From assembly GCF_002434505.1 (NCBI RefSeq), contig NZ_DJKE01000001.1, positions 124,001 to 188,000 of the forward strand: a DNA stretch of 64,000 nt, in the 5' to 3' direction. Source of the DNA: Brevundimonas sp. UBA6550 (GTDB lineage: Bacteria > Pseudomonadota > Alphaproteobacteria > Caulobacterales > Caulobacteraceae). A program made the position numbers and the translations under genes. The notes below the pieces were generated by a model. That model did no database searches. It was not told the origin of the DNA and worked only from the letters and a program-made list of their open reading frames with translations. Positions 1-64,000 of the stretch are shown here, in pieces; position 1 is the first letter of the stretch; each line of letters starts with the position of its first letter.

Positions 1-2
1 CC

Positions 3-853
<851 letters not shown>

Positions 854-857
<4 letters not shown>

Positions 858-2107
858 GCGAGATCGATCCCGATAAGAGCGCGAAGCCAGAACCGACGCC
901 GGAGCCGTCTGACGACGATGCCCGCCCGCTGACCGGCGAACCCGTCGTACCGATGCGGCTGCGCGCCGAACCGCCGCGCGTCACCCGGTTGTCGCGGAAG
1001 GTTCTGGCCGGTCTCGGTCTGGTCAGCAGCCTCAGTATTGGCGGCGCGTTGATCTATGCGCTCCAGACCCGCGATGGCGGCGGCGGAAACACCGAACTCC
1101 ATTCGACCGAGAATCGCGCGACCGCCGATGGTCTCGCCGGCCTGCCCAAGGACTATACCGGTCCTGTCCTCGGCCCGGCTTTGCCCGGCGATCTCGGTCG
1201 GCCGATCCTCGATGCGCAGAACCGTGGCCAGCCCGTGCCCGGGCCGGGTATCGGCACACCAGCCGCGACACCGCCGGGCCTCAGCGCCGAGGAACAACGC
1301 AGGTTACAGGAGATCGAAGCGGCGCGGACCGGGCGGCTCTTTGCATCGACGGAGACGCGGAATACCGGACAGCCAGCCACCACGACCCCCAATGCCACAG
1401 CGCCCATGCCGGACCTGACCAGCCTAGGTCTCGCGCCGCAGCCGACGACGCCCACAGCTCAGGACCGGCAAACAGCCTTTCTCGACCAGGGGGCCGATCG
1501 GCGCACCGTTGCGCCGGATCGCGTTGCCGCGCCGGCGTCGCCGAACATCCTTCAAGCCGGCGCGGTCATTCCGGCCGCGCTCATCACCGGCATCCGTTCC
1601 GATCTGCCGGGCCAGATCACCGCCCAGGTCACGGAGAACGTCTATGACAGCCCCACGGGCCGCATCCTGCTGGTGCCACAGGGCACGCGGTTGCTCGGCC
1701 AGTATGACAATGGCGTCGGCTTCGGTCAGCGCCGCGTCCTGCTGGCCTGGAACCGCCTCATCATGCCCGACGGCCGCTCGATCGTGCTGGAACGCCAGCC
1801 GGGTGCGGACGCCGAAGGTTATGCCGGGCTGGAGGATGGCGTCGATTATCATTGGGGCGAACTGTTCAAGGCGGCGGCGCTTTCGACATTGCTCAGCATC
1901 GGCGCCAACACGGGATCGTCCGGTGACGAGAGCGATCTCCTCAGCGCCATCCGCGACGGCGCATCCGACAGCATCGGTCAGACCGGCCGGCAGATCGTCC
2001 AGCGCCAACTCAACATCGCCCCGACACTGACCATCCGGCCGGGTTTCCCCGTCCGCGTCATCGTCACACGCGATCTTGTGCTCGAACCCTATGGAGCCAC
2101 GCCATGA
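854..2107 (+). CDS. trbI: TrbI, VirB10-like conjugal transfer protein
   Basis: TrbI is the VirB10-type protein spanning inner and outer membranes in the mating-pair formation channel. The 417-residue product has a charged N-terminal cytoplasmic segment, one membrane helix near residues 52-72 (LAGLGLVSSLSIGGALIYAL), a long Pro/Ala/Thr-rich periplasmic linker and a C-terminal VirB10 domain from about residue 230. That domain shows the typical AGAVIPAALITGI, VPQGTRLLGQYD and DGRSIVLE stretches. The start is GTG at 854, overlapping the trbG stop. The stop overlaps the next gene (ATGA at 2104), so the three genes appear translationally coupled. Length and order match trb clusters of alphaproteobacterial integrative elements. 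Confidence 0.95.
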
Positions 2108-2346
2108 CGAAGCTGAAGCTCGGCCCGATCACTGAGACCAAGCCGGTGAAGGTGACGGTGGAACTACCCGCTGACCTGCATCGGGATCTAACCGCCTATG
2201 CCCACGTGCTCGGCCGCGAGAACGGCCATCCGCCGACCGATCCCGTCCGCCTGATCGTGCCGATGCTGGAGCGGTTCATCGCGACTGATCGGGCATTTGC
2301 GAAGGCGAGGCGGACCACGCCGTCGGCCGCAGGCGGGCAATCATGA
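2104..2346 (+). CDS. DUF2274 domain protein of the trb cluster
   Basis: This 80-residue protein begins at an ATG overlapping the trbI stop. It resembles the DUF2274 family, which regularly follows trbI in conjugative elements of alphaproteobacteria. The visible pattern is a short N-terminal MTKLKLGPI segment, then a ribbon-helix-helix-like stretch (VKVTVELPADLHRDLTAYAHVL) and a second helix ending in LIVPMLERFIATDRAF. A small DNA-binding or regulatory role is plausible from that fold, but its function is not established. The tail after residue 65 looks disordered. Confidence 0.85.
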   Translation: MTKLKLGPITETKPVKVTVELPADLHRDLTAYAHVLGRENGHPPTDPVRLIVPMLERFIATDRAFAKARRTTPSAAGGQS

Positions 2347-2514
2347 TTCCGACGCTCGCCGTTCTTCGCCGGACCGATAGCCAAACACGATCATGGTTTC
2401 GGATCACGCCGTCTTCACAGTCCGCGCGATCCGTTGATGCTGGAAGAATTGCGCGGCGTCGTGGCGAAGGATCGAGCGTCTTTACGGTTGGTCATTTCAC
2501 AGAATGCGGTTCCC

Positions 2515-2778
2515 ATGTCCCGGCGCAGCACTGATCGCCCGCGACGCCGGCTCCGTGTCGTGTCCGGCGCTCTGCCCGACGACCTCTACGACTATATCCC
2601 GCCGGACGAGATCGGGACGCCAGCCCCACCCATCGGCCGCCCGCCCAAGCACGATGTCGAATCCTGGACCGTGACCGACGACTGGCCGGAGCGCGTTCCA
2701 GTGACGGAGGCCGAGATCGACTTGTTCGAGGCATGGTTCGGCGACATCTTCGACGAATTGTTCGGGCCGTCCCGCTGA
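2515..2778 (+). CDS. Hypothetical acidic small protein of the conjugative element
   Basis: An 87-residue protein that I cannot assign to a family. The N-terminus is basic (SRRSTDRPRRRLRVV). The middle is Pro-rich (DYIPPDEIGTPAPPIGRPPK) and the C-terminus is acidic and aromatic (EIDLFEAWFGDIFDELF), which looks like a short amphipathic interaction helix. Codon use is consistent with coding, and no competing frame is better. The frame stays open upstream to ATG 2437, so a longer N-terminus is possible; neither start has a good ribosome binding site. It lies between the trb genes and the regulator-recombinase pair, so it is probably cargo or an accessory gene of the element. Confidence 0.5.
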   Translation: MSRRSTDRPRRRLRVVSGALPDDLYDYIPPDEIGTPAPPIGRPPKHDVESWTVTDDWPERVPVTEAEIDLFEAWFGDIFDELFGPSR

Positions 2779-2820
2779 GCCGTGATCGGTTTCGGTGAAA
2801 CTCATACGAACATGATCCGT

Positions 2821-2850
2821 TTGATTTAGTTGCGTTGTGATGATAACTAT
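2821..2850 (+). promoter_or_regulatory. Putative promoter of the regulator-recombinase operon
   Basis: In an AT-rich patch upstream of the HTH gene, a -35-like TTGATT at 2821-2826 is followed after 17 bases by TAACTA, which overlaps TATAAG. This is the only sigma70-like pair seen in the 146-base gap before the HTH gene at 2925. The call is inferred from consensus matching and spacing only. Confidence 0.4.
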
Positions 2851-2924
2851 AAGCGGTGATTAGTCGATCCGCCGCCCGATGCTTTTGCCCGGCCCGGCGA
2901 ATGCCAGGACGGAGGCAAAACGCC

Positions 2925-3323
2925 ATGACGACGCTGAAGGTTGGCATCGCCGATCCCGACGAAATGAAGGCCCGCTCGCAGCGGATCGCGCGCGGAGAGG
3001 AGAGGCCGCGCGAGGCCGACCCCAAGATCTGGTTCGCCTCGACCGAATCTTTCGCCCGCATTCTTTCCGCGCCCAATCGCGAGATGTTGCGCATTATCGC
3101 AGAGCAGGCCCCGGGCTCGCTCGACGAACTGGCGGTGCTAACCGATCGGGCCAAATCCAACCTCTCACGCACCCTGAAGACGATGACCGGCTACGGCCTG
3201 ATCCGCATGGAGCGCAGCGGCCGAAAGCTCGCGCCGAAGCTCGTCCACGATCGCGTCGTCCTGGACCTGCCGCTGAGACAATCGCGGAAGCGGACCATCA
3301 CGGCAGAGGGAGACCCATCATGA
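2925..3323 (+). CDS. Winged-helix (MarR/HVO_A0114-like) DNA-binding regulator
   Basis: A 132-residue protein with a C-terminal winged helix around residues 45-115 (LSAPNREMLRIIAEQ, then the recognition-helix-like DELAVLTDRAKSNLSRTLK, then a wing with LIRMERSG). This resembles HVO_A0114/MarR-type regulators, which often accompany mobile elements or toxin genes. ATG 2925 is preferred because GGAGG lies 11 bases upstream and the segment before it reads as non-coding. The stop overlaps the recombinase ATG by four bases, so the two are probably co-translated and the regulator may control the recombinase. No toxin partner is visible next to it. Confidence 0.75.
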   Translation: MTTLKVGIADPDEMKARSQRIARGEERPREADPKIWFASTESFARILSAPNREMLRIIAEQAPGSLDELAVLTDRAKSNLSRTLKTMTGYGLIRMERSGRKLAPKLVHDRVVLDLPLRQSRKRTITAEGDPS

Positions 3324-4969
3324 ACGCTGAAACACCCAGCATTGCCACGCGCGCCGCCCTCTATCTCCGCGTCTCGACGACCCGGCAGGCCGAGCATGAC
3401 GTCTCGATCCCCGACCAGAAGCGCCAGGGCGAAGCCTACTGCGTTTCGCGTGGCTACCAACTTATCGATACCTTTGTTGAACCCGGCGCGTCGGCCACCA
3501 ACGATCGCCGTCCCGAGTTCCAGCGCATGATCGAGGCGGGCACGTCCAAGCCCGCGCCCTTCGACATCGTCGTCGTCCACTCGTTCAGCCGCTTCTTCCG
3601 CGATCATTTCGAGCTGGAGTTCTACGTCCGCAAGCTGGCCAAGAACGGCGTCAAGCTGATCTCCATCACCCAGGAGATGGGCGATGATCCAATGCACGTC
3701 ATGATGCGCCAGATCATGGCGCTGTTCGACGAGTATCAGTCCAAGGAGAACGGCAAGCACGTCATGCGCGCCTTGAAGGAGAACGCCCGGCAGGGCTTCT
3801 GGAACGGCGCGCTGCCGCCGATCGGCTACCGCATCGTCGCGGCCGAACAGCGTGGGGCCAAGACCAAGAAGAAGCTGGAGATCGATCCGCTGCACGCCGA
3901 CACCGTGCGGCTGATCTACCGGCTGGCGCTGGAAGGGAACGGCACCTCCGGCCCGATGGGCGTCAAGGCGATCGTGTCCCATCTGAACGCGCGCCGCATC
4001 TTCACCCGCGACGGCGGGCGCTGGGGCATCGGCCAGCTTCACCGCATCCTGACGCGGCGCACCTATATCGGCGAGCACGAGTTCAACAAGCGCTCCAAGA
4101 CCAAGGAACTGAAACCGATCAGCGAGATCGTCACGGTTCCTGTGCCGCCGCTGATCGACCTTGAGACTTTCGACGCCGTTCAGACGCATCTGAAAGCCCG
4201 CAATCCCAAGGTCACGCCGCCGCGCGTGGTCAGCGGGCCGACCCTGCTCACCGGCATCTGCTTCTGCGCCAAGTGCGGCGGGGCCATGACGATCCGCACC
4301 GGCAAGGGCGGGCGCTACCGCTATTACACCTGCTCGATCAAGGCGCGGCAGGGCGAGACCGGATGCTCGGGCCGTTCGATCCCGATGGAAAAGCTCGACA
4401 CCATCGTCGCCGGCCATATCGAGGATCGGCTGCTCCAACCCGATCGGCTGGAGGAGGTGCTGTCGTCCGTCCTCGACCGCCGGCACGAGCGGGCCGAACG
4501 TCGGCAGGAGCATATCGGCGAGTTGAACCGCCGGGCGGCCGAGACCGACCTTCGCCTCAAGCGCCTCTATGACGCGATCGAATCAGGCGTCGCCGATATC
4601 TCCGATCCGGCGTTGAAAGACCGCATCGCCGGGTTGAAGGCGCTTCGCGACCAGGCGCAGGTGGATGCCGAGCGGGCGCAAGCCACGCTTGAAAGCTCCG
4701 GCAATCAGGCGGTCACGCCGGCTACCGTGCGCCGGTTTGCCGACGTGGCGCGCCAGCGCCTCCGCCTCGACGGGGGCGGTTATCGGCGGGATCACTTGCG
4801 CGCCTTCGCCCAGCGCGTCGAGGTCGCAAAGACCGAAGTTCGCATCATGGGATCGAAAGGAGAGCTACTCCGCACGCTTGCGGCCGTTTCCGGAGGGAAA
4901 TCGGCGGGAATCGGCGTGCCCAGCTTGGGACTGAAGTGGCGGACAGAGAGGGATTCGAACCCTCGGTAG
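3320..4969 (+). CDS. Large serine recombinase (integrase of the conjugative element)
   Basis: A 549-residue large serine recombinase. The N-terminal resolvase catalytic domain (about 10-160) starts [12 protein letters not shown], with the nucleophile in RVST and the SFSRFFRD motif. A recombinase domain follows (about 175-290, GYRIV ... [13 protein letters not shown]). Next comes a zinc ribbon (about 310-355, CFCAKCGG ... YYTCS ... GCSG) and a coiled-coil-like C-terminal region rich in Arg/Glu. The start overlaps the regulator stop. The last eleven or so residues ([10 protein letters not shown]) are read from the antisense strand of the tRNA-Ser 3' end, and the TAG stop lies inside the tRNA gene. 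This places the attachment site at the gene's end and identifies the protein as the likely integrase of the trb element. Confidence 0.93.
4937..4969. other. Predicted attachment-site junction inside tRNA-Ser 3' end
   Basis: The tRNA 3' portion from the CCA end into the T-arm overlaps the last codons of the recombinase. Integrative elements that enter tRNA 3' ends restore the gene with their own copy, so one end of the element should lie here and a direct repeat of this segment should occur at the other end, outside the window. The exact crossover dinucleotide cannot be located from one junction. Confidence 0.6.
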
Positions 4970-5026
4970 GCTTTCACCTACACACGCTTTCCAAGCGTGC
5001 GCGATCGACCACTCCGCCACCTGTCC
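4937..5026 (-). tRNA. tRNA-Ser (anticodon GGA)
   Basis: Read on the minus strand, the 90-base gene starts GGACAGG at 5026. It has a D-arm, an anticodon stem with loop CTTGGAAAG giving anticodon GGA, a long variable arm (GTAGGTGAAAGCCTAC) typical of tRNA-Ser, and a T-arm GAGGG-TTCGAAT-CCCTC. The 3' acceptor strand TCTGTCC pairs with the 5' end (one G-U pair), followed by discriminator G and an encoded CCA at 4937-4939. The 3' end doubles as the chromosomal junction of the conjugative element on its left. Confidence 0.97.
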
Positions 5027-5119
5027 GTTTCACGCCCGCTCGTGCGCGCCGCCGGAGGTCGATCCGGCGGGAGGCGGGCCTGATAGAACACCATCGCCCC
5101 CTCGGCAAGCGCCTCTCGC

Positions 5120-5135
5120 ATCCCCATATGGGGAT
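5120..5135. promoter_or_regulatory. Perfect 16-bp palindrome upstream of msrA
   Basis: ATCCCCAT/ATGGGGAT is a perfect palindrome in the gap between the tRNA-Ser gene (transcribed left) and msrA (transcribed right), 30 bases before the msrA start. It could be a dimeric-regulator operator or a short hairpin. No regulator is identified. Confidence 0.35.
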
Positions 5136-5165
5136 CAACGCCATTTTCCGATGAGGGACCCGCCC

Positions 5166-5816
5166 ATGCTGTTCAAGAAAAGCGCCGAACTGCCCACGCC
5201 CGAGACCGCCCTGCCCGGCCGCGCCGAGCCCCTGGCCACCGACCTGAACCATTATATCAGCGGCCATCCGCTGAAGGGGCCCTATCCCGAGGGTTTCCAG
5301 ACCGCCATCTTCGGCATGGGCTGTTTCTGGGGCGTGGAGCGCATCTTCTGGCGGCTGCCGGGCGTGTGGGTGACGTCGGCCGGCTATTCCGGGGGGATCA
5401 CGCCGAACCCGACCTATGAGGAGACCTGCACGGGCCGCACGGGCCATACCGAGGTGGTCAAGGTGGTGTTCGATCCGGCCGTCATCTCCTACGCCGAACT
5501 GCTGAAGACCTTCTGGGAGAACCACGACCCGACGCAAGGGATGCGCCAGGGCAATGACGTGGGCACCACCTATCGCTCGGCCATCTATACGCTGAACGCC
5601 GAGCAGCAGGTCGAAGCCGAGGCGTCGCGCGACGCCTATCAGGCGGCCCTGACCAAGGCGGGGCGCGCCGCCATCACCACCGAGATCGAACCGGCTGGCG
5701 ACTATTTCTACGCCGAGGGTTATCACCAGGGCTATCTGGCCAAGAACCCAGCCGGATACTGCGGCATCGGCGGGACGGGCGTGGTCTGCCCCATCGGCGT
5801 GGGCGTGGACGCCTGA
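5166..5816 (+). CDS. msrA: Peptide-methionine (S)-S-oxide reductase MsrA
   Basis: MsrA reduces methionine-S-sulfoxide in proteins and free methionine in the cytoplasm, repairing oxidative damage with thioredoxin. The 216-residue product has the catalytic GCFWG motif at about residues 52-56. It also has the family stretches AGYSGG, HTEVV and QYRS-like TTYRSAIYT, and a [16 protein letters not shown] tail. ATG 5166 is chosen over ATG 5151 because GAGGG lies 8 bases upstream of it and [10 protein letters not shown] matches the usual start of long MsrA forms. It begins the backbone immediately past the tRNA and appears monocistronic, followed by a strong hairpin. Confidence 0.95.
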
Positions 5817-5825
5817 CGCCTGCGA

Positions 5826-5852
5826 CGGCCGCCGGGTTTCGCCCGGCGGCCG
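5826..5852 (+). terminator. Hairpin after msrA
   Basis: Perfect 11-base arms CGGCCGCCGGG and CCCGGCGGCCG enclose the loop TTTCG ten bases after the msrA stop. No T-run follows, so it may act as a weak terminator or an RNA-stabilising hairpin. Confidence 0.5.
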
Positions 5853-5887
5853 ACCGGCTTAAGAGCGACGAAAAAGCAGGAGCGCTC

Positions 5888-7225
5888 ATGTCCGCCTTCG
5901 TCCATCCCGACGACATCCGCAGCCGGTTCTCGGCCGCCCTGTCCGCCCTGTACCGGGCCGAAGTGCCCCAATACGGCGACCTGCTGACCCTGGTGGCGGA
6001 CATCAACGCCCGGGCGCTGAAGGCGGATGCGGACGCCGCCGACCGGCTGGCGGCGTCGGGCGAACTGGCGCGGTTGTCTGAGGAGCGGCACGGCGCCATC
6101 CGCGTCGGCACGGCGGCCGAACTGGCCACCATCGCCCGCGCCTTCGCCGTCATGGGGATGGCGCCGGTCAGCTATTACAACCTGGCCCCGGCGGGGGTGC
6201 CGGTTCATTCCACCGCCTTCCGCCCCGTCGATCCGGCGGCCCTGGCGCGCAATCCGTTCCGGGTCTTCTGCTCCCTGCTGCGGCTGGAGTTGATCGAGGA
6301 CGAAGCCCTGCGGGCCGAGGCGGCCCAGACCCTGGCCCGCCGCGACATCTTCACCCCCGGCGCGCGCGAACTGATCGAGACGGCCGAACGCGAAGGCGGG
6401 CTGGACGCGGATCAGGCCGACCGTTTCGTCGCCGAACTGCTGGAAACCTTCCGCTGGCACGCCGAGGCGACCGTCAGCGCCGAGACCTACGCCCGCCTGG
6501 TCGCCGCCCACCGGCTGATCGCCGACGTGGTCAGCTTCAAGGGGCCGCACATCAACCATCTGACCCCGCGCACCCTGGACATCGACGCGGCCCAGACGGC
6601 CATGCCCGAACGCGGCATAAGCCCCAAGGAGACCATCGAGGGACCGCCCGCCCGCGCCTGTCCCATCCTGTTGCGCCAGACCAGTTTCAAGGCGCTGGAG
6701 GAAGCCATCGCCTTCCCCGGCGCGGACGGCCCAGACTCTGTAGAAATGGTCGCCGGAACCCACACCGCCCGCTTCGGCGAGATCGAGCAGCGCGGCTGCG
6801 CCCTGACCCCGGCCGGCCGCGCCCTGTACGACGCCGCCCTGGCGTCCAGGGACTTCTCCGCCCTGCCCGACGACTGGGACGCCCTGCGTCGCGGCGACCT
6901 GGCCTGGTTCCGCTATCGCGCGACGCCCCAGGGGCTGGCGACGCGCGCCGAGACCGCCGACCTGGAGGCCCTGATCGCCGCGGGCTTCGTCGTCGCCGAA
7001 CCCATCACCTACGAGGACTTCCTGCCCGTCAGCGCGGCCGGCATCTTCCAGTCCAACCTGGGCGCCGAGGCCCGCCAGACCGCCTACGCCGTCGATCCCG
7101 CCCGCGCCGACTTCGAAACCGCCCTGGGCCGCCCGGTCCAGGACGAGATGGCCCTGTACCGCGCCGAACAGGACGCCTCCATCGCGGCCACGCTGAAGGC
7201 GCTGGGACTGTCGACAGCGGCCTGA
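5888..7225 (+). CDS. 2-oxoadipate dioxygenase/decarboxylase family protein (HglS/YdcJ, DUF1338)
   Basis: The 445-residue protein belongs to the DUF1338/VOC family. Its best-studied member HglS converts 2-oxoadipate to 2-hydroxyglutarate in lysine breakdown using one Fe(II). Candidate metal ligands are His68 (RHGAIRVG), His224 (HINHLTPR) and Glu298 (FGEIEQRG), the His-His-Glu arrangement expected for the family. The N-terminus (DDIRSRFSAALSALYRAEVPQYG) is also typical. Start ATG 5888 has AGGAG just upstream. It stands alone between msrA and the higBA module, with no other lysine-degradation gene in view, so the in vivo substrate is inferred from the family. Confidence 0.85.
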   Translation: MSAFVHPDDIRSRFSAALSALYRAEVPQYGDLLTLVADINARALKADADAADRLAASGELARLSEERHGAIRVGTAAELATIARAFAVMGMAPVSYYNLAPAGVPVHSTAFRPVDPAALARNPFRVFCSLLRLELIEDEALRAEAAQTLARRDIFTPGARELIETAEREGGLDADQADRFVAELLETFRWHAEATVSAETYARLVAAHRLIADVVSFKGPHINHLTPRTLDIDAAQTAMPERGISPKETIEGPPARACPILLRQTSFKALEEAIAFPGADGPDSVEMVAGTHTARFGEIEQRGCALTPAGRALYDAALASRDFSALPDDWDALRRGDLAWFRYRATPQGLATRAETADLEALIAAGFVVAEPITYEDFLPVSAAGIFQSNLGAEARQTAYAVDPARADFETALGRPVQDEMALYRAEQDASIAATLKALGLSTAA

Positions 7226-7290
7226 CCGCGGCAGTTCGGATAGCATCGCAGAAAGGCGGCGAACAAACCGCGCCACCGTAAACCGTCACT

Positions 7291-7302
7291 TGACGCACGT
7301 CA
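7291..7302. promoter_or_regulatory. Inverted repeat at the higBA start
   Basis: TGACG-CA-CGTCA lies directly before the first possible higB start codon. It is placed where HigA-type antitoxins commonly bind to autoregulate. This is inference from position and symmetry. Confidence 0.35.
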
Positions 7303-7303
7303 T

Positions 7304-7612
7304 ATGAAGTGTGAAAGTAATCGGGTGGAAGTCGCCAGCATTCGGCACAAGGCGTTGCGCCAGTTCGCGGAGACAGGACGGTCAAAGGGCCTGCCCGCCG
7401 CGCTTGTCGGTCGGCTGATCAATATCCTGGCCTATATCGACGCTATCGCGACGGAGGACGAGTTGCTGCTTCCGCCGAACTTCGGCGCGCATCGCCTGAC
7501 ATGCGACCGCGCCGGCGTCTGGTCGCTGGTCTTGACGCGCAACTGGCGACTGACTTTCCGCGTCACGCCAGACCTCGAGATCGAGGATATGGATTTGGAG
7601 GATTATCACTGA
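7304..7612 (+). CDS. higB: HigB-type RelE-superfamily toxin
   Basis: A RelE/HigB mRNA interferase-like toxin of a type II module, 102 residues from ATG 7304. A GTG at 7325 would give a 95-residue form beginning at the usual HigB start (ASIRHKALRQFAETG) and may be the real start, because ATG 7304 has no ribosome binding site. Family features are the GLPAAL segment, the LPPNFGAHRL loop, the strand WSLVLTRNWRLTFRV and the terminal DYH. HigB enzymes cut ribosome-bound mRNA; that activity is inferred here. The stop overlaps the higA start by one base (TGATG), in the toxin-first order typical of higBA. Confidence 0.85.
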   Translation: MKCESNRVEVASIRHKALRQFAETGRSKGLPAALVGRLINILAYIDAIATEDELLLPPNFGAHRLTCDRAGVWSLVLTRNWRLTFRVTPDLEIEDMDLEDYH

Positions 7613-7911
7613 TGGCCATGCGCCTTCATCACACCTTCGCCGTTCATCCCGGCCCCTGGCTGCGCGACGAAGTCGTGGCCCCCAGGGCCCTCAGCGTCAC
7701 CGCCCTGGCGGAGGCGCTGGGCGTGACCCGCCAGGCCGCCAGCAGCCTGCTGAACGGTCGGTCGGGCGTGTCCGCCGAAATGGCGATCCGGTTCGAAAAA
7801 CTGTTCGGCGTCAGCGCCGACACCCTCATGCGGATGCAGGCCCGCCATGACCTGTCCAGGGCCCGCGCCCACGAACAGGACATTCGGGTCCGGCCCCTGG
7901 CCGCCGCCTGA
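7612..7911 (+). CDS. higA: HigA-type XRE antitoxin
   Basis: A 99-residue antitoxin of the HigA/VapA family with a Cro/C1 helix-turn-helix at about residues 28-82 (LSVTALAEALGVTRQAASSLLNGRSGVSAEMAIRFEKLFG). It follows the usual N-terminal HPGPWLRDEVVAPRALS. It should neutralise the preceding HigB and repress the operon through the small palindrome at its start. ATG 7612 overlaps the higB stop; ATG 7618 is an alternative two codons in. Confidence 0.9.
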   Translation: MAMRLHHTFAVHPGPWLRDEVVAPRALSVTALAEALGVTRQAASSLLNGRSGVSAEMAIRFEKLFGVSADTLMRMQARHDLSRARAHEQDIRVRPLAAA

Positions 7912-7984
7912 TCCATCGGCCCCGCAATCCCCGAGACCATCCGTCGTCTTGCCTGACCGCGCGGCTGGTCGCATAGACGCGGCC

Positions 7985-9832
7985 GTGAACCCGTCCGCTT
8001 CCCCGACCCAGCGCCGTTACGATCTCGACTGGATCCGGGTCGGCGCCTTCGGCCTGCTGATCCTGTATCACGTCGGCCTGGTTTACGGCGTCTATGACTG
8101 GCACGTGCACAGCGCCCACACCTTCGAGTGGATGCGCGAGGCGATCCTGATCACCAATCCCTGGCGGCTGACGCTGCTGTTTCTGGTGTCCGGCGCCGCG
8201 CTGCGGTTCATGACCCTGCGCCGCACGCCGCGCCAGGTGGCCCGCGCTAGGTTCGAGCGGCTGGTCCCGCCCCTGCTGTTCGGCGCGGTCGTGCTGGTGC
8301 CGATCCAGGCCTGGATCGAGGCGATGGACAAGGGCGGCTGGCCGGGCGGCGTCGCCGGCTATGTCGCCTGGATGGCGCGCGAGTTCAGCCCGGCCGGCCT
8401 GGCCGACGGCGTGCCGGTCAATCACCTGTGGTTCATCGTCTATATCGCCGCCTACAGCATCGTGACGATCCTGCTGTGGCGTCAGCCGGGCCTGATCGAG
8501 CGGCTGGGCGATGCGCTGCAGCGCGTTCTGAGGGGGCCTTGGCTGCTGGTCCTGCCGATCCTCTATCTGTCGGCCATTCGCCTGTTTCTGTTTCCCCATT
8601 TCGGCATCACCAACATGCTCCACTGGGACTGGTACAACCACGCCCTGTCGCTGGCGGCCTTCGTGTTCGGCTTCTGCATCGTGGGTCGCGAGAGCGTGTG
8701 GCGCGACATGGAGCGGTATCGCTGGCTGGCCCTGGGCCTGGCCGCCGTCGCCCTGCCGATCATGATGGTCCAGGTCTGGCATCCGGGCGCGCGGGCCTTC
8801 TGGGGCGCGCCCAGGGCCTTCGTGTATGGCGTGGATCAATGGGCGACCATCGTGGCCATCCTGGGCTTCGGCTCGCGCCATCTGCGGGCGCGCGGCGGGC
8901 CGGTGCTGAACTATCTGACCCAGGCCACCTTTCCCCTGTATCTGGCGCATCAGACGATCCTGGTCGCCGCCGTCTGGATCATGCGGCCCGCCGCCCTGCC
9001 GGCCGGGCTGGAGGCGCTGTTCCTGGTCGCCGCGACCTTCTTGGGCAGTCTGGCGGTCTATGAGGGCGTGCGCCGCATCCCCCCCATCCGCCCGCTGTGG
9101 GGGCTGAAGCCGCTGGACGACCGCCCCTGGCCGCTGGACCTGAAGGCGCTGATCCGCCCCACCCAGCCCTATCACCGTCGCCGGCGGCTGCTGGGGGTGG
9201 GGGTCGCCGCGCCGATCCTGGCCCTGACCGTGGTCGCCGCCGCCATCGCCGCCTATCCCGGATTCAACAACGCCACCCAGTATCTCAGCGAACTGGGCGG
9301 CGCCTCGGCCAGGGCGCCGATCATCTTCAACGGCGGGGTCTTCGTCGCCGGGGTCATGGCGGGCCTGGCCGGGATCGGCTTCGGCCTTGGGACCTACGCC
9401 CTGACCGGCGCGCGCGTCGCGGGCTGGGTCATCGCGGTCGTCTTCGTCCTGGCGGGGGCGGGCATGGCGGGATCGACCCTGTATCCCTGGCCCGATCCGC
9501 GCCACATGGTCATCAACCTGGCCCTGGGCATCCAACTGGCGCCGCTGCTTTTGCTGTGGGGGCTGCACCGCCGCCGCGACATGCCCCGGCTGAAGGTCTT
9601 TTTGGCCGCGACCTTCGTGGTCATGGCGATCCTGACGGTCCTGACCAAGCATCTGGTCCTGCCGGGCACGGTGAACGACGCCAATGTCGGCTGGTGGGAA
9701 CGGCTCTACGCCATCGTCCTGGTGGGCTGGGTCGGGATCGCGGCCTGGGTTCTGGACCGCAAACTGCTGCACCACGCCACAGTCTTGCCGCCCCGGCGCC
9801 CGGCTTCCGCCGCGCTAGACGTCCCGATCTGA
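7985..9832 (+). CDS. Acyltransferase-3 (OpgC-like) membrane protein fused to a DUF998 domain
   Basis: A 615-residue polytopic membrane protein. Residues about 8-370 are an acyltransferase family 3 domain with about ten membrane helices, starting RRYDLDWIRVGAFGLLILYH and containing the family's early His and a LYLAHQT segment. This class includes OpgC, which succinylates periplasmic glucans. Residues about 395-610 form a second block of six helices beginning AAYPGFNNATQYLSELGG, which matches the DUF998 pattern. GTG 7985 is chosen because earlier in-frame starts lie inside higA and the text before 7985 reads as non-coding. The next gene is opgH, suggesting a role in modifying periplasmic glucan. 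The fusion itself is unusual. Confidence 0.8.
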   Translation: MNPSASPTQRRYDLDWIRVGAFGLLILYHVGLVYGVYDWHVHSAHTFEWMREAILITNPWRLTLLFLVSGAALRFMTLRRTPRQVARARFERLVPPLLFGAVVLVPIQAWIEAMDKGGWPGGVAGYVAWMAREFSPAGLADGVPVNHLWFIVYIAAYSIVTILLWRQPGLIERLGDALQRVLRGPWLLVLPILYLSAIRLFLFPHFGITNMLHWDWYNHALSLAAFVFGFCIVGRESVWRDMERYRWLALGLAAVALPIMMVQVWHPGARAFWGAPRAFVYGVDQWATIVAILGFGSRHLRARGGPVLNYLTQATFPLYLAHQTILVAAVWIMRPAALPAGLEALFLVAATFLGSLAVYEGVRRIPPIRPLWGLKPLDDRPWPLDLKALIRPTQPYHRRRRLLGVGVAAPILALTVVAAAIAAYPGFNNATQYLSELGGASARAPIIFNGGVFVAGVMAGLAGIGFGLGTYALTGARVAGWVIAVVFVLAGAGMAGSTLYPWPDPRHMVINLALGIQLAPLLLLWGLHRRRDMPRLKVFLAATFVVMAILTVLTKHLVLPGTVNDANVGWWERLYAIVLVGWVGIAAWVLDRKLLHHATVLPPRRPASAALDVPI

Positions 9833-9899
9833 AAAATCCCCGGAAAATTTCGCTGCAATCAACATTGCGTGATTGAAAATCGCGCGAATGTGATCGAGT

Positions 9900-11948
9900 A
9901 TGGCGGAACGTGTTGCAGTGCAGCACTCCGCGTCCTTCCTGCCTTCGGAAAGACGATCGGTCAACACGGGGGCGTCCAGAAGCGGCATGAACAAGCTGGC
10001 GATCCGGCCTGTCGAACAGGCTGAAATCGAGACTGTCGAGCGGGCTCAGGCGCCGTCCTGGTCCTGGCTGCCCGACGAGGCGCGCCTGGCCATGCCGGTG
10101 CAGTCCCTGGCCGCGCCCGACGCCGTGGCCGACCTGACGCCCGCGACCTCGCCGCGCACGGTGGCCCTGCGCCGCCTGGCGCTCTTGGCCGGCACCATCG
10201 TCCTGACGGGTCTGTCGGCCATCACCCCCTTCTATCTGTACGCCCGCAAGGGCTGGGACGGGACCGAGATCCTGGCCTTCAGCCTGTTCATGGTGCTGAT
10301 CACCGCCATCTCCTGCTGGTTCGTCAGCGGCCTGATGGGGCTGTTCGTCATGCTGCGCGGCAAGGATCAGCAGGACCTGGCCTTCTCGCCCCATCCGCCG
10401 ATGCCGCGCACGCGCACGGCCCTGCTGATGCCGCTGTATAACGAGGACGCCCGCGCCTCCTTCGCCCGACTAGCCATGATCGACCAGTCGCTGGCCCGCC
10501 TGGGCGCCGCCTCGGCCTTCGACATCTTCGTGCTCAGCGATTCGACCAAGGACGAGGCCGCCGCCGCCGAACGTTCGGTCTTCCAGGCCTTCCGCCTGAC
10601 CGCCAACTCCAAGGCCTACTACCGCCGCCGCACCGACAACGCCGAGCGCAAGGCCGGCAATCTGGCCGAATGGGTCCGTCGTTTCGGCGGCGCCTATGAG
10701 AACATGATCGTGCTGGACGCCGACAGCACCATGGCCGGCGAGACCCTGCTGCGCATGGTCGACGCCATGGAGCGCAATCCGGGCGTGGGCCTGATCCAGA
10801 CCGCCCCGGTCATCATCAAGGCCCGCACCATCTTCGCGCGCGTGTCCCAGTATTCGGTGCGCCTGTACGGCCGCGTCGCCGCCGCCGGTCTGGCCTACTG
10901 GACCGGCTCGGAATCCAGCTACTGGGGCCACAACGCCATCATCCGCACGCGCGCCTTCGCCGCCTGCTGCGGCCTGCCGCATCTGAAGGGCCGCAAGCCC
11001 TTCGGCGGGCACATCATGAGCCACGACGTGGTCGAGGCCGCCCTGATGCGCCGCGCCGGCTGGGCCGTCCACGTCACCGCCTCGCTGGACGGATCGTGGG
11101 AAGAGACCCCGCCCTCGATCACCGACTTCATCCGCCGCGACCACCGCTGGTTCCAGGGCAATCTGCAGCACCTGGGCCTGATCACCGCCAAGGGCCTGTC
11201 GCCGATGAGCCGGCTTCAGCTGCTGATGGGCTGCATGGCCTATCTGTCCTCGCCGCTGTGGCTGGCCTCGCTGATGACCGGCCTGTTCATCCAGATGTTC
11301 TATCCGGTCGACTGGTCCAGCTTCTTCTACATCCTGAACCCCCAGTTCACCCCCTTCATGCTGGCCTCCTTCCTGTCGGGCATTCTTTTGATCGGGCCCA
11401 AATTCATGGGCGCGGCCCTGGTGCTCAGCCGCCCGGCCGAGCTGCGCGCCTTCGGCGGGCGCCGCGCCATCGCCCGCGGCATGGCGGCCGAGATCGCCCT
11501 GTCCGCCATCCTGGCCCCCATCCTGATGGTCGCCAACACCAAGGCCTTCATCCAGATCGTCTCGGGTCACGACACCGGCTGGTCGACCCAGCAGCGCGAG
11601 GCCGACGGCCTGGCCTGGTCCGACGCCCTGCGCGCCATGCGCTGGCAGATGATCGCCGGCGTCGGCTTCATGGTTCCCCTGTGCGTGCGCCCCGACCTGG
11701 CCACCTGGTTCGCCCCGATCGTCCTGCCGCTGCTGCTGTCGGCCCCGATCACCGTCTGGACCTCGCGCGTCCGTTCGGGCGACGCCCTGGCCAGGAAGGG
11801 CTTCCTGGTCACCCCGGTTCAGGACGGCGTCAGCGTCTCGCCGGCCGTCCTGCACACGCCCCGTTCGCCGCTGCGCGCGGTCGCCGGCGGCGTCCTGGCC
11901 CCGGTCGCCGCCCCCGCCATGGTCCCGGCCCGCGCGCCGGAGCTGTAA
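9900..11948 (+). CDS. opgH: Glucans biosynthesis glucosyltransferase MdoH/OpgH
   Basis: OpgH is the inner-membrane GT2 glucosyltransferase that makes the beta-glucan backbone of osmoregulated periplasmic glucans and pushes it across the membrane. The 682-residue product has two helices near 95-155 and a cytoplasmic GT2 domain from about 170 (TALLMPLYNEDA, FVLSDSTKD, VLDADSTM). The RRDHRWFQGN signature (QxxRW-like) is at about 417, followed by further helices to about 620. ATG 9900 gives a leader rich in Ser; ATG 9987 (MNKLAIRPVEQ) is an alternative start. No opgG/opgD is in the window, which is notable because opgG normally precedes opgH. Confidence 0.93.
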   Translation: MAERVAVQHSASFLPSERRSVNTGASRSGMNKLAIRPVEQAEIETVERAQAPSWSWLPDEARLAMPVQSLAAPDAVADLTPATSPRTVALRRLALLAGTIVLTGLSAITPFYLYARKGWDGTEILAFSLFMVLITAISCWFVSGLMGLFVMLRGKDQQDLAFSPHPPMPRTRTALLMPLYNEDARASFARLAMIDQSLARLGAASAFDIFVLSDSTKDEAAAAERSVFQAFRLTANSKAYYRRRTDNAERKAGNLAEWVRRFGGAYENMIVLDADSTMAGETLLRMVDAMERNPGVGLIQTAPVIIKARTIFARVSQYSVRLYGRVAAAGLAYWTGSESSYWGHNAIIRTRAFAACCGLPHLKGRKPFGGHIMSHDVVEAALMRRAGWAVHVTASLDGSWEETPPSITDFIRRDHRWFQGNLQHLGLITAKGLSPMSRLQLLMGCMAYLSSPLWLASLMTGLFIQMFYPVDWSSFFYILNPQFTPFMLASFLSGILLIGPKFMGAALVLSRPAELRAFGGRRAIARGMAAEIALSAILAPILMVANTKAFIQIVSGHDTGWSTQQREADGLAWSDALRAMRWQMIAGVGFMVPLCVRPDLATWFAPIVLPLLLSAPITVWTSRVRSGDALARKGFLVTPVQDGVSVSPAVLHTPRSPLRAVAGGVLAPVAAPAMVPARAPEL

Positions 11949-12067
11949 AGCCGGCCAAACCGATGCACGGCGGCCACAGCGCCGCCACAACCGTTACGGT
12001 CAAGCTCGACGCGAAGGCGACTTCGCATCACCCTTGGCCCCTGACCTTTTCGGGGAGATGTGATTCC

Positions 12068-12385
12068 ATGGCCCAGTCCAACGGTTCCGACGCCAAGCCC
12101 GACCTGCGGCTCGTCGCGGCCGAGGCCGAGATCTACGATCTGATGAAGGCGCCCGAGACCACCGCCGACCGGGTCAAGCGCCTGCAGCTCGAAGCCCACG
12201 CCCTGGCCCTGGAAGAGATCGAGGCGCTGGAGAAGCTGCTGCTGGACGCCGCCGCCAAGGCCAAGGCCATCGCCGAGGGCGGCGACGCCTATCCGGTCGG
12301 CGCGCGCGAGATCGCCTCGCGCCTGGCCTCCGACCTGCCCAACCGCGCCGAGACCATCAAGACCATCATCCACCGCGTCAGCTGA
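12068..12385 (+). CDS. Conserved-looking helical small protein, function unknown
   Basis: A 105-residue cytoplasmic protein with no recognised domain. It is predicted almost wholly helical, with a coiled-coil-like central stretch (ALALEEIEALEKLLLDAAAKAKAIAEGG) and a basic C-terminus. ATG 12068 is preceded by GGGGAGATG, a good ribosome binding site about 9 bases upstream. It stands alone between opgH and an SDR gene on the same strand. Codon use is typical of the genome's core genes. Confidence 0.7.
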   Translation: MAQSNGSDAKPDLRLVAAEAEIYDLMKAPETTADRVKRLQLEAHALALEEIEALEKLLLDAAAKAKAIAEGGDAYPVGAREIASRLASDLPNRAETIKTIIHRVS

Positions 12386-12451
12386 TCGCGCGCAGGGAAC
12401 GCCCGTCCGCCTCGTCCGCTTCCTGAAGGTCCCGTCCTTCAGGAGCCTTCG

Positions 12452-13432
12452 ATGACCGACACCGCCCGCGCCGACGCCGTCGCCGACCACGAACGCGCCA
12501 TCCAGCGCGACATCGACGCCAAGGACAAGACGTCCGGCGACGACACATCCTCCGGCGCGGTCCAGGCCGGCGCCCGCCCCTATCCCGAACCGCCCTTCCC
12601 CAAACAGCATCAGACCAAGCCCGGCGACGAGGCCGCGCTGGATCCCGCGCCCCTGTACGACGCCCCCTTCTGGAAGGGCTCGGGCAAGCTTGACGGCTTC
12701 GCCGCCCTGATCACCGGGGCCGATTCCGGCATCGGTCGCTCCGTCGCCGTCCTGTTCGCGCGCGAGGGCTGCGACGTGGTCATCTGCCATCTGGACGAGG
12801 ACGCCGACGCCGAAACGACCAAGGCCGCCGTCGAGGCCGAAGGCCGTCGCGCCGTGGTGCTGAAGGGCGACGTCTCTGACCCCGCCTTCGCCGAAGCCGC
12901 CGTCAGGGCCACGCTGGACGCCTTCGGCCGCCTGGACGTCCTGGTCCCCAACGCCGCCTTCCAGGAACACGTCGGCGCCTTCGAGGACCTGACCTACGAG
13001 CATTTCGACCGCACGCTGAAGACCAACCTCTACGGCTATTTCAACATGACCAAGGCGGCGGTCCCGCACATGAAGACCGGCGGCGCCATCGTCATGACCG
13101 GCTCGGTCACCGGGCTTCAGGGCAACAAGGACTTGCTGGACTATTCCCTGACCAAGGGCGGCATTCACGCCTACGCCCGATCGTTGGGCACGCATCTGGC
13201 GCCGCGCGGCATCCGCGTGAACGTGGTCGCGCCGGGCCCGGTCTGGACCCCTCTGAACCCCGCCGACAAGGACGCCGAAGCCGTCTCCCAGTTCGGCGCC
13301 CAGACGGTGATGAAACGCCCGGCCCAGCCCGAGGAGATCGCCCCCGCCTACGTTTTCCTGGCCTCGCCCCAGATGTCCAGCTTCATCACCGGCGAGATCC
13401 TGCCGATCATCGGCGGCTATTCGGGCGGTTGA
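12452..13432 (+). CDS. SDR family oxidoreductase, YghA/YhdF-like
   Basis: A 326-residue short-chain dehydrogenase of the long-N-terminus type annotated in bacilli and enterobacteria as general-stress or glucose/ribitol dehydrogenase-like. An extended N-terminal part (1-78, with PYPEPPFPKQHQTKPGDEAALDPAP) precedes the Rossmann fold. The cofactor motif TGADSGIG is at about 89-96, NAA near 168, catalytic Ser in TGSVTG, and Tyr/Lys in YSLTKGG near 230. The conserved C-terminal end is FITGEILPIIGG. The substrate is unknown. AGGAG precedes ATG 12452. A long hairpin after the stop separates it from the convergent GNAT gene. Confidence 0.92.
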   Translation: MTDTARADAVADHERAIQRDIDAKDKTSGDDTSSGAVQAGARPYPEPPFPKQHQTKPGDEAALDPAPLYDAPFWKGSGKLDGFAALITGADSGIGRSVAVLFAREGCDVVICHLDEDADAETTKAAVEAEGRRAVVLKGDVSDPAFAEAAVRATLDAFGRLDVLVPNAAFQEHVGAFEDLTYEHFDRTLKTNLYGYFNMTKAAVPHMKTGGAIVMTGSVTGLQGNKDLLDYSLTKGGIHAYARSLGTHLAPRGIRVNVVAPGPVWTPLNPADKDAEAVSQFGAQTVMKRPAQPEEIAPAYVFLASPQMSSFITGEILPIIGGYSGG

Positions 13433-13447
13433 ACCCGCCCACGCCTT

Positions 13448-13478
13448 CGTCATCCTCGCCCTCGTGGCGAGGATGACG
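13448..13478. terminator. Bidirectional hairpin between convergent genes
   Basis: Thirteen-base perfect arms CGTCATCCTCGCC and GGCGAGGATGACG with a five-base loop sit between the stops of the SDR gene (plus) and the GNAT gene (minus). It probably ends transcription from both sides although no clear T-run is present. Confidence 0.55.
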
Positions 13479-13491
13479 GCTCAATGGATGG

Positions 13492-13788
13492 TCAGGCCAG
13501 CACGTCGTCGTAATCGGGATGGCGCTTGTGCCACGCGACCGCATAGCTGCACTGCGGAAACAGCTTCATCCCGCTCTCGCGCGCATGTTCGGCCAAGGCC
13601 TGCATGAACCGTCCCGCCGCGCCCGATCCGCGCAGCGCCTGATCGGCCTCGACGTGCAGGATCATCCGCGTGTCGCCGCGCACGGCGTAGTCGGCCCAGA
13701 CCTGGCCCGCGCCGCCGTCGCTCTCGAAGTCCTGTTCGAAGCGGTTCTCGTCCGCCTTGTCGATCAGTCGGCCCTGTCCGTCGGTCAT
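13492..13788 (-). CDS. YjdJ-like GNAT N-acetyltransferase
   Basis: A 98-residue minimal GNAT-fold protein of the YjdJ/GTL3 type (N-acetyltransferase with few secondary elements). The visible core is ENRFEQDFESDGGAGQVWADYAVRGD, then MILHVEADQALRGSGAAGRFMQALAEHARESG, where R-x-x-G-S/A-A is the acetyl-CoA loop. The C-terminal CSYAVAWHKRHPDYDDVL matches the family end. The substrate is unknown. ATG 13788 is followed by usual family residues. It is convergent with the upstream SDR gene and has the same strand as the small membrane proteins that follow. Confidence 0.85.
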   Translation of the reverse strand: MTDGQGRLIDKADENRFEQDFESDGGAGQVWADYAVRGDTRMILHVEADQALRGSGAAGRFMQALAEHARESGMKLFPQCSYAVAWHKRHPDYDDVLA

Positions 13789-13846
13789 GTGTCGCTCCTG
13801 TTTCCGAAGCCTGAACCGCCGACCGGCCCGCTGTGTTCCCGCCGCG

Positions 13847-14230
13847 TCAGATCGGGCGGTTCTGCAACAGGTTGATCAGCCCCAGCACGCTCTTGACCGT
13901 GAACCAGACGCTGAGCAGGAACCAGATCAGCAGGAACAGCAGCAGGAACGGTATGCCGATCAGCACCACCGAGGCCACGGCGCTGACCGCGATCCCGACC
14001 CAGGCGGCGATGGTCCACCAGAACACCGACCAGAACAGCGCGATCTGCGCGTCGATATGCTGGCGCGCCACGCCCGTCGCCGTGCCCCGCGCGACGTAGG
14101 ACACCGCCAGCCCGATCAGCACCAGCACATTGGCGCTGGGGATCGACAGGATGAACAGCGCCCAGGCGATCAGGGCGCCGACCTTGCCTTCCGGTTCGCG
14201 TCCGGCGATGAATTCGGGGGCGTCGGTCAT
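13847..14230 (-). CDS. DUF4870-like small membrane protein
   Basis: A 127-residue integral membrane protein with three to four helices (about 18-46, 68-94 and 95-115), resembling the DUF4870 family of unknown function. The N-terminus is cytoplasmic and short (MTDAPEFIAGREPEGKVG). It sits 13 bases downstream of the next membrane gene on the same strand, forming an apparent two-gene unit. Confidence 0.8.
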   Translation of the reverse strand: MTDAPEFIAGREPEGKVGALIAWALFILSIPSANVLVLIGLAVSYVARGTATGVARQHIDAQIALFWSVFWWTIAAWVGIAVSAVASVVLIGIPFLLLFLLIWFLLSVWFTVKSVLGLINLLQNRPI

Positions 14231-14243
14231 GATGATCCTTGGT

Positions 14244-14906
14244 TCAGAACAGCCAGCTGCGGGGCTTGGGAACGGCCTGGCCGCTCTTCAGTTTCAGCAC
14301 GCCATAGGCGCCGCGCGCCAGAATCCAGATCGCCACGGCGAACAGGACGATCACCCCGACATTGACCACCACCAGCACGGCGCCGACCACGGCCGCCGCG
14401 ATCGCCCCAAGCACGGTGCGCTTCTGATACAGGGCGTGACTGCTTTCCAGCGCATCGGCCGCCGTATCGCGCCGCATCACCGCCAGCAGCGCCACCAGGC
14501 ACGAGGCGCCCAGCGTCGGCACCGCCAGCAGGATCAGCATATAGACCGCATAAAGCCGCATCGGCGCGGCCGGACCGGGAACGCGCTCGGCCACCCGCTC
14601 GGACGCGCGCGGCGTCTCGGCGCGCATCCGGTCGCGCATGTCGGCATGGGGCGCGGCGTTCGGCTTCGGATGCGGGGCGAAGCGGGCCACGGGCTGCACC
14701 CCTTCGCTGCGGTCGAACGGTCCCGGCTCGCGCGCCAGGGGCGGATCGAACAGGTCCGGCTCGTCGTCGTGTTCCGGCGCCGCCGTCGGCTCTGGCGCAC
14801 GCGCCCGCCCGGCCAGCGAGGCGGGCGAGACGAAACCGACATGGGCGTCGTGATCGGTCCCGTCTTGCGCTGCGGCAGGGGTCTTGGGATCGCCGGGCTC
14901 GGCCAT
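14244..14906 (-). CDS. Hypothetical membrane protein with long disordered N-terminus
   Basis: A 220-residue protein with about 110 residues of acidic/Pro-rich, probably disordered cytoplasmic sequence. Two clusters of hydrophobic helices follow (about 115-140 and 160-205), resembling the DUF4870-type fold of its downstream neighbour. ATG 14906 is preferred over GTG 14924 because GAGAAG lies about 8 bases upstream. It appears co-transcribed with the shorter membrane gene. The function is unknown. Confidence 0.65.
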   Translation of the reverse strand: MAEPGDPKTPAAAQDGTDHDAHVGFVSPASLAGRARAPEPTAAPEHDDEPDLFDPPLAREPGPFDRSEGVQPVARFAPHPKPNAAPHADMRDRMRAETPRASERVAERVPGPAAPMRLYAVYMLILLAVPTLGASCLVALLAVMRRDTAADALESSHALYQKRTVLGAIAAAVVGAVLVVVNVGVIVLFAVAIWILARGAYGVLKLKSGQAVPKPRSWLF

Positions 14907-14999
14907 GAACAACGCTTCTCTCACGCCGGACGCCCGGCTGGACTCAAGGCGCCGACAATGGCGGTCGGGCGGGCCGGACGCAACCGGGCTTGACGCCCC

Positions 15000-15398
15000 T
15001 CAGCGCCCCAGCACGATCTCGCAGCCGGGGGCGATCACGGCGGCCAGGGCGCCGGGCTTTTCGATCCGCACCGTCGCGCGCCGCACCCGCCCATCCTCCA
15101 GACAGGCCCGCGCCAGCCGTTCGGCGAAGGTCTCCACCAGCCCCACATGCCCCGCCTCGGCGATGGCGCGCGCCGCATTGGCCACGGTCTCGTAGTCGAT
15201 GGTGTCGGCCAGCCGTTCGATGGGGCGCGGCTCCAGCTCCAGCGTCACATCGATCACCAGCCGCTGCAGCCGCCCGTGTTCGTGGTCATAGACCCCGATG
15301 CCCGCCTCGACCTCAAGCCCGCGCACGAAGACGCTCAACCGTTCGAAACGCAAAGGCTCGTCCGCCGGCGACGGCGAAACCTGCGACGACTGGACCAC
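15000..15398 (-). CDS. folB: Dihydroneopterin aldolase FolB
   Basis: FolB splits 7,8-dihydroneopterin into 6-hydroxymethyl-dihydropterin and glycolaldehyde in folate synthesis. The 132-residue product shows the family pattern: VFVRGLEVEAGIGVYDHEHGRLQRLVIDV with the catalytic Glu and Tyr, then DTIDYE near residue 75. The pterin-binding ETFAERLAR helix and VRIEKPGAL near 110, containing the catalytic Lys, follow. It lies 5 bases downstream of a FolM-like SDR gene on the same strand, which supports a pterin pathway pair. Confidence 0.93.
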   Translation of the reverse strand: MVQSSQVSPSPADEPLRFERLSVFVRGLEVEAGIGVYDHEHGRLQRLVIDVTLELEPRPIERLADTIDYETVANAARAIAEAGHVGLVETFAERLARACLEDGRVRRATVRIEKPGALAAVIAPGCEIVLGR

Positions 15399-15403
15399 GC
15401 GGC

Positions 15404-16186
15404 CTACTCCTGGATGTCGGGGGTGCGCCAGGCCAGATGCTGGCCCCCGTCGACGGCGATCATCTGGCCCGTGACCAGCCGGGCGTCAATCAGCCACAGC
15501 ACGGCCTCGGCCACCGCCTCCGGGCTGCCGGGCGTTTCCAGCAGGGTGGCGCGCGCCTCGGCGGCGAACTCCTCGGGCGTCTGGTGGATGGACGGCAGGG
15601 TCGGCCCCGGCCCCACCCCGTTGACGCGGATGCCCGGCGCCAGCGCCTGGGCCAGGGTCTGGGTCGCCCACCACAGGCCGTTGCGCGACAGGCTGTAGGA
15701 GAAGAAGCGCGGATCCGGCTTCAGCACCTTCTGGTCCAGCAGATTGACTATGGCCCCCTCGACCGCCTGCGCGGCGAACGCCTCGGCCAGCACGATGGGC
15801 GCGCGCAGATTGGTCTCGATATGCGTATCCCAGCTTTCGCGCGTCAGCCCCCCGATCCGGTCGTCCTGAAACACCGAGGCGTTGTTGACCAGCGCCGTCA
15901 CCGGCCCCAGCGCCTCCACCGCCGCCGGGATCAGCGCCCGCACCCGCGCCTCGTCCATCAGGTCCGCCTGCAACAGGCACGCACGCCGCCCCAGGCCCGC
16001 GATCTCGTCGGCCAGGCCCCGCGCCTCGTCGCCCGAAGCATGATGATGGATCGCCACGTCGAACCCGGCCCGCGCCAGCCTCAGACAGACAGCCCGCCCG
16101 ATCCGCCGCGCCCCGCCCGTGACCAGGGCGACGCCCCTTTCAGAGCGAGCAGCCCCCTCAGTCAACCCGACCGAACTCGAACACAT
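15404..16186 (-). CDS. FolM/pteridine-reductase-like SDR oxidoreductase
   Basis: A 260-residue SDR whose cofactor motif TGGARRIG follows the TGx3RxG form that marks pteridine reductases and FolM (dihydromonapterin reductase), rather than the common TGxxxGIG. NNAS is present near 96. The catalytic Tyr is in FFSYSLSRNGLWWAT, with Arg-Asn-Gly where Lys is usual, so the canonical YxxxK is altered here (Y-S-L-S-R). Its position next to folB fits tetrahydropterin or folate reduction. The start is uncertain: ATG 16186, or TTG 16165 overlapping the end of the upstream microprotein gene. Confidence 0.85.
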   Translation of the reverse strand: MCSSSVGLTEGAARSERGVALVTGGARRIGRAVCLRLARAGFDVAIHHHASGDEARGLADEIAGLGRRACLLQADLMDEARVRALIPAAVEALGPVTALVNNASVFQDDRIGGLTRESWDTHIETNLRAPIVLAEAFAAQAVEGAIVNLLDQKVLKPDPRFFSYSLSRNGLWWATQTLAQALAPGIRVNGVGPGPTLPSIHQTPEEFAAEARATLLETPGSPEAVAEAVLWLIDARLVTGQMIAVDGGQHLAWRTPDIQE

Positions 16187-16238
16187 TGAAGGCCGCGATG
16201 ACGGCGATGAAGCCAAAGATAATGCCGAGCGCCAGCAT
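16158..16238 (-). CDS. 26-residue single-span membrane microprotein
   Basis: A very short ORF: MLALGIIFGFIAVIAAFNVF forms one membrane helix, ending in EFGRVD. The ribosome binding site AGGAG lies 6 bases before ATG 16238, the best such site in the neighbourhood. The stop falls inside the 5' end of the FolM-like gene, whose possible TTG start overlaps it by eight bases. This suggests translational coupling. Function is unknown; a small membrane regulator or anchor is possible. Confidence 0.6.
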   Translation of the reverse strand: MLALGIIFGFIAVIAAFNVFEFGRVD

Positions 16239-16411
16239 GGAATGCTCCTGTTGTGGGTCTTGGCTTAGAGCGGGATGGGGCGGGGTTCAAGCGGGGACGG
16301 GGGTGAGGAAGTGCTCAGGCCCCGCATAATCCAATCTCGCTATCCAGGGAGGCGCGTAGCGCGACGCTGAGTATCATGCCAAGCTGATCATCAGAAGATT
16401 TCGGGGCGCCC

Positions 16412-18403
16412 ATGACCATTCTACAGCTGAAGGCGCAACAGGACGCGCTCCAGAAGGCAGCAATGACGCGCGACCCTGTCCGTGCGTTGGCGGAGTTTGT
16501 CTGGAACGCCTTGGACGCTGACGCCTCGGAAGTCTACGTCGAGTTCGACCGCAACAGCCTTGGCGGCATTGAGGGCATCGCGGTCCGCGACAACGGCAGC
16601 GGGATCACGTCTGAACGGGCCAACATTGATTTCGACAATTGGGGCGGCTCTTGGAAACGAACGCGCGTCCGCACCGACGGCAACCGCGCTTTCCACGGTA
16701 AGGAAGGTCAGGGACGCCTACGGTTCTTTTCGTTGGCCGAACGCGCGCTTTGGACCAGCATCTATGCGGATGGGGACACACTTAAAAAGCTGACCATCAA
16801 GATCGCGGCGGGTGCGCTGGGCCACGCGGAGGTCGAGCCAGCCGACCTTCTACCCCAAGACAACCAGACCGGAACCGTCGTCCAGCTGCGCCCTCTGAAA
16901 AGCCCTCTCAACATTCTTGGCGGCGAAGAAGCGCGTAATGATTTCAGCGCAATTTTCGCTCCCTACATCCTGCAATATCCGACCATCGCCATCTTCTATG
17001 ATGGAGCTCGCATCGACCCCAGTTCCACGATTTTGCAGGCTCAGGAGTTTCCTGCCCGCACAATCATCTGCCCGAACCGGACGGTCCGAGATCTTTCGAT
17101 CAAAGTCATCGAGTGGAAGCAAAGCGCCGGCGCGCGGAAAATTCATTTCGGAGGCGAGACCGGCGTTGTCCTTGGGGCGCTGCCGGCCAACGTCACTGCT
17201 CCAGGGTACGAGTTTTCGGCCTACGCCTATGCACCCTTCTTCCAAGAGATCGCTGACGCCAATCTTCTGGAGTTTGACGGGCTGACTGATCCAGACTTCG
17301 GTCATGTCGTTGAGCACATCCGCGAAGAGCTTTCAGATTATTTTCGTGGACGGCAAGCCGAGAAGTCCGGCGAGCTGATCCAACAGCTCAAGGACGATGG
17401 CGTCTACCCCTACGAGGGCGACCCAAAGGATGAGGTCGAAAAGCGTGAGCGGCAGGTCCTCGACATCGCTATTCATGCCGTGACTTCGTATTCACGCGAC
17501 TTCAAAAAGGCCGAGAACGGCCTCAAGAAGATGACGCTAGGACTCTTGCGAGAGGCACTTCGCCATAACCCCGAAGCAATCCACAATATCCTCCACCATG
17601 TTTTCAATTTACCCAAGAATCGGCAAGACGAGTTCTCCAATCTTCTTCAAAAGACTAATCTTGGAAATATTATTTCTGCTTCTACGCTAATCGCAGACAG
17701 GATCGTGGCCCTCCAAGTGCTTAAGGGCATAGTTTTCGATCCGACGCACCGCAATACCGTTAAAGAGCGGGGGGAGTTGGATGCCCTCGTCCAAGCTAAC
17801 ACCTGGATGTTCGGCGAAAACTTCCACATCACCTTGGCTGAGACCGGGCTTACGCGCATCATGGATCGTGTTTCCCAAGAGATCGGCACCAAGCGCGGCA
17901 AAAAGCGGGTCACAAAGGGCAACGGCAAAGTCGGTCGCGTCGACTCATTCCTGGGCCGAATCGTGCCCCATCCCAATCAGGCCCACAGAGAATTTTTACT
18001 GATCGAACTTAAGCGACCATCACTTACCATCGGCCGCAAAGAACTCGACCAGCTTGAAGACTATGTAAACGCGATTAAGGCTCAGCCGGAATACAATGAC
18101 ACCTCGAACACATGGACCTTTTACCTAGTCACAGGTGAGTATGACGACACGGTTAAGGGACGCATCACTCAGTCGGGACGTCCAGTAGGGTTGTTCATTG
18201 AACAGGGAGGCGTCACAGTTTGGGTGAAGACTTGGTCGCAGATCGTTCGCGACTGCGAAGCTCGCCTACACTTCATCGCCGACAAGCTCCAAGTTGAAGT
18301 GTCCGGCGAGGAAATCGAAAGCCGCATCGCGCAACTAAAGTCTTCGATTCTTAAAACCGCGAGCAAGGGTCAAGCCGACCCAGAGGGAATGCAAACATCT
18401 TAG
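16412..18403 (+). CDS. GHKL ATPase fused to Shedu-like PD-(D/E)xK nuclease domain (putative defence protein)
   Basis: The 663-residue protein starts with a GHKL ATPase (MutL/Hsp90/MORC class). The N-box is EFVWNALDAD with Glu28 and Asn32, the G1 box is DNGSGI (60-65) and the G2-like loop is GKEGQGRLRF (97-106). A transducer-like middle runs to about 330, then a helical linker to about 450. From about 455 it resembles the Shedu/DUF4263 nuclease group: ELDALVQANTWMFGENF, then Asp511 in RVDSFLGR and Glu532-Leu-Lys534 in LIELKRP, then Gln547 in DQLEDYV. This gives a PD-(D/E)xK set. No signal peptide or membrane segment is seen. The gene is clearly AT-richer than its neighbours and stands alone between core genes, signs of transfer. 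Anti-phage or restriction function is inference. Confidence 0.8.
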   Translation: MTILQLKAQQDALQKAAMTRDPVRALAEFVWNALDADASEVYVEFDRNSLGGIEGIAVRDNGSGITSERANIDFDNWGGSWKRTRVRTDGNRAFHGKEGQGRLRFFSLAERALWTSIYADGDTLKKLTIKIAAGALGHAEVEPADLLPQDNQTGTVVQLRPLKSPLNILGGEEARNDFSAIFAPYILQYPTIAIFYDGARIDPSSTILQAQEFPARTIICPNRTVRDLSIKVIEWKQSAGARKIHFGGETGVVLGALPANVTAPGYEFSAYAYAPFFQEIADANLLEFDGLTDPDFGHVVEHIREELSDYFRGRQAEKSGELIQQLKDDGVYPYEGDPKDEVEKRERQVLDIAIHAVTSYSRDFKKAENGLKKMTLGLLREALRHNPEAIHNILHHVFNLPKNRQDEFSNLLQKTNLGNIISASTLIADRIVALQVLKGIVFDPTHRNTVKERGELDALVQANTWMFGENFHITLAETGLTRIMDRVSQEIGTKRGKKRVTKGNGKVGRVDSFLGRIVPHPNQAHREFLLIELKRPSLTIGRKELDQLEDYVNAIKAQPEYNDTSNTWTFYLVTGEYDDTVKGRITQSGRPVGLFIEQGGVTVWVKTWSQIVRDCEARLHFIADKLQVEVSGEEIESRIAQLKSSILKTASKGQADPEGMQTS

Positions 18404-18504
18404 TCAACATCTACTATGCTGCTAGTTCTCCAAAATTCTTCTTGGCCCTGCACCAGAATGATCGAACATCCCGCCAAGCACTGTAGTCGACGGCAGACAC
18501 ACCC

Positions 18505-18978
18505 ATGACCTGGCGCATCCACGTCGAACCCTTCACCCGGCCGCTGTTCTTCGCCTGGTCGCGGCTGACGCGGGGCAAGACGTTGGGGGTGCGGGCGGTG
18601 GCGGTGGATGGGGACGGGCGGGTGCTGTTGGTGCGGCACACCTATCTGGCGGGCTGGTGGCTGCCGGGCGGCGGGGTGGATCGGGGCGAGACGACGCAGG
18701 CCGCCGTGGCGCGCGAACTGCGTGAGGAGACCGGGCTGATCGCGCGCGGGGCGCCGCGTCTGATCTCCCTGCATTCCAACGACCGCTTCTTTCCCGGCGA
18801 CCATGTGGCGGTCTTTCGCATCGACGTCTTCGAGGCGGGTCCCGACGCGCCGCGCGACGGCGAGATCGCCGAGGTCGGCTGGTTCGATCCCGCCGCCCTG
18901 CCCGCCGACGTCAATCGCGGTTGTCGCGCCCGTCTGGCGGAGATTTTCGACGGCGCCCCGCTCGATCCCGACTGGTGA
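18505..18978 (+). CDS. NUDIX hydrolase
   Basis: A 157-residue NUDIX protein with a complete box at about 52-74 ([20 protein letters not shown], then TG), which binds Mg2+ and cleaves nucleoside-diphosphate-linked compounds. The preceding WWLPGGGV is typical. The N-terminal segment ([26 protein letters not shown]) is like those of NUDIX enzymes linked to lipid or sugar-nucleotide substrates, but the substrate cannot be named. It is monocistronic, with an intergenic palindromic repeat directly downstream. Confidence 0.92.
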
Positions 18979-18989
18979 GACCCGTTGCC

Positions 18990-19146
18990 GTCTCCTCCCT
19001 ATCGCCTAGCGATGGGGAGGTGGCGCGGCGCGCCTTCGCGCCGTGACGGAGGGGTTCTGCGACGCATCACAATCGCCTGTGGAGCTTCAAGAGCCCCTCC
19101 ACCACGCTTCGCGCGGTCCCCCTCCCCACAGGTGTGGAGGAGACGT
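18990..19146. repeat. Intergenic palindromic repeat pair (REP-like)
   Basis: CGTCTCCTCCCTATCGC at the left and CCACAGGTGTGGAGGAGACG at the right form outer complementary ends. Inside are hairpins such as GGCGCG...CGCGCC and two opposed GGAGGGG/CCCCTCC blocks. The layout matches the repeats at 32213, 34961 and 57148 in design, with diverged sequence. It fills the gap between the NUDIX gene and the HTH gene. Confidence 0.55.
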
Positions 19147-19188
19147 TGTGCGTCCGCATTTGACGCAAGCGCGTGCCAGCGTGCGGCC

Positions 19189-19797
19189 ATGACCCAGGCC
19201 GTCCCCGTCTATCGCGTCCGCTCGCAACAGGTCTGGGACCTGGCGCGCGACGACTATCTGGCGGGCGAGCCGGCGCGCATCGTCTGCCGCCGCTATGACC
19301 TGGGCCTGTCGGCCTTTCGCATCCGCGCCCGCAAGGCGGGCTGGCGGCGCCAGGATCAGGACGACCCCGATCTCTACGATCCCGCCCTGGCGCTGGAGGC
19401 GGTCGAGGATGTCGCCTTTTCCGACATGGCGGCCTCGGCGCGCCGTCGTCTGCAGCTGGCCCTGATGGACGGCGAGGCGACCGAGGCCCAGCGCTGGCTG
19501 AAGATTTTCGAAACCCTGTCCGTCCTGGCGGCCGAGGCCGGCGATGTGCACCCATTGCACCCTGATTTCGCGCTCCCGCCGTCCGATCGGGACGATGCGG
19601 CCGTATCCCTCGTCGCCGCCTCCGACGTCGGGACCGAACCGGACGAAGCGCACCCATTGCACCCTGTTTCTTCGTCGGCCGACGCCGACGCCCCCCAGGC
19701 GCCCCTCAACAGGGCCGAGCGCCGCCGCCTGCGTCGCGCCCATCGCCGAACGCCGCCCTCCGCAAGCCATGAAAGCCGTGCTAGCCAGGGGCCATGA
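19189..19797 (+). CDS. HTH-domain protein with duplicated HPLHP motif, function unknown
   Basis: A 202-residue protein. Residues about 8-52 look like a helix-turn-helix of the terminase-small-subunit or transposase type (VWDLARDDYLAGEPARIVCRRYDLGLSAFRIRARKAGW). A helical segment (70-110) containing RRRLQLALMDGEATEAQRWLKIFE follows, then a low-complexity acidic tail and a basic end (RAERRRLRRAHRR). The tail holds the motif HPLHP twice, encoded by an identical 17-base sequence at 19548 and 19650. The stop overlaps the next gene's ATG. A phage-derived or regulatory origin is possible, but no function can be assigned. Confidence 0.6.
   Translation: MTQAVPVYRVRSQQVWDLARDDYLAGEPARIVCRRYDLGLSAFRIRARKAGWRRQDQDDPDLYDPALALEAVEDVAFSDMAASARRRLQLALMDGEATEAQRWLKIFETLSVLAAEAGDVHPLHPDFALPPSDRDDAAVSLVAASDVGTEPDEAHPLHPVSSSADADAPQAPLNRAERRRLRRAHRRTPPSASHESRASQGP
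19548..19666 (+). repeat. Two identical 17-base direct repeats inside a coding region
   Basis: GCACCCATTGCACCCTG occurs at 19548-19564 and again at 19650-19666, a period of 102 bases, in the same frame. Each copy encodes HPLHP and itself contains the near-repeat GCACCCA/GCACCCT. The surrounding sequence is not duplicated. Confidence 0.8.
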
Positions 19798-20240
19798 ACC
19801 CGTCGCTGCTCGCCATCCTCGTCGTCGTCCTGGCCGGGGGCGCAACCGCGCTGCAGGCGCCGACCAACGCCCGGCTGGCCGGCGCCGTGGCCTCGCCGGT
19901 CAACGCCGCCTTCATCTCGTTCGCGGTGGGGACCACGGTGCTGGGGGTGCTGGCCGCCATCCTGCACACCCGGCCCGACATGACGGCGGTGCGCGCTCTG
20001 CCCTGGTACGCCTGGCTGGGCGGGTTTTACGGCGCCTGTTTCGTGGTCGCCGCCGCCTGGGGCGTGCCGCGCCTGGGCGTGGCCATGACCATCACCCTGA
20101 TGGTCGGGGGCCAGCTGATGCTCAGCCTGGCGCTGGATCATTTCGGCGCCCTGGGCGTGCCGCGCCAGCCGCTGAACCTGGGCCGGATCGCCGGGGTGGG
20201 CCTGGTTCTGGCCGGCGTCCTTCTGGTCCGGCGCTCCTGA
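19794..20240 (+). CDS. DMT-family transporter, YdcZ/DUF606 type
   Basis: A 148-residue membrane protein with about five hydrophobic helices, of the DUF606/YdcZ half-size drug/metabolite transporter type. The N-terminal AILVVVLAGGATALQAPTNARL and the TITLMVGGQLMLSLALDHFG stretch are typical. Such half-size proteins usually act as dimers. ATG 19794 overlaps the preceding stop by four bases, so the HTH protein gene and this one look coupled. The substrate is unknown. Confidence 0.85.
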   Translation: MNPSLLAILVVVLAGGATALQAPTNARLAGAVASPVNAAFISFAVGTTVLGVLAAILHTRPDMTAVRALPWYAWLGGFYGACFVVAAAWGVPRLGVAMTITLMVGGQLMLSLALDHFGALGVPRQPLNLGRIAGVGLVLAGVLLVRRS

Positions 20241-20256
20241 CCCTATATCCCGCCCG

Positions 20257-22125
20257 ATGACCGCGGAGCCCCCCGATTCGAAACTGACCGCCGCCGCCCT
20301 GATCGCCGACGAGGCGCGTCGCGCGCCGGACAAGCCGGGCGTCTATCGCATGTATGGCGAGGACGGGTCGTGCCTGTATGTCGGCAAGGCCCGCAGCCTG
20401 AAGAAGCGCATCGTCCAGTATGCGCAGGGGCGCTTCCACACCCAGCGCATCGGCCTGATGGTGGCCCAGACCCGGTCGATGGAGCTGGTGGTCACGGCGT
20501 CCGAGACCGAGGCCCTGCTGCTGGAATCCAACTTCATCAAGAAGCTGAAGCCGCGCTACAACGTGGTTCTGCGCGACGACAAGTCCTTCGCCGAACTGAT
20601 GATCCGCAGCGACCATCGCGCCCCTCAGGTGAAGAAGCATCGCGGCGCCCACACCACGCCCGGCCATTACTTCGGCCCCTTCGCCTCGACCTGGGCGGTC
20701 AACCGCACGCTGAACACCCTGCAGAAGGCGTTTCTGCTGCGGTCCTGTTCCGACAGCGTCTACGAGACCCGCACCCGCCCCTGCATGCTGCATCAGATCA
20801 AGCGCTGCTCGGCGCCCTGCACCGGCCTGATCTCGCTGGAGGACTATGGCGAACTGGTCGACGAGGCCGAGGCCTTTCTGCGCGGCAAGTCGCGCGCCGT
20901 GATCGGCCGCCTGTCGGGCGAGATGCAGGCCGCGTCGGACGCTATGGACTTCGAACAAGCCGCCCGCGTGCGCGACCGCATCCGGGCGCTGTCGGCCATC
21001 ACCATGGAGAACTCCGTCAGCGCCGACAGCGTGGCCGAAGGCGACGTCTTCGCCCTGCATTCCGATGGCGGCCAGGCCTGCGTCCAGGTCTTCTTCTACC
21101 GCGCGGGCCAGAACTGGGGCGGGCGCGCCTATTTCCCGCGCGTGGACAAGTCCGACACGGACCCGGAGATCCTGGCCGCCTTCCTGGGTCAGTTCTACGA
21201 GGACAAGCCCATCCCGCGCCTGATCCTGTCCAACGTCCGCCCGCACGAGCTGGAGTTGCTGGAGGAGGCCTTCTCGATGAAGGCGGACCGCAAGGTCGAG
21301 ATCGCGCGGCCTCAGCGCGGCGAGAAGCTGGCCCTGATCGACCACGCCCTGACCAACGCCAAGGAGGCCCTGGGCCGCCGCCTGGCCGAAAGTTCGGCGC
21401 AGGGCAAAATCCTGGACGAGGTGTGCGAAGCCTTCGGACTGGAGAGCCGACCCGAACGGATCGAGATATACGACAACGCCCACATTCAGGGGACCAATGC
21501 CGTGGGCGGCATGGTCGTCGCCGGCCCGGAAGGCTTCCAGAAGTCGCAGTATCGTAAGTTCAACATCCGAGGCGAAGACCTGACGCCCGGCGACGACTAC
21601 GGCATGATGCGCGAGGTCATGCGCCGCCGCTTCGCCCGCCTGGTCAAGGACGAGGAGGAAGGCGAGGACGTCGTCCGCCCCGACCTGCTGCTGATCGACG
21701 GCGGCGCGGGACAGTTGGCCGAGGTGCTGGCCGTCATGGCCGATCTAGGCGGTCTGGATGATATCGCCGTGGTCGGCGTGGCCAAGGGGCCGGATCGGGA
21801 TGCGGGGATGGAGAAGTTCTTCATGCCGGGCAAGGCGCCCTTCATGCTGCCGCTGAAGTCGCCGGCCCTCTACTACCTTCAGCGTCTCCGCGACGAAGCC
21901 CACCGCTTCGCCAACGGCGCCCACGCCAAGCGCCGCTCGATGGACATCAAGAAAAACCCGCTGGACGAGATCGAAGGCGTCGGCCCCGGCCGCAAGAAGG
22001 CCCTGCTCCACGCCTTCGGCTCCGCCAAGGGCGTCAGCCGCGCCTCGGTAGTCGATCTGGTCAAGGTCGACGGCGTCAGCCAGCCCCTGGCCGAACGCAT
22101 CCACGCCTTCTTCAGGAAGGCGTAA
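20257..22125 (+). CDS. uvrC: Excinuclease ABC subunit C
   Basis: UvrC makes the two incisions flanking a UvrB-marked lesion in nucleotide excision repair. The 622-residue product has the GIY-YIG nuclease (about 27-105, PGVYRMYGEDGSCLYVGKA). A Cys-rich part (RSCSD, CMLHQIKRCSAPCTG) and the UVR motif (about 215-250, SDAMDFEQAARVRDRIRAL) follow. The RNase H-like endonuclease domain with DNAHIQG and LLIDGGAGQL lies at about 405-550, and a C-terminal helix-hairpin-helix pair at about 570-620 (IEGVGPGRKKALLHAFGS). It is full length. No LexA box is seen upstream. pgsA, often its neighbour, is found two kilobases further on. Confidence 0.97.
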   Translation: MTAEPPDSKLTAAALIADEARRAPDKPGVYRMYGEDGSCLYVGKARSLKKRIVQYAQGRFHTQRIGLMVAQTRSMELVVTASETEALLLESNFIKKLKPRYNVVLRDDKSFAELMIRSDHRAPQVKKHRGAHTTPGHYFGPFASTWAVNRTLNTLQKAFLLRSCSDSVYETRTRPCMLHQIKRCSAPCTGLISLEDYGELVDEAEAFLRGKSRAVIGRLSGEMQAASDAMDFEQAARVRDRIRALSAITMENSVSADSVAEGDVFALHSDGGQACVQVFFYRAGQNWGGRAYFPRVDKSDTDPEILAAFLGQFYEDKPIPRLILSNVRPHELELLEEAFSMKADRKVEIARPQRGEKLALIDHALTNAKEALGRRLAESSAQGKILDEVCEAFGLESRPERIEIYDNAHIQGTNAVGGMVVAGPEGFQKSQYRKFNIRGEDLTPGDDYGMMREVMRRRFARLVKDEEEGEDVVRPDLLLIDGGAGQLAEVLAVMADLGGLDDIAVVGVAKGPDRDAGMEKFFMPGKAPFMLPLKSPALYYLQRLRDEAHRFANGAHAKRRSMDIKKNPLDEIEGVGPGRKKALLHAFGSAKGVSRASVVDLVKVDGVSQPLAERIHAFFRKA

Positions 22126-22131
22126 GGCGTG

Positions 22132-22518
22132 TCACCACTCCAGCAGCGTCAGACCGGGAATGTCGCGAAAATCGTCGCCGTTGCGCGTGACCAGCGTCGC
22201 GCCCGCCGTGATCGCCTGCGCCGCGATCATCCGATCCAGCACCTTGCGCCGCGAGAAGCCGCAGGCCTCGACGATGCCGCGATAGGCCTGGGCCTCGGCC
22301 GAGCCGAAGGGCAGCACAGGCACGGCGTCCAACAGGGCGTCCAGCCTCGCTCGCCGATCGCCTGTGCCGGCCTCCATCCGGCCGAGATCGGCCTCCAACT
22401 CGACCCGGCTGACGATGGACAGCAGCAGCGGCGGGCTCAAGGCGTCCACGCGCTCATCGATCACCGCATCGCCATCCCTCAGGTGAATGGCGACGTTCGC
22501 ATCCAGCATATAGGCCAC
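22132..22518 (-). CDS. vapC: PIN-domain toxin VapC
   Basis: A 128-residue PIN-domain ribonuclease, the toxin of a VapBC module. Acidic active-site residues are visible in MLDANVAIHL (Asp6), SRVELEADLG (Glu41), and the C-terminal DRMIAAQAI and TRNGDDFRDIPGL. VapC enzymes usually cut tRNA or rRNA. The start is GTG 22518 (or ATG 22509), only three bases after the antitoxin stop. The gene is convergent with uvrC and ends 6 bases from the uvrC stop. Confidence 0.9.
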   Translation of the reverse strand: MAYMLDANVAIHLRDGDAVIDERVDALSPPLLLSIVSRVELEADLGRMEAGTGDRRARLDALLDAVPVLPFGSAEAQAYRGIVEACGFSRRKVLDRMIAAQAITAGATLVTRNGDDFRDIPGLTLLEW

Positions 22519-22521
22519 GTT

Positions 22522-22758
22522 TCAGAGGCCCGGACGCTCGGGAATCTCGACCTCGTGGCGAACGCCGATGCTGTCGGGCTTGGGCAGGCTGCGCAGCTTG
22601 GCCAGCATCTCCTTCACGGACTTCTGCTTGGGCGAGATGGTCACGACGTCGCCCTTGCGCTCGATCTCGACCTCGACGCCCGGCCCGAACGAGATTTCCT
22701 TGGGCAGACGCACCGCGTCGCTGTTTCCGCTTCGAAAGGTTCGACTGGTGACGGGCAT
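22522..22758 (-). CDS. vapB: AbrB/MazE-type antitoxin VapB
   Basis: A 78-residue antitoxin with a swapped-hairpin AbrB fold (MPVTSRTFRSGNSDAVRLPKEI, strand VEVEIERKGDVVTISP) and a C-terminal toxin-binding tail rich in Lys/Pro. ATG 22758 is preferred because AAGGAGG lies just upstream and the conserved N-terminus begins there. It is the first gene of the module and lies next to an inverted repeat overlapping its probable -10 box. Confidence 0.88.
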   Translation of the reverse strand: MPVTSRTFRSGNSDAVRLPKEISFGPGVEVEIERKGDVVTISPKQKSVKEMLAKLRSLPKPDSIGVRHEVEIPERPGL

Positions 22759-22771
22759 GACGGCCTCCTTC

Positions 22772-22787
22772 GTATAGACAAGTATAC
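22772..22787 (-). promoter_or_regulatory. vapBC promoter/operator inverted repeat
   Basis: GTATA at 22772-22776 and TATAC at 22783-22787 are perfect arms around six bases, inside the AT-rich leader of vapB. On the minus strand this region reads GTATACTTGTCTATAC, so the -10-like TATACT overlaps the repeat. Autoregulation by VapB-VapC is the usual arrangement. Confidence 0.5.
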
Positions 22788-22826
22788 ACCATTTATCGCC
22801 GCCCCCCAAAACGCTACAGGCGCAGC

Positions 22827-23450
22827 ATGAGCGACATCGAAGACGAACTGACCGCCGGCTATCGCCGCTTCCGCGCCGACCACTGGCCGACCGCCCGCGC
22901 CGAGTACGAGAGTCTGGCGACCAAGGGCCAGAAGCCGCACACCCTGATCGTCGCCTGTTCCGACAGCCGCGCCGATCCGGCCCTGATCTTCGACGCCAAG
23001 CCGGGCGAACTGTTCGTCGTCCGCAACGTCGCCAATCTGGTCCCGCCCTATGAGCCGGACGGCAAGCTGCACGGCGTGTCGGCGGCGTTGGAGTTCGGGG
23101 TCAAGGTGCTGGGCGTCAAGCGGATCGTGGTCATGGGCCACGCCCACTGCGGCGGGGTCAACGCCATGATCCACGGCGCGCCGGACATCGTCGCCGATTT
23201 CGTCGGCCCCTGGATCGCGCAAGGGACGCCCGTCGTCCAGCACGTGGCCGAGACCGTCGCCCCGGACCAGCTGGAACGCGCGGCCGAGGAGGCCATCGTG
23301 CGCCTGTCGATCCGAAACCTGCGCACCTTCCCCTGGATCGCCGAACGCGAGGCCAAGGGCGAGCTTCAGCTCAGCGGCCTTCACTTCGGCATCGCCGAGG
23401 GCGCCCTGACCGCCCTGACCGACAAGCCCCGGTTCGAACCGTTGGCTTGA
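22827..23450 (+). CDS. Beta-class carbonic anhydrase
   Basis: A 207-residue beta-carbonic anhydrase that interconverts CO2 and bicarbonate in the cytoplasm. Zinc ligands are Cys44 (in ACSDSR, with the Asp46-Arg48 dyad), His105 and Cys108 (MGHAHCGG). The family stretches FVVRNVANLVPPYEPDGKLHG, SAALEFGVKVLGV and a C-terminal LHFGIAEGALTAL are all present. It is divergent from vapB with a short shared leader. It lies between two toxin-antitoxin modules in the interval separating uvrC from pgsA. Confidence 0.95.
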   Translation: MSDIEDELTAGYRRFRADHWPTARAEYESLATKGQKPHTLIVACSDSRADPALIFDAKPGELFVVRNVANLVPPYEPDGKLHGVSAALEFGVKVLGVKRIVVMGHAHCGGVNAMIHGAPDIVADFVGPWIAQGTPVVQHVAETVAPDQLERAAEEAIVRLSIRNLRTFPWIAEREAKGELQLSGLHFGIAEGALTALTDKPRFEPLA

Positions 23451-23458
23451 CTTGCAAC

Positions 23459-23480
23459 ATAGTAGTGAAATCACTACTAT
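23459..23480. promoter_or_regulatory. Perfect 22-bp palindromic operator of the Phd-PIN module
   Basis: Arms ATAGTAGTGA and TCACTACTAT are exact reverse complements separated by AA. The sequence starts 8 bases after the carbonic anhydrase stop and ends 7 bases before the antitoxin ATG, so the bound antitoxin would cover the ribosome binding region. The sequence is AT-rich against its surroundings. Confidence 0.75.
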
Positions 23481-23487
23481 TGCATTC

Positions 23488-23733
23488 ATGGAACGCACGA
23501 TCACCGCAACCGAAGCCAATCGTGACTTTTCGCGCGTGTTTCGAGAAGTCGCGGCGGGCGAATCCTATGTCGTCACAGCGCGCGGCCAGCCGCTAGTCAG
23601 AATGACACCCGCGACGGATCGGGCCGACAGCCACGGAGATCGCGTGGCAGGGCGTCATGCTCTTGTCGATGCGCTAGCCGCCCTGCCCGCCGTCGGCGCA
23701 GGCCGCATCACGCGCGAAGACGGCTACGCTTGA
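23488..23733 (+). CDS. Phd/YefM-family antitoxin
   Basis: An 81-residue antitoxin with the Phd/YefM DNA-binding half (MERTITATEANRDFSRVFREVAAGESYVVTARGQPLVRM). Its C-terminal tail (RHALVDALAALPAVGAGRITREDGYA) should bind the PIN toxin. ATG 23488 follows the perfect palindrome by seven bases. The stop overlaps the toxin's TTG start by three bases. Confidence 0.88.
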   Translation: MERTITATEANRDFSRVFREVAAGESYVVTARGQPLVRMTPATDRADSHGDRVAGRHALVDALAALPAVGAGRITREDGYA

Positions 23734-24185
23734 AGCTGGCGCTAGACACCAATGTGCTGGGCTATGCGGCAGGCATCGGTGACGACGCGCCACGTCGCGC
23801 CCGAGCGATAGAGGTTCTTCGTCAGGTCGCGCACCACGACCTGATCCTGCCGACCCAGGTCGCGGGCGAGTTCTACAACATTCTGACCCGCAAAGGCCGC
23901 CATCCGCCCAAGGTCGCGCGTGAGATCGTGCGGAAATGGGTGGAGGACATCGGCCTGACCGCTCCGACGTCCGCGACCATGGAAGCCGCGCTCGAAGCAG
24001 CGGCTTTCTTCAATCTTCAAATATGGGACGCCTTGATCCTGACCATCGCCGCCGAAGCCGGGTGCGGCCTTCTGCTTTCCGAAGACATGCAGGACGGCTT
24101 CGTCTATCGAGGCGTGACCGTCGCCAATCCGTTCGCAGAGACGCCGCATCCCCTGCTGGCGTCCTTGCTGGAGACCCTGCCATGA
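23730..24185 (+). CDS. PIN-domain toxin (VapC-like)
   Basis: A 151-residue PIN-domain protein with acidic residues in LALDTNVLGYAAG (Asp6), VAGEFYNILTRKG (Glu47), and IWDALILTIAAEAGCGLLLSEDM (Asp102, Asp120 region), the usual quartet for a ribonuclease. It pairs with the preceding Phd-type antitoxin. It starts with TTG (23730) and its stop overlaps the pgsA ATG by four bases, an unexpected coupling of a toxin gene to an essential phospholipid gene. Confidence 0.88.
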   Translation: MKLALDTNVLGYAAGIGDDAPRRARAIEVLRQVAHHDLILPTQVAGEFYNILTRKGRHPPKVAREIVRKWVEDIGLTAPTSATMEAALEAAAFFNLQIWDALILTIAAEAGCGLLLSEDMQDGFVYRGVTVANPFAETPHPLLASLLETLP

Positions 24186-24811
24186 CCGCCCACCGCGCCA
24201 ACCCCATTCCCAACATCCTGACCGGCGCGCGCCTGGCCGCCGGGGTGGTGATGTTCCTGATCCTGGCGGGCGCGACCAGCGGCTTCCCCCTGGCCGATCA
24301 GTGGATGAGCCCCGACGACCAGTTCGCCCTCTATCGCGTCGCCTTCTGGATCTTCGTCATCGCCGCCTCGACCGACTGGATCGACGGCTTCCTGGCCCGG
24401 CGCTGGAACGCCACCACCCGCTGGGGCGCCATCCTGGACCCTATCGCGGACAAGGTTCTGGTGACCGGCGCCATCCTGGGCGTGCTGACGTCCGGCTCCG
24501 TGCCGCAGATCATCATTCCCTGCGGCCTGATCCTGTTCCGCGAGTTCGCCGTCTCGGCCCTGCGCGAGACCATGGCCGGGCGGATCGAACTGCCCGTCAC
24601 CCTGGCCGCCAAGTGGAAGACCACGCTGCAGCTGGTCGCCCTGGGCTGCCAGCTGTTCGCCCGCAACTGGGACGGCTTCGGCCTGTCGCTGGACTGGCTG
24701 GAGAATTTCCAGTTCTTCTCGGACGTGCTGATCTGGCTGGCCGCCATCATCACCCTGTGGACCGGCTGGCAGTATTTCCACGAAGCCCGCCGCCAGATGC
24801 GGGACCTTTAG
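24182..24811 (+). CDS. pgsA: CDP-diacylglycerol-glycerol-3-phosphate 3-phosphatidyltransferase
   Basis: PgsA makes phosphatidylglycerol-phosphate from CDP-diacylglycerol and glycerol-3-phosphate at the inner membrane, the committed step to phosphatidylglycerol and cardiolipin. The 209-residue product has the CDP-alcohol phosphotransferase signature D-G-x2-A-R-x8-G-x3-D-x3-D (DGFLARRWNATTRWGAILD and on). The start (PIPNILTGARLAAGVVMFLIL) is typical, and there are about five membrane helices. ATG 24182 overlaps the toxin stop, so its translation may depend on the toxin operon unless an internal promoter exists. Confidence 0.95.
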   Translation: MTAHRANPIPNILTGARLAAGVVMFLILAGATSGFPLADQWMSPDDQFALYRVAFWIFVIAASTDWIDGFLARRWNATTRWGAILDPIADKVLVTGAILGVLTSGSVPQIIIPCGLILFREFAVSALRETMAGRIELPVTLAAKWKTTLQLVALGCQLFARNWDGFGLSLDWLENFQFFSDVLIWLAAIITLWTGWQYFHEARRQMRDL

Positions 24812-25326
24812 GGCCGCAGCGTCAGGCCCGTCGGCGTGGCCTCGAAGGCCGACAGGCGACCCAGGTAGCTCATGCCCAGCAGGGAGTATTCCAGCCCCTG
24901 CTCGACCACCAGCGCCTCGACCCGATCCACGCGCGCCCCGGCGACCGAGACGGTGTTCAGCCGCACCGGCGCGGCGCGCACCATGCCAGACGCCGTCTGG
25001 ATCCGGCCGGTGAAGCTCGCCGGTTCCGGGGCGACGCCCAGCCGCCCGGCATCGGCCCGCGTCAGGACCACGACGCTGGCGCCGGTATCGACCAGCACCC
25101 GCACCGCCCGTCCGTCGATCCGGGCCTGGGCCCAGTAGTGGCCGTCTTCGGCCTTGACCACCTGGGCGGCCGTTGCGACCGCGGCCGGCGCCGTGACAGG
25201 GACGGGGGCGGTCGCCGCCTGGGCCGCCCCGTCGCCCTCCAGATGCCGGATCGTCAGCGCCGTGGCGAAGGACGCCGTCAGGGCGACGCCGAACACGATG
25301 ACGGACTGGAAGTCGATGCGGATCAT
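24808..25326 (-). CDS. Retroviral-type (clan AA) aspartic protease, membrane-anchored
   Basis: A 172-residue protein with an N-terminal membrane anchor or signal (about 7-26, SVIVFGVALTASFATALTI). A short Ala/Pro/Val linker precedes one retropepsin-like domain from about 58. Catalytic Asp80 is in VLVDTGASVVVLT and the second conserved region is SLLGMSYLGRL. This matches the TIGR02281 type of bacterial single-domain aspartic proteases, probably active as dimers in the periplasm. It is convergent with pgsA, the two stops overlapping by four bases. Confidence 0.88.
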   Translation of the reverse strand: MIRIDFQSVIVFGVALTASFATALTIRHLEGDGAAQAATAPVPVTAPAAVATAAQVVKAEDGHYWAQARIDGRAVRVLVDTGASVVVLTRADAGRLGVAPEPASFTGRIQTASGMVRAAPVRLNTVSVAGARVDRVEALVVEQGLEYSLLGMSYLGRLSAFEATPTGLTLRP

Positions 25327-25402
25327 GCCCCCTGTCTAGCGGGGCGATCTTTGGATGCCGTGAAACGACGTGGCTGACGAAAGCTTAAAACCCCAGGACC
25401 GA

Positions 25403-25624
25403 TCAGGCCAGTTTCGCCGGATCGATCCGGTCCCGTCGCCCGGGCAGGTCGGCCATCACGGCGGCCCGCTCGTCGTCGCTAAGGCCCCGCCAGCCGGCGA
25501 TCTCCTTCAGGGTGCGAAAGCATCCCAGGCACAGGCCGCTCTCCCCATCGACCGCGCACACCATGACGCAGGGGCTGGCGATGGCCTTGGGCGGACCGGG
25601 ACGAGCGGGATTGGGCGTGGTCAT
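25403..25624 (-). CDS. DUF1289 small Cys-rich protein
   Basis: A 73-residue DUF1289 protein with the family's four cysteines (SPCVMVC ... LCLGCFRTLKEIAGW), probably a metal-binding or Fe-S-like site. The C-terminal ADLPGRRDRID is also usual. Function is unknown. It starts at ATG 25624, divergent from a small ORF on the other strand. Confidence 0.9.
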   Translation of the reverse strand: MTTPNPARPGPPKAIASPCVMVCAVDGESGLCLGCFRTLKEIAGWRGLSDDERAAVMADLPGRRDRIDPAKLA

Positions 25625-25665
25625 TGTGACATCGGAACGAAAAACACTCCGACTCCTGACGAATA

Positions 25666-25677
25666 AATTTGCAAATT
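25666..25677. promoter_or_regulatory. 12-bp perfect palindrome in a divergent promoter region
   Basis: AATTTG/CAAATT is a perfect palindrome in an AT-rich patch between the DUF1289 gene (leftward) and the 50-residue ORF (rightward). It is a possible operator for either gene; no regulator is identified. Confidence 0.35.
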
Positions 25678-25780
25678 CACGAAAGTGTCTTATGTTGTCC
25701 GATGACGCGAAACGACTGACGGTGGAATCCCATTGGTACGACGTGTCTCTTTTCATCGTTCTGCGAAAGGAGACGCCAAG

Positions 25781-25933
25781 ATGAACGATAAGGAGCGTAA
25801 CCTCCAACACGCCATGATGTCCTTCGCCCTGTGGGGCGGGATGCTGGTCAACAGTCGGCATATGCCGTCGAACTCGGGCCGGGTGGTCAGCCATCCGTCC
25901 AACTTCGTACCCTATACGATCAAGAAACGCTGA
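25781..25933 (+). CDS. 50-residue hypothetical protein
   Basis: A short gene whose ATG 25781 is preceded by AAAGGAG at a good distance (about 10 bases). The product is basic at its C-terminus (PYTIKKR) and has a weakly hydrophobic middle (AMMSFALWGGMLVN). It is followed 24 bases later by a strong Rho-independent terminator. Well-formed ribosome binding site plus terminator argue for a real transcript. I recognise no family. Confidence 0.55.
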   Translation: MNDKERNLQHAMMSFALWGGMLVNSRHMPSNSGRVVSHPSNFVPYTIKKR

Positions 25934-25956
25934 CGGCCTTTGCGGCCCAAGCCTGA

Positions 25957-25984
25957 AAAAGCCCCGGTCACGACCGGGGCTTTT
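25957..25984 (+). terminator. Rho-independent terminator after the 50-residue ORF
   Basis: AAAAGCCCCGGTC-AC-GACCGGGGCTTTT: ten-base GC-rich arms flanked by an A-run and a T-run, so it can work in either direction. It mainly ends the short transcript upstream. Confidence 0.85.
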
Positions 25985-26050
25985 GCAATTGCGGCCTTGC
26001 CTAACCCTGCGGCGCCGGTCGATGACGGGCGCGAACATCGGAGACGACGC

Positions 26051-26848
26051 ATGGGCCTGATCGCCGAAGAGAGACGGGGCGCGATCCTGATCTGGACGCT
26101 GGACCGCGAGGCGCGGCTGAACGCCCTGCCCGATCTGGGCGACGGGGACGAGGTGGCGGCGGCGTGCGAGCGGGTCAACGCCGATCCGTCCGTCCGCTGC
26201 GTGGTGCTGACCGGCGCCGGGCGCGCCTTCTCGGCCGGCGGCGACCTGACGGCCATGCGCGACCGGCGCGACCTGTTCGAGGGATCGGGCGCGGCGATCC
26301 GCGAACGCTATCGCCGCGTCGTGCACCGGATCGTGCGGTCGCTGTACGGGCTGGAGGTTCCGTTGATCGCCGCCGTCAACGGGGCGGCCATGGGGCTGGG
26401 CTGCGACATCGCGGGTCTGGGCGATATCCGCATCGCCTCGGACCGCGCCAGCTTCGGCGTGCCGTTCCTGAAGCTGGGCATCATCCCCGGCGACGGGGGA
26501 TCGTGGCTGCTGCCGCGCAACATCGGCTACGCCCGCGCCGCCGAGCTGCTGTTCACCGCCCGGTCCATTGACGCCGCGACTGCGGCCGAATGGGGCCTAG
26601 TCAACCGGGTCGTCGCGCACGACAGCCTGATGGACGAGGCCCTGACCACCGCCGCCCAGGTCGCGGCCCAGCCGCCCCAGGCCCTGCGCATGGCCAAGAC
26701 CCTGCTGCGCCAGGGCCGGGACACGACCTTCGATCAGATGCTGGAGATGTCGGCGGCCATGCAGGCCCTGGCCCACCTGACCGACGACCATCAGGAAGGC
26801 GTCGGCGCCGTGCTGGAAAAGCGACCGGGCGATTTCACAGGAAACTGA
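26051..26848 (+). CDS. Enoyl-CoA hydratase/isomerase (crotonase) family protein
   Basis: A 265-residue crotonase-fold protein. The first oxyanion-hole loop is GAGRAFSAGGDLTAM (about 55-69) and the second lies in NGAAMGLGCDIAGLGDIRIAS (about 112-132). The next part reads FGVPFLKLGIIPGDGGSWLLPRNIG. The first catalytic Glu of classical hydratases (in a PEI-type motif) is replaced by PFL, whereas RAAELLFTA keeps the second. Hydratase activity is therefore doubtful and another crotonase reaction is possible. ATG 26051 is chosen for alignment with family starts. It is monocistronic and ends before a bidirectional terminator. Confidence 0.87.
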   Translation: MGLIAEERRGAILIWTLDREARLNALPDLGDGDEVAAACERVNADPSVRCVVLTGAGRAFSAGGDLTAMRDRRDLFEGSGAAIRERYRRVVHRIVRSLYGLEVPLIAAVNGAAMGLGCDIAGLGDIRIASDRASFGVPFLKLGIIPGDGGSWLLPRNIGYARAAELLFTARSIDAATAAEWGLVNRVVAHDSLMDEALTTAAQVAAQPPQALRMAKTLLRQGRDTTFDQMLEMSAAMQALAHLTDDHQEGVGAVLEKRPGDFTGN

Positions 26849-26874
26849 ACGGGACCGCTGATCGCCCCCAAACG

Positions 26875-26900
26875 AAAAAGGGGCGCCGCAGCGCCCCCTT
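26875..26900. terminator. Bidirectional terminator between convergent genes
   Basis: GGGGCGC-CGCA-GCGCCCC with an A-run before and CTT after, between the crotonase gene and the convergent membrane-fusion-protein gene. The A-run gives a T-tract for the leftward transcript. Confidence 0.75.
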
Positions 26901-26924
26901 CCCCCGATCGATCGGCAGAGCCGC

Positions 26925-27938
26925 CTACTTCTGGCCCGCCGGGCGCATGGCGGCGGACGGGCCGACGCCGGCCTGGACCGGACGGGCGACGCCTGCCTTC
27001 TGACCAGGCTTCATGAACTTCACCAGAACGCGCTGGCCGATCAGGAAGGGCGTGTTGTCGGCCGAGACCACCACCTCGACCACCCGCTCGTCTGTGCGGG
27101 CCGAGGGGTCTTCGGACTGCAGCTGACGGGCGCCGAACACGGCGGCGCGGCGCAGCACGCGGCCCACGGTGATCTTGGTGGGATCGCCCTCCGGGGTCAG
27201 TTCGACCTCCTGACCGACCGTGACATTGGGGATGTCGGCCTCGACGATTTCGGCGCGGACGATGCGGTCGGTGTCCGGCTCCAGATCGAACATGGCCGTC
27301 ACGTTCAGGGTCGATGCGCCGGCGCCGGGCTGGGCGTAGCGACGGGCGATCCGACCGTCCATCGGCGCGCGGATGACGGTCAGTTCCTGGTTGTAGCGGG
27401 CCTCGGCCAGACGCGACTGGGCCGTCTGGATGGCGGCGTCCTGAGAGGCGATGCGCGCCTCGGCCTGGGCGATCTGATCGCGCGCCTGGTCCAGCCGCTG
27501 GGCCGCGACATTGTTGGTGGCCGACAGTTTCGACAGGCGGTCGTATTCGCGCCGGGCCGTGGTCAGTTCGACCCGCGACATCCCCAGCTGGGCGCGCGCC
27601 TCGGTGACGGCGGCGGCGGCGCTCTGGGCGGCCAGGCGCGTCTCGTCGTCTTCCTGGCGGGCCAGGATCTGGCCGGCGACGACGCGGTCGCCCTCGTTGA
27701 CCAGCACCTCGCGCACCACGCCGCCGCGACGGGCGGCGACCTTGATCACCCCGCCCTCGACGTCGGCCTTGCCGTTGGCGATGGCGGCGTAGGGGCTGTC
27801 GATCTTCTGGGACGCCTCCTTCTCCTGCTGCGCCTTCTTGGCGGCCCCGGCCTTGGAGAAGGCCATGAAGCCCCCGACCAGCAGCACGATCAGGACCAGT
27901 CCGATCCAGAGCCATTTGTTCTTTAGGAAGGCGGGCAT
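26925..27938 (-). CDS. HlyD-family periplasmic adaptor of an ABC exporter (DevB-like)
   Basis: A 337-residue membrane-fusion protein: one N-terminal membrane helix (about 9-27), then a barrel-sandwich hybrid half-motif (GGVVREVLVNEGDRVVAGQILAR). A coiled-coil hairpin (about 95-190, rich in Ala/Arg/Glu/Gln) and the second half-motif (LTVIRAPMDGRIARR) follow. It links an inner-membrane ABC exporter to the outer membrane. It is the third gene of a leftward operon after the permease and ATPase, the DevBCA/MacAB-like arrangement, although here the adaptor comes last. Confidence 0.92.
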   Translation of the reverse strand: MPAFLKNKWLWIGLVLIVLLVGGFMAFSKAGAAKKAQQEKEASQKIDSPYAAIANGKADVEGGVIKVAARRGGVVREVLVNEGDRVVAGQILARQEDDETRLAAQSAAAAVTEARAQLGMSRVELTTARREYDRLSKLSATNNVAAQRLDQARDQIAQAEARIASQDAAIQTAQSRLAEARYNQELTVIRAPMDGRIARRYAQPGAGASTLNVTAMFDLEPDTDRIVRAEIVEADIPNVTVGQEVELTPEGDPTKITVGRVLRRAAVFGARQLQSEDPSARTDERVVEVVVSADNTPFLIGQRVLVKFMKPGQKAGVARPVQAGVGPSAAMRPAGQK

Positions 27939-27965
27939 GACGGCAGGGTCCGTTCGAGAGAGGGC

Positions 27966-28721
27966 TTAGTGGGACGCCAGCTGGGCGTCGGGATTGGGGA
28001 TGCGGCGCTGATCGTCCAGGATCTTGCCGTCCTCGATGTGAATGACGCGATCGGCCCAGGCCTCCAGGCGCGGGTCGTGGGTCACGCAGATGACGGCGGC
28101 GCCGTGTTCGGTGGCGGCGCGACGCAACAGACGGATCACGACCTGGCCGTTCTCCCCGTCCAGGGCCGAGGTCGGTTCGTCGGCGAACAGGATCTGCGGG
28201 TTCTTGGCCAGGGCGCGGGCGATGGCGACGCGCTGCTTCTCGCCGCCCGACAGGGCGCTGGGCCGCTGGTTCAGGCGATGGCCCAGCCCGACTTCCTCAA
28301 GGGCGGTGGTGGCCCGCGCCTTGGCCTCGGACTTGGACAGGCCCTGGTATTTCAGCACCGTCATCACCTGCTGCAGCGCCGTCAGCGATGGGAACAGGTT
28401 GAAGCCCTGGAAGATGAAGCCGCAGTGGTCCAGCCGGAACTTGTCGATCCGACCCGAGCCGTATTTCCACAGGTCGTCGACGTCCAGGATGTCGACCCGG
28501 CCCTCCTCGGGCTTCAGCAGGCCCGACAGATTGGCGATCAGGGTCGACTTGCCCGAGCCGGACGGCCCCATGACCATGGTCAGGTCGCCGTGGCGGGCGT
28601 CGAAGTCCACGCCCTTCAACACCTCGACCCAGCTGCGGCCGGTCTTGAACCGCTTGACCAGCCCCTTGGCCTCGATGGCGAAATCGCCGTGCTTGCCGTG
28701 CGTCGTGGTATGAGAGGTCAT
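27966..28721 (-). CDS. ABC transporter ATP-binding protein (DevA/LolD-like)
   Basis: A 251-residue ATPase with Walker A GPSGSGKST (about 51-59), Q-loop in FIFQGFNLFPSLT, signature LSGGEKQRVAIARAL (about 154), Walker B ILFADEPTSAL and the switch His in VTHDPRLEAWADRV. It pairs with the overlapping FtsX-type permease. The set resembles the DevA/MacB-type lipid or peptide exporters. ATG 28721 overlaps the permease stop by four bases. Confidence 0.94.
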   Translation of the reverse strand: MTSHTTTHGKHGDFAIEAKGLVKRFKTGRSWVEVLKGVDFDARHGDLTMVMGPSGSGKSTLIANLSGLLKPEEGRVDILDVDDLWKYGSGRIDKFRLDHCGFIFQGFNLFPSLTALQQVMTVLKYQGLSKSEAKARATTALEEVGLGHRLNQRPSALSGGEKQRVAIARALAKNPQILFADEPTSALDGENGQVVIRLLRRAATEHGAAVICVTHDPRLEAWADRVIHIEDGKILDDQRRIPNPDAQLASH

Positions 28722-29884
28722 CGCAGCAGATCCGCAGGCTGGCTCTTCTTCAGGACGCCCAGCGACAGGAAACCGGAGCCCAGGGCGATCAGCACCAGCA
28801 TGGCCGAAACCATCAGCACCATCGTCGGGGGGAAGGCCATGGTCAGGCCCGTGCCGGCCGCCAGCAGGCTGACCAGCCACGTCAGGACATAGGCCGCCAG
28901 CACGCCGGCGATGCCGACCCAGAAGCTGAGCTCCAGCACGATCCGGCGCAGCGACCCCATCGACACGCCCAGCGCCCGCAGCGAGGCGAACTCCTTGATG
29001 TTGGCCATGATGGCGCCGCGCAGCGTCTGCCAGGTGATGGCCACGCCGATCAGGATGCCCAGGAACAGCGAGAAGCCCAGCATGATGGCGATGAAGCTCT
29101 CCTTCATCATCGCGCCTTCGTTGGCCTTGGCCAGGTCCTGACGGGTCCAGGCCTTGAACTGGCCGTTGGCGATGGCGTTCAACTGGGCCACGACGATGGT
29201 CGCGCGGGCGGGGTTCTTGATCTGAACCATCAGCGGCCCGACCCGCTCGCCGGTGTTGGCCTCGCCCAGCATCCGCAGGGTGTCGCGCGACATGACCACC
29301 GTGGCCTGCATCATGTTGGGATAGCCCTGGGTGACGGCGGCGACCCTCACGGTCTTGCCGTTATAGGACGCCTGATCGCCCAGCTTGACGCCTAGACGCC
29401 CCAGGGCGGTTTGGTCGATCGCCACGGCGTAGGGCTGGCGCAGCGCCTCGACCAGGTCGTCGGAATAGTCGGTCGGCACCGTCACGGCGCCCGGCACGGC
29501 GTCGATGGTGGTGACGTTGACGAACTCCATCTTCTTGGCGCCCTGGGAATCCTTGCCCTGGGCGTCCTGATCCTTGACGATGTTCTGCCAGCGACCGCCC
29601 GAACCATCCAGGTCGGCGACGGCGACCACCTCCGGGTGCTGATAGACCACCGGCATGATGCGGCGCGGCACGCCCGACGGGCCGCCGTTGAACAGGGCCG
29701 TGGCGCCGGGGCTGAGGATCATGATGTCGGCGCGCGCACGGTCGATCTGGGCCGTGAACGCCTTGCCGATGCCCATGAACATACCGACCTGGGCCAGGAC
29801 CAGCAGGCCCGAGAAGGCCAGCGCCACGATGGCGGCCATGTAGCGGCGCCATTCGTAAAGCAGCGTTGAAAGTGCAAGCGACAT
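28718..29884 (-). CDS. FtsX-like ABC permease (DevC-like)
   Basis: A 388-residue permease with a first membrane helix at about 16-38 and a large periplasmic domain (about 40-265). Three more helices follow (about 268-290, 318-345, 355-378), the MacB/FtsX topology. The DevC-like N-terminus (LYEWRRYMAAIVALAFSGLLVLAQVGMFMGI) and the conserved EFASLRALGVS coupling helix are present. It is the first gene of a three-gene exporter operon; the substrate is unknown. Confidence 0.9.
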   Translation of the reverse strand: MSLALSTLLYEWRRYMAAIVALAFSGLLVLAQVGMFMGIGKAFTAQIDRARADIMILSPGATALFNGGPSGVPRRIMPVVYQHPEVVAVADLDGSGGRWQNIVKDQDAQGKDSQGAKKMEFVNVTTIDAVPGAVTVPTDYSDDLVEALRQPYAVAIDQTALGRLGVKLGDQASYNGKTVRVAAVTQGYPNMMQATVVMSRDTLRMLGEANTGERVGPLMVQIKNPARATIVVAQLNAIANGQFKAWTRQDLAKANEGAMMKESFIAIMLGFSLFLGILIGVAITWQTLRGAIMANIKEFASLRALGVSMGSLRRIVLELSFWVGIAGVLAAYVLTWLVSLLAAGTGLTMAFPPTMVLMVSAMLVLIALGSGFLSLGVLKKSQPADLLR

Positions 29885-30108
29885 GAACCGGCGGTTCCCC
29901 CGAACTGGGTGCTATCTGACCGCGAGCCATCGCACCGCCAAGTTAAATCGCAGTAAGGCTTGGGTCGTGTTCGGGCCGGCCTGATCGGTTGCGCCGTATT
30001 GAACAGGAGACTAAGGCCCGTGCAGCCCTTGGCGCCGGCCTATTGTCGGCGCTAGTTACAACATAACAGATGGGACAGGCCGTCCCACGCTTCGGGAAAC
30101 ACGCCGCC

Positions 30109-32202
30109 ATGTCCTTGCCCTCGCTTCGTCTCACCGCCTCGCTGGCCGCCCTGGGCGCCGCGACCGCCGTCCTGTCGGCGCCCGCCTCCCCCGCCAAGGC
30201 CGACGAGGGGATGTGGACCTTCGACAACTTCCCCATCGCCACGGTGAACCAAAAGTACGGCACCAACATCGACCAGGCCTGGCTGGACCGGGTTCGCAAC
30301 GCCGCCGTCCGCCTGCAGGGCTGCTCGGCCTCGCTGGTGTCGGGCGAAGGTCTGGTGCTGACCAACCACCACTGCGTCGTCTCGTGCGTGCAGGACCTGT
30401 CCACGGCCCAGAACGACTACGTCAAGAACGGCTGGATGCCCGGCTCCCGCGAGGAAGAGAAGAAATGCCCCGGTCAGACGGCCGAAATCCTGACCGACAT
30501 CACCGACGTCACCGACCGCGTCGTGGGCGCCGGCGCCGGGCTTGAGGGCGCCGCCTTCGTCCAGGCCCGCGCGGCCGAGATCGACAAGATCCAGAAGGAG
30601 GTCTGCGGCGACGACCAGAAGCTGACCTGCCAGGTCATCAGCTTCTATCGCGGCGGCCAGTACAAGCTGTACAAGTTCCGCAAATACGACGACGTGCGCC
30701 TGGTCTTCGCGCCCGAGTTCCAGGCGGCCTTCTTCGGCGGCGACCCGGACAACTTCAACTTCCCCCGCTACGCCCTCGACGCCGGTTTCCTGCGCATCTA
30801 CGAGGACGGCAAGCCGGTCGCCACGCCGAACCACCTGACCTGGAACGCCAATGCGCCCAAGGACGGCGACGTCACCTTCGTCGCGGGCAACCCCGGCTCG
30901 ACCCAGCGCCTGCTGACGGTGGCCCAGTTGGAGGCGCTGCGCGATCAGCAGATGCCGCTGACCCTGATCCAGTCGTCCGAACTGCGCGGCCGCCTGCTGG
31001 AATATTCGACCACCGGCGAAGAGGCCAAGCGCGTCACCGTCGATCCGCTGTTCGGCCTGGAGAACAGCTTCAAGGTCTTCTACGGCCAGCAGGGCGCCCT
31101 GACCGATCCGGCCTTCATGGCCACCAAGCGCAATGAAGAGCAGGAACTGCGCCAGCGCGTCGCCGCCGACCCGGCCCTGGCCCAGCGCATCGGCGATCCC
31201 TGGGCCGATCTGGAGCGCGTCTCGACCGCCCAGCGCGACCTGTATCTGCCCTATCGCCAGCTGGAATCGGCGGCGGGCCAGCGGTCGCAGCTGTACAGCT
31301 ACGCCAAGGCCATCGTTCGCGCCTCCAAGGAGCGGGCCAAGCCGGTGGCCGAGCGCCGCGCCGGCTATTCGGACGCCGACATCGCCTCGCTGGGCCGCCG
31401 TCTGGCGACCGAGACGCCGATCTCGACCGACCTGGAGAAGATCTTCCTGGACTTCTGGCTGTCCAAGACCCGCGAGTATCTGACCGTCGACAACGCCAAC
31501 GTTAAGGCGCTGCTGGGCAAGGAAAGTCCCGAACAGGTGGCCCAGCGCCTGATCGACGGCACGCGCCTGGCCGATCCCGCCTTCCGAGCCCAGGCCCTGG
31601 CCATGACGCCGGAGCAGCTGGCCGCCTCGGGCGATCCGCTGATCGCCTTCGTCCTGGCCAATGACGACGCGGCCCAGGCCGTGCGCACCCAGTGGGAATC
31701 GGCGGTGTCCGGCCCGACCAGCCGCGCGGGCGAAAAGATCGCCCAGGCCCGGTTCGCGGTTTACGGCACCAACCTGTATCCCGACGCGACCTTCTCCCTG
31801 CGCCTGTCCTACGGCCAGGTGAAGGGCTGGACCTATCGCGGCGTGACGGTGGAGCCCTTCACCCACATCGGCGGCCTCTACGAGCGCAACACCGGCGCCG
31901 AGCCGTTCAATGCGGCGACCGACTGGCTGGCGGCCGAGAACAAGGTGAACAAGGCGACCGTCTATGACTTCGTCTCGACCAACGACATCATCGGCGGCAA
32001 CTCGGGCTCGCCGGTGATCAACGCCAAGGGCGAAGTCATCGGCGCCGCCTTCGACGGCAACATCCACTCGCTGGGCGGCAGCTTCGGTTACGACCCCGAG
32101 CTGAACCGCACGGTGACGGTCTCGACCGCCGCCATCACCGAGGCCCTGCGCAACGTCTACAACCAGCCGCGCCTGCTGCGCGAACTGGGCGTGCGTCGCT
32201 AA
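30109..32202 (+). CDS. S46 family dipeptidyl-peptidase (first of a tandem pair)
   Basis: A 697-residue periplasmic serine exopeptidase of family S46 (DPP7/DPP11), which removes dipeptides from peptide N-termini. A signal peptide ends near residue 32 (SPAKA-DEGMW). The catalytic His region is GLVLTNHHC (about 82-90) and the catalytic Ser is Ser632 in GGNSGSP, followed by the pocket loop GAAFDGNIHSLGGSFGYD. The start codon is ATG 30109, matching a normal leader; ATG 30070 is a weaker alternative. It is followed by a homologous gene in the same direction. Confidence 0.95.
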   Translation: MSLPSLRLTASLAALGAATAVLSAPASPAKADEGMWTFDNFPIATVNQKYGTNIDQAWLDRVRNAAVRLQGCSASLVSGEGLVLTNHHCVVSCVQDLSTAQNDYVKNGWMPGSREEEKKCPGQTAEILTDITDVTDRVVGAGAGLEGAAFVQARAAEIDKIQKEVCGDDQKLTCQVISFYRGGQYKLYKFRKYDDVRLVFAPEFQAAFFGGDPDNFNFPRYALDAGFLRIYEDGKPVATPNHLTWNANAPKDGDVTFVAGNPGSTQRLLTVAQLEALRDQQMPLTLIQSSELRGRLLEYSTTGEEAKRVTVDPLFGLENSFKVFYGQQGALTDPAFMATKRNEEQELRQRVAADPALAQRIGDPWADLERVSTAQRDLYLPYRQLESAAGQRSQLYSYAKAIVRASKERAKPVAERRAGYSDADIASLGRRLATETPISTDLEKIFLDFWLSKTREYLTVDNANVKALLGKESPEQVAQRLIDGTRLADPAFRAQALAMTPEQLAASGDPLIAFVLANDDAAQAVRTQWESAVSGPTSRAGEKIAQARFAVYGTNLYPDATFSLRLSYGQVKGWTYRGVTVEPFTHIGGLYERNTGAEPFNAATDWLAAENKVNKATVYDFVSTNDIIGGNSGSPVINAKGEVIGAAFDGNIHSLGGSFGYDPELNRTVTVSTAAITEALRNVYNQPRLLRELGVRR

Positions 32203-32212
32203 GAAGAAAATC

Positions 32213-32360
32213 CTTCTCCCTTCGGGGGAGAAGGTGGCTCGCGCAAGCGAGACGGATGAGGGGGCTGGTTGACCCAGGCCCCCTTTTTCCATTTTGAATG
32301 CGGACAGAGCCCCCTCATCCGAGCCCTTCGGGCCCACCTTCTCCCCCGGGGGGAGAAGGA
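32213..32360. repeat. Facing pair of REP-like palindromic repeats
   Basis: Left copy 32213-32268 (CCTTCTCCC, GGGGGAGAAGG, GGCTCGCGCAAGCGAGAC, GGATGAGGGGGCTGG) and right copy 32309-32360 in inverse orientation form a long interrupted inverted repeat. It fills the gap between the two S46 genes. The last bases of the right copy run directly into the next gene's ribosome binding region. Confidence 0.8.
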
Positions 32361-32373
32361 TCAGGAGTTTTCC

Positions 32374-34449
32374 ATGCGCCCTCTTCTCCTCGCCTCCGCC
32401 GCCCTTCTCGCCTTCGCCGCCACGTCGGCGCGCGCGGAGGAAGGCATGTGGACCTACGACAACTTCCCGATCGCCCGCGCCAACCAGACGCTGGGGACCA
32501 ATATCGACCAGGCCTTCCTGGATCGGGTGCGGCTGTCGTCGGTGAAGTTCGGCGGCTGTTCGGCGGGCGTGGTGTCGGGCCAGGGCCTGGTGATGACCAA
32601 CAACCACTGTGTCGCCACCTGCGTGGCCAACCTGTCCACGCCGCAACAGCAGTATGGCGAGACCGGCTTTACGCCCAGGACGCGCGAGGAAGAGCGCAAA
32701 TGCCCCGGCGCGACAGCCGAAATCCTGACCGACATCTCCGACGTGACCGAGCGGATGCACAAGGCCGGCGAAGGACTTGAGGGCCAGGCCTTCACCCAGG
32801 CGCGCGAGGCCGAGGCCGGGCGGATCGAAACCGAAGCCTGCGGAAACGATCCCAAGATCCGCTGCCAGGTCGTCAGCCTTTATCGCGGCGGCCAGTTCAA
32901 GCTGTATAGGTTCCGCAAATACACCGACGTGCGTCTGGCCTGGGCGCCGGAAGACCGCGCCGCGACGTTCGGCGGCGATCTGGACAACTTCTCCTTCCCC
33001 CGCTTCGCCATCGATGCCGCCTTCATCCGCCTGTACGAGGACGGAAAGCCGGTGAAGACCCCGACCCACTTCGTCTGGAACGCCGACAAGCCGACCGAGG
33101 GCGAAGCCGTCTTCGTCTCGGGCAACCCCGGCGCGACCCAGCGCCTGTTGACGATGGACCAACTGGCGACCATCCGCGACGTGGTCCTGCCGCTGGATCA
33201 GCTGATCGCCTCGGAGCTGCGCGGCCGCCTGATCCGCTATGCCGAAGAAGGCGAGGACCAGGCCTTTATCGCCATGGATCCCATCGTCGGCGTGGAGAAC
33301 ACCTACAAGCGCGGCCTTGGCCGGATGCGCGCCCTGACCGACGCTGACTTCATCCAGGCCAAGGCGGCGGCCGAGGCCGACTTCATGCAGCGTTACGCCG
33401 CCGCCGACGCCAACGGCTCGAACCCGTGGGAGGCGCTGAAGACCATCCAGCCGCTGGCCCGCGAACTGTATGCCCCCACCGCCCTGCTGGAGGGCGGCAC
33501 CGCCATGGGCACGACCTCGGTCGCGGGCGGATCGCAGCTGTTCCAGTGGGCCAAGGCCATCGTGCGCGGCGCGCAGGAGCGGGCCAAGCCGTCGGACCAG
33601 CGTCTGGCCGAGTTCGCCGACAGCCGCCTGCCGGGCGTCGAATCCGGTCTGTTCGCTGAAAAGCCCACCTATCCCGAACTGGAGCAGATCCGGCTGGAAT
33701 GGTGGCTGTCCAAGACCCGCGAATGGCTGACGGTCGACAGCCCCTATGTCCGCACCCTGCTGGGCAAGGAAAGCCCCGAGGACCTGTCGGCGCGCGTCGT
33801 CGCCGGCACGAAGCTGGCCGATCCGGCGGTGCGCCGCGCCCTGTGGACCGGCGGCCTGGCGGCGGTTCAGGCGTCCGACGATCCGATGATCCAATATGTG
33901 CTGTCGATCGACGCCGACGCTCGCGCGGTTCGCGCAGAGTGGGAAAACAAGGTCAAGGCGCCGACCGACCGCGCCTCGGAGCAGTTGGCCGCCGCCCGCT
34001 TCGCCGCCTATGGCGACGCGGTCTATCCCGACGCGACCGGCACCCTGCGTTTGACCTACGGCAAGGTCGAAGGCTCCGACGTGCCGGGCCAGCGGTTCGG
34101 CGCCTTCACCACCTTCGCCGGCCTGTGGGACCGCGCAACCGGCGCCGAGCCGTTCAAGGTCGCGCCCAAGCTGCTGGCCGCCAAGGACCGGATCGATCCG
34201 AACGCGGTGATGGACATGGCCGTCTCGACCGACACCATCGGCGGCTCGTCCGGCTCGCCCGCCGTCAACGCGCGGGGCGAGATCATCGGGGCCAACTTCG
34301 ATTCCACCGTCCTGACCCAGCGCAACGCCTATGGCTACGACCGCAACACCAACCGCAGCGTGATCGTGAGCACCCAGGCGGTGACGGTGGCCCTGCGCGA
34401 CGTCTATGGGATGGATCATCTGCTGGCGGAGCTGGGCGTCCGCCGTTGA
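32374..34449 (+). CDS. S46 family dipeptidyl-peptidase (second of a tandem pair)
   Basis: A 691-residue paralogue of the upstream S46 peptidase. A signal peptide (MRPLLLASAALLAFAATSARA) precedes EEGMWTYDNFPIA. The His motif is GLVMTNNHCVATC (HHC is replaced by NHC, still keeping the catalytic His) and the Ser motif is GGSSGSP near residue 622. The pocket loop after it reads FDSTVLTQRNAYGYD instead of the first copy's FDGNIHSLGG, so the P1 preference may differ. ATG 32374 has AGGAG 6 bases upstream, made partly by the end of the palindromic repeat. Confidence 0.95.
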   Translation: MRPLLLASAALLAFAATSARAEEGMWTYDNFPIARANQTLGTNIDQAFLDRVRLSSVKFGGCSAGVVSGQGLVMTNNHCVATCVANLSTPQQQYGETGFTPRTREEERKCPGATAEILTDISDVTERMHKAGEGLEGQAFTQAREAEAGRIETEACGNDPKIRCQVVSLYRGGQFKLYRFRKYTDVRLAWAPEDRAATFGGDLDNFSFPRFAIDAAFIRLYEDGKPVKTPTHFVWNADKPTEGEAVFVSGNPGATQRLLTMDQLATIRDVVLPLDQLIASELRGRLIRYAEEGEDQAFIAMDPIVGVENTYKRGLGRMRALTDADFIQAKAAAEADFMQRYAAADANGSNPWEALKTIQPLARELYAPTALLEGGTAMGTTSVAGGSQLFQWAKAIVRGAQERAKPSDQRLAEFADSRLPGVESGLFAEKPTYPELEQIRLEWWLSKTREWLTVDSPYVRTLLGKESPEDLSARVVAGTKLADPAVRRALWTGGLAAVQASDDPMIQYVLSIDADARAVRAEWENKVKAPTDRASEQLAAARFAAYGDAVYPDATGTLRLTYGKVEGSDVPGQRFGAFTTFAGLWDRATGAEPFKVAPKLLAAKDRIDPNAVMDMAVSTDTIGGSSGSPAVNARGEIIGANFDSTVLTQRNAYGYDRNTNRSVIVSTQAVTVALRDVYGMDHLLAELGVRR

Positions 34450-34955
34450 GCCCGATCGCTTTTCGGGCCGCGACCCCAGCCGATGTCGCCGCCCTGCATC
34501 CGCTGATCGAGCGGGCCTATCGCGGCGAGACGGCCAAGGCCGGATGGACGCACGAGGCCGATCTGCTGTTCGACGAGCGGACCAGCGCCGAGGAGCTGGC
34601 GGGTCTGATCGCCGATCCCGAACGGGTCATCCTGCTGGCGCACCATGCCGATGATCTGATCGGCTGCGTCCAGGTCGCCCGCGCCGGAGAAGACCTGGCC
34701 TATCTGGGGATGTTGACGGTCGAGCCGACGCTGCAGGCGTCCGGCCTGGGGCGCCGTCTGCTGGCCGCCGCAGAGGCCGAGGCCGTGGCCCGGTTCGGCG
34801 CGCGGCGCATGGAGATGACGGTGATCCATCGCCGCGCCGAACTGATCGCCTGGTACGCGCGACGCGGCTATGCCCCCACCGGCGAGACCCGCCCCTTCCC
34901 CGTCGATCCGCCCCGGCCCGAACTGGCGTTCGTGGTGCTGGAGAAGGGGCTCTGA
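34446..34955 (+). CDS. GNAT family N-acetyltransferase
   Basis: A 169-residue GNAT enzyme with the acetyl-CoA-binding loop ASGLGRRLLAAAE (Q/R-x-x-G-x-G/A) near 97-108. The motif B region ERFGARRMEMTVI and a C-terminal YARRGYAPTGE are present. The N-terminal FRAATPADVAALHPLIERAY is typical. The substrate is unknown. It uses a TTG start (34446) that overlaps the peptidase stop by four bases, so it appears translated together with the second S46 gene. Confidence 0.88.
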   Translation: MSPIAFRAATPADVAALHPLIERAYRGETAKAGWTHEADLLFDERTSAEELAGLIADPERVILLAHHADDLIGCVQVARAGEDLAYLGMLTVEPTLQASGLGRRLLAAAEAEAVARFGARRMEMTVIHRRAELIAWYARRGYAPTGETRPFPVDPPRPELAFVVLEKGL

Positions 34956-34960
34956 ACCTG

Positions 34961-35110
34961 CCCTTCTCCCATTGGGAGAAGGTGGCCCGGAGGGCCGGAT
35001 GAGGGTCGGCTGGTGAGCCAGGTCGTAGCACTCGACCCTTACCCTTTCGCGCGAGAACGCCGGCTGTCGCCGTCGTGCGCTCAAGCCCTCTCCCAGCGGG
35101 AGAGGGTAAG
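34961..35110. repeat. REP-like palindromic repeat region upstream of the TetR gene
   Basis: CCTTCTCCCATTGGGAGAAGG with GGATGAGGGTCGGCTGG (34961-35013) is a member of the family seen at 32213. A second, more diverged part ends in the hairpin CCCTCTCCCAGCGGGAGAGGG at 35086-35106. Part may act as the terminator of the upstream GNAT gene. Confidence 0.65.
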
Positions 35111-35133
35111 ATGCTAGTAGCCCCTTGCAAAAC

Positions 35134-35147
35134 GGACACGACTGTCC
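35134..35147. promoter_or_regulatory. Putative operator of the TetR-EmrBA operon
   Basis: GGACA-CGAC-TGTCC is an inverted repeat 17 bases before the TetR start and just after TTGCAA. Its position in the leader of a TetR-first efflux operon fits an autoregulatory operator. Confidence 0.5.
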
Positions 35148-35163
35148 ATTTAAGCGCGTCACC

Positions 35164-35739
35164 ATGTCGCGCCCCGCCCCCAGACCTGTCCGAAAGGACG
35201 CCGTTCAGAACCGCGCCGCCCTGTTGCAGGCGGCGCGCGTCGTGCTGTCCGAACAGGGGCTGGACGCGCCGCTGGACCTGATCGCGGAAAAGGCCGGAGT
35301 CGGGCGCGGCACGCTTTATCGCCACTTCGCCGACCGCACCGAACTGGCGCTGGCGGTGCTGGAGGCCGATGTCGCGGACCTGGGGCGTCGCACCGACGAA
35401 CAGGGCGACGACCCGGCCGTCTTCTTCTGGTTCCTGGACCGGCTGGCCGAGGACATGATCCGCAATGCCGGTCTGGCGGGCCTGGTGCGGAACGTGCGGT
35501 CGCCGGACGCGCTTACCCCCTTGCGGCAGAGCTTGATGGAGGCGGGCGCCGCGTCGCTGAGGCGGGCCCAGGCCGCCGGTCTGGTGCGGGAGGATTTGCG
35601 GCCGATGGACATTCGTCTGATCGCCACCCTGCTGGGCGCCGGATTCCAGGGCGCCGACGCGGCCGAGCGCGAGGCCGTGTCCCTGCGCACGCGCGACATC
35701 ATCCTGGACGGGCTGAAACCCCGCGCGGAGGCGCTCTGA
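35164..35739 (+). CDS. TetR family repressor of the EmrBA-type efflux operon
   Basis: A 191-residue TetR regulator with an N-terminal HTH (about 15-60: RAALLQAARVVLSEQGLDAPLDLIAEKAGVGRGTLYRHFADRTEL). The helical ligand-binding half is typical of TetR_C13-like proteins. It leads an operon with an MFS pump and an HlyD adaptor, the stop overlapping the pump's ATG by one base. It is therefore likely the local repressor, released by a pump substrate. ATG 35164 is used because the HTH alignment leaves a normal short N-terminal arm. Confidence 0.92.
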   Translation: MSRPAPRPVRKDAVQNRAALLQAARVVLSEQGLDAPLDLIAEKAGVGRGTLYRHFADRTELALAVLEADVADLGRRTDEQGDDPAVFFWFLDRLAEDMIRNAGLAGLVRNVRSPDALTPLRQSLMEAGAASLRRAQAAGLVREDLRPMDIRLIATLLGAGFQGADAAEREAVSLRTRDIILDGLKPRAEAL

Positions 35740-37442
35740 TGGCCCGCGCCGACCGTCACTGGCATCTGCCGTGGGACCAGTATGTCGCCACGCTGAAGCC
35801 GCACGAACTGCCCACCCTGCCCGGCTCGCCCGCCACGCCGGACCATGCGCCCTGGCTGAGGGTGCAATACGCCCTGACGGGGGTTCTGGTGGCCATGGTC
35901 GGCGCCCTGGGCAACGCCGCCGTCACCGCCAACATCACCAGCCTGCAAGGCTCGCTGGGGATCACCCTGACCGAGGCGGCGTGGCTGCCGGTCGTGTTCG
36001 TGATGACCAACGCCTGTATGAACCTGATCCTGGTCAAGTTCCGCCAGCAATACGGCCTGCGCCTGTTCACTCAGATCTGTCTGGGCGCCTTCGTCGCCAC
36101 CTGCGCGGCGCACCTGCTGGTCGACAACTATGAATCGACCCTGGTGGTGCGGGCGGCGGCCGGCATGGCGGCGGCGGGGCTGAGCAGCCTGGGCTTCCTC
36201 TACATGATCCAGGCGTTTCCGGCCCAGCATCGTCTGAAGGGGCTGGTGATCGGCATCGGCCTGGCCAGTTTCGCCGTGCCGGTGGCGCGTCTGGTCATGC
36301 CGACCCTGCTGCAGTTGAACGACTGGAAGGCGTTTTACACCTTCGAACTGGGGATGGCGCTTCTGGCCTGGGCGGCGGTGCAGGTGCTGCGTCTGCCCCC
36401 GTCCGAGCGGCTGAAACTGTTCGAGCCGCTGGACTTTCTGACCTTCGCCCTGTTCGCGCCGGGCGTGGCGCTTCTGGCCGCCGTGCTGGGGCTGGGTCGG
36501 ATCGTCTGGTGGACCGAGGCGGCGTGGATCGGCTGGGCCCTGGTCGGGTCGATCATCCTGCTGAGCGTGGCCCTGGTGATCGAGCATAATCGCGCCAATC
36601 CGCTGATCAACACCCGCTGGCTGACCGGCAAGGACGTGCTGCGCCTGTTCGGAGCCGTCATCCTGATCCGCGTCACCCTGTCCGAACAGACCTCGGGCGC
36701 GGTGGGGTTCCTGACCGTCGTCGGCCTGGGCCAGGATCAGCTTCACGGCCTGTTCCTGCTGATCCTGCTGTCGATGATGGCGGGCACGGCGGTCAGCGCC
36801 CTGACGCTCAACATGACCAAGCTGCACAAGCCCATCGCCATCGCCCTGGGTCTGATCGCCATCGGCGCCTTCATCGACAGCCACGCCACCGTCCTGACCC
36901 GCCCGGCCCAGCTGTATTTCAGCCAGGCCCTGATCGCCTTCGCCTCGGCCATGTTCGTGGGGCCGGCCTTGCTGATCGGGGTGGGACGGGTGTTGCAGAC
37001 CAATCCGCGCAATCTGATCAGCTTCATCGTCATGTTCAGCGTGCTGCAGAACGTGGGGGGCCTGGCCGGTTCGGCCCTGGTCGGCACGGTCCAGATCGTG
37101 CGCGAGAAGTTTCACTCCAACGAGCTGGCCGCCGGCATCGACGCCATGAACCCGCTGGTCGTGCAACGCCTGGCCCAGTTGTCCGGCGCCTATGGCCACG
37201 TCATCGGCGACCCGGCCCTCCTGAAGGCCGAGGGCGTCGCCCTGCTGAGCCGACAGGTGACGCAGCAGGCCAATATCCTGGCCTATAACGACGTCTTCCT
37301 GCTCATTTCCGTGATCGCCGCCCTGGGCTGCGCCTGGATCACGGTCATCCACCTTCTTCCCCGCTTCAAGGCCCGCAAACAGGCGCGCCAAGACGCCCGG
37401 CTGGCGGCGCAACAGGCCGCCGCAGCCGCCGCCGTCGACTGA
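35739..37442 (+). CDS. emrB: DHA2 family MFS multidrug transporter (EmrB-like)
   Basis: A 567-residue MFS protein with about 14 membrane helices, the DHA2 (EmrB) type that works with an EmrA adaptor to pump compounds from the inner membrane through to the outer membrane. It has a 45-residue cytoplasmic N-terminus ending in APWLRVQYALTGVLVAMVGALG. Motif-C-like helices and a charged Ala-rich tail (ARKQARQDARLAAQQAAAA) are present. Compared with classical EmrB, the first-helix and loop 2-3 motifs are diverged. The family assignment is firm, the substrate unknown. Confidence 0.88.
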   Translation: MARADRHWHLPWDQYVATLKPHELPTLPGSPATPDHAPWLRVQYALTGVLVAMVGALGNAAVTANITSLQGSLGITLTEAAWLPVVFVMTNACMNLILVKFRQQYGLRLFTQICLGAFVATCAAHLLVDNYESTLVVRAAAGMAAAGLSSLGFLYMIQAFPAQHRLKGLVIGIGLASFAVPVARLVMPTLLQLNDWKAFYTFELGMALLAWAAVQVLRLPPSERLKLFEPLDFLTFALFAPGVALLAAVLGLGRIVWWTEAAWIGWALVGSIILLSVALVIEHNRANPLINTRWLTGKDVLRLFGAVILIRVTLSEQTSGAVGFLTVVGLGQDQLHGLFLLILLSMMAGTAVSALTLNMTKLHKPIAIALGLIAIGAFIDSHATVLTRPAQLYFSQALIAFASAMFVGPALLIGVGRVLQTNPRNLISFIVMFSVLQNVGGLAGSALVGTVQIVREKFHSNELAAGIDAMNPLVVQRLAQLSGAYGHVIGDPALLKAEGVALLSRQVTQQANILAYNDVFLLISVIAALGCAWITVIHLLPRFKARKQARQDARLAAQQAAAAAAVD

Positions 37443-37465
37443 GACCTTCCGAGAGCCGAACCGAC

Positions 37466-38557
37466 ATGACCGACACCACCGCCCCGACCTCCGCTCCTGC
37501 TCCTCAACCCGCCCCGGCGCCCGAGCCGAAGAAGCGCGTCCTGTGGTCGGTGGTGGCGGCCTGTATCGCCGTGCTGGCCATCGGCCTGGTGCTCTACGCC
37601 TGGCAGTTGCCGCCCTTCACCGGCCATATCCAGCGCACCGACAACGCCTATGTGCGGGGCCAGGTCACGCTGATCAGCCCGCAGGTCAGCGGCTATGTCA
37701 CCCAGGTTCCGGTTCAGGACTTCCAGACGGTGCAGCAGGGCCAGCTGCTGGCCCAGGTGGACGACCGCATCTATCGTCAGCGACTGGAGCAGGCCGAGGC
37801 CAGTCTGCACGCGGCCGAGGCGGCCCTGTCCAACTCGACCCAGACCCAGGCGTCCGCGCGGGGATCGGTGGCCCAGCAGCGCGCCTCCATCGCCGCCGCC
37901 GAGGCGACGCTGACGCGGGCTCAGGCCGACGCCAATCGCGCCCGCACCCTGAAGGCCGGCGGCTGGGTGGCCCAGGCCAATGTCGATATCGCCGAGGCCG
38001 CCCTGCGCAGCGCCCAGGCCCAGGTCGCCCAGGCCCGCGCCGCCGAGGGCATCGCCCAGACCGGCGTCACCTCCGCCGTGGTCGGCCGCGACAGCCTGGC
38101 CGCCGCCGTGGAGAACGCCCGCGCCGCCGTGCGCCTGGCCCAGATCGACCTGGCCAACACCCGCATCGTCGCGCCGCGCGCCGGTCGGCTAGGCGAGGTC
38201 GGGGTGCGTCAGGGCCAGTATGTCACGGCCGGGACCCAGCTGATGGGCCTGGTGCCCGACGTGGTCTGGGTCACCGCCAATATGAAGGAGACGCAGATGC
38301 GCAACATCCGCGTCGGCCAGCCCGTCACCCTGACCGTCGACGCCCTGGGCGGCCAGACGCTGCGCGGCCGCGTCGAACGCATCGCCCCCGCCGCCGGGTC
38401 GGAGTTCAGCGTCATCCGTCCCGACAACGCCACCGGCAACTTCACCAAGGTCGCCCAGCGCATCCCCGTGCGCATCCGCATCGATCCCGGCCAGGAGGCC
38501 GCGCAACGCCTGGCGCCGGGCATGTCGGTGGTGGCCAAGGTGGATACGGCGGGCTGA
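37466..38557 (+). CDS. emrA: HlyD/EmrA-type membrane fusion protein
   Basis: A 363-residue adaptor for the preceding MFS pump. A Pro/Ala-rich cytoplasmic N-terminus is followed by one membrane helix (about 24-44). The biotinyl-lipoyl half-motif GQVTLISPQVSGYVTQVPVQDFQTVQQGQLLAQ and a long Ala/Gln coiled coil (about 105-220) come next. The second half-motif NTRIVAPRAGRLGEVGVRQGQYVTAG completes it. It should bridge EmrB to an outer-membrane channel; no TolC-like gene is in this operon. Confidence 0.93.
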   Translation: MTDTTAPTSAPAPQPAPAPEPKKRVLWSVVAACIAVLAIGLVLYAWQLPPFTGHIQRTDNAYVRGQVTLISPQVSGYVTQVPVQDFQTVQQGQLLAQVDDRIYRQRLEQAEASLHAAEAALSNSTQTQASARGSVAQQRASIAAAEATLTRAQADANRARTLKAGGWVAQANVDIAEAALRSAQAQVAQARAAEGIAQTGVTSAVVGRDSLAAAVENARAAVRLAQIDLANTRIVAPRAGRLGEVGVRQGQYVTAGTQLMGLVPDVVWVTANMKETQMRNIRVGQPVTLTVDALGGQTLRGRVERIAPAAGSEFSVIRPDNATGNFTKVAQRIPVRIRIDPGQEAAQRLAPGMSVVAKVDTAG

Positions 38558-38622
38558 TCCCAGGCCGCCAAGGAACGGCTTCGCCCGCGCCGCGCTCCCT
38601 CTTCAACGAGAAGGAGACGACC

Positions 38623-38799
38623 ATGGACCGCGAACAGACCGAAGGCCGGGAAAAGAACGGCGCAGACCCCGCCGGAAAGCCGGACGGCGCCACCTCCGAC
38701 AAGGTGGTGAAGCGCGTCGGTCAGGCCGAGCAGAAGAGCGCCGGGCCGGACGGCCCGGACGCCTCGGTCATCGGCGACACCTTCAAGCGCGAGCCCTAG
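38623..38799 (+). CDS. 58-residue hydrophilic hypothetical protein
   Basis: A small, highly charged, probably disordered protein (many Lys/Glu/Asp/Gly/Pro, one KVVKRVGQAEQKS helix). ATG 38623 is preceded by GAAGGAGA at about 8 bases, a good ribosome binding site. Its TAG stop shares the palindrome CTAG with the stop of the convergent small gene. I recognise no family; a stress-related small protein is only a guess. Confidence 0.6.
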   Translation: MDREQTEGREKNGADPAGKPDGATSDKVVKRVGQAEQKSAGPDGPDASVIGDTFKREP

Positions 38800-39002
38800 G
38801 CGGCGCGGCGCGGAGACAGCTGCGCCGCCAAGAGGTGGGCGTCATGCGCCCGCATCCGCTCGAAATTGCCCAGGCCCAGCGCCAGGGCGCGCATGACCTC
38901 GGTCTGGCGGGTGTGTTCCGGGCAGGCCGGCAGGGACGGCTCGGCCCGCGCCAGCTCGGCGTCCAGTTCGGCCATCATCCGGGCCAGGATTGCATCGTTC
39001 AT
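38796..39002 (-). CDS. 68-residue protein under a predicted LexA box (SOS candidate)
   Basis: A small helical protein (MNDAILARMMAELDAELARAEPSLPACPEH then RQTEVMRALALGLGNFERM) of unknown family. ATG 39002 is chosen because GGAGG lies 5-6 bases upstream; GTG 39017 and ATG 39014 are upstream alternatives. A GAAC-N7-GAAC motif 51 bases upstream matches the alphaproteobacterial LexA site, so DNA damage may induce it. No DNA-repair domain is visible. Confidence 0.65.
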   Translation of the reverse strand: MNDAILARMMAELDAELARAEPSLPACPEHTRQTEVMRALALGLGNFERMRAHDAHLLAAQLSPRRAA

Positions 39003-39052
39003 CTGATCCTCCATCACGCCGCCGACCGCCGCAGACGGTTAGAGCATGATCG

Positions 39053-39067
39053 GAACAAATGCGGAAC
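39053..39067 (-). promoter_or_regulatory. LexA (SOS) box, alphaproteobacterial GTTC-N7-GTTC type
   Basis: On the minus strand the sequence reads GTTCCGCATTTGTTC: two GTTC direct repeats spaced by seven bases, the exact LexA consensus of alphaproteobacteria. It lies 51 bases upstream of the ATG at 39002, a typical operator position. Confidence 0.7.
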
Positions 39068-39098
39068 ACCGAGGCGCTCGCCAGCCTGTGGACGAACG

Positions 39099-39131
39099 AA
39101 AAAGGGCCGGGCGATGCGTCGCCCGGCCCTT
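39099..39131 (-). terminator. Rho-independent terminator of the RND efflux operon
   Basis: On the minus strand AAGGGCCGGGCGA-CGCA-TCGCCCGGCCCTT followed by a T-run, 23 bases after the stop of the outer-membrane factor gene. The 13-base arms are perfect. Confidence 0.9.
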
Positions 39132-39153
39132 CCGTTTCAGGATTGCGGCAGGA

Positions 39154-40587
39154 TCAGCTGTCGGCCTGCCAGCCCCCGGCCAGGGCGCGGAACAGGGCGA
39201 TCTGATAGGTGGTGACCAGAGCGTCGGACTGGGCCAGGGCCGCATCGGCCGCCGCCTGGGTGCGCTGGGCGTCCAGCACCAACAGGAAGCTGTCGGCCCC
39301 GGCGTTGAAGCGCAGGCGCGACAGGTCGGCGGCGCGGGCCGCCTGGTCGCGCGCCTCGGTCAGGGCCGCACGGCGGTCCAGCTCGTTGGCGTAGTTGCTG
39401 AGCGCCGTCTCCGTCTCCTGCAGGGCCGTCAGCACCGTCTGATCGAAGGTGGCCAGGGCGGCGTCCGAACGGGCCCCGGCCGCCTTGATCTGAGCGCGAG
39501 CGGCGAAGACGTTGGGGAAAGACCAGCTGATCAGCGGACCGAAGCTGAAGCGGTAATTCTGGTCCTCGCCCAGATCGCCGGACTTCAGCGCCGTCGAGCC
39601 GTAGGAGCCGCCCAGGCTGATGCGGGGAAACAGGTTGGCGGTCGCCACATTCACGCGAGCGGCCGCACCGGCCAGTTCCGCCTCGGCCTGGCGCACGTCG
39701 GGACGACGGGCCAGGAGGGCGGCGCCGTCGCCGACCGGGATCGGCTGGGACAGCTGGGGCGGACGCACGCAGGACGCCGCCGCCTGGCTGGCCTCGGCCG
39801 GGGTGCGGCCGATCAGGGTGGACAGGCGGAACAGGGCCTCGTTGCGGGCGGCGCGCAGGGTCGGCAGGGTCGCCGCGGTCTGGGCCACCGCCGCGCGGGC
39901 GCTGGCCACGTCCAGCCCGGTGCCGGCCCCGCCGTCCAGTAGGGTCTGGGTCAGGCTGGCGGTGTTGCGTTGCAGCTCCAGCGTCCGTTCGGCCACCGCG
40001 ATCTGGGCGTTGGCCGAGCAGGTATCCGCATAGGCGCGGGCGGTCTCGGCCGCGACCGTCACCTGAACCGTGGCCAGGGCGGCCTCGGCGGCGCGCGTAT
40101 CGGCGCGGGCGGCGCGGATGGTCGATTCCACCCGCCCGAACAGATCGACCTCATAGGCCGCCTGGATCCCGACGTCGTAGGTGTCGATCTCCGGCGCCTT
40201 TTCGCCCGCCGGCAGCTCCTGGACCGTGGCGGCCGAGGCGCGGCTGCGCTGGGCCTGGGCGCTGGTCGTCGTGGTCGGGAAGCGGCCGACGCGCGCCTCC
40301 GACAGCGACGCCCGGACGGCGCGCAGATTGGCGAAGGCGGCCTCCAGCTGGTTGTTCTCGGCGAAGGCCTGCTGGATCAGGGCGTCCAGTTGCGGGTCGT
40401 CGTACAGCCGCCACCAGTCGTCGCGCGCCTGGGCGGTCGAGACGGTGGGGCTGGCGGAGCCGACGAAGGCGCCGGTTCCGGCCGTCGGCAGGTCCGCCGG
40501 CGGCGCCTTCGGCCCGACCGCGCAGGCGGCCAGCAGGGCGCTGGAGGCTGCGGCGGTCAGGAGGCTGAGCGTGGATTTGCGGGTCAT
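39154..40587 (-). CDS. RND efflux outer-membrane lipoprotein (NodT/OprM family)
   Basis: A 477-residue TolC-type channel of the NodT family. Signal peptide with lipobox LLAAC gives a lipidated Cys22. The body holds two OEP repeats (about 55-245 and 265-465) of long helices typical of outer-membrane factors (DDPQLDALIQQAFAENNQLEAAFANL; RRPDVRQAEAELAGAAARVNVATANLFPRISL). It is the last gene of an adaptor-pump-channel operon, its ATG overlapping the pump stop by one base, and is followed by a strong terminator. Confidence 0.94.
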   Translation of the reverse strand: MTRKSTLSLLTAAASSALLAACAVGPKAPPADLPTAGTGAFVGSASPTVSTAQARDDWWRLYDDPQLDALIQQAFAENNQLEAAFANLRAVRASLSEARVGRFPTTTTSAQAQRSRASAATVQELPAGEKAPEIDTYDVGIQAAYEVDLFGRVESTIRAARADTRAAEAALATVQVTVAAETARAYADTCSANAQIAVAERTLELQRNTASLTQTLLDGGAGTGLDVASARAAVAQTAATLPTLRAARNEALFRLSTLIGRTPAEASQAAASCVRPPQLSQPIPVGDGAALLARRPDVRQAEAELAGAAARVNVATANLFPRISLGGSYGSTALKSGDLGEDQNYRFSFGPLISWSFPNVFAARAQIKAAGARSDAALATFDQTVLTALQETETALSNYANELDRRAALTEARDQAARAADLSRLRFNAGADSFLLVLDAQRTQAAADAALAQSDALVTTYQIALFRALAGGWQADS

Positions 40588-43500
40588 CAGATGTCCCCTC
40601 CCCGGCCGGTCGCGGGCGCAGGCGCGTTCGGATCGGTCAGGTCGCTGGTTTCGTCGTAACGCTCGATCCGATCAGGGTTCGAGGTCGGCTTGGGTCCCGG
40701 CTTGTGGCCCTGCGGCAGCTTGGACGACAGCCAGCGGCAGACCACATAGAAGACCGGGGTGAAGATCAGACCGAAGAAGGTCACCCCCAGCATCCCCGAG
40801 AAGACGGAGGTGCCCAGGGACTGACGCATCTCCGCGCCCGGCCCCGTCGCCAGCATCAGCGGCACGACGCCGAGGATGAAGGCGAAGGAGGTCATCAGGA
40901 TCGGACGCATGCGGGTCTTGGCGGCGGCGACGGCCGCGTCGAACCGGTTCATGCCCTGCTCTTCCTCGGCCTGTTTGGCGAACTCCACGATCAGGATGGC
41001 GTTCTTGGCCGCCAGGGCGATCAGCACCACCAGCCCGATCTGGACCAGGATGTTGTTGTCCAGGCCGCGCAGGTTCACCCCGACGATGGCGGCGAGCAGA
41101 CACATGGGCACAATCAGGATGACCGCCAGCGGAAGCGTGAACGCCTCATACTGCGCCGCCAGCACCAGGAAGACGAACACCACCGCCATCAGGAAGATGA
41201 CCGTCGCGCCCGAACCGGCCGCCTTCTGCTGATAGGCCAGACCCGTCCATTCGTAGGAGAAGCCCTGCGGCAGGGTCTGTGCGGCCATACGCTCCATGAC
41301 CTGCAGCGCCTCGCCCGACGACACGCCCGCCGCGGCGTTGCCCTGAAGTTCGGCGGCCGGGAACAGGTTGTAGCGCACGATCCGGGAGGGACCGGAATCG
41401 TTCGTCAGATTGGCCACCGAACCGATCGGCACCATGGCCCCCGACGACGACTTGGTCTTCAGATTGGCGATGTCGGCGATGTCGTCGCGCGACTGCGGCT
41501 CCGCCTGCGCCGTCACCCGGAAGGTGCGGCCCAGCATGTTGAAGTCGTTGACGTAGGACGAGCCGAGATAGACCCCCAGCGTGTCGAACACGGCGCTGGG
41601 CTGGACCCCCATCATCAGCGCCTTGTCGCGGTCGACATCGGCGGTGATGCGCGGCGAGGCGGTGTTGTAGGTCGAGAAGACCTGGTTCACCTCGGTCGGC
41701 GCCTGGGCGGCCGCGCCCATCATGGCGAAGGTCGCGCCTTCCAGCGGACGATAGCCGGCGCCTTCGCGATCCTGGATCATCATCGAGAAGCCGTTGCCGG
41801 TGCCCAGACCCTGAACCGCCGGGGGGGCGATGACGAAGATCTGCGCGTCCTCGATCTGACCCGTGGCCTGGGTGATGGCCCCGGCCAGGGCGGTCGCGGC
41901 CTCCTGCTTCGAGCGCTCCTCGAACGGGTTCAGGCGCACGAAGATGGTGGCGGCGTTGGAGCCGAACGAGAAGCTGGAGCCGTCAAGGCCGGCGAAGGCG
42001 ATGGCGCCGTTCACGCCGTCGGTCTTGCGGATGATGTCGGTGGCGCGCGTCATCACCGCCTCCGTCCGATCAAGCGAGGCGCCGGCGGGCAGCTGGATCA
42101 CGCCGATCAGGAAGCCCTGATCCTGTTCGGGGATGAAGCCCGAGGGGGTGTCGATCAGGCGCCAGGCGGTCAGGCCCAGCAGGCCGGCGTAGACGATCAG
42201 CACCAGACCGACCGTACGCACCAGACGCGCGGTCAGACGACCGTAGCGATCCGATAGCCAGTCGAAGCCCTCGTTGAACTTCCGCCCGGCCCAGCCGCCG
42301 TAATAGACGACCGTGCCCAGGACGCCCGGCTTGCGGGCGTGTTCGTGATCCTTCTTGTGCGGCTTCAGCAGCAGGGCGGCCATGGCCGGCGACAGCGTCA
42401 GCGACACGAACAGGGAGATGACCGAGGCCGAGGCGATCACCACCGCGAACTGGCGGTAGAAGATGCCGGGGATGCCGGGCACGAACATGGTCGGGATGAA
42501 GACCGAGATCAGCACCAGACCGATGGCGATCAGGGCGCCGGACACCTCCTGCATCGAGCGATAGGCGGCCTCCTTGGGACTGAGGCCCTCGCTGATGGCC
42601 CGCTCCACGTTCTCGACCACGACGATGGCGTCATCGACGACGATGCCGACCGCGAGGACCAGGGCGAACAGGGACAGGGAGTTGATCGAATAGCCCAGCG
42701 CCAGCTGCACCGCGAAGGTGCCGACCAGGGCGACGGGAATGGCGATGATGGGAATGATGGCCGCACGCCAGGTCTGCAGGAAGACCATAATGACGATGAC
42801 GACCAGGATGACGGCCTCGACCAGGGTGTGCTGAACCGACTCCACCGAGGCGGCGACGAATTCGGTCGGGTTGTAGGGCACCGAGACGTTCATGCCGGCC
42901 GGCAGGTCGGCCTTGATGGCGTCGACCTCTTTCAAGACGCGGTCGGCGGTGCCCAGGGCGTTGGCGCCCGGCTGCTGCACGATGGCGACGCCGACGCCGC
43001 GCTGGCCGTCGAAGAAGCCGCGAATGCCATAGTCCTGGGCGCCCAGTTCGATCCGCGCCACGTCGCGCAGATAGGTGACGCGCCCCTGGGCGTCCGTCTT
43101 CAGGATGACCTTGGAGAACTCATCCGGGTCGCTGAGGCGGCCCTGAACCTGGACCGGCAGCTGGAACGAGGCGGCGCTGTTGGCGAACGGCGGCTGGCCG
43201 ATGGAGCCGGCGGCGGCCTGGACGTTCTGGGCGCGCAGGGCGGCGACGATCTCGGGACCTGTCAGACCGCGCTCGGCCGCCTTGGCCGGGTCGATCCAGA
43301 CGCGCATCGAATAGTTGCCGCCGCCGAACACCTGGACCGCGCCCACGCCCTCGATCCGCAGCAGGCGGTCCCGCAGCGTGGAGTTGGCGTAGTTGCCGAC
43401 ATAGTCGTTATCCAGCGTGCCGTCCGGCGAGGTCAGGCCCAGGATCATCAAAAAGCCGCTCTCGGCCTTGTTGACCACGACACCCGTCTGGCGAACCGCC

Positions 43501-43865
43501 TCGGGCAGGCGGGGCTCGGCCAGGGCGACCCGGTTCTGGACCAGCACCTGAGCGGAATCGAGGTCCGTTCCGGGCTGGAAGGTCACGGTGATCGCCACCG
43601 CCCCGTCCGAGGTGGACGAGGAGGTGATGTAGAGCATCTTCTCGACGCCGTTCACCTCCTGCTCGATGGGGGCGGCGACGGTCTCGGCCAGGGTCTCGGC
43701 CGAGGCGCCGGGATAGGCGGCGTTGATGGTGATCGTCGGCGGGGCGATCTCGGGATACTGCGACAGCGGCAGCAGCGGATAGGCCGCGATGCCGATGATG
43801 GAGATCACCACCGCAATCACGGCCGCGAAGATCGGCCGGTCGATGAAGAAGCGGGAGATGTTCAT
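40587..43865 (-). CDS. RND multidrug efflux pump, HAE1 (AcrB/MexF-like)
   Basis: A 1092-residue inner-membrane proton/drug antiporter with 12 helices. The start MNISRFFIDRPIFAAVIAVVI is classical. The proton-relay pair Asp-Asp lies in VGIVVDDAIVVVENVERA (about 405) and the TM10 Lys in LAAKNAILIVEFAKQ (about 945). The two large periplasmic porter domains are intact. A C-terminal extension beyond about 1060 is Pro/Asp-rich and likely cytoplasmic. It lies 3 bases downstream of the adaptor gene. Confidence 0.96.
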   Translation of the reverse strand: MNISRFFIDRPIFAAVIAVVISIIGIAAYPLLPLSQYPEIAPPTITINAAYPGASAETLAETVAAPIEQEVNGVEKMLYITSSSTSDGAVAITVTFQPGTDLDSAQVLVQNRVALAEPRLPEAVRQTGVVVNKAESGFLMILGLTSPDGTLDNDYVGNYANSTLRDRLLRIEGVGAVQVFGGGNYSMRVWIDPAKAAERGLTGPEIVAALRAQNVQAAAGSIGQPPFANSAASFQLPVQVQGRLSDPDEFSKVILKTDAQGRVTYLRDVARIELGAQDYGIRGFFDGQRGVGVAIVQQPGANALGTADRVLKEVDAIKADLPAGMNVSVPYNPTEFVAASVESVQHTLVEAVILVVIVIMVFLQTWRAAIIPIIAIPVALVGTFAVQLALGYSINSLSLFALVLAVGIVVDDAIVVVENVERAISEGLSPKEAAYRSMQEVSGALIAIGLVLISVFIPTMFVPGIPGIFYRQFAVVIASASVISLFVSLTLSPAMAALLLKPHKKDHEHARKPGVLGTVVYYGGWAGRKFNEGFDWLSDRYGRLTARLVRTVGLVLIVYAGLLGLTAWRLIDTPSGFIPEQDQGFLIGVIQLPAGASLDRTEAVMTRATDIIRKTDGVNGAIAFAGLDGSSFSFGSNAATIFVRLNPFEERSKQEAATALAGAITQATGQIEDAQIFVIAPPAVQGLGTGNGFSMMIQDREGAGYRPLEGATFAMMGAAAQAPTEVNQVFSTYNTASPRITADVDRDKALMMGVQPSAVFDTLGVYLGSSYVNDFNMLGRTFRVTAQAEPQSRDDIADIANLKTKSSSGAMVPIGSVANLTNDSGPSRIVRYNLFPAAELQGNAAAGVSSGEALQVMERMAAQTLPQGFSYEWTGLAYQQKAAGSGATVIFLMAVVFVFLVLAAQYEAFTLPLAVILIVPMCLLAAIVGVNLRGLDNNILVQIGLVVLIALAAKNAILIVEFAKQAEEEQGMNRFDAAVAAAKTRMRPILMTSFAFILGVVPLMLATGPGAEMRQSLGTSVFSGMLGVTFFGLIFTPVFYVVCRWLSSKLPQGHKPGPKPTSNPDRIERYDETSDLTDPNAPAPATGRGGDI

Positions 43866-43868
43866 GGC

Positions 43869-45071
43869 TTAGCCAGCGGGAATGGAGTTGGCGAACGAGG
43901 CGCTGGACGCCGGGGCCGCCTGGGTGACCGGCGCCTGGGAGGCGTCGGCGGCGACGGGTTCGATCTTGCCGTTCTTGGGCGTGACCTTGGAACCCGGCTG
44001 GGCGGCGCGCTGCAGGCCGGCGATGATGACGCGATCGGTCGGGGCCAGGCCCGAACGAACGACGCGCAGACCCTGGACGATGGGGCCCAGCTGGACCGCC
44101 TTGTTCGTCACGGTGCCGTCGGCGTTGACGACGGCGACGGTGCGGCGGGCCTGATCGGTGCCGATGGCCGAATCCGGCACCAGCAGGGCGTTGTAGGCGC
44201 CGGCGCCGGCGACCTGGGCGCTGCCGAACATGCCGGGGCGCAGGAAGCCGTCGGCGTTGGGCAGGATGGCGCGCAGGCGGATCACGCCCGAGGCGGTGTC
44301 CACGGCGTTGTCCGAGAAGTCCAGGCGGCCGGTGTGCTTGTAGGTGCTTTCGTCCTGCAGGCGGACGTTGACGGTCGCGCCCTGGTTGGCGCCGCCCTCG
44401 CGCAGGTATTTCAGCAGCACCGCTTCCGAACCGTCGAAGACGAAGTGGATCGGCCCGCCCGAGATGATGGTGGTCAGGACGTCGCCGGCCGACGATCCGC
44501 CGGCGATGACATTGCCCGGATCGACGCGACGGTCGGACACGCGGCCCGAGGTCGGCGCCGTGACGCGGGTGTAGTCCAGGTTCAGCCGCGCATTGCGGAC
44601 CGCGGCGTTGGCGGCCGCCAGATTGGCCTGGGCCGCATCCACGGCGGCCTTGTTGGAATCATACTCGGCCTTGGACACCGCCTGGGACGCCAGCAGCGTC
44701 TCGCTGCGGGCCAGGTTGGCGCGAGCCAGGGTCAGTTGCGACTGCATCTGCGCGACCTGGGCCTGGGCCTGGGCCAGGGCGGCCTGGGCCGGACGCGGAT
44801 CCAGGGTGAACAGCAGCTGGCCGCGCTGAACCATCTGTCCGTCGCGGAAGTGGACCGCTTGGATATAGCCGCCGACGCGGGCGCGCACGTCCACCGTCTC
44901 GACCGCCTCGAACCGGCCCGTGAACTCGTCCCAGTCGCGCACCTGCTGCTGCAGGGGCGTCGCCACCGTCACCGGGGGCGCGCCTTGCGCCGGAGCCTCC
45001 GCCTTTGGGGAACAACCATAAAGCGCACCCGTCGCCATGACGGATACAGCCGCAATCTTCAGCCCGCGCAT
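43869..45071 (-). CDS. RND efflux periplasmic adaptor (AcrA/MexE-like lipoprotein)
   Basis: A 400-residue membrane fusion protein. Signal peptide with lipobox (ALYGC, Cys20) anchors it to the inner membrane. Half-motifs FEAVETVDVRARVGGYIQAVHFRDGQMVQRGQLLF and LDYTRVTAPTSGRVSDRRVDPGNVIAGG flank a coiled coil (about 90-150). Beta-barrel and membrane-proximal domains follow (IRLRAILPNADGFLRPGMFG). It is the first gene of the operon, divergent from a TetR gene with a doubled operator between them. Confidence 0.95.
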   Translation of the reverse strand: MRGLKIAAVSVMATGALYGCSPKAEAPAQGAPPVTVATPLQQQVRDWDEFTGRFEAVETVDVRARVGGYIQAVHFRDGQMVQRGQLLFTLDPRPAQAALAQAQAQVAQMQSQLTLARANLARSETLLASQAVSKAEYDSNKAAVDAAQANLAAANAAVRNARLNLDYTRVTAPTSGRVSDRRVDPGNVIAGGSSAGDVLTTIISGGPIHFVFDGSEAVLLKYLREGGANQGATVNVRLQDESTYKHTGRLDFSDNAVDTASGVIRLRAILPNADGFLRPGMFGSAQVAGAGAYNALLVPDSAIGTDQARRTVAVVNADGTVTNKAVQLGPIVQGLRVVRSGLAPTDRVIIAGLQRAAQPGSKVTPKNGKIEPVAADASQAPVTQAAPASSASFANSIPAG

Positions 45072-45136
45072 CTGCGCAATCTCCCTGTCGGAGGTAAATC
45101 CCAGTCAAGCGGACATCGGCCAATGGGGAGTCGGCC

Positions 45137-45196
45137 TTGTCAACGCATGGTGACTTAATGGTCGGGGCCGTGGCGCTTGTCAACACGCGTTGACAA
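45137..45196. promoter_or_regulatory. Tandem TetR operators in the RND/tetR divergent promoter
   Basis: 45177-45196 is TTGTCAAC-ACGC-GTTGACAA with perfect 8-base arms. 45137-45156 is a weaker copy starting TTGTCAACGCAT and ending GGTGACTT. The copies are 40 bases apart, about four helical turns. They lie between the adaptor gene (leftward) and the TetR gene (rightward), so one regulator could control both. Confidence 0.7.
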
Positions 45197-45202
45197 AGCC
45201 AT

Positions 45203-45811
45203 ATGGGAGCTACGGTTATTGTTCTGTGGAGTGTCACACCCTTGTTATGTCCCGGCCCACGCCCGAGAAACGCCGCCGCGACGCGCACGGCCATTCTCGA
45301 TGCTGCACGCGAACGGTTCGCGGCCGAGAGCTATGACGACGTCGGGATGCGCGACATCGCCCGCGACGTGGGCGTCGATGCGGCCCTGATCAGCCGATAT
45401 TTCGGCTCCAAGGACGACCTGTTCCTGGCCGCGCTGGACAGCTGCGGCGACGGCAGCACGCTGATGTCCGGCGAAAAGTCCGAGTTCGGCGCGCGCGTGG
45501 CCAATGAGATCGTGTTCGAGCCCAAGACCGCCGAAAAGCTGAAGGGCATGTCGATCATGCTGCGCTCCATCGGCTCGAACAAGGCGGCGGAGATGGTGCA
45601 GACGACCTGCACCTCGCGCTTCTTCGGCCCGCTGGAGGAATGGCTGAGCGGACCGAACGCCACGGTGCGCGCGCGTCTGCTGGCCGGCTTCATCATAGGC
45701 ATGTCCGTCAGCCGCGAGCTGGGCGGCGGCAGCTTCAACATCGAACCGGCCCAGTGCGAAGAGATGCGCGACCGGCTGGCCCCCATCCTTCAGGCGCTGA
45801 TCGACGGCTGA
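45203..45811 (+). CDS. TetR/AcrR family regulator of the RND efflux operon
   Basis: A TetR family repressor with HTH at about residues 25-75 (RTAILDAARERFAAESYDDVGMRDIARDVGVDAALISRYFGSKDDLFL). The C-terminal part matches the TetR_C17-like group often next to RND pumps. The start is uncertain: ATG 45203 gives 202 residues with an odd hydrophobic leader and no ribosome binding site. TTG 45242, with GGAG 11 bases upstream, gives a more normal 189-residue protein. Confidence 0.9.
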   Translation: MGATVIVLWSVTPLLCPGPRPRNAAATRTAILDAARERFAAESYDDVGMRDIARDVGVDAALISRYFGSKDDLFLAALDSCGDGSTLMSGEKSEFGARVANEIVFEPKTAEKLKGMSIMLRSIGSNKAAEMVQTTCTSRFFGPLEEWLSGPNATVRARLLAGFIIGMSVSRELGGGSFNIEPAQCEEMRDRLAPILQALIDG

Positions 45812-45830
45812 TCGCGCGACGGAGAATTGA

Positions 45831-45862
45831 AAAAGGGCGCGGAGGTCTCCCTCCGCGCCCTT
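45831..45862. terminator. Bidirectional Rho-independent terminator
   Basis: AAGGGCGCGGAGG-TCTC-CCTCCGCGCCCTT, perfect 13-base arms with flanking A-run and T-containing end, between the convergent TetR and sugar-transporter genes. Confidence 0.9.
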
Positions 45863-45885
45863 CGTCTTGTCCGGCGACGTATCGC

Positions 45886-47160
45886 TTAGTGCGAAGCGGT
45901 CGTCGTCACCTCGGTCAGGGCCTTGGTGCGGATGCAGGCGATGGCGAAGACGGTCAGGCCGACATAGCCCAGCATCGGCACGATGAAGGCCGGCTGCAGA
46001 TCGCCCGCCGCGTCGGCGATGTGCGCCGCGACCTGCGGCAGCAGGGCGCCGCCGATGATGCCGAACACCAGCAGGCCCGACGTCGCCGAGGTCGGGGCGG
46101 TCGACCGCTCCAGCGTCAGGGTGAAGATGGTCGGGAACATGATGGAGTTGAACAGGCCGATGGACAGGACGGCATAGGCCGCCGTCGGTCCGCCCAGCTG
46201 GCTGACGGTCAGGCACAGGGTGGCGGCCGCGACCGTGCAGAAGGCCAGGACGATGCCGGGGCGCACCTTGGTCAGGACGGCCGAGCCGATGAAGCGGCCG
46301 ACCATGGCCCCGCCCCAGTACAGGGCGACCATCTTGCCCGCCGTCTCGATGGGGGCGTTCAGGATTTCCGGGCTTTCCAGGAAGTTGGTCAGCATCCCGC
46401 CGATGGCCACCTCCGACCCGACGTAGAGGAAGATGGCCAGGGCGCCGAAGATCGCCCAGGGCGAGGACAGGGCCTTCAGCGGCGACACGGCCTCGGTCGT
46501 CGCAGGCGCGGCGGCGTTGATCTTCTTGCGCGCCGTGAAGATGAAGACGGCGACCAGGGCGAAGAAGGAGCCCATGCCCAGGAAGGCCATGTCGATGCTG
46601 CGCAGCGACTGGGTGCGGGTGGCGGCGGTCACGACCGCGCCGGCGGCGAAGACGCCGCCCGTCAGCAGGACGTGCGAACCCAGCCACGGCCCGATCGTCG
46701 TTCCCAGAGAGTTGAAGGCCTGCGACAGGTTCAGGCGGCTGGAGGCGCCCTTGGGGCTGCCCAGTTCGGCGACCAGCGGATTGGCGGCGACCTGCAACAG
46801 GGTGACGCCCGACGCGATGACGAACAGGGCGATCAGCACGCCCGGATACCAGTCGGCGGCCGTCGCGGCCGGCACGATCAGACAGCCGGCGACCATCACG
46901 ATCAGGGCGCCGATGATCGAGCGGCTGTAGCCCAGCTTGCTGAGCACCGATGCGGCCGGCAGCGACATCAGCCCATAGGCGATGAACCAGGCGAAGGTGG
47001 TCAGGAAGGCTTCGGCGTTGTTCAGGTCGAACACCCGCTTCACCGCCGCGATCAGCGGATCGATCAGCGAGGTGGCGAAGCCCCAGGCGAAGAACAGGGT
47101 GGTGACATAGGCGAAGGCCAGGCCTGCGCCCTGGCGTTTTCCAGCGTCCGTCGTGGTCAT
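45886..47160 (-). CDS. Sugar MFS transporter, FucP/GluP (glucose/galactose) family
   Basis: A 424-residue MFS importer with 12 helices. The family motifs FFAWGFATSLIDPLIAAVKRVFDLNNAEAF, ASGVTLLQVAANPLV, LNLSQAFNSLGTTIGPWLG and IGLFNSIMFPTIFTL are the signature of FucP/GluP/NagP proton-linked sugar symporters. It most probably brings in glucose released by the neighbouring alpha-glucan enzymes, which is inference from context. ATG 47160 is chosen by alignment to family starts. It lies downstream of the TonB receptor on the same strand but is separated by a terminator. Confidence 0.9.
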   Translation of the reverse strand: MTTTDAGKRQGAGLAFAYVTTLFFAWGFATSLIDPLIAAVKRVFDLNNAEAFLTTFAWFIAYGLMSLPAASVLSKLGYSRSIIGALIVMVAGCLIVPAATAADWYPGVLIALFVIASGVTLLQVAANPLVAELGSPKGASSRLNLSQAFNSLGTTIGPWLGSHVLLTGGVFAAGAVVTAATRTQSLRSIDMAFLGMGSFFALVAVFIFTARKKINAAAPATTEAVSPLKALSSPWAIFGALAIFLYVGSEVAIGGMLTNFLESPEILNAPIETAGKMVALYWGGAMVGRFIGSAVLTKVRPGIVLAFCTVAAATLCLTVSQLGGPTAAYAVLSIGLFNSIMFPTIFTLTLERSTAPTSATSGLLVFGIIGGALLPQVAAHIADAAGDLQPAFIVPMLGYVGLTVFAIACIRTKALTEVTTTASH

Positions 47161-47294
47161 GAAAGTCAGGTCCCCCAGTGGCGTCATCGGCCGCGCTGTG
47201 CCGCGCGGTTCTTCAGACCGACGTGGTTCCGACATCGCGGGCCGTGCGTCCAGCCGAAAAGCGCGTCCTGTAACCAAACTTTTGCCGTCGGACG

Positions 47295-47326
47295 AAAAAG
47301 GGCCGCCCCATGATCGGGGCGGCCCA
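47295..47326 (-). terminator. Rho-independent terminator after the TonB receptor gene
   Basis: GGGCCGCCCC and GGGGCGGCCC, perfect ten-base arms around six bases, with AAAAA on the plus-strand left side giving a T-run for leftward transcription. It lies 24 bases after the receptor's stop. Confidence 0.88.
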
Positions 47327-47349
47327 AGTCTGCTCGGAGAGAAGGAAGA

Positions 47350-50190
47350 TCAGAACTTGTAGTTCAGACCGACCGCAAAGGTGCGGCCATAGTGCTGGTA
47401 GTCGATGGTCTGACGCTCATCGCCGTTCTGGAAGGTCTTGAACGGTTCGTCGGTCAGGTTGTTGACCTGGGCCAGGACCGACAGCCCCTCCAGCGCGCCG
47501 GACTGGAACTCGTAGCCGACCTGGGCGTCGACCACGGTTTCCGCCGCCACCGAACGCAGGGTGCGGCCGTTGCCGAAGCCGGCGACCTCGCCCAGGTAGT
47601 CCGAGCGATAGCGGGCCGAAATCCGCGACTGGAAGCCGTAGCGCTCATAGTACAGCGAGCCGTTGATGACGTTCTCCGACAGACCCGGCAGGGCGGTCGG
47701 CGCCTGGGTCGGATCGGGCTGGACCTCGCTGTCCGTCGTCGAGGCGCTGAACTGGGCGCCGAAGCCTTCCAGCGCGGGATGGAAGATGTCGAACGGCGCC
47801 GAGATCGACAGCTCCAGACCCTTGATCCAACCGCCTTCGCCGTTGTCAGGGGCCGAGGACTTGCCGAAGTTGATGACGGGCGTCACGCCGCCGGTCGGAT
47901 AGCCGGTGAAATCGAAGATCTGGTCGTGGTTATAAACGTAGCTTTCCAGATGCTTGTAGAAGGCCGCCAGCGAGATGTAGCCCTTGCGGTTGGCGAAATA
48001 CTTCTCGAACGAGAGGTCGGCCACATCGGCGATATAGGGGGTCAGCGTCGGATTGCCGCCCGAGGCGCTCCAGGGCGAGTTCTGATCGGCCGACGCATTG
48101 CCATTGTTCTTGCCGTTGTCGAACGAATAGTTCCGCGACGCGCGCATGTCGTCCATGCGGGCGCGGGCCAGGGTGCGGGCCGCCGCGAAACGCACGAAGG
48201 TGTCGTCCGCGACCTGCAGGATGAAGTTCGAGCTGGGCAGGATTTCCAGATAGTCCTTGCCGCCCGAGACGGCGACCGTCTGGGACACGCCCGGTCCCGC
48301 CTGACGGGCCGAGAAGCCGTTAGAACTCTGGTCCGTATAGACGAACTGCATCCCCACATTGCCGGTCAGCGGCAGGCCGAACAGATTGTGATCGACGTTG
48401 GCGCGGACATAGGCGGTCGAGACCTTTTCCGTCACTTCCCAGTTGCCCGAGATGACGTCGGCGTTCGGGTTGCGGATGCGGTTCAGTGCGCCGCTGTTGA
48501 CCAGGCCCAGGGCGTCGTAGCTCAGCACCTGCGAGATGCCGAGATAGCCCAGGTCGGTCGGGTCCAGCAGGAAGGCGGTCGGCACCGTCAGATCGCCGCC
48601 GCCGGGGACGCCGAGGTAGTATTGGTCGTTGACGAAGGTCTTCTGGCGCTCGGTGTAGTTGAAGCCGAAGTCGATCGACTTGAACGGGCTCTGGTGCAGT
48701 TGGCGCGTGACCGAGAAGCGGGCGGCCTTCAGCTCGTCCTCGATGGACGGGGTGTTCAGATAACCGGCCTGGCCCTCGGGGATCACGTCGCCGCCCCAGC
48801 CCTGCGGGCTGGTGATCTTGATCAGCGTCGGATCGGCGTAGTTCAGACGGCTGGTGAAGCGGGTCACGCCGTCGCCGGTCAGCTGGAAGCCCAGGGTGTC
48901 CAGGGCGCCGTTGATGTTGCGGCCGGTGCCGGCGTTGGTTTCCAGGATGATGTCGTTACGCTCGACCTTCGAATAGCTGAGGTCCAGGTTGGCCGACCAG
49001 TCGTCGCTGATCGTGAACTCGGTGTTCCAGCCCAGGGCCGTGATGTTGCTGTCGCGCTTGTTCAGGTCGTTGCGGACGACGCCCTTGATGTTGTCCCAGG
49101 CGCCCGCGACGATAAGGCCGTTCTCGACCGTGTAGCCGGGACGCAGCGACGGCGCCGGGCGGCAGACGTTGGGCGTCGCGACATTGTTGGTGATCTGGCA
49201 ACCGCCCAGAACGACAGGATTGGTGCTGCGGTTGGGGGTTTCAGCCAGACCGCCCCAGGCCAGCGGGAATTCGATGCCGCGCAGGACCTGGGTGTTCTTG
49301 AACTCGGAATAGAAGGCGTCGATCGTGGAGTGGATACGGTCGTTCGGGCGCCATTCCAGCACGCCCATATAGCCGTCGCGCTCCAGTTCCGACGACATGA
49401 CATAGGGCTTGACCCCGCCGGTCAGCAGATTGCCGTCGGTATAGTTGGGATAGCCCCAGGCGTTGAACCGTTCGGACTGATAGGGCGAGCTCATGTGGGC
49501 GTAACCCAGGGCCACGCCCAGGGTGCCGTCCAGGAACTGATCGACGTAGGAGACGGTGTAGCGGTCGCCCTTGTCGGTGGTGCCCGAGTTCAGGGCGCCG
49601 ATGTCGTTCCATTCGTGGCGATAGTTCAGGGCGATGGCCTGGCGGCCATAGGCCAGCGGTCGCACGGTGCGCAGGTCGACGGTGCCGCCCAGGCCCTGGC
49701 CGATCAGGGCCGAATCCGGGGTCTTGTAGACGACGACGCTGGACAGCAGTTCGGCGGGGAACTGGTCGAACTCGACGCCGCGGTTGTCGCCGGTGGTGAC
49801 CAGTTCGCGACCGTTCAGCAAGGCGGTGGTGAAGTCGGGACCCAGGCCCCGGATCGAGATCGCCTGGCTGCGGCCGTCCAGACGCTGCATCGTCACGCCC
49901 GGCAGGCGCGCCAGGGATTCGGCGATGGACACGTCCGGCAGCTTGCCGATGTCCTCGGAGGAAATGACCTCGACGATCGAGGTGTTGTTGGCCTTGGCCG
50001 AGATCGACGCTTCGATCGAGCGGCGGATGCCGGTGACGACGATTTCGCCGACTTCGGTCGGTTGGTCGCCGGCCTGCGCGGTCGTCGCCGCGGCGGTTTG
50101 GGCGTGGGCCGAGCCGACCGTCATGAGGGCGGCGGCGCCGAAGGCGACACCGGACAGCAGACGCGCGCGTCGGTTGAGACGTTGGAACAT
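47350..50190 (-). CDS. TonB-dependent receptor, maltodextrin-type
   Basis: A 946-residue outer-membrane receptor. Signal peptide ends near residue 30 (VGSAHA-QT). A TonB-box-like segment EIVVTGIRRSIEASISAK and the plug domain (about 60-170, ISSEDIGKLPDVSIAESLARLPGVT, then SIRGLGPDFTTALLNGRE) follow. A 22-strand barrel then ends in the aromatic NYKF. The plug start matches the IPR010104 class of carbohydrate receptors in Caulobacter and Xanthomonas. ATG 50190 has GGAGG 6 bases upstream. It is divergent from the alpha-amylase, so maltodextrins are the probable ligand. Confidence 0.93.
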   Translation of the reverse strand: MFQRLNRRARLLSGVAFGAAALMTVGSAHAQTAAATTAQAGDQPTEVGEIVVTGIRRSIEASISAKANNTSIVEVISSEDIGKLPDVSIAESLARLPGVTMQRLDGRSQAISIRGLGPDFTTALLNGRELVTTGDNRGVEFDQFPAELLSSVVVYKTPDSALIGQGLGGTVDLRTVRPLAYGRQAIALNYRHEWNDIGALNSGTTDKGDRYTVSYVDQFLDGTLGVALGYAHMSSPYQSERFNAWGYPNYTDGNLLTGGVKPYVMSSELERDGYMGVLEWRPNDRIHSTIDAFYSEFKNTQVLRGIEFPLAWGGLAETPNRSTNPVVLGGCQITNNVATPNVCRPAPSLRPGYTVENGLIVAGAWDNIKGVVRNDLNKRDSNITALGWNTEFTISDDWSANLDLSYSKVERNDIILETNAGTGRNINGALDTLGFQLTGDGVTRFTSRLNYADPTLIKITSPQGWGGDVIPEGQAGYLNTPSIEDELKAARFSVTRQLHQSPFKSIDFGFNYTERQKTFVNDQYYLGVPGGGDLTVPTAFLLDPTDLGYLGISQVLSYDALGLVNSGALNRIRNPNADVISGNWEVTEKVSTAYVRANVDHNLFGLPLTGNVGMQFVYTDQSSNGFSARQAGPGVSQTVAVSGGKDYLEILPSSNFILQVADDTFVRFAAARTLARARMDDMRASRNYSFDNGKNNGNASADQNSPWSASGGNPTLTPYIADVADLSFEKYFANRKGYISLAAFYKHLESYVYNHDQIFDFTGYPTGGVTPVINFGKSSAPDNGEGGWIKGLELSISAPFDIFHPALEGFGAQFSASTTDSEVQPDPTQAPTALPGLSENVINGSLYYERYGFQSRISARYRSDYLGEVAGFGNGRTLRSVAAETVVDAQVGYEFQSGALEGLSVLAQVNNLTDEPFKTFQNGDERQTIDYQHYGRTFAVGLNYKF

Positions 50191-50243
50191 GATCATCCTC
50201 CCTGGGGCTGATCGCATTTCTGAACGTCGCGACCCTAAGCCGT

Positions 50244-50260
50244 CGCAAAAATATGCAAAT
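50244..50260. promoter_or_regulatory. Putative LacI-type site in the TonB receptor promoter
   Basis: CGCAAAAATATGCAAAT has two GCAAA units with a 10-base period, like the sites at 50414 and 54995. It lies about 55 bases upstream of the receptor's ATG. Additional single TTGCAA words occur at 50272, 50335 and 50375. Confidence 0.45.
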
Positions 50261-50413
50261 CTTCGCGAACCTTGCAAGCAGTTAATGTTGCCGCCGTCTT
50301 ACGGCCTTCACAAGGGCGGGATTTTTGCAACTGCGACACCTGATCGCGGCTTGAAGGCGCTCATAATGTTTGCATTGCAGCAAAAACAACCCGCGTTGAC
50401 AGGCGGAGCCATT

Positions 50414-50433
50414 GCTGCAAAATCTTGCAAACT
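50414..50433. promoter_or_regulatory. Putative LacI-type site in the alpha-amylase promoter
   Basis: GCTGCAAAATCTTGCAAACT holds TGCAAA twice at a 10-base period, 46 bases before the amylase ATG. The first half GCTGCAAAAT is identical to the start of the site at 54995. Confidence 0.5.
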
Positions 50434-50478
50434 GATCTGGAAGGCTTTGCATCGGCCAGACGTGTGGGAGCGACGACG

Positions 50479-52293
50479 ATGAACACCGCCAAGACACGAA
50501 ACAGATGGCGCGCGGTTGCGGCCGCTGCCGCCCTGATGTCCGCCGCCGGCGGCTCGGCCCTGGCCCAGACCGCCCCGACGCCCGCCGGGCTGGAGGCGCT
50601 GCGCCAGCGCCCGCCCCAGGACGAGGTGATCTATTTCCTGCTGCCCGACCGCTTCGCCAACGGCGATCCCGCCAACGACCACGGCGGCTATGCGCCCCAG
50701 CGGCTGGTCAGCGGCTTCGACCCGACCGACACCGACTTCTACCACGGCGGCGACCTGGCGGGGGTGGTCCAGCGGCTGGACTATATCCAGGGCCTGGGCG
50801 CGACGGCCGTGTGGCTGGCGCCCATCTTCAAGAACAAGCCGGTCCAGACGCACGGAAACTACACCGGCGCGGCGCACCACGGCTACTGGATCACCGACTT
50901 CACCACGGTCGATCCCCATTTCGGCGACGAGGCGACGATGCGCGCCCTGGTCGATGCGGCCCATGCGCGGGGCATGAAGGTCTATCTGGACATCGTGGCC
51001 AACCACACCGCCGACGTCATCCGCTATCGCGAATGCCCCCAGAACGACTGCGCCTACCGCAGCCGCGCCGACTATCCCTATACGCGCCAGGGCGGGGTGG
51101 ACGGCGCGGCGATCAACGAGGGCTTCGACGGTCGCGACTTCTCGCGCCTGACCCGGACCGACTACGCCTACAGCCCTTACGTCCCGGCGGGCGAGGAGAA
51201 CGCCAAGGTTCCCGCCTGGCTGAACGATCCGATCCGCTATCATAACCGGGGCGAGAGCACCTTCTCGGGCGAAAGCAGCCTGGACGGCGACTTCGCCGGT
51301 CTGGACGATCTGCTGACCGAGGACCCGGTGGTCTTGCAGGGCATGATCGACATCTTCGGCGGCTGGATCGACCGATATGGCATCGACGGCTATCGCATCG
51401 ACACCGCCCGCCATGTGAACCCCGAATTCTGGCGGGCCTTCATCCCCGCCATGAAGGCCCGCGCCGCCGCCAAGGGCATCCCCAACTTCCACATCTTCGG
51501 CGAGGTCTATGATCCCGATCCGGCCGTGACGGCGCGGTTCACGCGGGTCGATGGCTATCCGGCCGTGCTGGACTTCCCGTTCCAGAAACAGGCGACCGAT
51601 GTCGCGGCGGGCAAGGTCGGGACCGACGCCCTGGCCAGGCTGTTCGACGCCGATACGATCTATGCGGACGGCGCCGAGACGGCCGCCATCCTGCCGACCT
51701 TCCTGGGCAATCACGACATGGGCCGGATCGGCTTCTTCGTGAAACAGGCGAACCCCCAGGCCGACGACGCCGAACTGCTGGCCCGGATCAAACTGGCCCA
51801 TGCGCTGATGATGTTCAGCCGGGGCGTGCCCACCCTCTATTACGGCGACGAACAGGGCTTCGCCGGCGCGGGCGGATACGGAAACTCGCGCCAGGACATG
51901 TGGCCCAGCCGCACGCCGGTCTATGCGAACGAGACGCCCGTCGGCGGCCGCCAGCCAGCCTATTCGACCGAGGCGCCGCTGTACAAGGCCATCGCGGAAA
52001 TGGCGCGGCTGCGCGCCGCCGAACCGGCGCTGCGGCGCGGCCGTCAGGTCGTTCGGGCCTATGGCGACAAGCCGGGCCTGTTCGCCTTCTCGCGCCTGAC
52101 AGACGACGGCGGCGAGGTGCTGGTGCTGTTCAACAGTTCGACCGCGCCCGTCAGCGCCCAGGTCGAGGTGGAGCCCGGCTCGCTTCGGTGGCAAGCTTTG
52201 CGCGGCGACTGCGCCGCCCGTTCGTCGGCGCCCGCCAGCGTCGCCGTCCGCGTTCCCCCTCTCGATTACCTCGTCTGCAAGAGCGTGCCGTGA
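50479..52293 (+). CDS. Periplasmic GH13 alpha-amylase
   Basis: A 604-residue alpha-amylase-family enzyme with signal peptide (MNTAKTRNRWRAVAAAAALMSAAGGSALA, cut before QTAPTP). It cleaves alpha-1,4 bonds of starch or maltodextrin. GH13 regions are DIVANHTAD, GYRIDTARH with nucleophile Asp308, FGEVYD with acid Glu342 and FLGNHD with Asp413. The catalytic (beta/alpha)8 barrel runs from about 45 to 500, followed by a beta-sheet C domain (FSRLTDDGGEVLVLFNSS). It is divergent from the TonB receptor, with TGCAAA sites between. The stop overlaps the next gene's GTG start. Confidence 0.94.
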   Translation: MNTAKTRNRWRAVAAAAALMSAAGGSALAQTAPTPAGLEALRQRPPQDEVIYFLLPDRFANGDPANDHGGYAPQRLVSGFDPTDTDFYHGGDLAGVVQRLDYIQGLGATAVWLAPIFKNKPVQTHGNYTGAAHHGYWITDFTTVDPHFGDEATMRALVDAAHARGMKVYLDIVANHTADVIRYRECPQNDCAYRSRADYPYTRQGGVDGAAINEGFDGRDFSRLTRTDYAYSPYVPAGEENAKVPAWLNDPIRYHNRGESTFSGESSLDGDFAGLDDLLTEDPVVLQGMIDIFGGWIDRYGIDGYRIDTARHVNPEFWRAFIPAMKARAAAKGIPNFHIFGEVYDPDPAVTARFTRVDGYPAVLDFPFQKQATDVAAGKVGTDALARLFDADTIYADGAETAAILPTFLGNHDMGRIGFFVKQANPQADDAELLARIKLAHALMMFSRGVPTLYYGDEQGFAGAGGYGNSRQDMWPSRTPVYANETPVGGRQPAYSTEAPLYKAIAEMARLRAAEPALRRGRQVVRAYGDKPGLFAFSRLTDDGGEVLVLFNSSTAPVSAQVEVEPGSLRWQALRGDCAARSSAPASVAVRVPPLDYLVCKSVP

Positions 52294-53933
52294 CCGCCCA
52301 GCCCATCGACCTTTCCCCGGCCGCCGTCGCCCCTGCCCTCTCCCAGGACTGGTGGCGGGGCGCGGTCCTGTACCAGATCTATCCGCGCAGCTTCGCCGAC
52401 GCGAACGACGACGGCGTGGGCGACCTGCGGGGGATCACGGCGCATCTGGATCATGTCGCCAGCCTGGGCGTGGACGGGGTGTGGCTGTCGCCCTTCTTCA
52501 AGTCGCCGATGAAGGACTTCGGCTATGACGTGTCGGACTATTGCGACGTCGATCCGATCTTCGGGACCCTGGCCGATTTCGACGCCCTGATGGCGCGCGC
52601 CCAGGCGCTGGGGCTGAAGGTCGTCATCGATCAGGTGTTCTCGCATACCTCGGACGAACACCCCTGGTTCGTGGACAGCCGCGCCAGCCGCAACGGCGAA
52701 CACGCCGACTGGTACGTCTGGGCCGACGCCAAGCCGGACGGCTCGCCGCCGTCTAACTGGCAGTCGGTGTTCGGCGGCCCGGCCTGGACCTGGGATGCGC
52801 GGCGCGGCCAATACTACATGCACAACTTCCTGGCCTCTCAGCCTCAGCTGAACGTCAGGAACCCGGCGGTGCAGGACGCCCTGATCGCGGCGGCGCGGTT
52901 CTGGCTGGACCGGGGGGTGGACGGCTTCCGACTGGATGCGATCAACTTCGCCATCCATGACCCGTCCTTGCGCGACAATCCGCCGATCCAGGACGGCAAG
53001 AAGCGCACGCGCCCGTTCGATTTCCAGGACAAGATCTACAACCAGTCCCATCCCGACATCATCGGCTTCCTGAACCGCATCCGCGCCCTGACCGACAGCT
53101 ATGACGCCCGGTTCACGGTGGCGGAGGTCGGCGGCGACCACGCCGACCGCGAGATGAAGGCGTTCACCGCCGGGAACGACCGGCTGCATTCGGCCTATGG
53201 CTTTCTCTACCTCTACGCCGACACGCTGAAGGGCGAACTGATCGGCCAGGGCGACCAGATGTGGCCGGACCAGCAAGGCGAAGGCTGGCCGTCCTGGACC
53301 TTCTCCAACCACGATGCGCCGCGCGCGGTGTCCCGCTGGGCCAAGGGCCGCGACGAGAAGGCCTTTTCGGAGATGGCCCTGCTGCTGCTGATGAGCCTGC
53401 GCGGCAATGTCTTCGTCTATCAGGGCGAGGAGCTGGGCCTGCCGCAGGCCGAGGTGCCGTTCGAGCGGCTGGTCGATCCCGAGGCCATCGCCAACTGGCC
53501 CCAGACTCTGGGCCGCGACGGCGCCCGTACGCCGATGCCGTGGGTGGCGTCCGCGCCCAACGCCGGGTTTTCGACGGCGGAGCCGTGGCTGCCGGTCGAT
53601 CCGCGCCACCTGCCCATGTCGGTGGATGCGCAGGAAGCGGACCCGACCTCGGTCCTGCACGCCGCGCGCCGCATCATCGCCCTGCGTCACGCCCATCCGG
53701 CGCTGCGCACCGGCGGGCTGGAGATCGAAAGCGCGGGCGATCTGGTGATCTTCCGCCGGTTCGAACGGGCCGAGGGCGGCGAGCGTCTGCTGTGCGTGTT
53801 CAACCTGGGCTTCGAGGCCGTGGACTGGTCTCCTCCCGCCGGCGCGCGCCGGATCGCGGCGGTCAACTGGACCGAGGCGGACGGATCGGCGCTGAAGCCG
53901 CTGGCCGGCCTGATCTTCGCCGAAGCCAGATGA
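52290..53933 (+). CDS. Cytoplasmic GH13 alpha-glucosidase (oligo-1,6-glucosidase subfamily)
   Basis: A 547-residue GH13_23-type alpha-glucosidase that releases glucose from the ends of maltose and oligosaccharides. No signal peptide is visible, so it is cytoplasmic. Motifs are WWRGAVLYQIYPRSFADANDDGVGDLRGI, DQVFSHTSDEHPWF, GFRLDAINF with nucleophile Asp216, VAEVGGD with acid Glu279 and FSNHDAPR with Asp342. It starts with GTG 52290 overlapping the amylase stop by four bases. The pair covers extracellular-chain and intracellular-sugar hydrolysis in a single transcript. Confidence 0.95.
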   Translation: MTAQPIDLSPAAVAPALSQDWWRGAVLYQIYPRSFADANDDGVGDLRGITAHLDHVASLGVDGVWLSPFFKSPMKDFGYDVSDYCDVDPIFGTLADFDALMARAQALGLKVVIDQVFSHTSDEHPWFVDSRASRNGEHADWYVWADAKPDGSPPSNWQSVFGGPAWTWDARRGQYYMHNFLASQPQLNVRNPAVQDALIAAARFWLDRGVDGFRLDAINFAIHDPSLRDNPPIQDGKKRTRPFDFQDKIYNQSHPDIIGFLNRIRALTDSYDARFTVAEVGGDHADREMKAFTAGNDRLHSAYGFLYLYADTLKGELIGQGDQMWPDQQGEGWPSWTFSNHDAPRAVSRWAKGRDEKAFSEMALLLLMSLRGNVFVYQGEELGLPQAEVPFERLVDPEAIANWPQTLGRDGARTPMPWVASAPNAGFSTAEPWLPVDPRHLPMSVDAQEADPTSVLHAARRIIALRHAHPALRTGGLEIESAGDLVIFRRFERAEGGERLLCVFNLGFEAVDWSPPAGARRIAAVNWTEADGSALKPLAGLIFAEAR

Positions 53934-53938
53934 GGGGT

Positions 53939-54964
53939 TCAGCCGCCGCAGGTCTCGCGAACGATCAGTTCGGTCGGAACGCGCTCGGACCGGCCGGCGC
54001 CCATGCCCGTCGATGCGCCGCCGTGATCCAGCAGTTTGGACACCATCAGCCGACCGGCCTTCATCGTGTCCTGGGCGATGGTGCTGAGCGCCGGGCGCGA
54101 ATAGCGGCTGAACGGCACATTGTCGAAGCCGATGACCGAGACCTGGCCCGGCACATCGACGCCCGCGTGCAACAGGGCGCGCACGGCGCCCAGCGCGATC
54201 TGGTCCGAGGCGGCCACCACCCCATCGAAGACCACGCCGCGTCGGATCAGGGCGTCCACGGTCGCCTCGGCCGATTCGACCTCGAAATGAGCGGGCACGA
54301 TCAGCTCGGCGTCGGCCTCCAGTCCGGCCTGGGCCAGAGCGTCCAGATAGCCGCGATGCCGCTGCATGGCCTCGGGCGGATCCAGGTCGCCCAGGAAGAC
54401 GATGCGCTTTCGCTCCAGCCGCGCCAGATGCAGGGTCGCGCGGCGTCCGCCCGAGATATTGTCCGAGCCGATGGAGCAATAATCCTGATCCGGCAGTTCG
54501 GCGCCCCAGACGACGAAGCGATGGTCGGCATCCACCAGCCGGTTGAAGGCGGAATGCAGGCTGGACTGCCCCAGGAAGATCACCCCGTCCGCCCGGCTGG
54601 TGTTCAGCGCCGCCGACAGTTCGTCATAGTTGGCGGGCGAGATATGGCTCATCAGCAGGTCGCAGCCGCGTTCGCGCGCCGCCTCGCCCACCCCGGCCAG
54701 CAGCTCCAGGAAGAAGGGATCGCTGAGGCGCCCTTCCCGCCCCTGCGGACGCGGCACCACCAGGGCGATGGTGCCCTGGGCGCCGATGGGGCCGGCCGGC
54801 ATGTGGCGGCGGAACGGATAGTCGTGCTCCTTGGCCAGCTTCCAGATCGTCTGTTTGGTGCGGTCGTTGACGGCCGGGCTGTCGTTCAGGGCGCGCGAGG
54901 CGGTGGCGATGGACACGCCGGCCAGGCGGGCGATGTCTTCCAGACGGGTGGTCTTGCGGCTCAA
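53939..54964 (-). CDS. LacI family regulator of the alpha-glucan locus
   Basis: A 341-residue LacI/GalR repressor with HTH (about 8-30: LEDIARLAGVSIATASRALNDSPAVND). The periplasmic-binding-protein-like ligand domain has ARADGVIFLG and VDALIRRGVVFDGVVAASDQIALGAV. It starts with TTG (54964), GAGGA 9 bases upstream. Convergent with the glucosidase and divergent from the GH97 gene, it likely controls the amylase, receptor and GH97 promoters. In related bacteria such regulators respond to maltose or glucose. Confidence 0.92.
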   Translation of the reverse strand: MSRKTTRLEDIARLAGVSIATASRALNDSPAVNDRTKQTIWKLAKEHDYPFRRHMPAGPIGAQGTIALVVPRPQGREGRLSDPFFLELLAGVGEAARERGCDLLMSHISPANYDELSAALNTSRADGVIFLGQSSLHSAFNRLVDADHRFVVWGAELPDQDYCSIGSDNISGGRRATLHLARLERKRIVFLGDLDPPEAMQRHRGYLDALAQAGLEADAELIVPAHFEVESAEATVDALIRRGVVFDGVVAASDQIALGAVRALLHAGVDVPGQVSVIGFDNVPFSRYSRPALSTIAQDTMKAGRLMVSKLLDHGGASTGMGAGRSERVPTELIVRETCGG

Positions 54965-54994
54965 GGTCGCGGGTCCTCACGGCAGCATGGTGAA

Positions 54995-55015
54995 GCTGCA
55001 AAATTTTCTGCAAAT
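54995..55015. promoter_or_regulatory. Putative LacI operator in the lacI/GH97 divergent promoter
   Basis: GCTGCAAAATTTTCTGCAAA holds TGCAAA twice, at a 12-base period, between the divergent regulator and GH97 genes. The 11-base start GCTGCAAAATN is shared with 50414-50424 in the amylase promoter. Confidence 0.5.
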
Positions 55016-55067
55016 ATTTCAGCCACCGTTCGCGGCGGTTGGCAAGAGGCGGCGTAACGGAGTTCCC

Positions 55068-57131
55068 ATGATGCAGCGCAGATCCTTCCTGGCCCTTGGC
55101 GGCGTGTCGATCCTGGCGTTCGGGGCGACGGGCGTTCGCGCCCAGACGACGGCCACCCACGCTCGCGCCAGCTCGCCCGGCGGCGTGCTGACGGTCGAGG
55201 CCTTCACCGACAACGACGGGCGGCCGATGTATTCGGTTCTGCGTCAGGGCCGGGTCGTGGTGGCGCCGTCCAAGCTGGGCTTCCTCTTGACCGACGCCCC
55301 CGCCATCGAGCGCGGCCTGGCGATCACCGCCGGTCAGCCGGTCACGGTGGACGACACCTGGGAGCAGCCGTGGGGCGAGCGCCGCTTCATCCGCAACCAC
55401 TACAACGAATGGCGCGTCGCCTATGCCGAGACCGGCGGCCTGCAGCGCCGCGTGGACGTGGTGTTCCGCCTGTATGACGACGGCCTGGGCTTCCGTTACG
55501 AGTTCCCGGATCAGCCCGCGCTAAAGACCGTGCGCATCGGCTCGGAACTGACCGAGTTCAACCTGGCGGAAAACGGCGAGGCCCTGTGGGCGCCCGCATG
55601 GGAATGGAACCGCGAGGAATACCTCTACGATCGCACCCCAATCGACGCGGTCGGCAGCGCCCAGACGCCGATGACGGTGAAGGGCCAGTCGGGCCTGCAC
55701 GTCTCGATCCACGAGGCGGCCTGCATCGACTACGCCGGCATGAACCTGCGTCGCTCCGAAGGCACGAACTTCCGCGCCCAGCTGACGCCCGGCCTGACCA
55801 ATGCGGCGGTGGTGCGCCAGGCCCCGTTCAACACCCCGTGGCGCACGCTGCAGATCGCCGACAATGGCGCGGGCCTGATCGAATCCAGCCTGATCCTGAA
55901 CCTGAACGAACCCAACAAACTGGGCGACGTGTCATGGTTCAAGCCGATGAAATACGTCGGCGTCTGGTGGGAGATGCACCTGGAGCTGAAGACCTGGAAC
56001 GCCGGTCCCAAGCACGGCGCCACCACCGAGAACACGATCAAACACATCGACTTCGCCGCAAAACACGGCCTGGGCGGGGTGCTGGTCGAGGGCTGGAACA
56101 AGGGCTGGGACGGCCAGTGGTTCGCCAATGGTTCGGACTTCAGCTTCACCGAGGCCTATCCCGATTTCGATATCGAGGCGGTCTGCGCCCACGCCCGGTC
56201 CAAGGGCGTACAGTTGATCGGCCACCACGAGACCGGCGGCAACGCCTTCCACTACGAGCAGCAGCTTGAACCGGCGATGGCGCTGTACGAGCGGCTGGGC
56301 GTCCATTCGGTCAAGACCGGCTATGTCGCCGATGCGGGCGGGGCGCGCGTGGCGGGGCCGGACGGTCGGATGGTCATGGCGTGGCACGAGAGCCAGCCGA
56401 TGGCCCAGCACCATATGCGCGTGATCGAGGCGGGCGCCCGGCACAAGGTCGCCGTCAACGCCCACGAGCCGTTCAAGGACACGGGCCTGCGCCGCACCTA
56501 TCCCAATATGATCAGCCGCGAGGGCCAGCGGGGCATGGAATATTCGGCCTGGGGCAACCCCGGCAATCCGCCCGAGCACGAGCCGAACCTGGTCTTCACC
56601 CGCCTGCTGGCCGGGCCGATGGACTATACGCCCGGCATCTTCGGCATGGAGACGCGCAGCCCCGGCGGCGTGCAGACGACCTGGGCCAAGCAACTGGCGC
56701 TCTATGTCGTGATCTATAGCCCGATCCAGATGGCGGCGGACCTCTTGGTCAACTACGAGGCCAATCCCGGTCCGTTCCAGTTCATCAAGGACGTGCCGTG
56801 CGACTGGGCCGAGACCCGCGTGCTGGCCGCCGAGATGGGCGACTATGTCGTGATCGCCAGAAAGGACCGGGCGTCCGACGTCTGGGCCCTGGGCGCCGTC
56901 ACCGACGAGCATCCGCGCGTGCTGAGCGCGCCGCTCGACTTCCTGGACGCCGGCCGACGTTACCGCGCCGAAATCTACCGCGACGGCCCGGAGGCCGACT
57001 ATAAGGCCAAGCGCGAGGACATCGTGATCGAGCAGCGGGAGGTGACGTCGGGCGACGTGCTGACCCTGGCCCTGGCGCCGGGCGGCGGCCAGGCGATCCG
57101 GTTCGTGCCGGTGGGGCGGGCGCGGAGATGA
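55068..57131 (+). CDS. GH97 alpha-glucosidase, Tat-exported (SusB-like)
   Basis: A 687-residue GH97 enzyme that hydrolyses malto-oligosaccharides to glucose. The N-terminus has twin arginines (MMQRRSFLALGGVSILAFG), so Tat export to the periplasm is likely. The N-terminal beta-sandwich (about 35-290) is followed by the barrel with KYVGVWWEMHL, GVLVEGWNKGWDG, LIGHHETGGN (Glu388), NAHEPFKDTG (Glu467) and REGQRGMEYSAWGNP (Glu485, Glu491). The presence of Glu in HHET suggests the inverting SusB type. ATG 55068 has CGGAG 6 bases upstream. It heads a gene string through the importer, esterase and glucoamylase. Confidence 0.94.
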   Translation: MMQRRSFLALGGVSILAFGATGVRAQTTATHARASSPGGVLTVEAFTDNDGRPMYSVLRQGRVVVAPSKLGFLLTDAPAIERGLAITAGQPVTVDDTWEQPWGERRFIRNHYNEWRVAYAETGGLQRRVDVVFRLYDDGLGFRYEFPDQPALKTVRIGSELTEFNLAENGEALWAPAWEWNREEYLYDRTPIDAVGSAQTPMTVKGQSGLHVSIHEAACIDYAGMNLRRSEGTNFRAQLTPGLTNAAVVRQAPFNTPWRTLQIADNGAGLIESSLILNLNEPNKLGDVSWFKPMKYVGVWWEMHLELKTWNAGPKHGATTENTIKHIDFAAKHGLGGVLVEGWNKGWDGQWFANGSDFSFTEAYPDFDIEAVCAHARSKGVQLIGHHETGGNAFHYEQQLEPAMALYERLGVHSVKTGYVADAGGARVAGPDGRMVMAWHESQPMAQHHMRVIEAGARHKVAVNAHEPFKDTGLRRTYPNMISREGQRGMEYSAWGNPGNPPEHEPNLVFTRLLAGPMDYTPGIFGMETRSPGGVQTTWAKQLALYVVIYSPIQMAADLLVNYEANPGPFQFIKDVPCDWAETRVLAAEMGDYVVIARKDRASDVWALGAVTDEHPRVLSAPLDFLDAGRRYRAEIYRDGPEADYKAKREDIVIEQREVTSGDVLTLALAPGGGQAIRFVPVGRARR

Positions 57132-57147
57132 GCATCGCCAATGACGT

Positions 57148-57297
57148 CCTTCTCCCCTCGGGGGAGAAGGTGGCTCGCGGAGCGAGACGGATGAGGGGGC
57201 TGGTTCAGCAGCCCGATCGTCCGACATGGAGTCCGTATCCGGCAGCCCCCTCATCCGAGCGGCTTCGCCGCCCACCTTCTCCCCCGAGGGGAGAAGG
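57148..57297. repeat. Facing pair of REP-like palindromic repeats
   Basis: Left copy 57148-57205 and right inverted copy 57243-57297 are near-identical to the pair at 32213-32360 (CCTTCTCCCCTCGGGGGAG, GGCTCGCGGAGCGAGAC, GGATGAGGGGGCTGG). The right end GAGAAGGATCAGG leads straight into the importer gene's translation start, as at 32345-32374. Confidence 0.8.
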
Positions 57298-57312
57298 ATC
57301 AGGTGTGCGCCC

Positions 57313-58818
57313 ATGACCCTCCTCTCCCACCGCCCGCGCCTGTCCGGTCTGGCGATCTGGAACATGTGCGTCGGCTTTTTCGGCATCCAGATCGGCTTCG
57401 GCCTGCAGAACGCCAACACCAGCCGCATCTTCCAGACCCTGGGGGCCGAGGTCGATACGCTGGCCATCCTGTGGATCGCCGCGCCGCTGACGGGTCTGCT
57501 GGTCCAGCCGATCATCGGCCATTTCAGCGACAAGACCTGGACCCGGTTCGGGCGGCGGCGGCCCTATTTCCTGATCGGCGCCATCGCCACGACCTTGGCG
57601 CTGATCGCCATGCCCAACAGTCCAAGCCTGTGGTTCGCCGCGGCAATGCTGTGGATCATGGACGCCTCGATCAACATCACCATGGAGCCGTTCCGCGCCT
57701 TCGTCGGCGACAACCTGCCGGAGGAGCAGCGCACCGCAGGCTATGCGATGCAGAGCTTCTTCATCGGCGCGGGCGCGGTCTTCGCCTCGACCCTGCCGTG
57801 GCTGTTATCCAACGTCTTCCACTTCGCCTCGACGGCCGAGGCGGGGGTCGTGCCCCTGTCGGTCAAGATCGCTTTCTATGTCGGCGCCGTGGGCCTGTTC
57901 GCCGCCGTCCTGTGGACCGTGCTGTCGACCCGTGAATACAGCCCCGAACAGATCGCCGCGTTCGAACGCGCCCGCATCCCGGTCGCCGACGATGCGCCCG
58001 AGGCGCCGGCCCGGTCGGTTCGCGGCTGGCTGGGATCGGGTCTGATCTGTCTGGTGCTGGGGGTTCTGGCGCTGGGCCTGATCGCGGCGCTGGGGCTTGA
58101 GAAGGAGCTGCTGATCCTGGGCGGCTTCATCGCCGGGTTCGGCCTTCTGATGATCGCCGTGGGCATGATGCAGCGTCGGGGCATGGTCAACGCCGCGACC
58201 GAGATCCTGAACGACTTCTTCCGTATGCCGCAGACGATGCGCGGCCTGGCGGTGGTTCAGTTCTTCAGCTGGTTCGCCCTGTTCGCCATGTGGATCTACA
58301 CCACCGCCGCCGTGACGCGCGTCCATTACGGCGCGACCGACATGACCTCGGCCGCCTATGCGGCCGGCGCGGACTGGGTGGGGGTGCTGTTCGGCGTCTA
58401 TAACGGCGTGGCGGCCCTGGCGGCCTTCACCCTGCCGGTCATCGCCCGGCGGATCGGGCGAAAGGCGACCCATGCGCTGATGCTGCTGCTGGGGGCGGCC
58501 GGCCTGTTCGGCGTCTTCGCCATTCGCGAGCCGGGCCTGCTGTGGCTGCCGATGATTGGCGTCGGCTTCGCCTGGGCGTCCATCGTCTCCATGCCCTACG
58601 CCATCCTGTCGGCGGCGGTGCCGGACCGGAAGATGGGCGTCTATATGGGGGTGTTCAACATCTTCATCGTGGCGCCGCAACTGCTGGCCGCCACAGTTCT
58701 GGGCCTGATCCTGAAGACCCTGTTCGACGGCCAGGCCATCTGGGCCCTGGTGCTGGGCGCGGGCTCCTTTGTGCTGGCGGCGGCCAGCGCCCTGCTGGTC
58801 AAGGAGCATCGCGCATGA
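57313..58818 (+). CDS. MFS maltose/maltodextrin importer (MalT-like, GPH/SLC45 type)
   Basis: A 501-residue inner-membrane MFS transporter with 12 helices. The N-terminal part (LAIWNMCVGFFGIQIGFGLQNANTSRIFQTLGAE) and the SDKTWTRFGRRRPYFLIGA loop mark the maltose-type sugar transporters of the GPH/SLC45-like group found with TonB receptors in Caulobacterales. It presumably feeds maltose to the cytoplasmic glucosidase. ATG 57313 is preferred because the segment before it lies within the palindromic repeat. The stop overlaps the esterase ATG. Confidence 0.92.
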   Translation: MTLLSHRPRLSGLAIWNMCVGFFGIQIGFGLQNANTSRIFQTLGAEVDTLAILWIAAPLTGLLVQPIIGHFSDKTWTRFGRRRPYFLIGAIATTLALIAMPNSPSLWFAAAMLWIMDASINITMEPFRAFVGDNLPEEQRTAGYAMQSFFIGAGAVFASTLPWLLSNVFHFASTAEAGVVPLSVKIAFYVGAVGLFAAVLWTVLSTREYSPEQIAAFERARIPVADDAPEAPARSVRGWLGSGLICLVLGVLALGLIAALGLEKELLILGGFIAGFGLLMIAVGMMQRRGMVNAATEILNDFFRMPQTMRGLAVVQFFSWFALFAMWIYTTAAVTRVHYGATDMTSAAYAAGADWVGVLFGVYNGVAALAAFTLPVIARRIGRKATHALMLLLGAAGLFGVFAIREPGLLWLPMIGVGFAWASIVSMPYAILSAAVPDRKMGVYMGVFNIFIVAPQLLAATVLGLILKTLFDGQAIWALVLGAGSFVLAAASALLVKEHRA

Positions 58819-59756
58819 ACCGGCGCGGCCTGCTGGCCCTGATGGCCGCCCTGCCCTTCGCCGGCGCGGCCCGCGCCGAAGGCGCCGTCGCGGGCGGTCG
58901 CCTGATCGTTCATGAAAACATGGCCTCGGCCCATGCGAAGGCGCGCAATGTCTCCATCTGGCTGCCGCCGGGATATCAGGGGTCGGACGCCCGCCATCCT
59001 GTCCTCTATATGCACGACGGTCAGAACCTGTTCGATGCGGCCACGGCCAACTTCGGCGAATGGGGCGTGGACGAGCATCTGACGCGACTGATCGCGGGCG
59101 GCCAGGTGCGCGCCCCCATCGTCGTCGGCGTCTGGAACACCGATCTGCGTCTTCGGGAATACGTGCCGGCCGACCTGATCGCGGCCCTGCCCGCCGACAT
59201 GCGCGACGAGGTTCAGGCCATTTACGGCGGGCCGTCGCTGTCCGACGGCTATCTGCGGTTTCTGACCGAGGAGTTGAAGCCCTTCGTCGACCGGACCTAT
59301 CGCACCCTGACCGAGCCGCAGGATACGATGATCGCCGGGTCCAGCATGGGCGGTCTGATCTCGATGGCGGCGGTGATGAAGCGGCCCGACGTCTTTTCCG
59401 CCGCCGCCTGTCTGTCGACCCACTGGCCGCTGAAGCTGGAGGGGCTGGAGGCGGGCGCGGCGCTGGACGCCTGGCGCGAGCGGATGGTCGCCGCCTGGAC
59501 CGGCGTGATCGAACGCGGCCTGCCGGCGCCCGGCGCGCACCGCTTCTATTTCGACCGGGGCGACGAGACGCTGGATCAGTTCTACGCCGTCTTCCAGACC
59601 CAGGTGGACCAGACGTTCCGTCGTCGCGGCTATGGCCCCGGCGATTTCCAGAGCCTGGTCTTCCCCGGCGCCCAGCACACCGAGGCGTCGTGGAACCAGC
59701 GTCTGGACGCGCCCCTGACCTTTCTTCTTTCCCCCGCCCCCACGCGCAACCCGTGA
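58815..59756 (+). CDS. Secreted alpha/beta-hydrolase esterase (IroE/Fes-like)
   Basis: A 313-residue esterase of the D-type family (alpha/beta hydrolase with esterase-like fold). Signal peptide (RRGLLALMAALPFAGAARA, twin-Arg start) is followed by SIWLPPGYQGSD and LYMHDGQNLFDA. The nucleophile Ser177 is in AGSSMGGLIS; the Asp and His are probably near DRGDETLD and GAQHTEASW. It may remove acyl groups from substituted glucans; this is inference. ATG 58815 overlaps the importer stop by four bases and the glucoamylase gene follows after 8 bases. Confidence 0.85.
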   Translation: MNRRGLLALMAALPFAGAARAEGAVAGGRLIVHENMASAHAKARNVSIWLPPGYQGSDARHPVLYMHDGQNLFDAATANFGEWGVDEHLTRLIAGGQVRAPIVVGVWNTDLRLREYVPADLIAALPADMRDEVQAIYGGPSLSDGYLRFLTEELKPFVDRTYRTLTEPQDTMIAGSSMGGLISMAAVMKRPDVFSAAACLSTHWPLKLEGLEAGAALDAWRERMVAAWTGVIERGLPAPGAHRFYFDRGDETLDQFYAVFQTQVDQTFRRRGYGPGDFQSLVFPGAQHTEASWNQRLDAPLTFLLSPAPTRNP

Positions 59757-59764
59757 GGACCACA

Positions 59765-62137
59765 ATGCGTCACTTCCGTACCTTCTGCCTCGCCGGCGCC
59801 GCCGGCCTGGCCCTCGCTTCCGCAGCGACCGCCCAGTCGGGCGTCGCCCCCGGCGCGCCCGGCGCGCCGCCCGTCTGGTCCAGCGCGGCCAAGACCGGCG
59901 CGGGCGCCTCCTACGAAGCCTATGTCGACGGCCAGTATCGCGACGGCGGCCCGACCGGGGCGGTGTCCAAGGTCTGGTATTCCATCGCCGACGGCGTCCT
60001 GACCGAGACCATGTACGGCCTGATCCACGAGGCCCAGATCAAGGCCCTGCGCTTCGCCGGCGTCACCCATGACGGCCTGGTCGTCGAAGGCCCCGACACC
60101 ACCAGCCGCACCGAATATCTGCACGTGGACGCGCAAGGGCGCCCGCTGTCGCCCGCCTATCGCATCACTACCCGCGACAAGAACGGCCGTTTCCAGATCG
60201 AAAAGCAGATCTTCAGCGACCCGGATCGCAACGCCCTGGTGCTGCGCGTCACCATCACGGCGCTGAAGGGCGAGGTGACGCCCTATCTGATGCTGGAGCC
60301 GCACATCGCCAATACCGGCGTCGATGACCGGGGCCAGGTCGCGCGCGACGGCTTCCACGCCTGGGAAGGCGACACCCACCTGTTCCTGAAGCCCAGCCAC
60401 GCGTTCGAAAAGGCCAGCGTGGGCTTCGTCGGAGCTTCGGACGGTCTGACGGACCTGAAGGACGGCAAGCTGGACTGGACCTACGCCTCGACCGGCGATC
60501 AGGCCGGCAACACCATGATGACCGGCGCCCTGCCCCGGATGCGCGAAAGCACCCAGATCACGCGCGACTTCGTGATCGGCTTCGGCCAGAGCGAGGCCGA
60601 GGCGCGCGCGGCGGCGGACGGATCGTTCGCCACCGGACTGGACGAGGTGCTGGCCCGCTTCAACGGCGAGGGCGAGCGCGTGGGCTGGGAGGACTATGTC
60701 GCCTCCCTGACCGAACTGCCGCGCATCGCCGAACAGGCGACCGACGGCGGCAAGCTGGCCTACGCCTCGGCCCTGATGCTGAAGGTGCAGGAGGACCGCA
60801 CCCACGCCGGCGCCCTGATCGCCAGCCTGTCCAACCCGTGGGGCGACACGGTGGATGCGTCGAAATCCTCGACCGGCTACAAGGCCGTCTGGCCGCGCGA
60901 CTTCTATCAGGTGGCGATGGCTCTGGCGGCCATGGGCGACAAGGAGACGCCGCTGGCGGCCTTCAACTATCTGCCCCAGGTCCAGGTGGGGCCGAACACG
61001 CCGGGCAACACCGGCGTCGGCGGATGGTTCCTGCAGAAGACGCACGTCGACGGCGAGCTGGAATGGGTCGCGGTCCAGCTGGACCAGACCGCCATGCCGA
61101 TCATGCTGGGCTATCGTCTGTGGAAGATGGGCTGGCTGTCCGACGCCCAGATGACCGAACACTATCGGTCTATGCTGAAGCCGGCCGCCGACTTCCTGGT
61201 CGACGGCGGCAAGGTCGGCCTGATGTGGAACGATGCGGAGATCAAGCCGCCCTTCACCCAGCAGGAACGCTGGGAGGAGCAGCAGGGCTATTCGCCGTCA
61301 TCGACCGCCGCCGTGGTCGCGGGCCTGACGGTCGCGGCCGAAATGGCGCGCGCCTCTGGCGATGCGGCCGGGGCGACCCGCTATCTGGCCACGGCCGACA
61401 GCTATGCGTCCAAGATCGAAGAGCGGATGTTCACCACCAACGGCGACTTCGGCGACGGGCGCTACTTCATCCGCATCACCCAGAACGAGAACCCCAACGA
61501 CAAGGCCCCGATCGGCGCCGCCAACGGCCAGGTCGCCCCGCCGGAGGACAAGGTGGTGGACGGCGGCTTCCTGGAACTGGTCCGATACGGCGTGCGCAAG
61601 GCCGACGATCCGCATATCGTCGCCACCCTGCCCGTCTATGACGACCAGGGGCTGGAAGACCTGTACCGCGTCCGCTTCGACTTCGGCCCCGAGGGCGACA
61701 AGACGCCGGGCTGGCGCCGATATGGCGTCGATGGGTATGGCGAGGATCATGTCACCGGCGCCAACTACGGCGTCGGCGGCCAGATGAGCCCCGGTCAGCG
61801 CGGCCGGGTCTGGCCCTTCTTCACCGGCGAACGCGGTCATTACGAGCTGGCCCGCGTCAGCGTGAACGGCGCCCCCTCGGCCGCCGACATCGCCGCCATC
61901 CGCCAGACCTATGTGCGCGGCATGGAGCGGTTCGCCAACGGTGGGTTGATGCTGGCCGAACAGGTGTGGGACGGGGTCGGAAACCCCACGGCCCGCGACT
62001 ACGCCCTGGGTCAGAACACCGACTCGGCCACCCCCCTGGCCTGGACCCATGCGGAATATCTGAAGCTGCTGCGGTCGCTGGCCGACGGCAAGGTCTGGGA
62101 CAGCTACGATCCCGTCCACGACCGCTACGCCCGCTGA
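59765..62137 (+). CDS. GH15 glucan 1,4-alpha-glucosidase (glucoamylase)
   Basis: A 790-residue periplasmic glucoamylase that removes glucose from non-reducing ends. Signal peptide MRHFRTFCLAGAAGLALASAATA. The N-terminal super-beta-sandwich domain (about 35-300, VSKVWYSIADGVLTETMYG) is of the bacterial glucodextranase/glucoamylase type. The (alpha/alpha)6 catalytic domain (about 330-785) contains YKAVWPRDFYQVAMAL, QERWEEQQGYSPSSTAA with candidate acid Glu504/505, and TPLAWTHAEYLKL with candidate base Glu764. It is the last gene of the GH97-importer-esterase-glucoamylase string and is followed by a terminator. Confidence 0.95.
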   Translation: MRHFRTFCLAGAAGLALASAATAQSGVAPGAPGAPPVWSSAAKTGAGASYEAYVDGQYRDGGPTGAVSKVWYSIADGVLTETMYGLIHEAQIKALRFAGVTHDGLVVEGPDTTSRTEYLHVDAQGRPLSPAYRITTRDKNGRFQIEKQIFSDPDRNALVLRVTITALKGEVTPYLMLEPHIANTGVDDRGQVARDGFHAWEGDTHLFLKPSHAFEKASVGFVGASDGLTDLKDGKLDWTYASTGDQAGNTMMTGALPRMRESTQITRDFVIGFGQSEAEARAAADGSFATGLDEVLARFNGEGERVGWEDYVASLTELPRIAEQATDGGKLAYASALMLKVQEDRTHAGALIASLSNPWGDTVDASKSSTGYKAVWPRDFYQVAMALAAMGDKETPLAAFNYLPQVQVGPNTPGNTGVGGWFLQKTHVDGELEWVAVQLDQTAMPIMLGYRLWKMGWLSDAQMTEHYRSMLKPAADFLVDGGKVGLMWNDAEIKPPFTQQERWEEQQGYSPSSTAAVVAGLTVAAEMARASGDAAGATRYLATADSYASKIEERMFTTNGDFGDGRYFIRITQNENPNDKAPIGAANGQVAPPEDKVVDGGFLELVRYGVRKADDPHIVATLPVYDDQGLEDLYRVRFDFGPEGDKTPGWRRYGVDGYGEDHVTGANYGVGGQMSPGQRGRVWPFFTGERGHYELARVSVNGAPSAADIAAIRQTYVRGMERFANGGLMLAEQVWDGVGNPTARDYALGQNTDSATPLAWTHAEYLKLLRSLADGKVWDSYDPVHDRYAR

Positions 62138-62142
62138 ACGAA

Positions 62143-62174
62143 AAAGGCCCCGGAGAGCGATCTCCGGGGCCTTT
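62143..62174. terminator. Bidirectional Rho-independent terminator
   Basis: AAAGGCCCCGGAGA-GCGA-TCTCCGGGGCCTTT, perfect 14-base arms with A-run and T-run ends, between the convergent glucoamylase and TorF genes. Confidence 0.92.
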
Positions 62175-62195
62175 CCACTTCTGGGTTCGGGTGGA

Positions 62196-62891
62196 TCAGA
62201 AGGTCAGCTTCAGGCCGCCCACGATGCGGTCGTCGGCGGCCGGAACCCCTTTGACGTTGGTGTCATAGTAGCGCACGTCCAGCCCCAGATTGTCGGTCAG
62301 GGCGTAGCCGACGCCCAGGTTCCAGGTGGTGTAGTCGTTGCTGACGTTCAGCCACTGACGGCCGACGGCGCCCGAGACGGTCCATTTGGGCGCCGGGGCG
62401 AAGGCGCCGTTGATCTCGGCATAGGTCGCCTCCTTGTCCACGCCGTAGAAGTCCGGCGAGTAATAGACGGCGGCGCCGACGGTGGCGGGGCCCACGGCGC
62501 GCGAGGCGGCGGCCTTGAACTCGGCGTAGTTATAGTCCGCGCCCTTGGGCTCGCCGGCATAAAGGTAGCCGATCACGCCGAAATCCCAGGCGAAGCCCGC
62601 CGCCTCGGTGCGATAACCGCCATAGACGTCGATCTCCGCATCGGTGTCGTCGCCGAAATCGACGTTGGAGGCCCAGGCGCCGGCGTAGAAGCTGCCCGAG
62701 GTCAGATCGACACCGCCCTGGATGGCCGGGTCCTCGCCCGTCTGGCTGAAGCCGCGGAAGATGTAGTCGCTGACGACGCCAACGTTCCAAGCCACCTTGA
62801 CGTCGCTCTGGGCCGAGGCCGGGCTGGACAGGCCGATCAGGGCCGTGGCCAGGGTCGCGGCGGCGGCTGCACGCAACAGGTTCTTGCTCAT
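62196..62891 (-). CDS. TorF family putative porin
   Basis: A 231-residue outer-membrane beta-barrel of the TIGR02001 (TorF) family. Signal peptide ends near residue 28 (SSPASA-QS). It has the hallmark VSDYIFRGFSQTGEDPAIQGGVDL followed by many amphipathic strands, ending in the aromatic LKLTF. Such porins often adjoin ammonium transporters and may allow ammonium or small-solute passage, but the role is not established. It lies 79 bases downstream of amtB on the same strand. Confidence 0.9.
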   Translation of the reverse strand: MSKNLLRAAAAATLATALIGLSSPASAQSDVKVAWNVGVVSDYIFRGFSQTGEDPAIQGGVDLTSGSFYAGAWASNVDFGDDTDAEIDVYGGYRTEAAGFAWDFGVIGYLYAGEPKGADYNYAEFKAAASRAVGPATVGAAVYYSPDFYGVDKEATYAEINGAFAPAPKWTVSGAVGRQWLNVSNDYTTWNLGVGYALTDNLGLDVRYYDTNVKGVPAADDRIVGGLKLTF

Positions 62892-62970
62892 AGTCTTTAT
62901 CCCCTTGTTTTGATTTACGAACCGGCGGCGATGGCCGAGCGCGGGGATGGAGCCGCGCCCGGTCGCCGGA

Positions 62971-64000
62971 TCAATGTTCCAGCACTTCGCCGTGCAGCGA
63001 GGTATCCAGGCCGGCCGCCTCTTCCGCCTCGCTGACCCGCAGGCCCGTGGTGAACTTGCAGATCATCAGGATGATCAGGGTGCCGACGGCGCTGTAGACG
63101 ATGGTCCACAGCAGGCCCAGGGCCTGAGCGCCGACATTGGCGCCTTCCGACAGGCTGTTGATCGCGGTGGTGGCGAACACGCCGGTCAGCAGCGCGCCGA
63201 TCAGGCCGCCCGCGCCGTGGATGCCGAAGGCGTCCAGGCTGTCGTCGTAACGCAGCAGCTTCTTGACCCACACCGAGGAGGCGTAGCAGGCCGGACCGGC
63301 GATCAGGCCGATGATGACCGCGCCCTTGGGATCGACGAAGCCGGCCGCCGGGGTGATGGCGACTAGGCCCGCGACCACGCCCGACAACATGCCGATCAGC
63401 GAGACCTTCTTCTTTTCGATGTATTCGACGATCTTCCAGGTCAGGGCGGCGGCGGCGGCGGCCAGCAGGGTGTTCAGCAGCGCCACGCCCGTCAGGTCGT
63501 TGGCCGCGCCCGCCGAACCGGCGTTGAAGCCGATCCAGCCGACCAGCAGCAGGCTGGCGCCGATCATAGTCAGGACCGGATTGTGCGCCAGGATCGGCTC
63601 GATCCCGTAACCCTTGCGACGGCCCAGGACGATGGCGCAGACCAGTCCCGCGACGCCCGAGTTGACGTGAACCACCGCGCCGCCGGCGAAGTCCAGCACG
63701 CCGGCCGAACCCAGGAAGCCCCCGCCCCAGACCCAGTGGCAGATCGGCGCATAGACCAGCAGCGACCACAGGGCGGTGAACAGCAGCAGCGCCGAATATT
63801 TCATCCGCTCGGCGAAGGCGCCGGTCACCAGCGCCGGGGTGATGATGGCGAAGGTCATCTGGAAGGAGATGAACAGGAACTCGGGGATGCCCGGCAGCAG
63901 GGCGTTGGCGGTCTTCAACGAGACGCCGTTCAGGAACAGCATGTCCAGGCTGCCAATGAAGGGCTGGAGGCCCGCCGAGGGATTGGCCCCGAACGCCAGG
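62971..64000 (-). CDS. amtB: Ammonium transporter AmtB (5' partial)
   Basis: The C-terminal 340 or so residues of an Amt/Rh ammonium channel; the reading frame runs off the right edge (the first ATG seen, 63942, is internal). Several helices, the conserved histidine regions (AVVHVNSGVAGLV; AFGIHGAGGLIGALLTG) and the family end (GLDTSLHGEVLEH) are visible. It imports ammonium across the inner membrane. The downstream gene is a TorF porin; no glnK (PII) is seen on the downstream side. Confidence 0.95.
   Translation of the reverse strand, partial: LAFGANPSAGLQPFIGSLDMLFLNGVSLKTANALLPGIPEFLFISFQMTFAIITPALVTGAFAERMKYSALLLFTALWSLLVYAPICHWVWGGGFLGSAGVLDFAGGAVVHVNSGVAGLVCAIVLGRRKGYGIEPILAHNPVLTMIGASLLLVGWIGFNAGSAGAANDLTGVALLNTLLAAAAAALTWKIVEYIEKKKVSLIGMLSGVVAGLVAITPAAGFVDPKGAVIIGLIAGPACYASSVWVKKLLRYDDSLDAFGIHGAGGLIGALLTGVFATTAINSLSEGANVGAQALGLLWTIVYSAVGTLIILMICKFTTGLRVSEAEEAAGLDTSLHGEVLEH

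Follow-up and report, generated by a model that had tools for sequence, protein, structure and literature searches.

Introduction

GHKL clamps, among them MutL, MORC, gyrase and Hsp90, are found across life as controllers of DNA and protein machines. The prokaryotic relatives of eukaryotic MORC proteins include the paraMORC3 kind, which the available text of the 2008 survey by Iyer, Abhiman and Aravind describes as a GHKL domain followed by an S5 domain and a C-terminal restriction-endonuclease-fold domain with E-D-ExK, with a standalone subset mainly in proteobacteria and Bacteroidetes (PMC2292703). A second protein of this build, VcSduA from V. cholerae (GHKL plus a DUF4263 Shedu domain, type I-D), was described in 2025; in the sections of that report accessible to us, phage defence was lost in the E27A and K557A mutants, the single gene was sufficient for function in E. 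coli, and the authors proposed that the nuclease is controlled by the GHKL domain (PMC12137116). The architecture considered here is therefore already published in paraMORC3 and VcSduA.

We analysed a stretch of 64,000 nucleotides from Brevundimonas sp. UBA6550 (NZ_DJKE01000001.1, positions 124,001 to 188,000), referred to below as the window, in which the original prediction had seen a GHKL ATPase fused to a Shedu-like nuclease in a transferred-looking locus. In our view the gene has probably been acquired horizontally and is likely to encode a paraMORC3-type defence protein that acts on its own, an ATP-gated PD-(D/E)xK-type DNA nuclease.

Results

The gene occupies a variable slot between folM and a NUDIX gene

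The open reading frame starts with ATG, is free of internal stops and encodes, from N to C terminus, a GHKL ATPase, a MORC-like transducer, a helical linker and a PD-(D/E)xK-type domain (Table 1). Its GC content is 0.553 and its GC3 0.649, compared with 0.688 (sd 0.023) and 0.881 (sd 0.044) for 38 other ORFs of the window, a contrast that is somewhat inflated because the comparison ORFs were chosen by a high-GC3 filter from which the gene itself was exempt. An unfiltered profile in 500-bp blocks across positions 8000-28000 shows a GC of 0.51-0.59 within the gene; outside it, block 25500 has 0.572 and all remaining blocks at least 0.628. The AT-richness noted in the original prediction thus holds, as does the placement between folM-folB and a NUDIX gene, which Pfam matches support. 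Promoter and terminator scans of the region gave signals at chance level only.

Table 1. Positions of the gene, its domains and its surroundings in the window
Feature	Position	Strand	Basis
folB, left anchor gene	15000..15398	-	Pfam FolB 6.1e-24
folM-like SDR, left slot border	15404..16216	-	adh_short 3.9e-32; syntenic in relatives
Inserted segment	16292..18502	.	homology breaks in relatives; short folM-NUDIX gaps
GHKL ATPase - PD-(D/E)xK-type nuclease gene, probably paraMORC3-type	16412..18403	+	663 aa; 451 homologues at E ≤ 0.001
GHKL ATP-binding domain, residues about 20-165	16469..16906	+	HATPase_c_3 1.6e-13; invariant residues; model match
MORC/S5-like transducer region, residues about 166-290, limits approximate	16907..17281	+	
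Helical linker, residues about 291-440	17282..17731	+	eight helices from 294 to 442 in model
C-terminal PD-(D/E)xK-type domain, residues about 441-630	17732..18301	+	invariant residues; hhalign; sub-cutoff HSDR_N_2
NUDIX gene, right slot border	18505..18978	+	NUDIX 3.3e-21; conserved in relatives

Comparison with relatives gave sharp borders for the insertion. Homology on the left stops at 16291-16307 in the 12 furthest-reaching relatives and extends past 16307 in none, and on the right it begins at 18454-18502 in the 12 earliest relatives and before 18454 in none. The gap between folM and the NUDIX gene is merely 151-216 bp in 22 of the 48 same-genus genomes in which it was measurable. Together with the AT-rich composition, these borders and short gaps bear out horizontal acquisition, and a search of 60 other same-genus genomes gave a full-length match to the window protein in none. 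The idea of a conserved housekeeping gene was rejected on this absence and on the short gaps at the site. A search for repeats shared by both ends of the inserted segment found none, and in Brevundimonas the slot cassette lacks an integrase. No known defence gene was recognised among the ten Pfam-scanned ORFs flanking the gene; the same scan picked out two toxin-antitoxin-like pairs 4-6 kb away.

The slot varies in content between genomes and appears to be rich in defence-like genes. Its cargo in same-genus relatives includes a Septu-like pair (PADLOC PDC-M01A 7.2e-199 and PtuA 4.1e-182; PDC-M01B 1.5e-100), a BamHI-like gene (1.8e-28), a weakly Mrr-like pair (Mrr match 0.0014, under the cutoff) and, in genome G008, another GHKL protein (L127) with a sub-cutoff SduA_C match. 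Cargo without defence-like character comprises an outer-membrane barrel protein (G039), a sulfotransferase (G011), a beta-CASP hydrolase with a Usp protein (G013) and an FMN reductase (G034); no useful match was obtained for the slot ORFs in G020, G028 and G022. The scan covered gap ORFs other than those of G003, G023, G024, G026, G033, G037, G038, G050, G053, G054 and G060. By eye, a gap ORF of about 135 aa in G001 and G055 appears FolB-like, so that some of the longer gaps are not cargo.

The N-terminal half resembles MORC and MutL ATPases

Pfam HATPase_c_3 matches residues 24-130 of the protein, and the complete GHKL set that had been read from the sequence is present, with E28/N32 as the N-box, D60-x-G62-x-G64 as G1 and G96-K-x-G99-x-G101 as G2. 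A search with the protein returned the 451 homologues of Table 1, of which the best 120 are listed, and residues were counted in an alignment of 114 relatives with 25-96% identity. Thirteen of 14 motif residues (E28, N32, D60, G62, G64, S80, G101, E452, W465, D511, E532, K534 and Q547) are identical in all 114, and the fourteenth, G99, is glycine in 113. A chance motif match was rejected on these counts. The distance between the N-box glutamate and the lysine of ExK is 500-518 residues in 114 members.

In the predicted structure, residues 6-320 find their best fold match in MORC3/MORC2, with the Hsp90-type TRAP1 close behind. As the full-length model has a pTM of 0.55, the placement of the domains is uncertain; confidence is low (53-63) in the linker at residues 391-420, and an earlier model built on a narrow alignment had a pLDDT of 59.5. 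Fold searches listed 50 matches each, all to the N-terminal GHKL half, and are uninformative on the C-terminal fold. A sequence search of solved structures, in a library that includes Shedu entries 8ti8, 8ti9 and 8ps4, gave GHKL proteins only among the best 60 of 81 matches, with MutL and MORC nearest.

This kinship, a TIGR00585 match to the N-terminus (1.6e-7) and the name 'DNA mismatch repair protein' that relatives carry in some sources would fit a MutL-type nuclease working in DNA repair or recombination rather than in defence. We regard such a role as very unlikely, given that the gene is patchy within the genus, that relatives sit on satellites, phages and plasmids and that the slot also houses defence-like genes. 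MutL itself shares the GHKL domain with the window protein, but membership was rejected at 30.6 bits against the TIGR00585 cutoff of 180.

The C-terminal domain is probably related to Shedu and HsdR nucleases

The pattern ELDALVQANTWMFGENF lies at residues 455-471, and D511 and E532-L-K534 stand where the original prediction had placed them. Just upstream of the pattern we found a further invariant residue, E452, additional to the motif noted earlier, so that the signature becomes E452-D511-E532xK534-Q547. Formal assignment to Shedu did not follow: PF14082 (SduA_C/DUF4263) gave no match in the window protein or in 28 aligned A1 members at E ≤ 10, nor in 10 more distant members at E ≤ 1, and neither the Pfam nor the PADLOC v2 models for Shedu recognise the window protein. 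The nuclease family that does match the C-terminus is HSDR_N_2, in 26 of the 28 A1 members, at best with 0.0042 (the value for residues 523-571 of the window protein, under the cutoff).

Profile alignment with hhalign against 14 Shedu sequences gave probabilities of 92-94% (E 1.5e-7 to 7.5e-7), the best (94.0%, E 1.5e-7) covering 165 columns and running collinearly from the pre-nuclease helix to the C-terminal element. Against HSDR_N_2 a first run reached 97.8% with a set including L181, itself a full-length relative (33% identity); the repeat with L181 and L177 omitted and L176 added, leaving seven sequences, gave 89.6% (E 1.9e-6) over 79 columns. Mrr reached 27% and Cas4, represented by only five sequences, 0.5%. 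The nuclease domain is probably related, judging by these profiles, to those of both Shedu and HsdR N-terminal domains. The claim of a Shedu-like nuclease stands for a C-terminal nuclease-type domain and not for formal Shedu membership, since PF14082 gives no match and hhalign favours Shedu over HSDR_N_2 only modestly.

A defence protein whose HsdR/RecB-type nuclease reached the same architecture independently of Shedu is conceivable, and we consider it rather unlikely. The HSDR_N_2 matches across A1, the two distant relatives that exceed its 25-bit cutoff (27.7 and 25.5 bits), the 79-column alignment and the missing PF14082 match would favour such an origin, but the Shedu alignment is slightly better and longer, and PADLOC SduA matches weakly in two of 10 distant members (5.8e-4 and 2.3e-4). 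This alternative concerns ancestry only and is compatible with the best explanation, an acquired single-protein defence system.

Relatives are found on satellites, phages and plasmids

The gene family has 11 carriers among 5,426 E. coli genomes, and in all five carriers examined the gene is flanked by psu and int in a P4-like satellite, a position that the available text of PMC9122126 describes as an antiviral hotspot. The protein of the E. coli satellites has the accession WP_021536577.1. The 11 copies are 97.8-97.9% identical to one Salmonella query protein and so come close to one observation; the Salmonella relative is distant from the window protein (31% identity). Relatives also occur on 39 contigs assigned as viral by IMG/VR and in two Pasteurella phage records. 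The 102 near-neighbour ORFs at 27 genomic loci include matches to BrxL, PglZ, DarT, DarG, IetA, AbiJ and reverse transcriptase, in counts taken without a control. ThiC, argininosuccinate synthase and DNA polymerase A are among the housekeeping near neighbours.

Fifty plasmid records carry relatives, 35 of them spanning at least 80% of the query, and one plasmid copy lies next to a helicase and an abortive-infection gene. This plasmid carriage argues against a protein whose main target is not phages but plasmids or other mobile DNA, and the copies on satellites and phages fit competition between viruses. Plasmid restriction would accord with MutL/MORC-like clamps being thought, in the part of PMC2292703 available, to act on DNA superstructure, and phage defence by the window lineage itself rests on analogy; we rate this alternative as improbable.

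On a Psychrobacter plasmid the relative adjoins Drt2, Dcm and LlaMI, and on a Phaeobacter plasmid it shares a 4-bp overlap with a type ISP R-M gene. Such neighbours suggest an effector or remodeller that does not work alone but has a partner encoded elsewhere, a methylase or an R-M enzyme, as do the accessible statements of Iyer 2008 that tie paraMORC families to R-M and allow standalone ones to act with unlinked R-M (PMC2292703). But Pfam finds no such partner in the ten ORFs beside the window gene, the two Pasteurella phages have none in their annotation, and the five E. coli satellites examined have none, except that three of them carry, at their far end, a protein annotated as HsdR-N-like. 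VcSduA, as far as the seen portion of its report goes, functions from one gene in E. coli (PMC12137116), and dependence on a partner is unlikely in our estimate.

Discussion

A defence role for the window protein is supported by association (hotspot, satellites, phages and plasmids) and by analogy with VcSduA, and the ATPase and nuclease motifs are intact. The single-protein defence system of the original prediction survives to this extent, with a nuclease that is not formally Shedu; that the window protein protects against phages we infer from VcSduA. In the mechanism we envisage, the protein would dimerise, and ATP binding would close the N-terminal gate round phage or plasmid DNA or DNA ends. 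Gate closure or hydrolysis may then reposition the two C-terminal nuclease domains so that the trapped DNA is cut, and in the absence of the proper substrate the nuclease would stay inhibited. The dimer, the clamp, its control of cutting, the DNA substrate and the sensed signal are all putative.

A bolder possibility, which we put forward tentatively and hold to be somewhat doubtful, is that of a large GHKL-gated nuclease lineage that is separate from VcSduA, escapes the Pfam and PADLOC v2 models for Shedu in the case of the window protein, and moves as a one-gene cassette. Its sites would be the psu-int hotspot of P4 in E. coli and, in Brevundimonas, the integrase-free folM-NUDIX slot, where a second GHKL protein, Shedu-like at its end and only distantly related, is also found. 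The self/non-self check would be the ATP-driven closure of the clamp on phage DNA that is linear or replicating.

The compact one-gene union of GHKL and nuclease, the natural satellite copies in E. coli and the defined empty sites would make GHKL licensing of DNA cutting open to direct test. Being short and easy to scan, the folM-NUDIX slot is also a place in which to seek further defence genes in Brevundimonas.

Comparison with known systems

BbrUII/HgiDII restriction enzymes share the GHKL domain, and membership was rejected at 49.3 bits against the NF050001 cutoff of 550. Canonical Shedu SduA (PF14082; PDB 8ti8, 8ps4) shares, in hhalign, the nuclease motif order E..W..G, D, ExK, Q and the C-terminal element, but the two differ in the N-terminal domain and by a shorter ELKRP-to-Q stretch, and the window protein gives no PF14082 match. 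Three proteins of about 580 aa, L127, L119 and L120, likewise join GHKL to a Shedu-like C-terminus. L127 is about 30% and 24% identical to the window protein in two separate patches and has an E-to-K spacing of 474, and the three score 21.6-27.2 bits with PF14082 against a cutoff of 27, L119 alone exceeding it.

VcSduA, as portrayed in the excerpted report (PMC12137116), and the window protein are both encoded by one gene in a mobile-island location and combine an N-terminal GHKL ATPase with a C-terminal PD-(D/E)xK signature, which is the type I-D combination. They differ in that VcSduA is a DUF4263 protein and the window protein has no Pfam SduA_C match, and in that the E27-K557 spacing of VcSduA is 530, a separation drawn from the published figure and not from sequence. 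Orthology to VcSduA is doubtful because this spacing lies outside the 500-518 found here; no protein with a spacing of 530 was among those measured in a class-wide search centred on G312.

Compared by description and not by paraMORC3 sequences, the window protein shows no difference from the paraMORC3 proteins in the available text of PMC2292703: it has a GHKL domain with intact ATP-binding motifs, an S5/transducer domain after it and a C-terminal domain with E-D-ExK (E452, D511, E532 and K534). As PF14082 is missed, we class the window protein as paraMORC3-type rather than as a proven Shedu, and by analogy its mode of action is probably that of VcSduA.

The window protein and its nuclease domain

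The gene was originally predicted to encode a stand-alone GHKL ATPase fused to a Shedu-like nuclease, and the reading frame was confirmed as intact, starting with ATG and running uninterrupted for 663 residues. Its own genome gives one match to the window protein, and a 96% identical protein found by protein search bears the name 'ATP-binding protein [Brevundimonas sp.]'. Pfam detected HATPase_c_3 at residues 24-130 (1.6e-13) and, below its cutoff, HSDR_N_2 at residues 523-571 (0.0042). PADLOC v2 recognized the ATPase part only, through REase_II models, as did NCBIfam besides two weak, chance-level matches; membership of BbrUII or MutL was rejected, the NCBIfam scores lying far under both cutoffs. 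At E ≤ 0.001 the protein searches gave 451, 455 and 763 homologues (best 120 of each listed, about 8,000 candidates scored). Among 14 residues counted in an alignment of 114 relatives of 25-96% identity, drawn from genomes, IMG/VR and metagenomes, N-terminal E28, N32, D60, G62, G64, S80 and G101 and C-terminal E452, W465, D511, E532, K534 and Q547 are identical in all 114, and G99 is glycine in 113. Motif residues so well conserved in the N-terminal and the C-terminal half are an argument that the ATPase is used as well as the nuclease.

We assessed the kinship of the nuclease domain by profile-profile comparison, the E-values being those of single comparisons. Residues 440-640 matched 14 Shedu (PF14082) sequences at 91.8% (E 7.5e-7) and residues 370-640 at 94.0% (E 1.5e-7, 165 columns), the latter alignment staying collinear from the pre-nuclease helix over E452..NTWxFG, VD, ELKRP and Q..Y as far as the C-terminal element. 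HSDR_N_2, represented by seq­uences numbering 7 after removal of a contaminating window-family member, gave 89.6% (E 1.9e-6, 79 columns), Mrr (16 sequences) 27%, Cas4 (5 sequences only) 0.5% and the family's own N-terminus, as a control, 0.1%. None of ten distant members matched PF14082 at E ≤ 1; two exceeded the 25-bit HSDR_N_2 cutoff (27.7, 25.5) and two matched PADLOC SduA weakly (5.8e-4, 2.3e-4). The C-terminal domain thus carries a PD-(D/E)xK signature, to which Shedu and HSDR_N_2 are the nearest families. Profile comparison favours the predicted likeness to Shedu modestly, with HSDR_N_2 close to it, and because PF14082 is unmatched in distant members, and given their HSDR_N_2 and PADLOC SduA results, we do not file the domain as Shedu.

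A one-gene cassette at the folM-NUDIX slot

The order SDR-folB-folM-slot-NUDIX-YdcZ-uvrC is kept in the closest same-genus genomes, as far as the stretches reach. Stretches were obtained from 49 of 60 same-genus genomes and 48 were measurable, G009 being left out with folM outside its stretch. The junction proved variable: the gap left by the folM match and the NUDIX match is 151-216 bp in 22 genomes, 319 bp in one and 543-3,583 bp in 25. Among the 22 short-slot genomes, 17 have a folM match with an identity of 60% or more; in the other five it is 43-44%, so that the left gene may be a paralogue there. The window slot measures 2,288 bp from gene border to gene border. Border mapping (one blastn segment per locus, 12 extreme rows listed) placed the end of left homology at or before 16307 and the start of right homology at or after 18454 in every relative, so that the cassette comprises the window gene, ~110 bp upstream and some 50-100 bp downstream.

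In close relatives the slot holds AT-rich cargo (GC 0.53-0.59). G019 carries a Septu-like pair, the first protein matching PADLOC PDC-M01A (7.2e-199) and PtuA (4.1e-182) and the second PDC-M01B (1.5e-100), with an HNH match under the Pfam cutoff; G002 has a BamHI-like gene (1.8e-28). G048 (locus L124) and G056 share a two-gene cassette, a candidate new defence pair. In the G056 copy, the one scanned, the first protein (466/424 aa) has no PADLOC or Pfam match at 0.01, and the second (382 aa) matches Mrr_cat below cutoff (0.0014). The slot of G008 contains a different GHKL protein of 582 aa (HATPase_c_3 5.6e-26; SduA_C 1.4e-4, sub-cutoff; PADLOC SduA 1.4e-5), whose gene adjoins a PhyH-like gene and whose relatives, 56-58% identical, lie on rhizobial and Azospirillum plasmids. 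Plain genes occupy the slot in other genomes; judged on those of its own cargo ORFs that were scanned, the slot is therefore variable and rich in defence-like genes, and not exclusive to them. As far as our searches show, both the one-gene cassette slot and its use by two different GHKL-nuclease types are new.

The locus had been described as transferred-looking. A FastTree built from 128 sequences joins the window protein to its 91-96% identical metagenomic relatives and, next, to P0007 and to P0008 of Xanthobacter (support 1.0); Asticcacaulis P0027, probably from its own order, lies outside this group. The three Brevundimonas records of a two-peptide-pattern search (B. huaxiensis, B. albigilva and a Brevundimonas MAG) hold copies ~50% identical. 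Tree placement, these copies and base composition together support horizontal arrival of the gene. In both the B. albigilva copy (L029) and that of the MAG (L033) the frame runs into a stop after 32 codons; they are inactive, misread or begin further down.

Mobile carriers and neighbours of the family

In a genome collection spanning 84,980 species the two peptide patterns located at least 33 family loci. Genome G312 belongs to a different class within the same phylum, probably Gammaproteobacteria, in which 8 of 369 genomes gave a full-length match (320-874 bits), the remaining listed matches covering the ATPase only. Three loci of this class (L214, L215, L216) form a divergent subfamily of full-length GHKL-nuclease architecture, ~320-327 bits to the profile of the 114 relatives; L214, the member scanned, matches only GHKL in Pfam. 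Plasmids contributed 50 records with relatives (35 of which cover 80% of the query or more) and putative viral contigs of IMG/VR 39 loci, and two Pasteurella phages carry the gene among structural genes. A nucleotide search with the copy from Salmonella, blind to more divergent copies, found the family in 11 of 5,426 E. coli genomes; all 11 copies are 97.8-97.9% identical and therefore close to one lineage. In all five E. coli examined (H61, H64, H65, H70, H71) psu and int of a P4-like satellite enclose the gene, and in four of them ssrA adjoins int; psu and int matches also flank the copy of Salmonella and L075, a locus of IMG/VR. Rousset et al. 2022 (PMC9122126) describe this very position as probably a store of antiviral systems; the main text of that paper, tables apart, contains none of the terms 'GHKL', 'HATPase', 'MutL', 'histidine kinase' or 'Shedu'. 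The family's place in the hotspot is new as far as the searches show.

On plasmids the family gene has been seen near Drt2, Dcm and LlaMI, in a 4-bp overlap with a type ISP R-M gene and, elsewhere, near a helicase with an abortive-infection protein; of seven plasmid surroundings opened, no defence gene directly adjoins on the Streptomyces, Salmonella, Mesorhizobium and Alisedimentitalea plasmids, and on the S. meliloti plasmid toxin-antitoxin genes are the only such neighbours. We scanned 102 of 155 neighbouring ORFs at 27 genomic loci, mostly the nearest two each side and counting neighbours alone. Among the PADLOC matches listed (E ≤ 1e-10, 25 of 120 families) were AbiJ in three, IetA in two, and BrxL, PglZ, DarG, DarT, a group III-A/retron-like RT and mad3 in one each; Pfam gave DUF1612 in five, Abi_C and HTH_13 in four each and phage integrase in three. 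DUF1612 and HTH_13 are the commonest Pfam families there, and a 'RHE_PE00001 family protein' is annotated one or two genes from the family gene on two plasmids. Two toxin-antitoxin-like pairs lie 4-6 kb downstream of the window gene. A canonical Shedu gene lies ~63 kb from it, and in G312 a canonical SduA gene stands ~0.7 kb from a full-length family member, placing two such nucleases side by side.

Features of the window and of related loci
Feature	Location	Strand	Remarks
folM-like SDR	window 15404-16216	-	left of slot
Window gene	window 16412-18403	+	GHKL ATPase and PD-(D/E)xK-type domain
NUDIX	window 18505-18978	+	right of slot
ORF, 261 aa	window 19012-19797	+	normal composition; no Pfam match at E ≤ 0.001
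PIN and MazE-type antitoxin, toxin-antitoxin-like pair	window 22132-22809	-	Pfam 5e-15 and 9.8e-6
ORF flanked by the two pairs	window 22827-23450		resembles carbonic anhydrase by eye
Phd/YefM-like and PIN, toxin-antitoxin-like pair	window 23452-24185	+	Pfam 1.3e-6 (just sub-cutoff) and 5.7e-10
Two-gene pair, G056 slot	L125:10646-13194		
582-aa GHKL protein, G008 slot	L127:2904-4649	-	
Canonical Shedu gene L066, own genome outside window	C5:76673-77149		PADLOC SduA 8.1e-163; PF14082 88 bits
SduA gene and family member, G312 (L111/L213)	C32:184918-188168		convergent

Comparison with known systems

The putative defence role of the window protein is well supported by context. The best explanation, an acquired single-protein defence with a GHKL-gated nuclease, is probable; we came to hold it slightly less firmly because the copies in E. 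coli are almost identical to one another and the slot is judged on its own cargo. Of the predicted single-protein system with a clamp-controlled nuclease, the defence reading is supported by context, whereas the clamp steps are ones we infer. By analogy to MutL and MORC, ATP would shut an N-terminal gate over DNA lying in the transducer cavity, and would bring the C-terminal nucleases together. In EcSduA, a type I Shedu, an N-terminal clamp binds DNA ends (review PMC12904381), a role that the GHKL gate may take in the window protein.

Proteins of this kind are already known. Iyer et al. 2008 (PMC2292703) defined paraMORC3 as proteins in which GHKL and S5 are followed by an RE-fold domain with E-D-ExK at the C-terminus; some are standalone, and they occur mainly in proteobacteria and Bacteroidetes. 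VcSduA, a V. cholerae GHKL and DUF4263 protein, protects against phage, protection is abolished by E27A and by K557A, and control of its nuclease by the GHKL domain is its authors' hypothesis (Nature Microbiology 2025, PMC12137116). The architecture has therefore been published, together with a function for this type and a proposal for its mechanism; literature searches on Shedu with GHKL and on paraMORC/GHKL phage defence listed no further test of such proteins. By its published residue positions, the E-to-K spacing of VcSduA is 530, compared with 500-518 in the 114 window-family members and 474, 518 and 524 in the other GHKL-nuclease types encountered.
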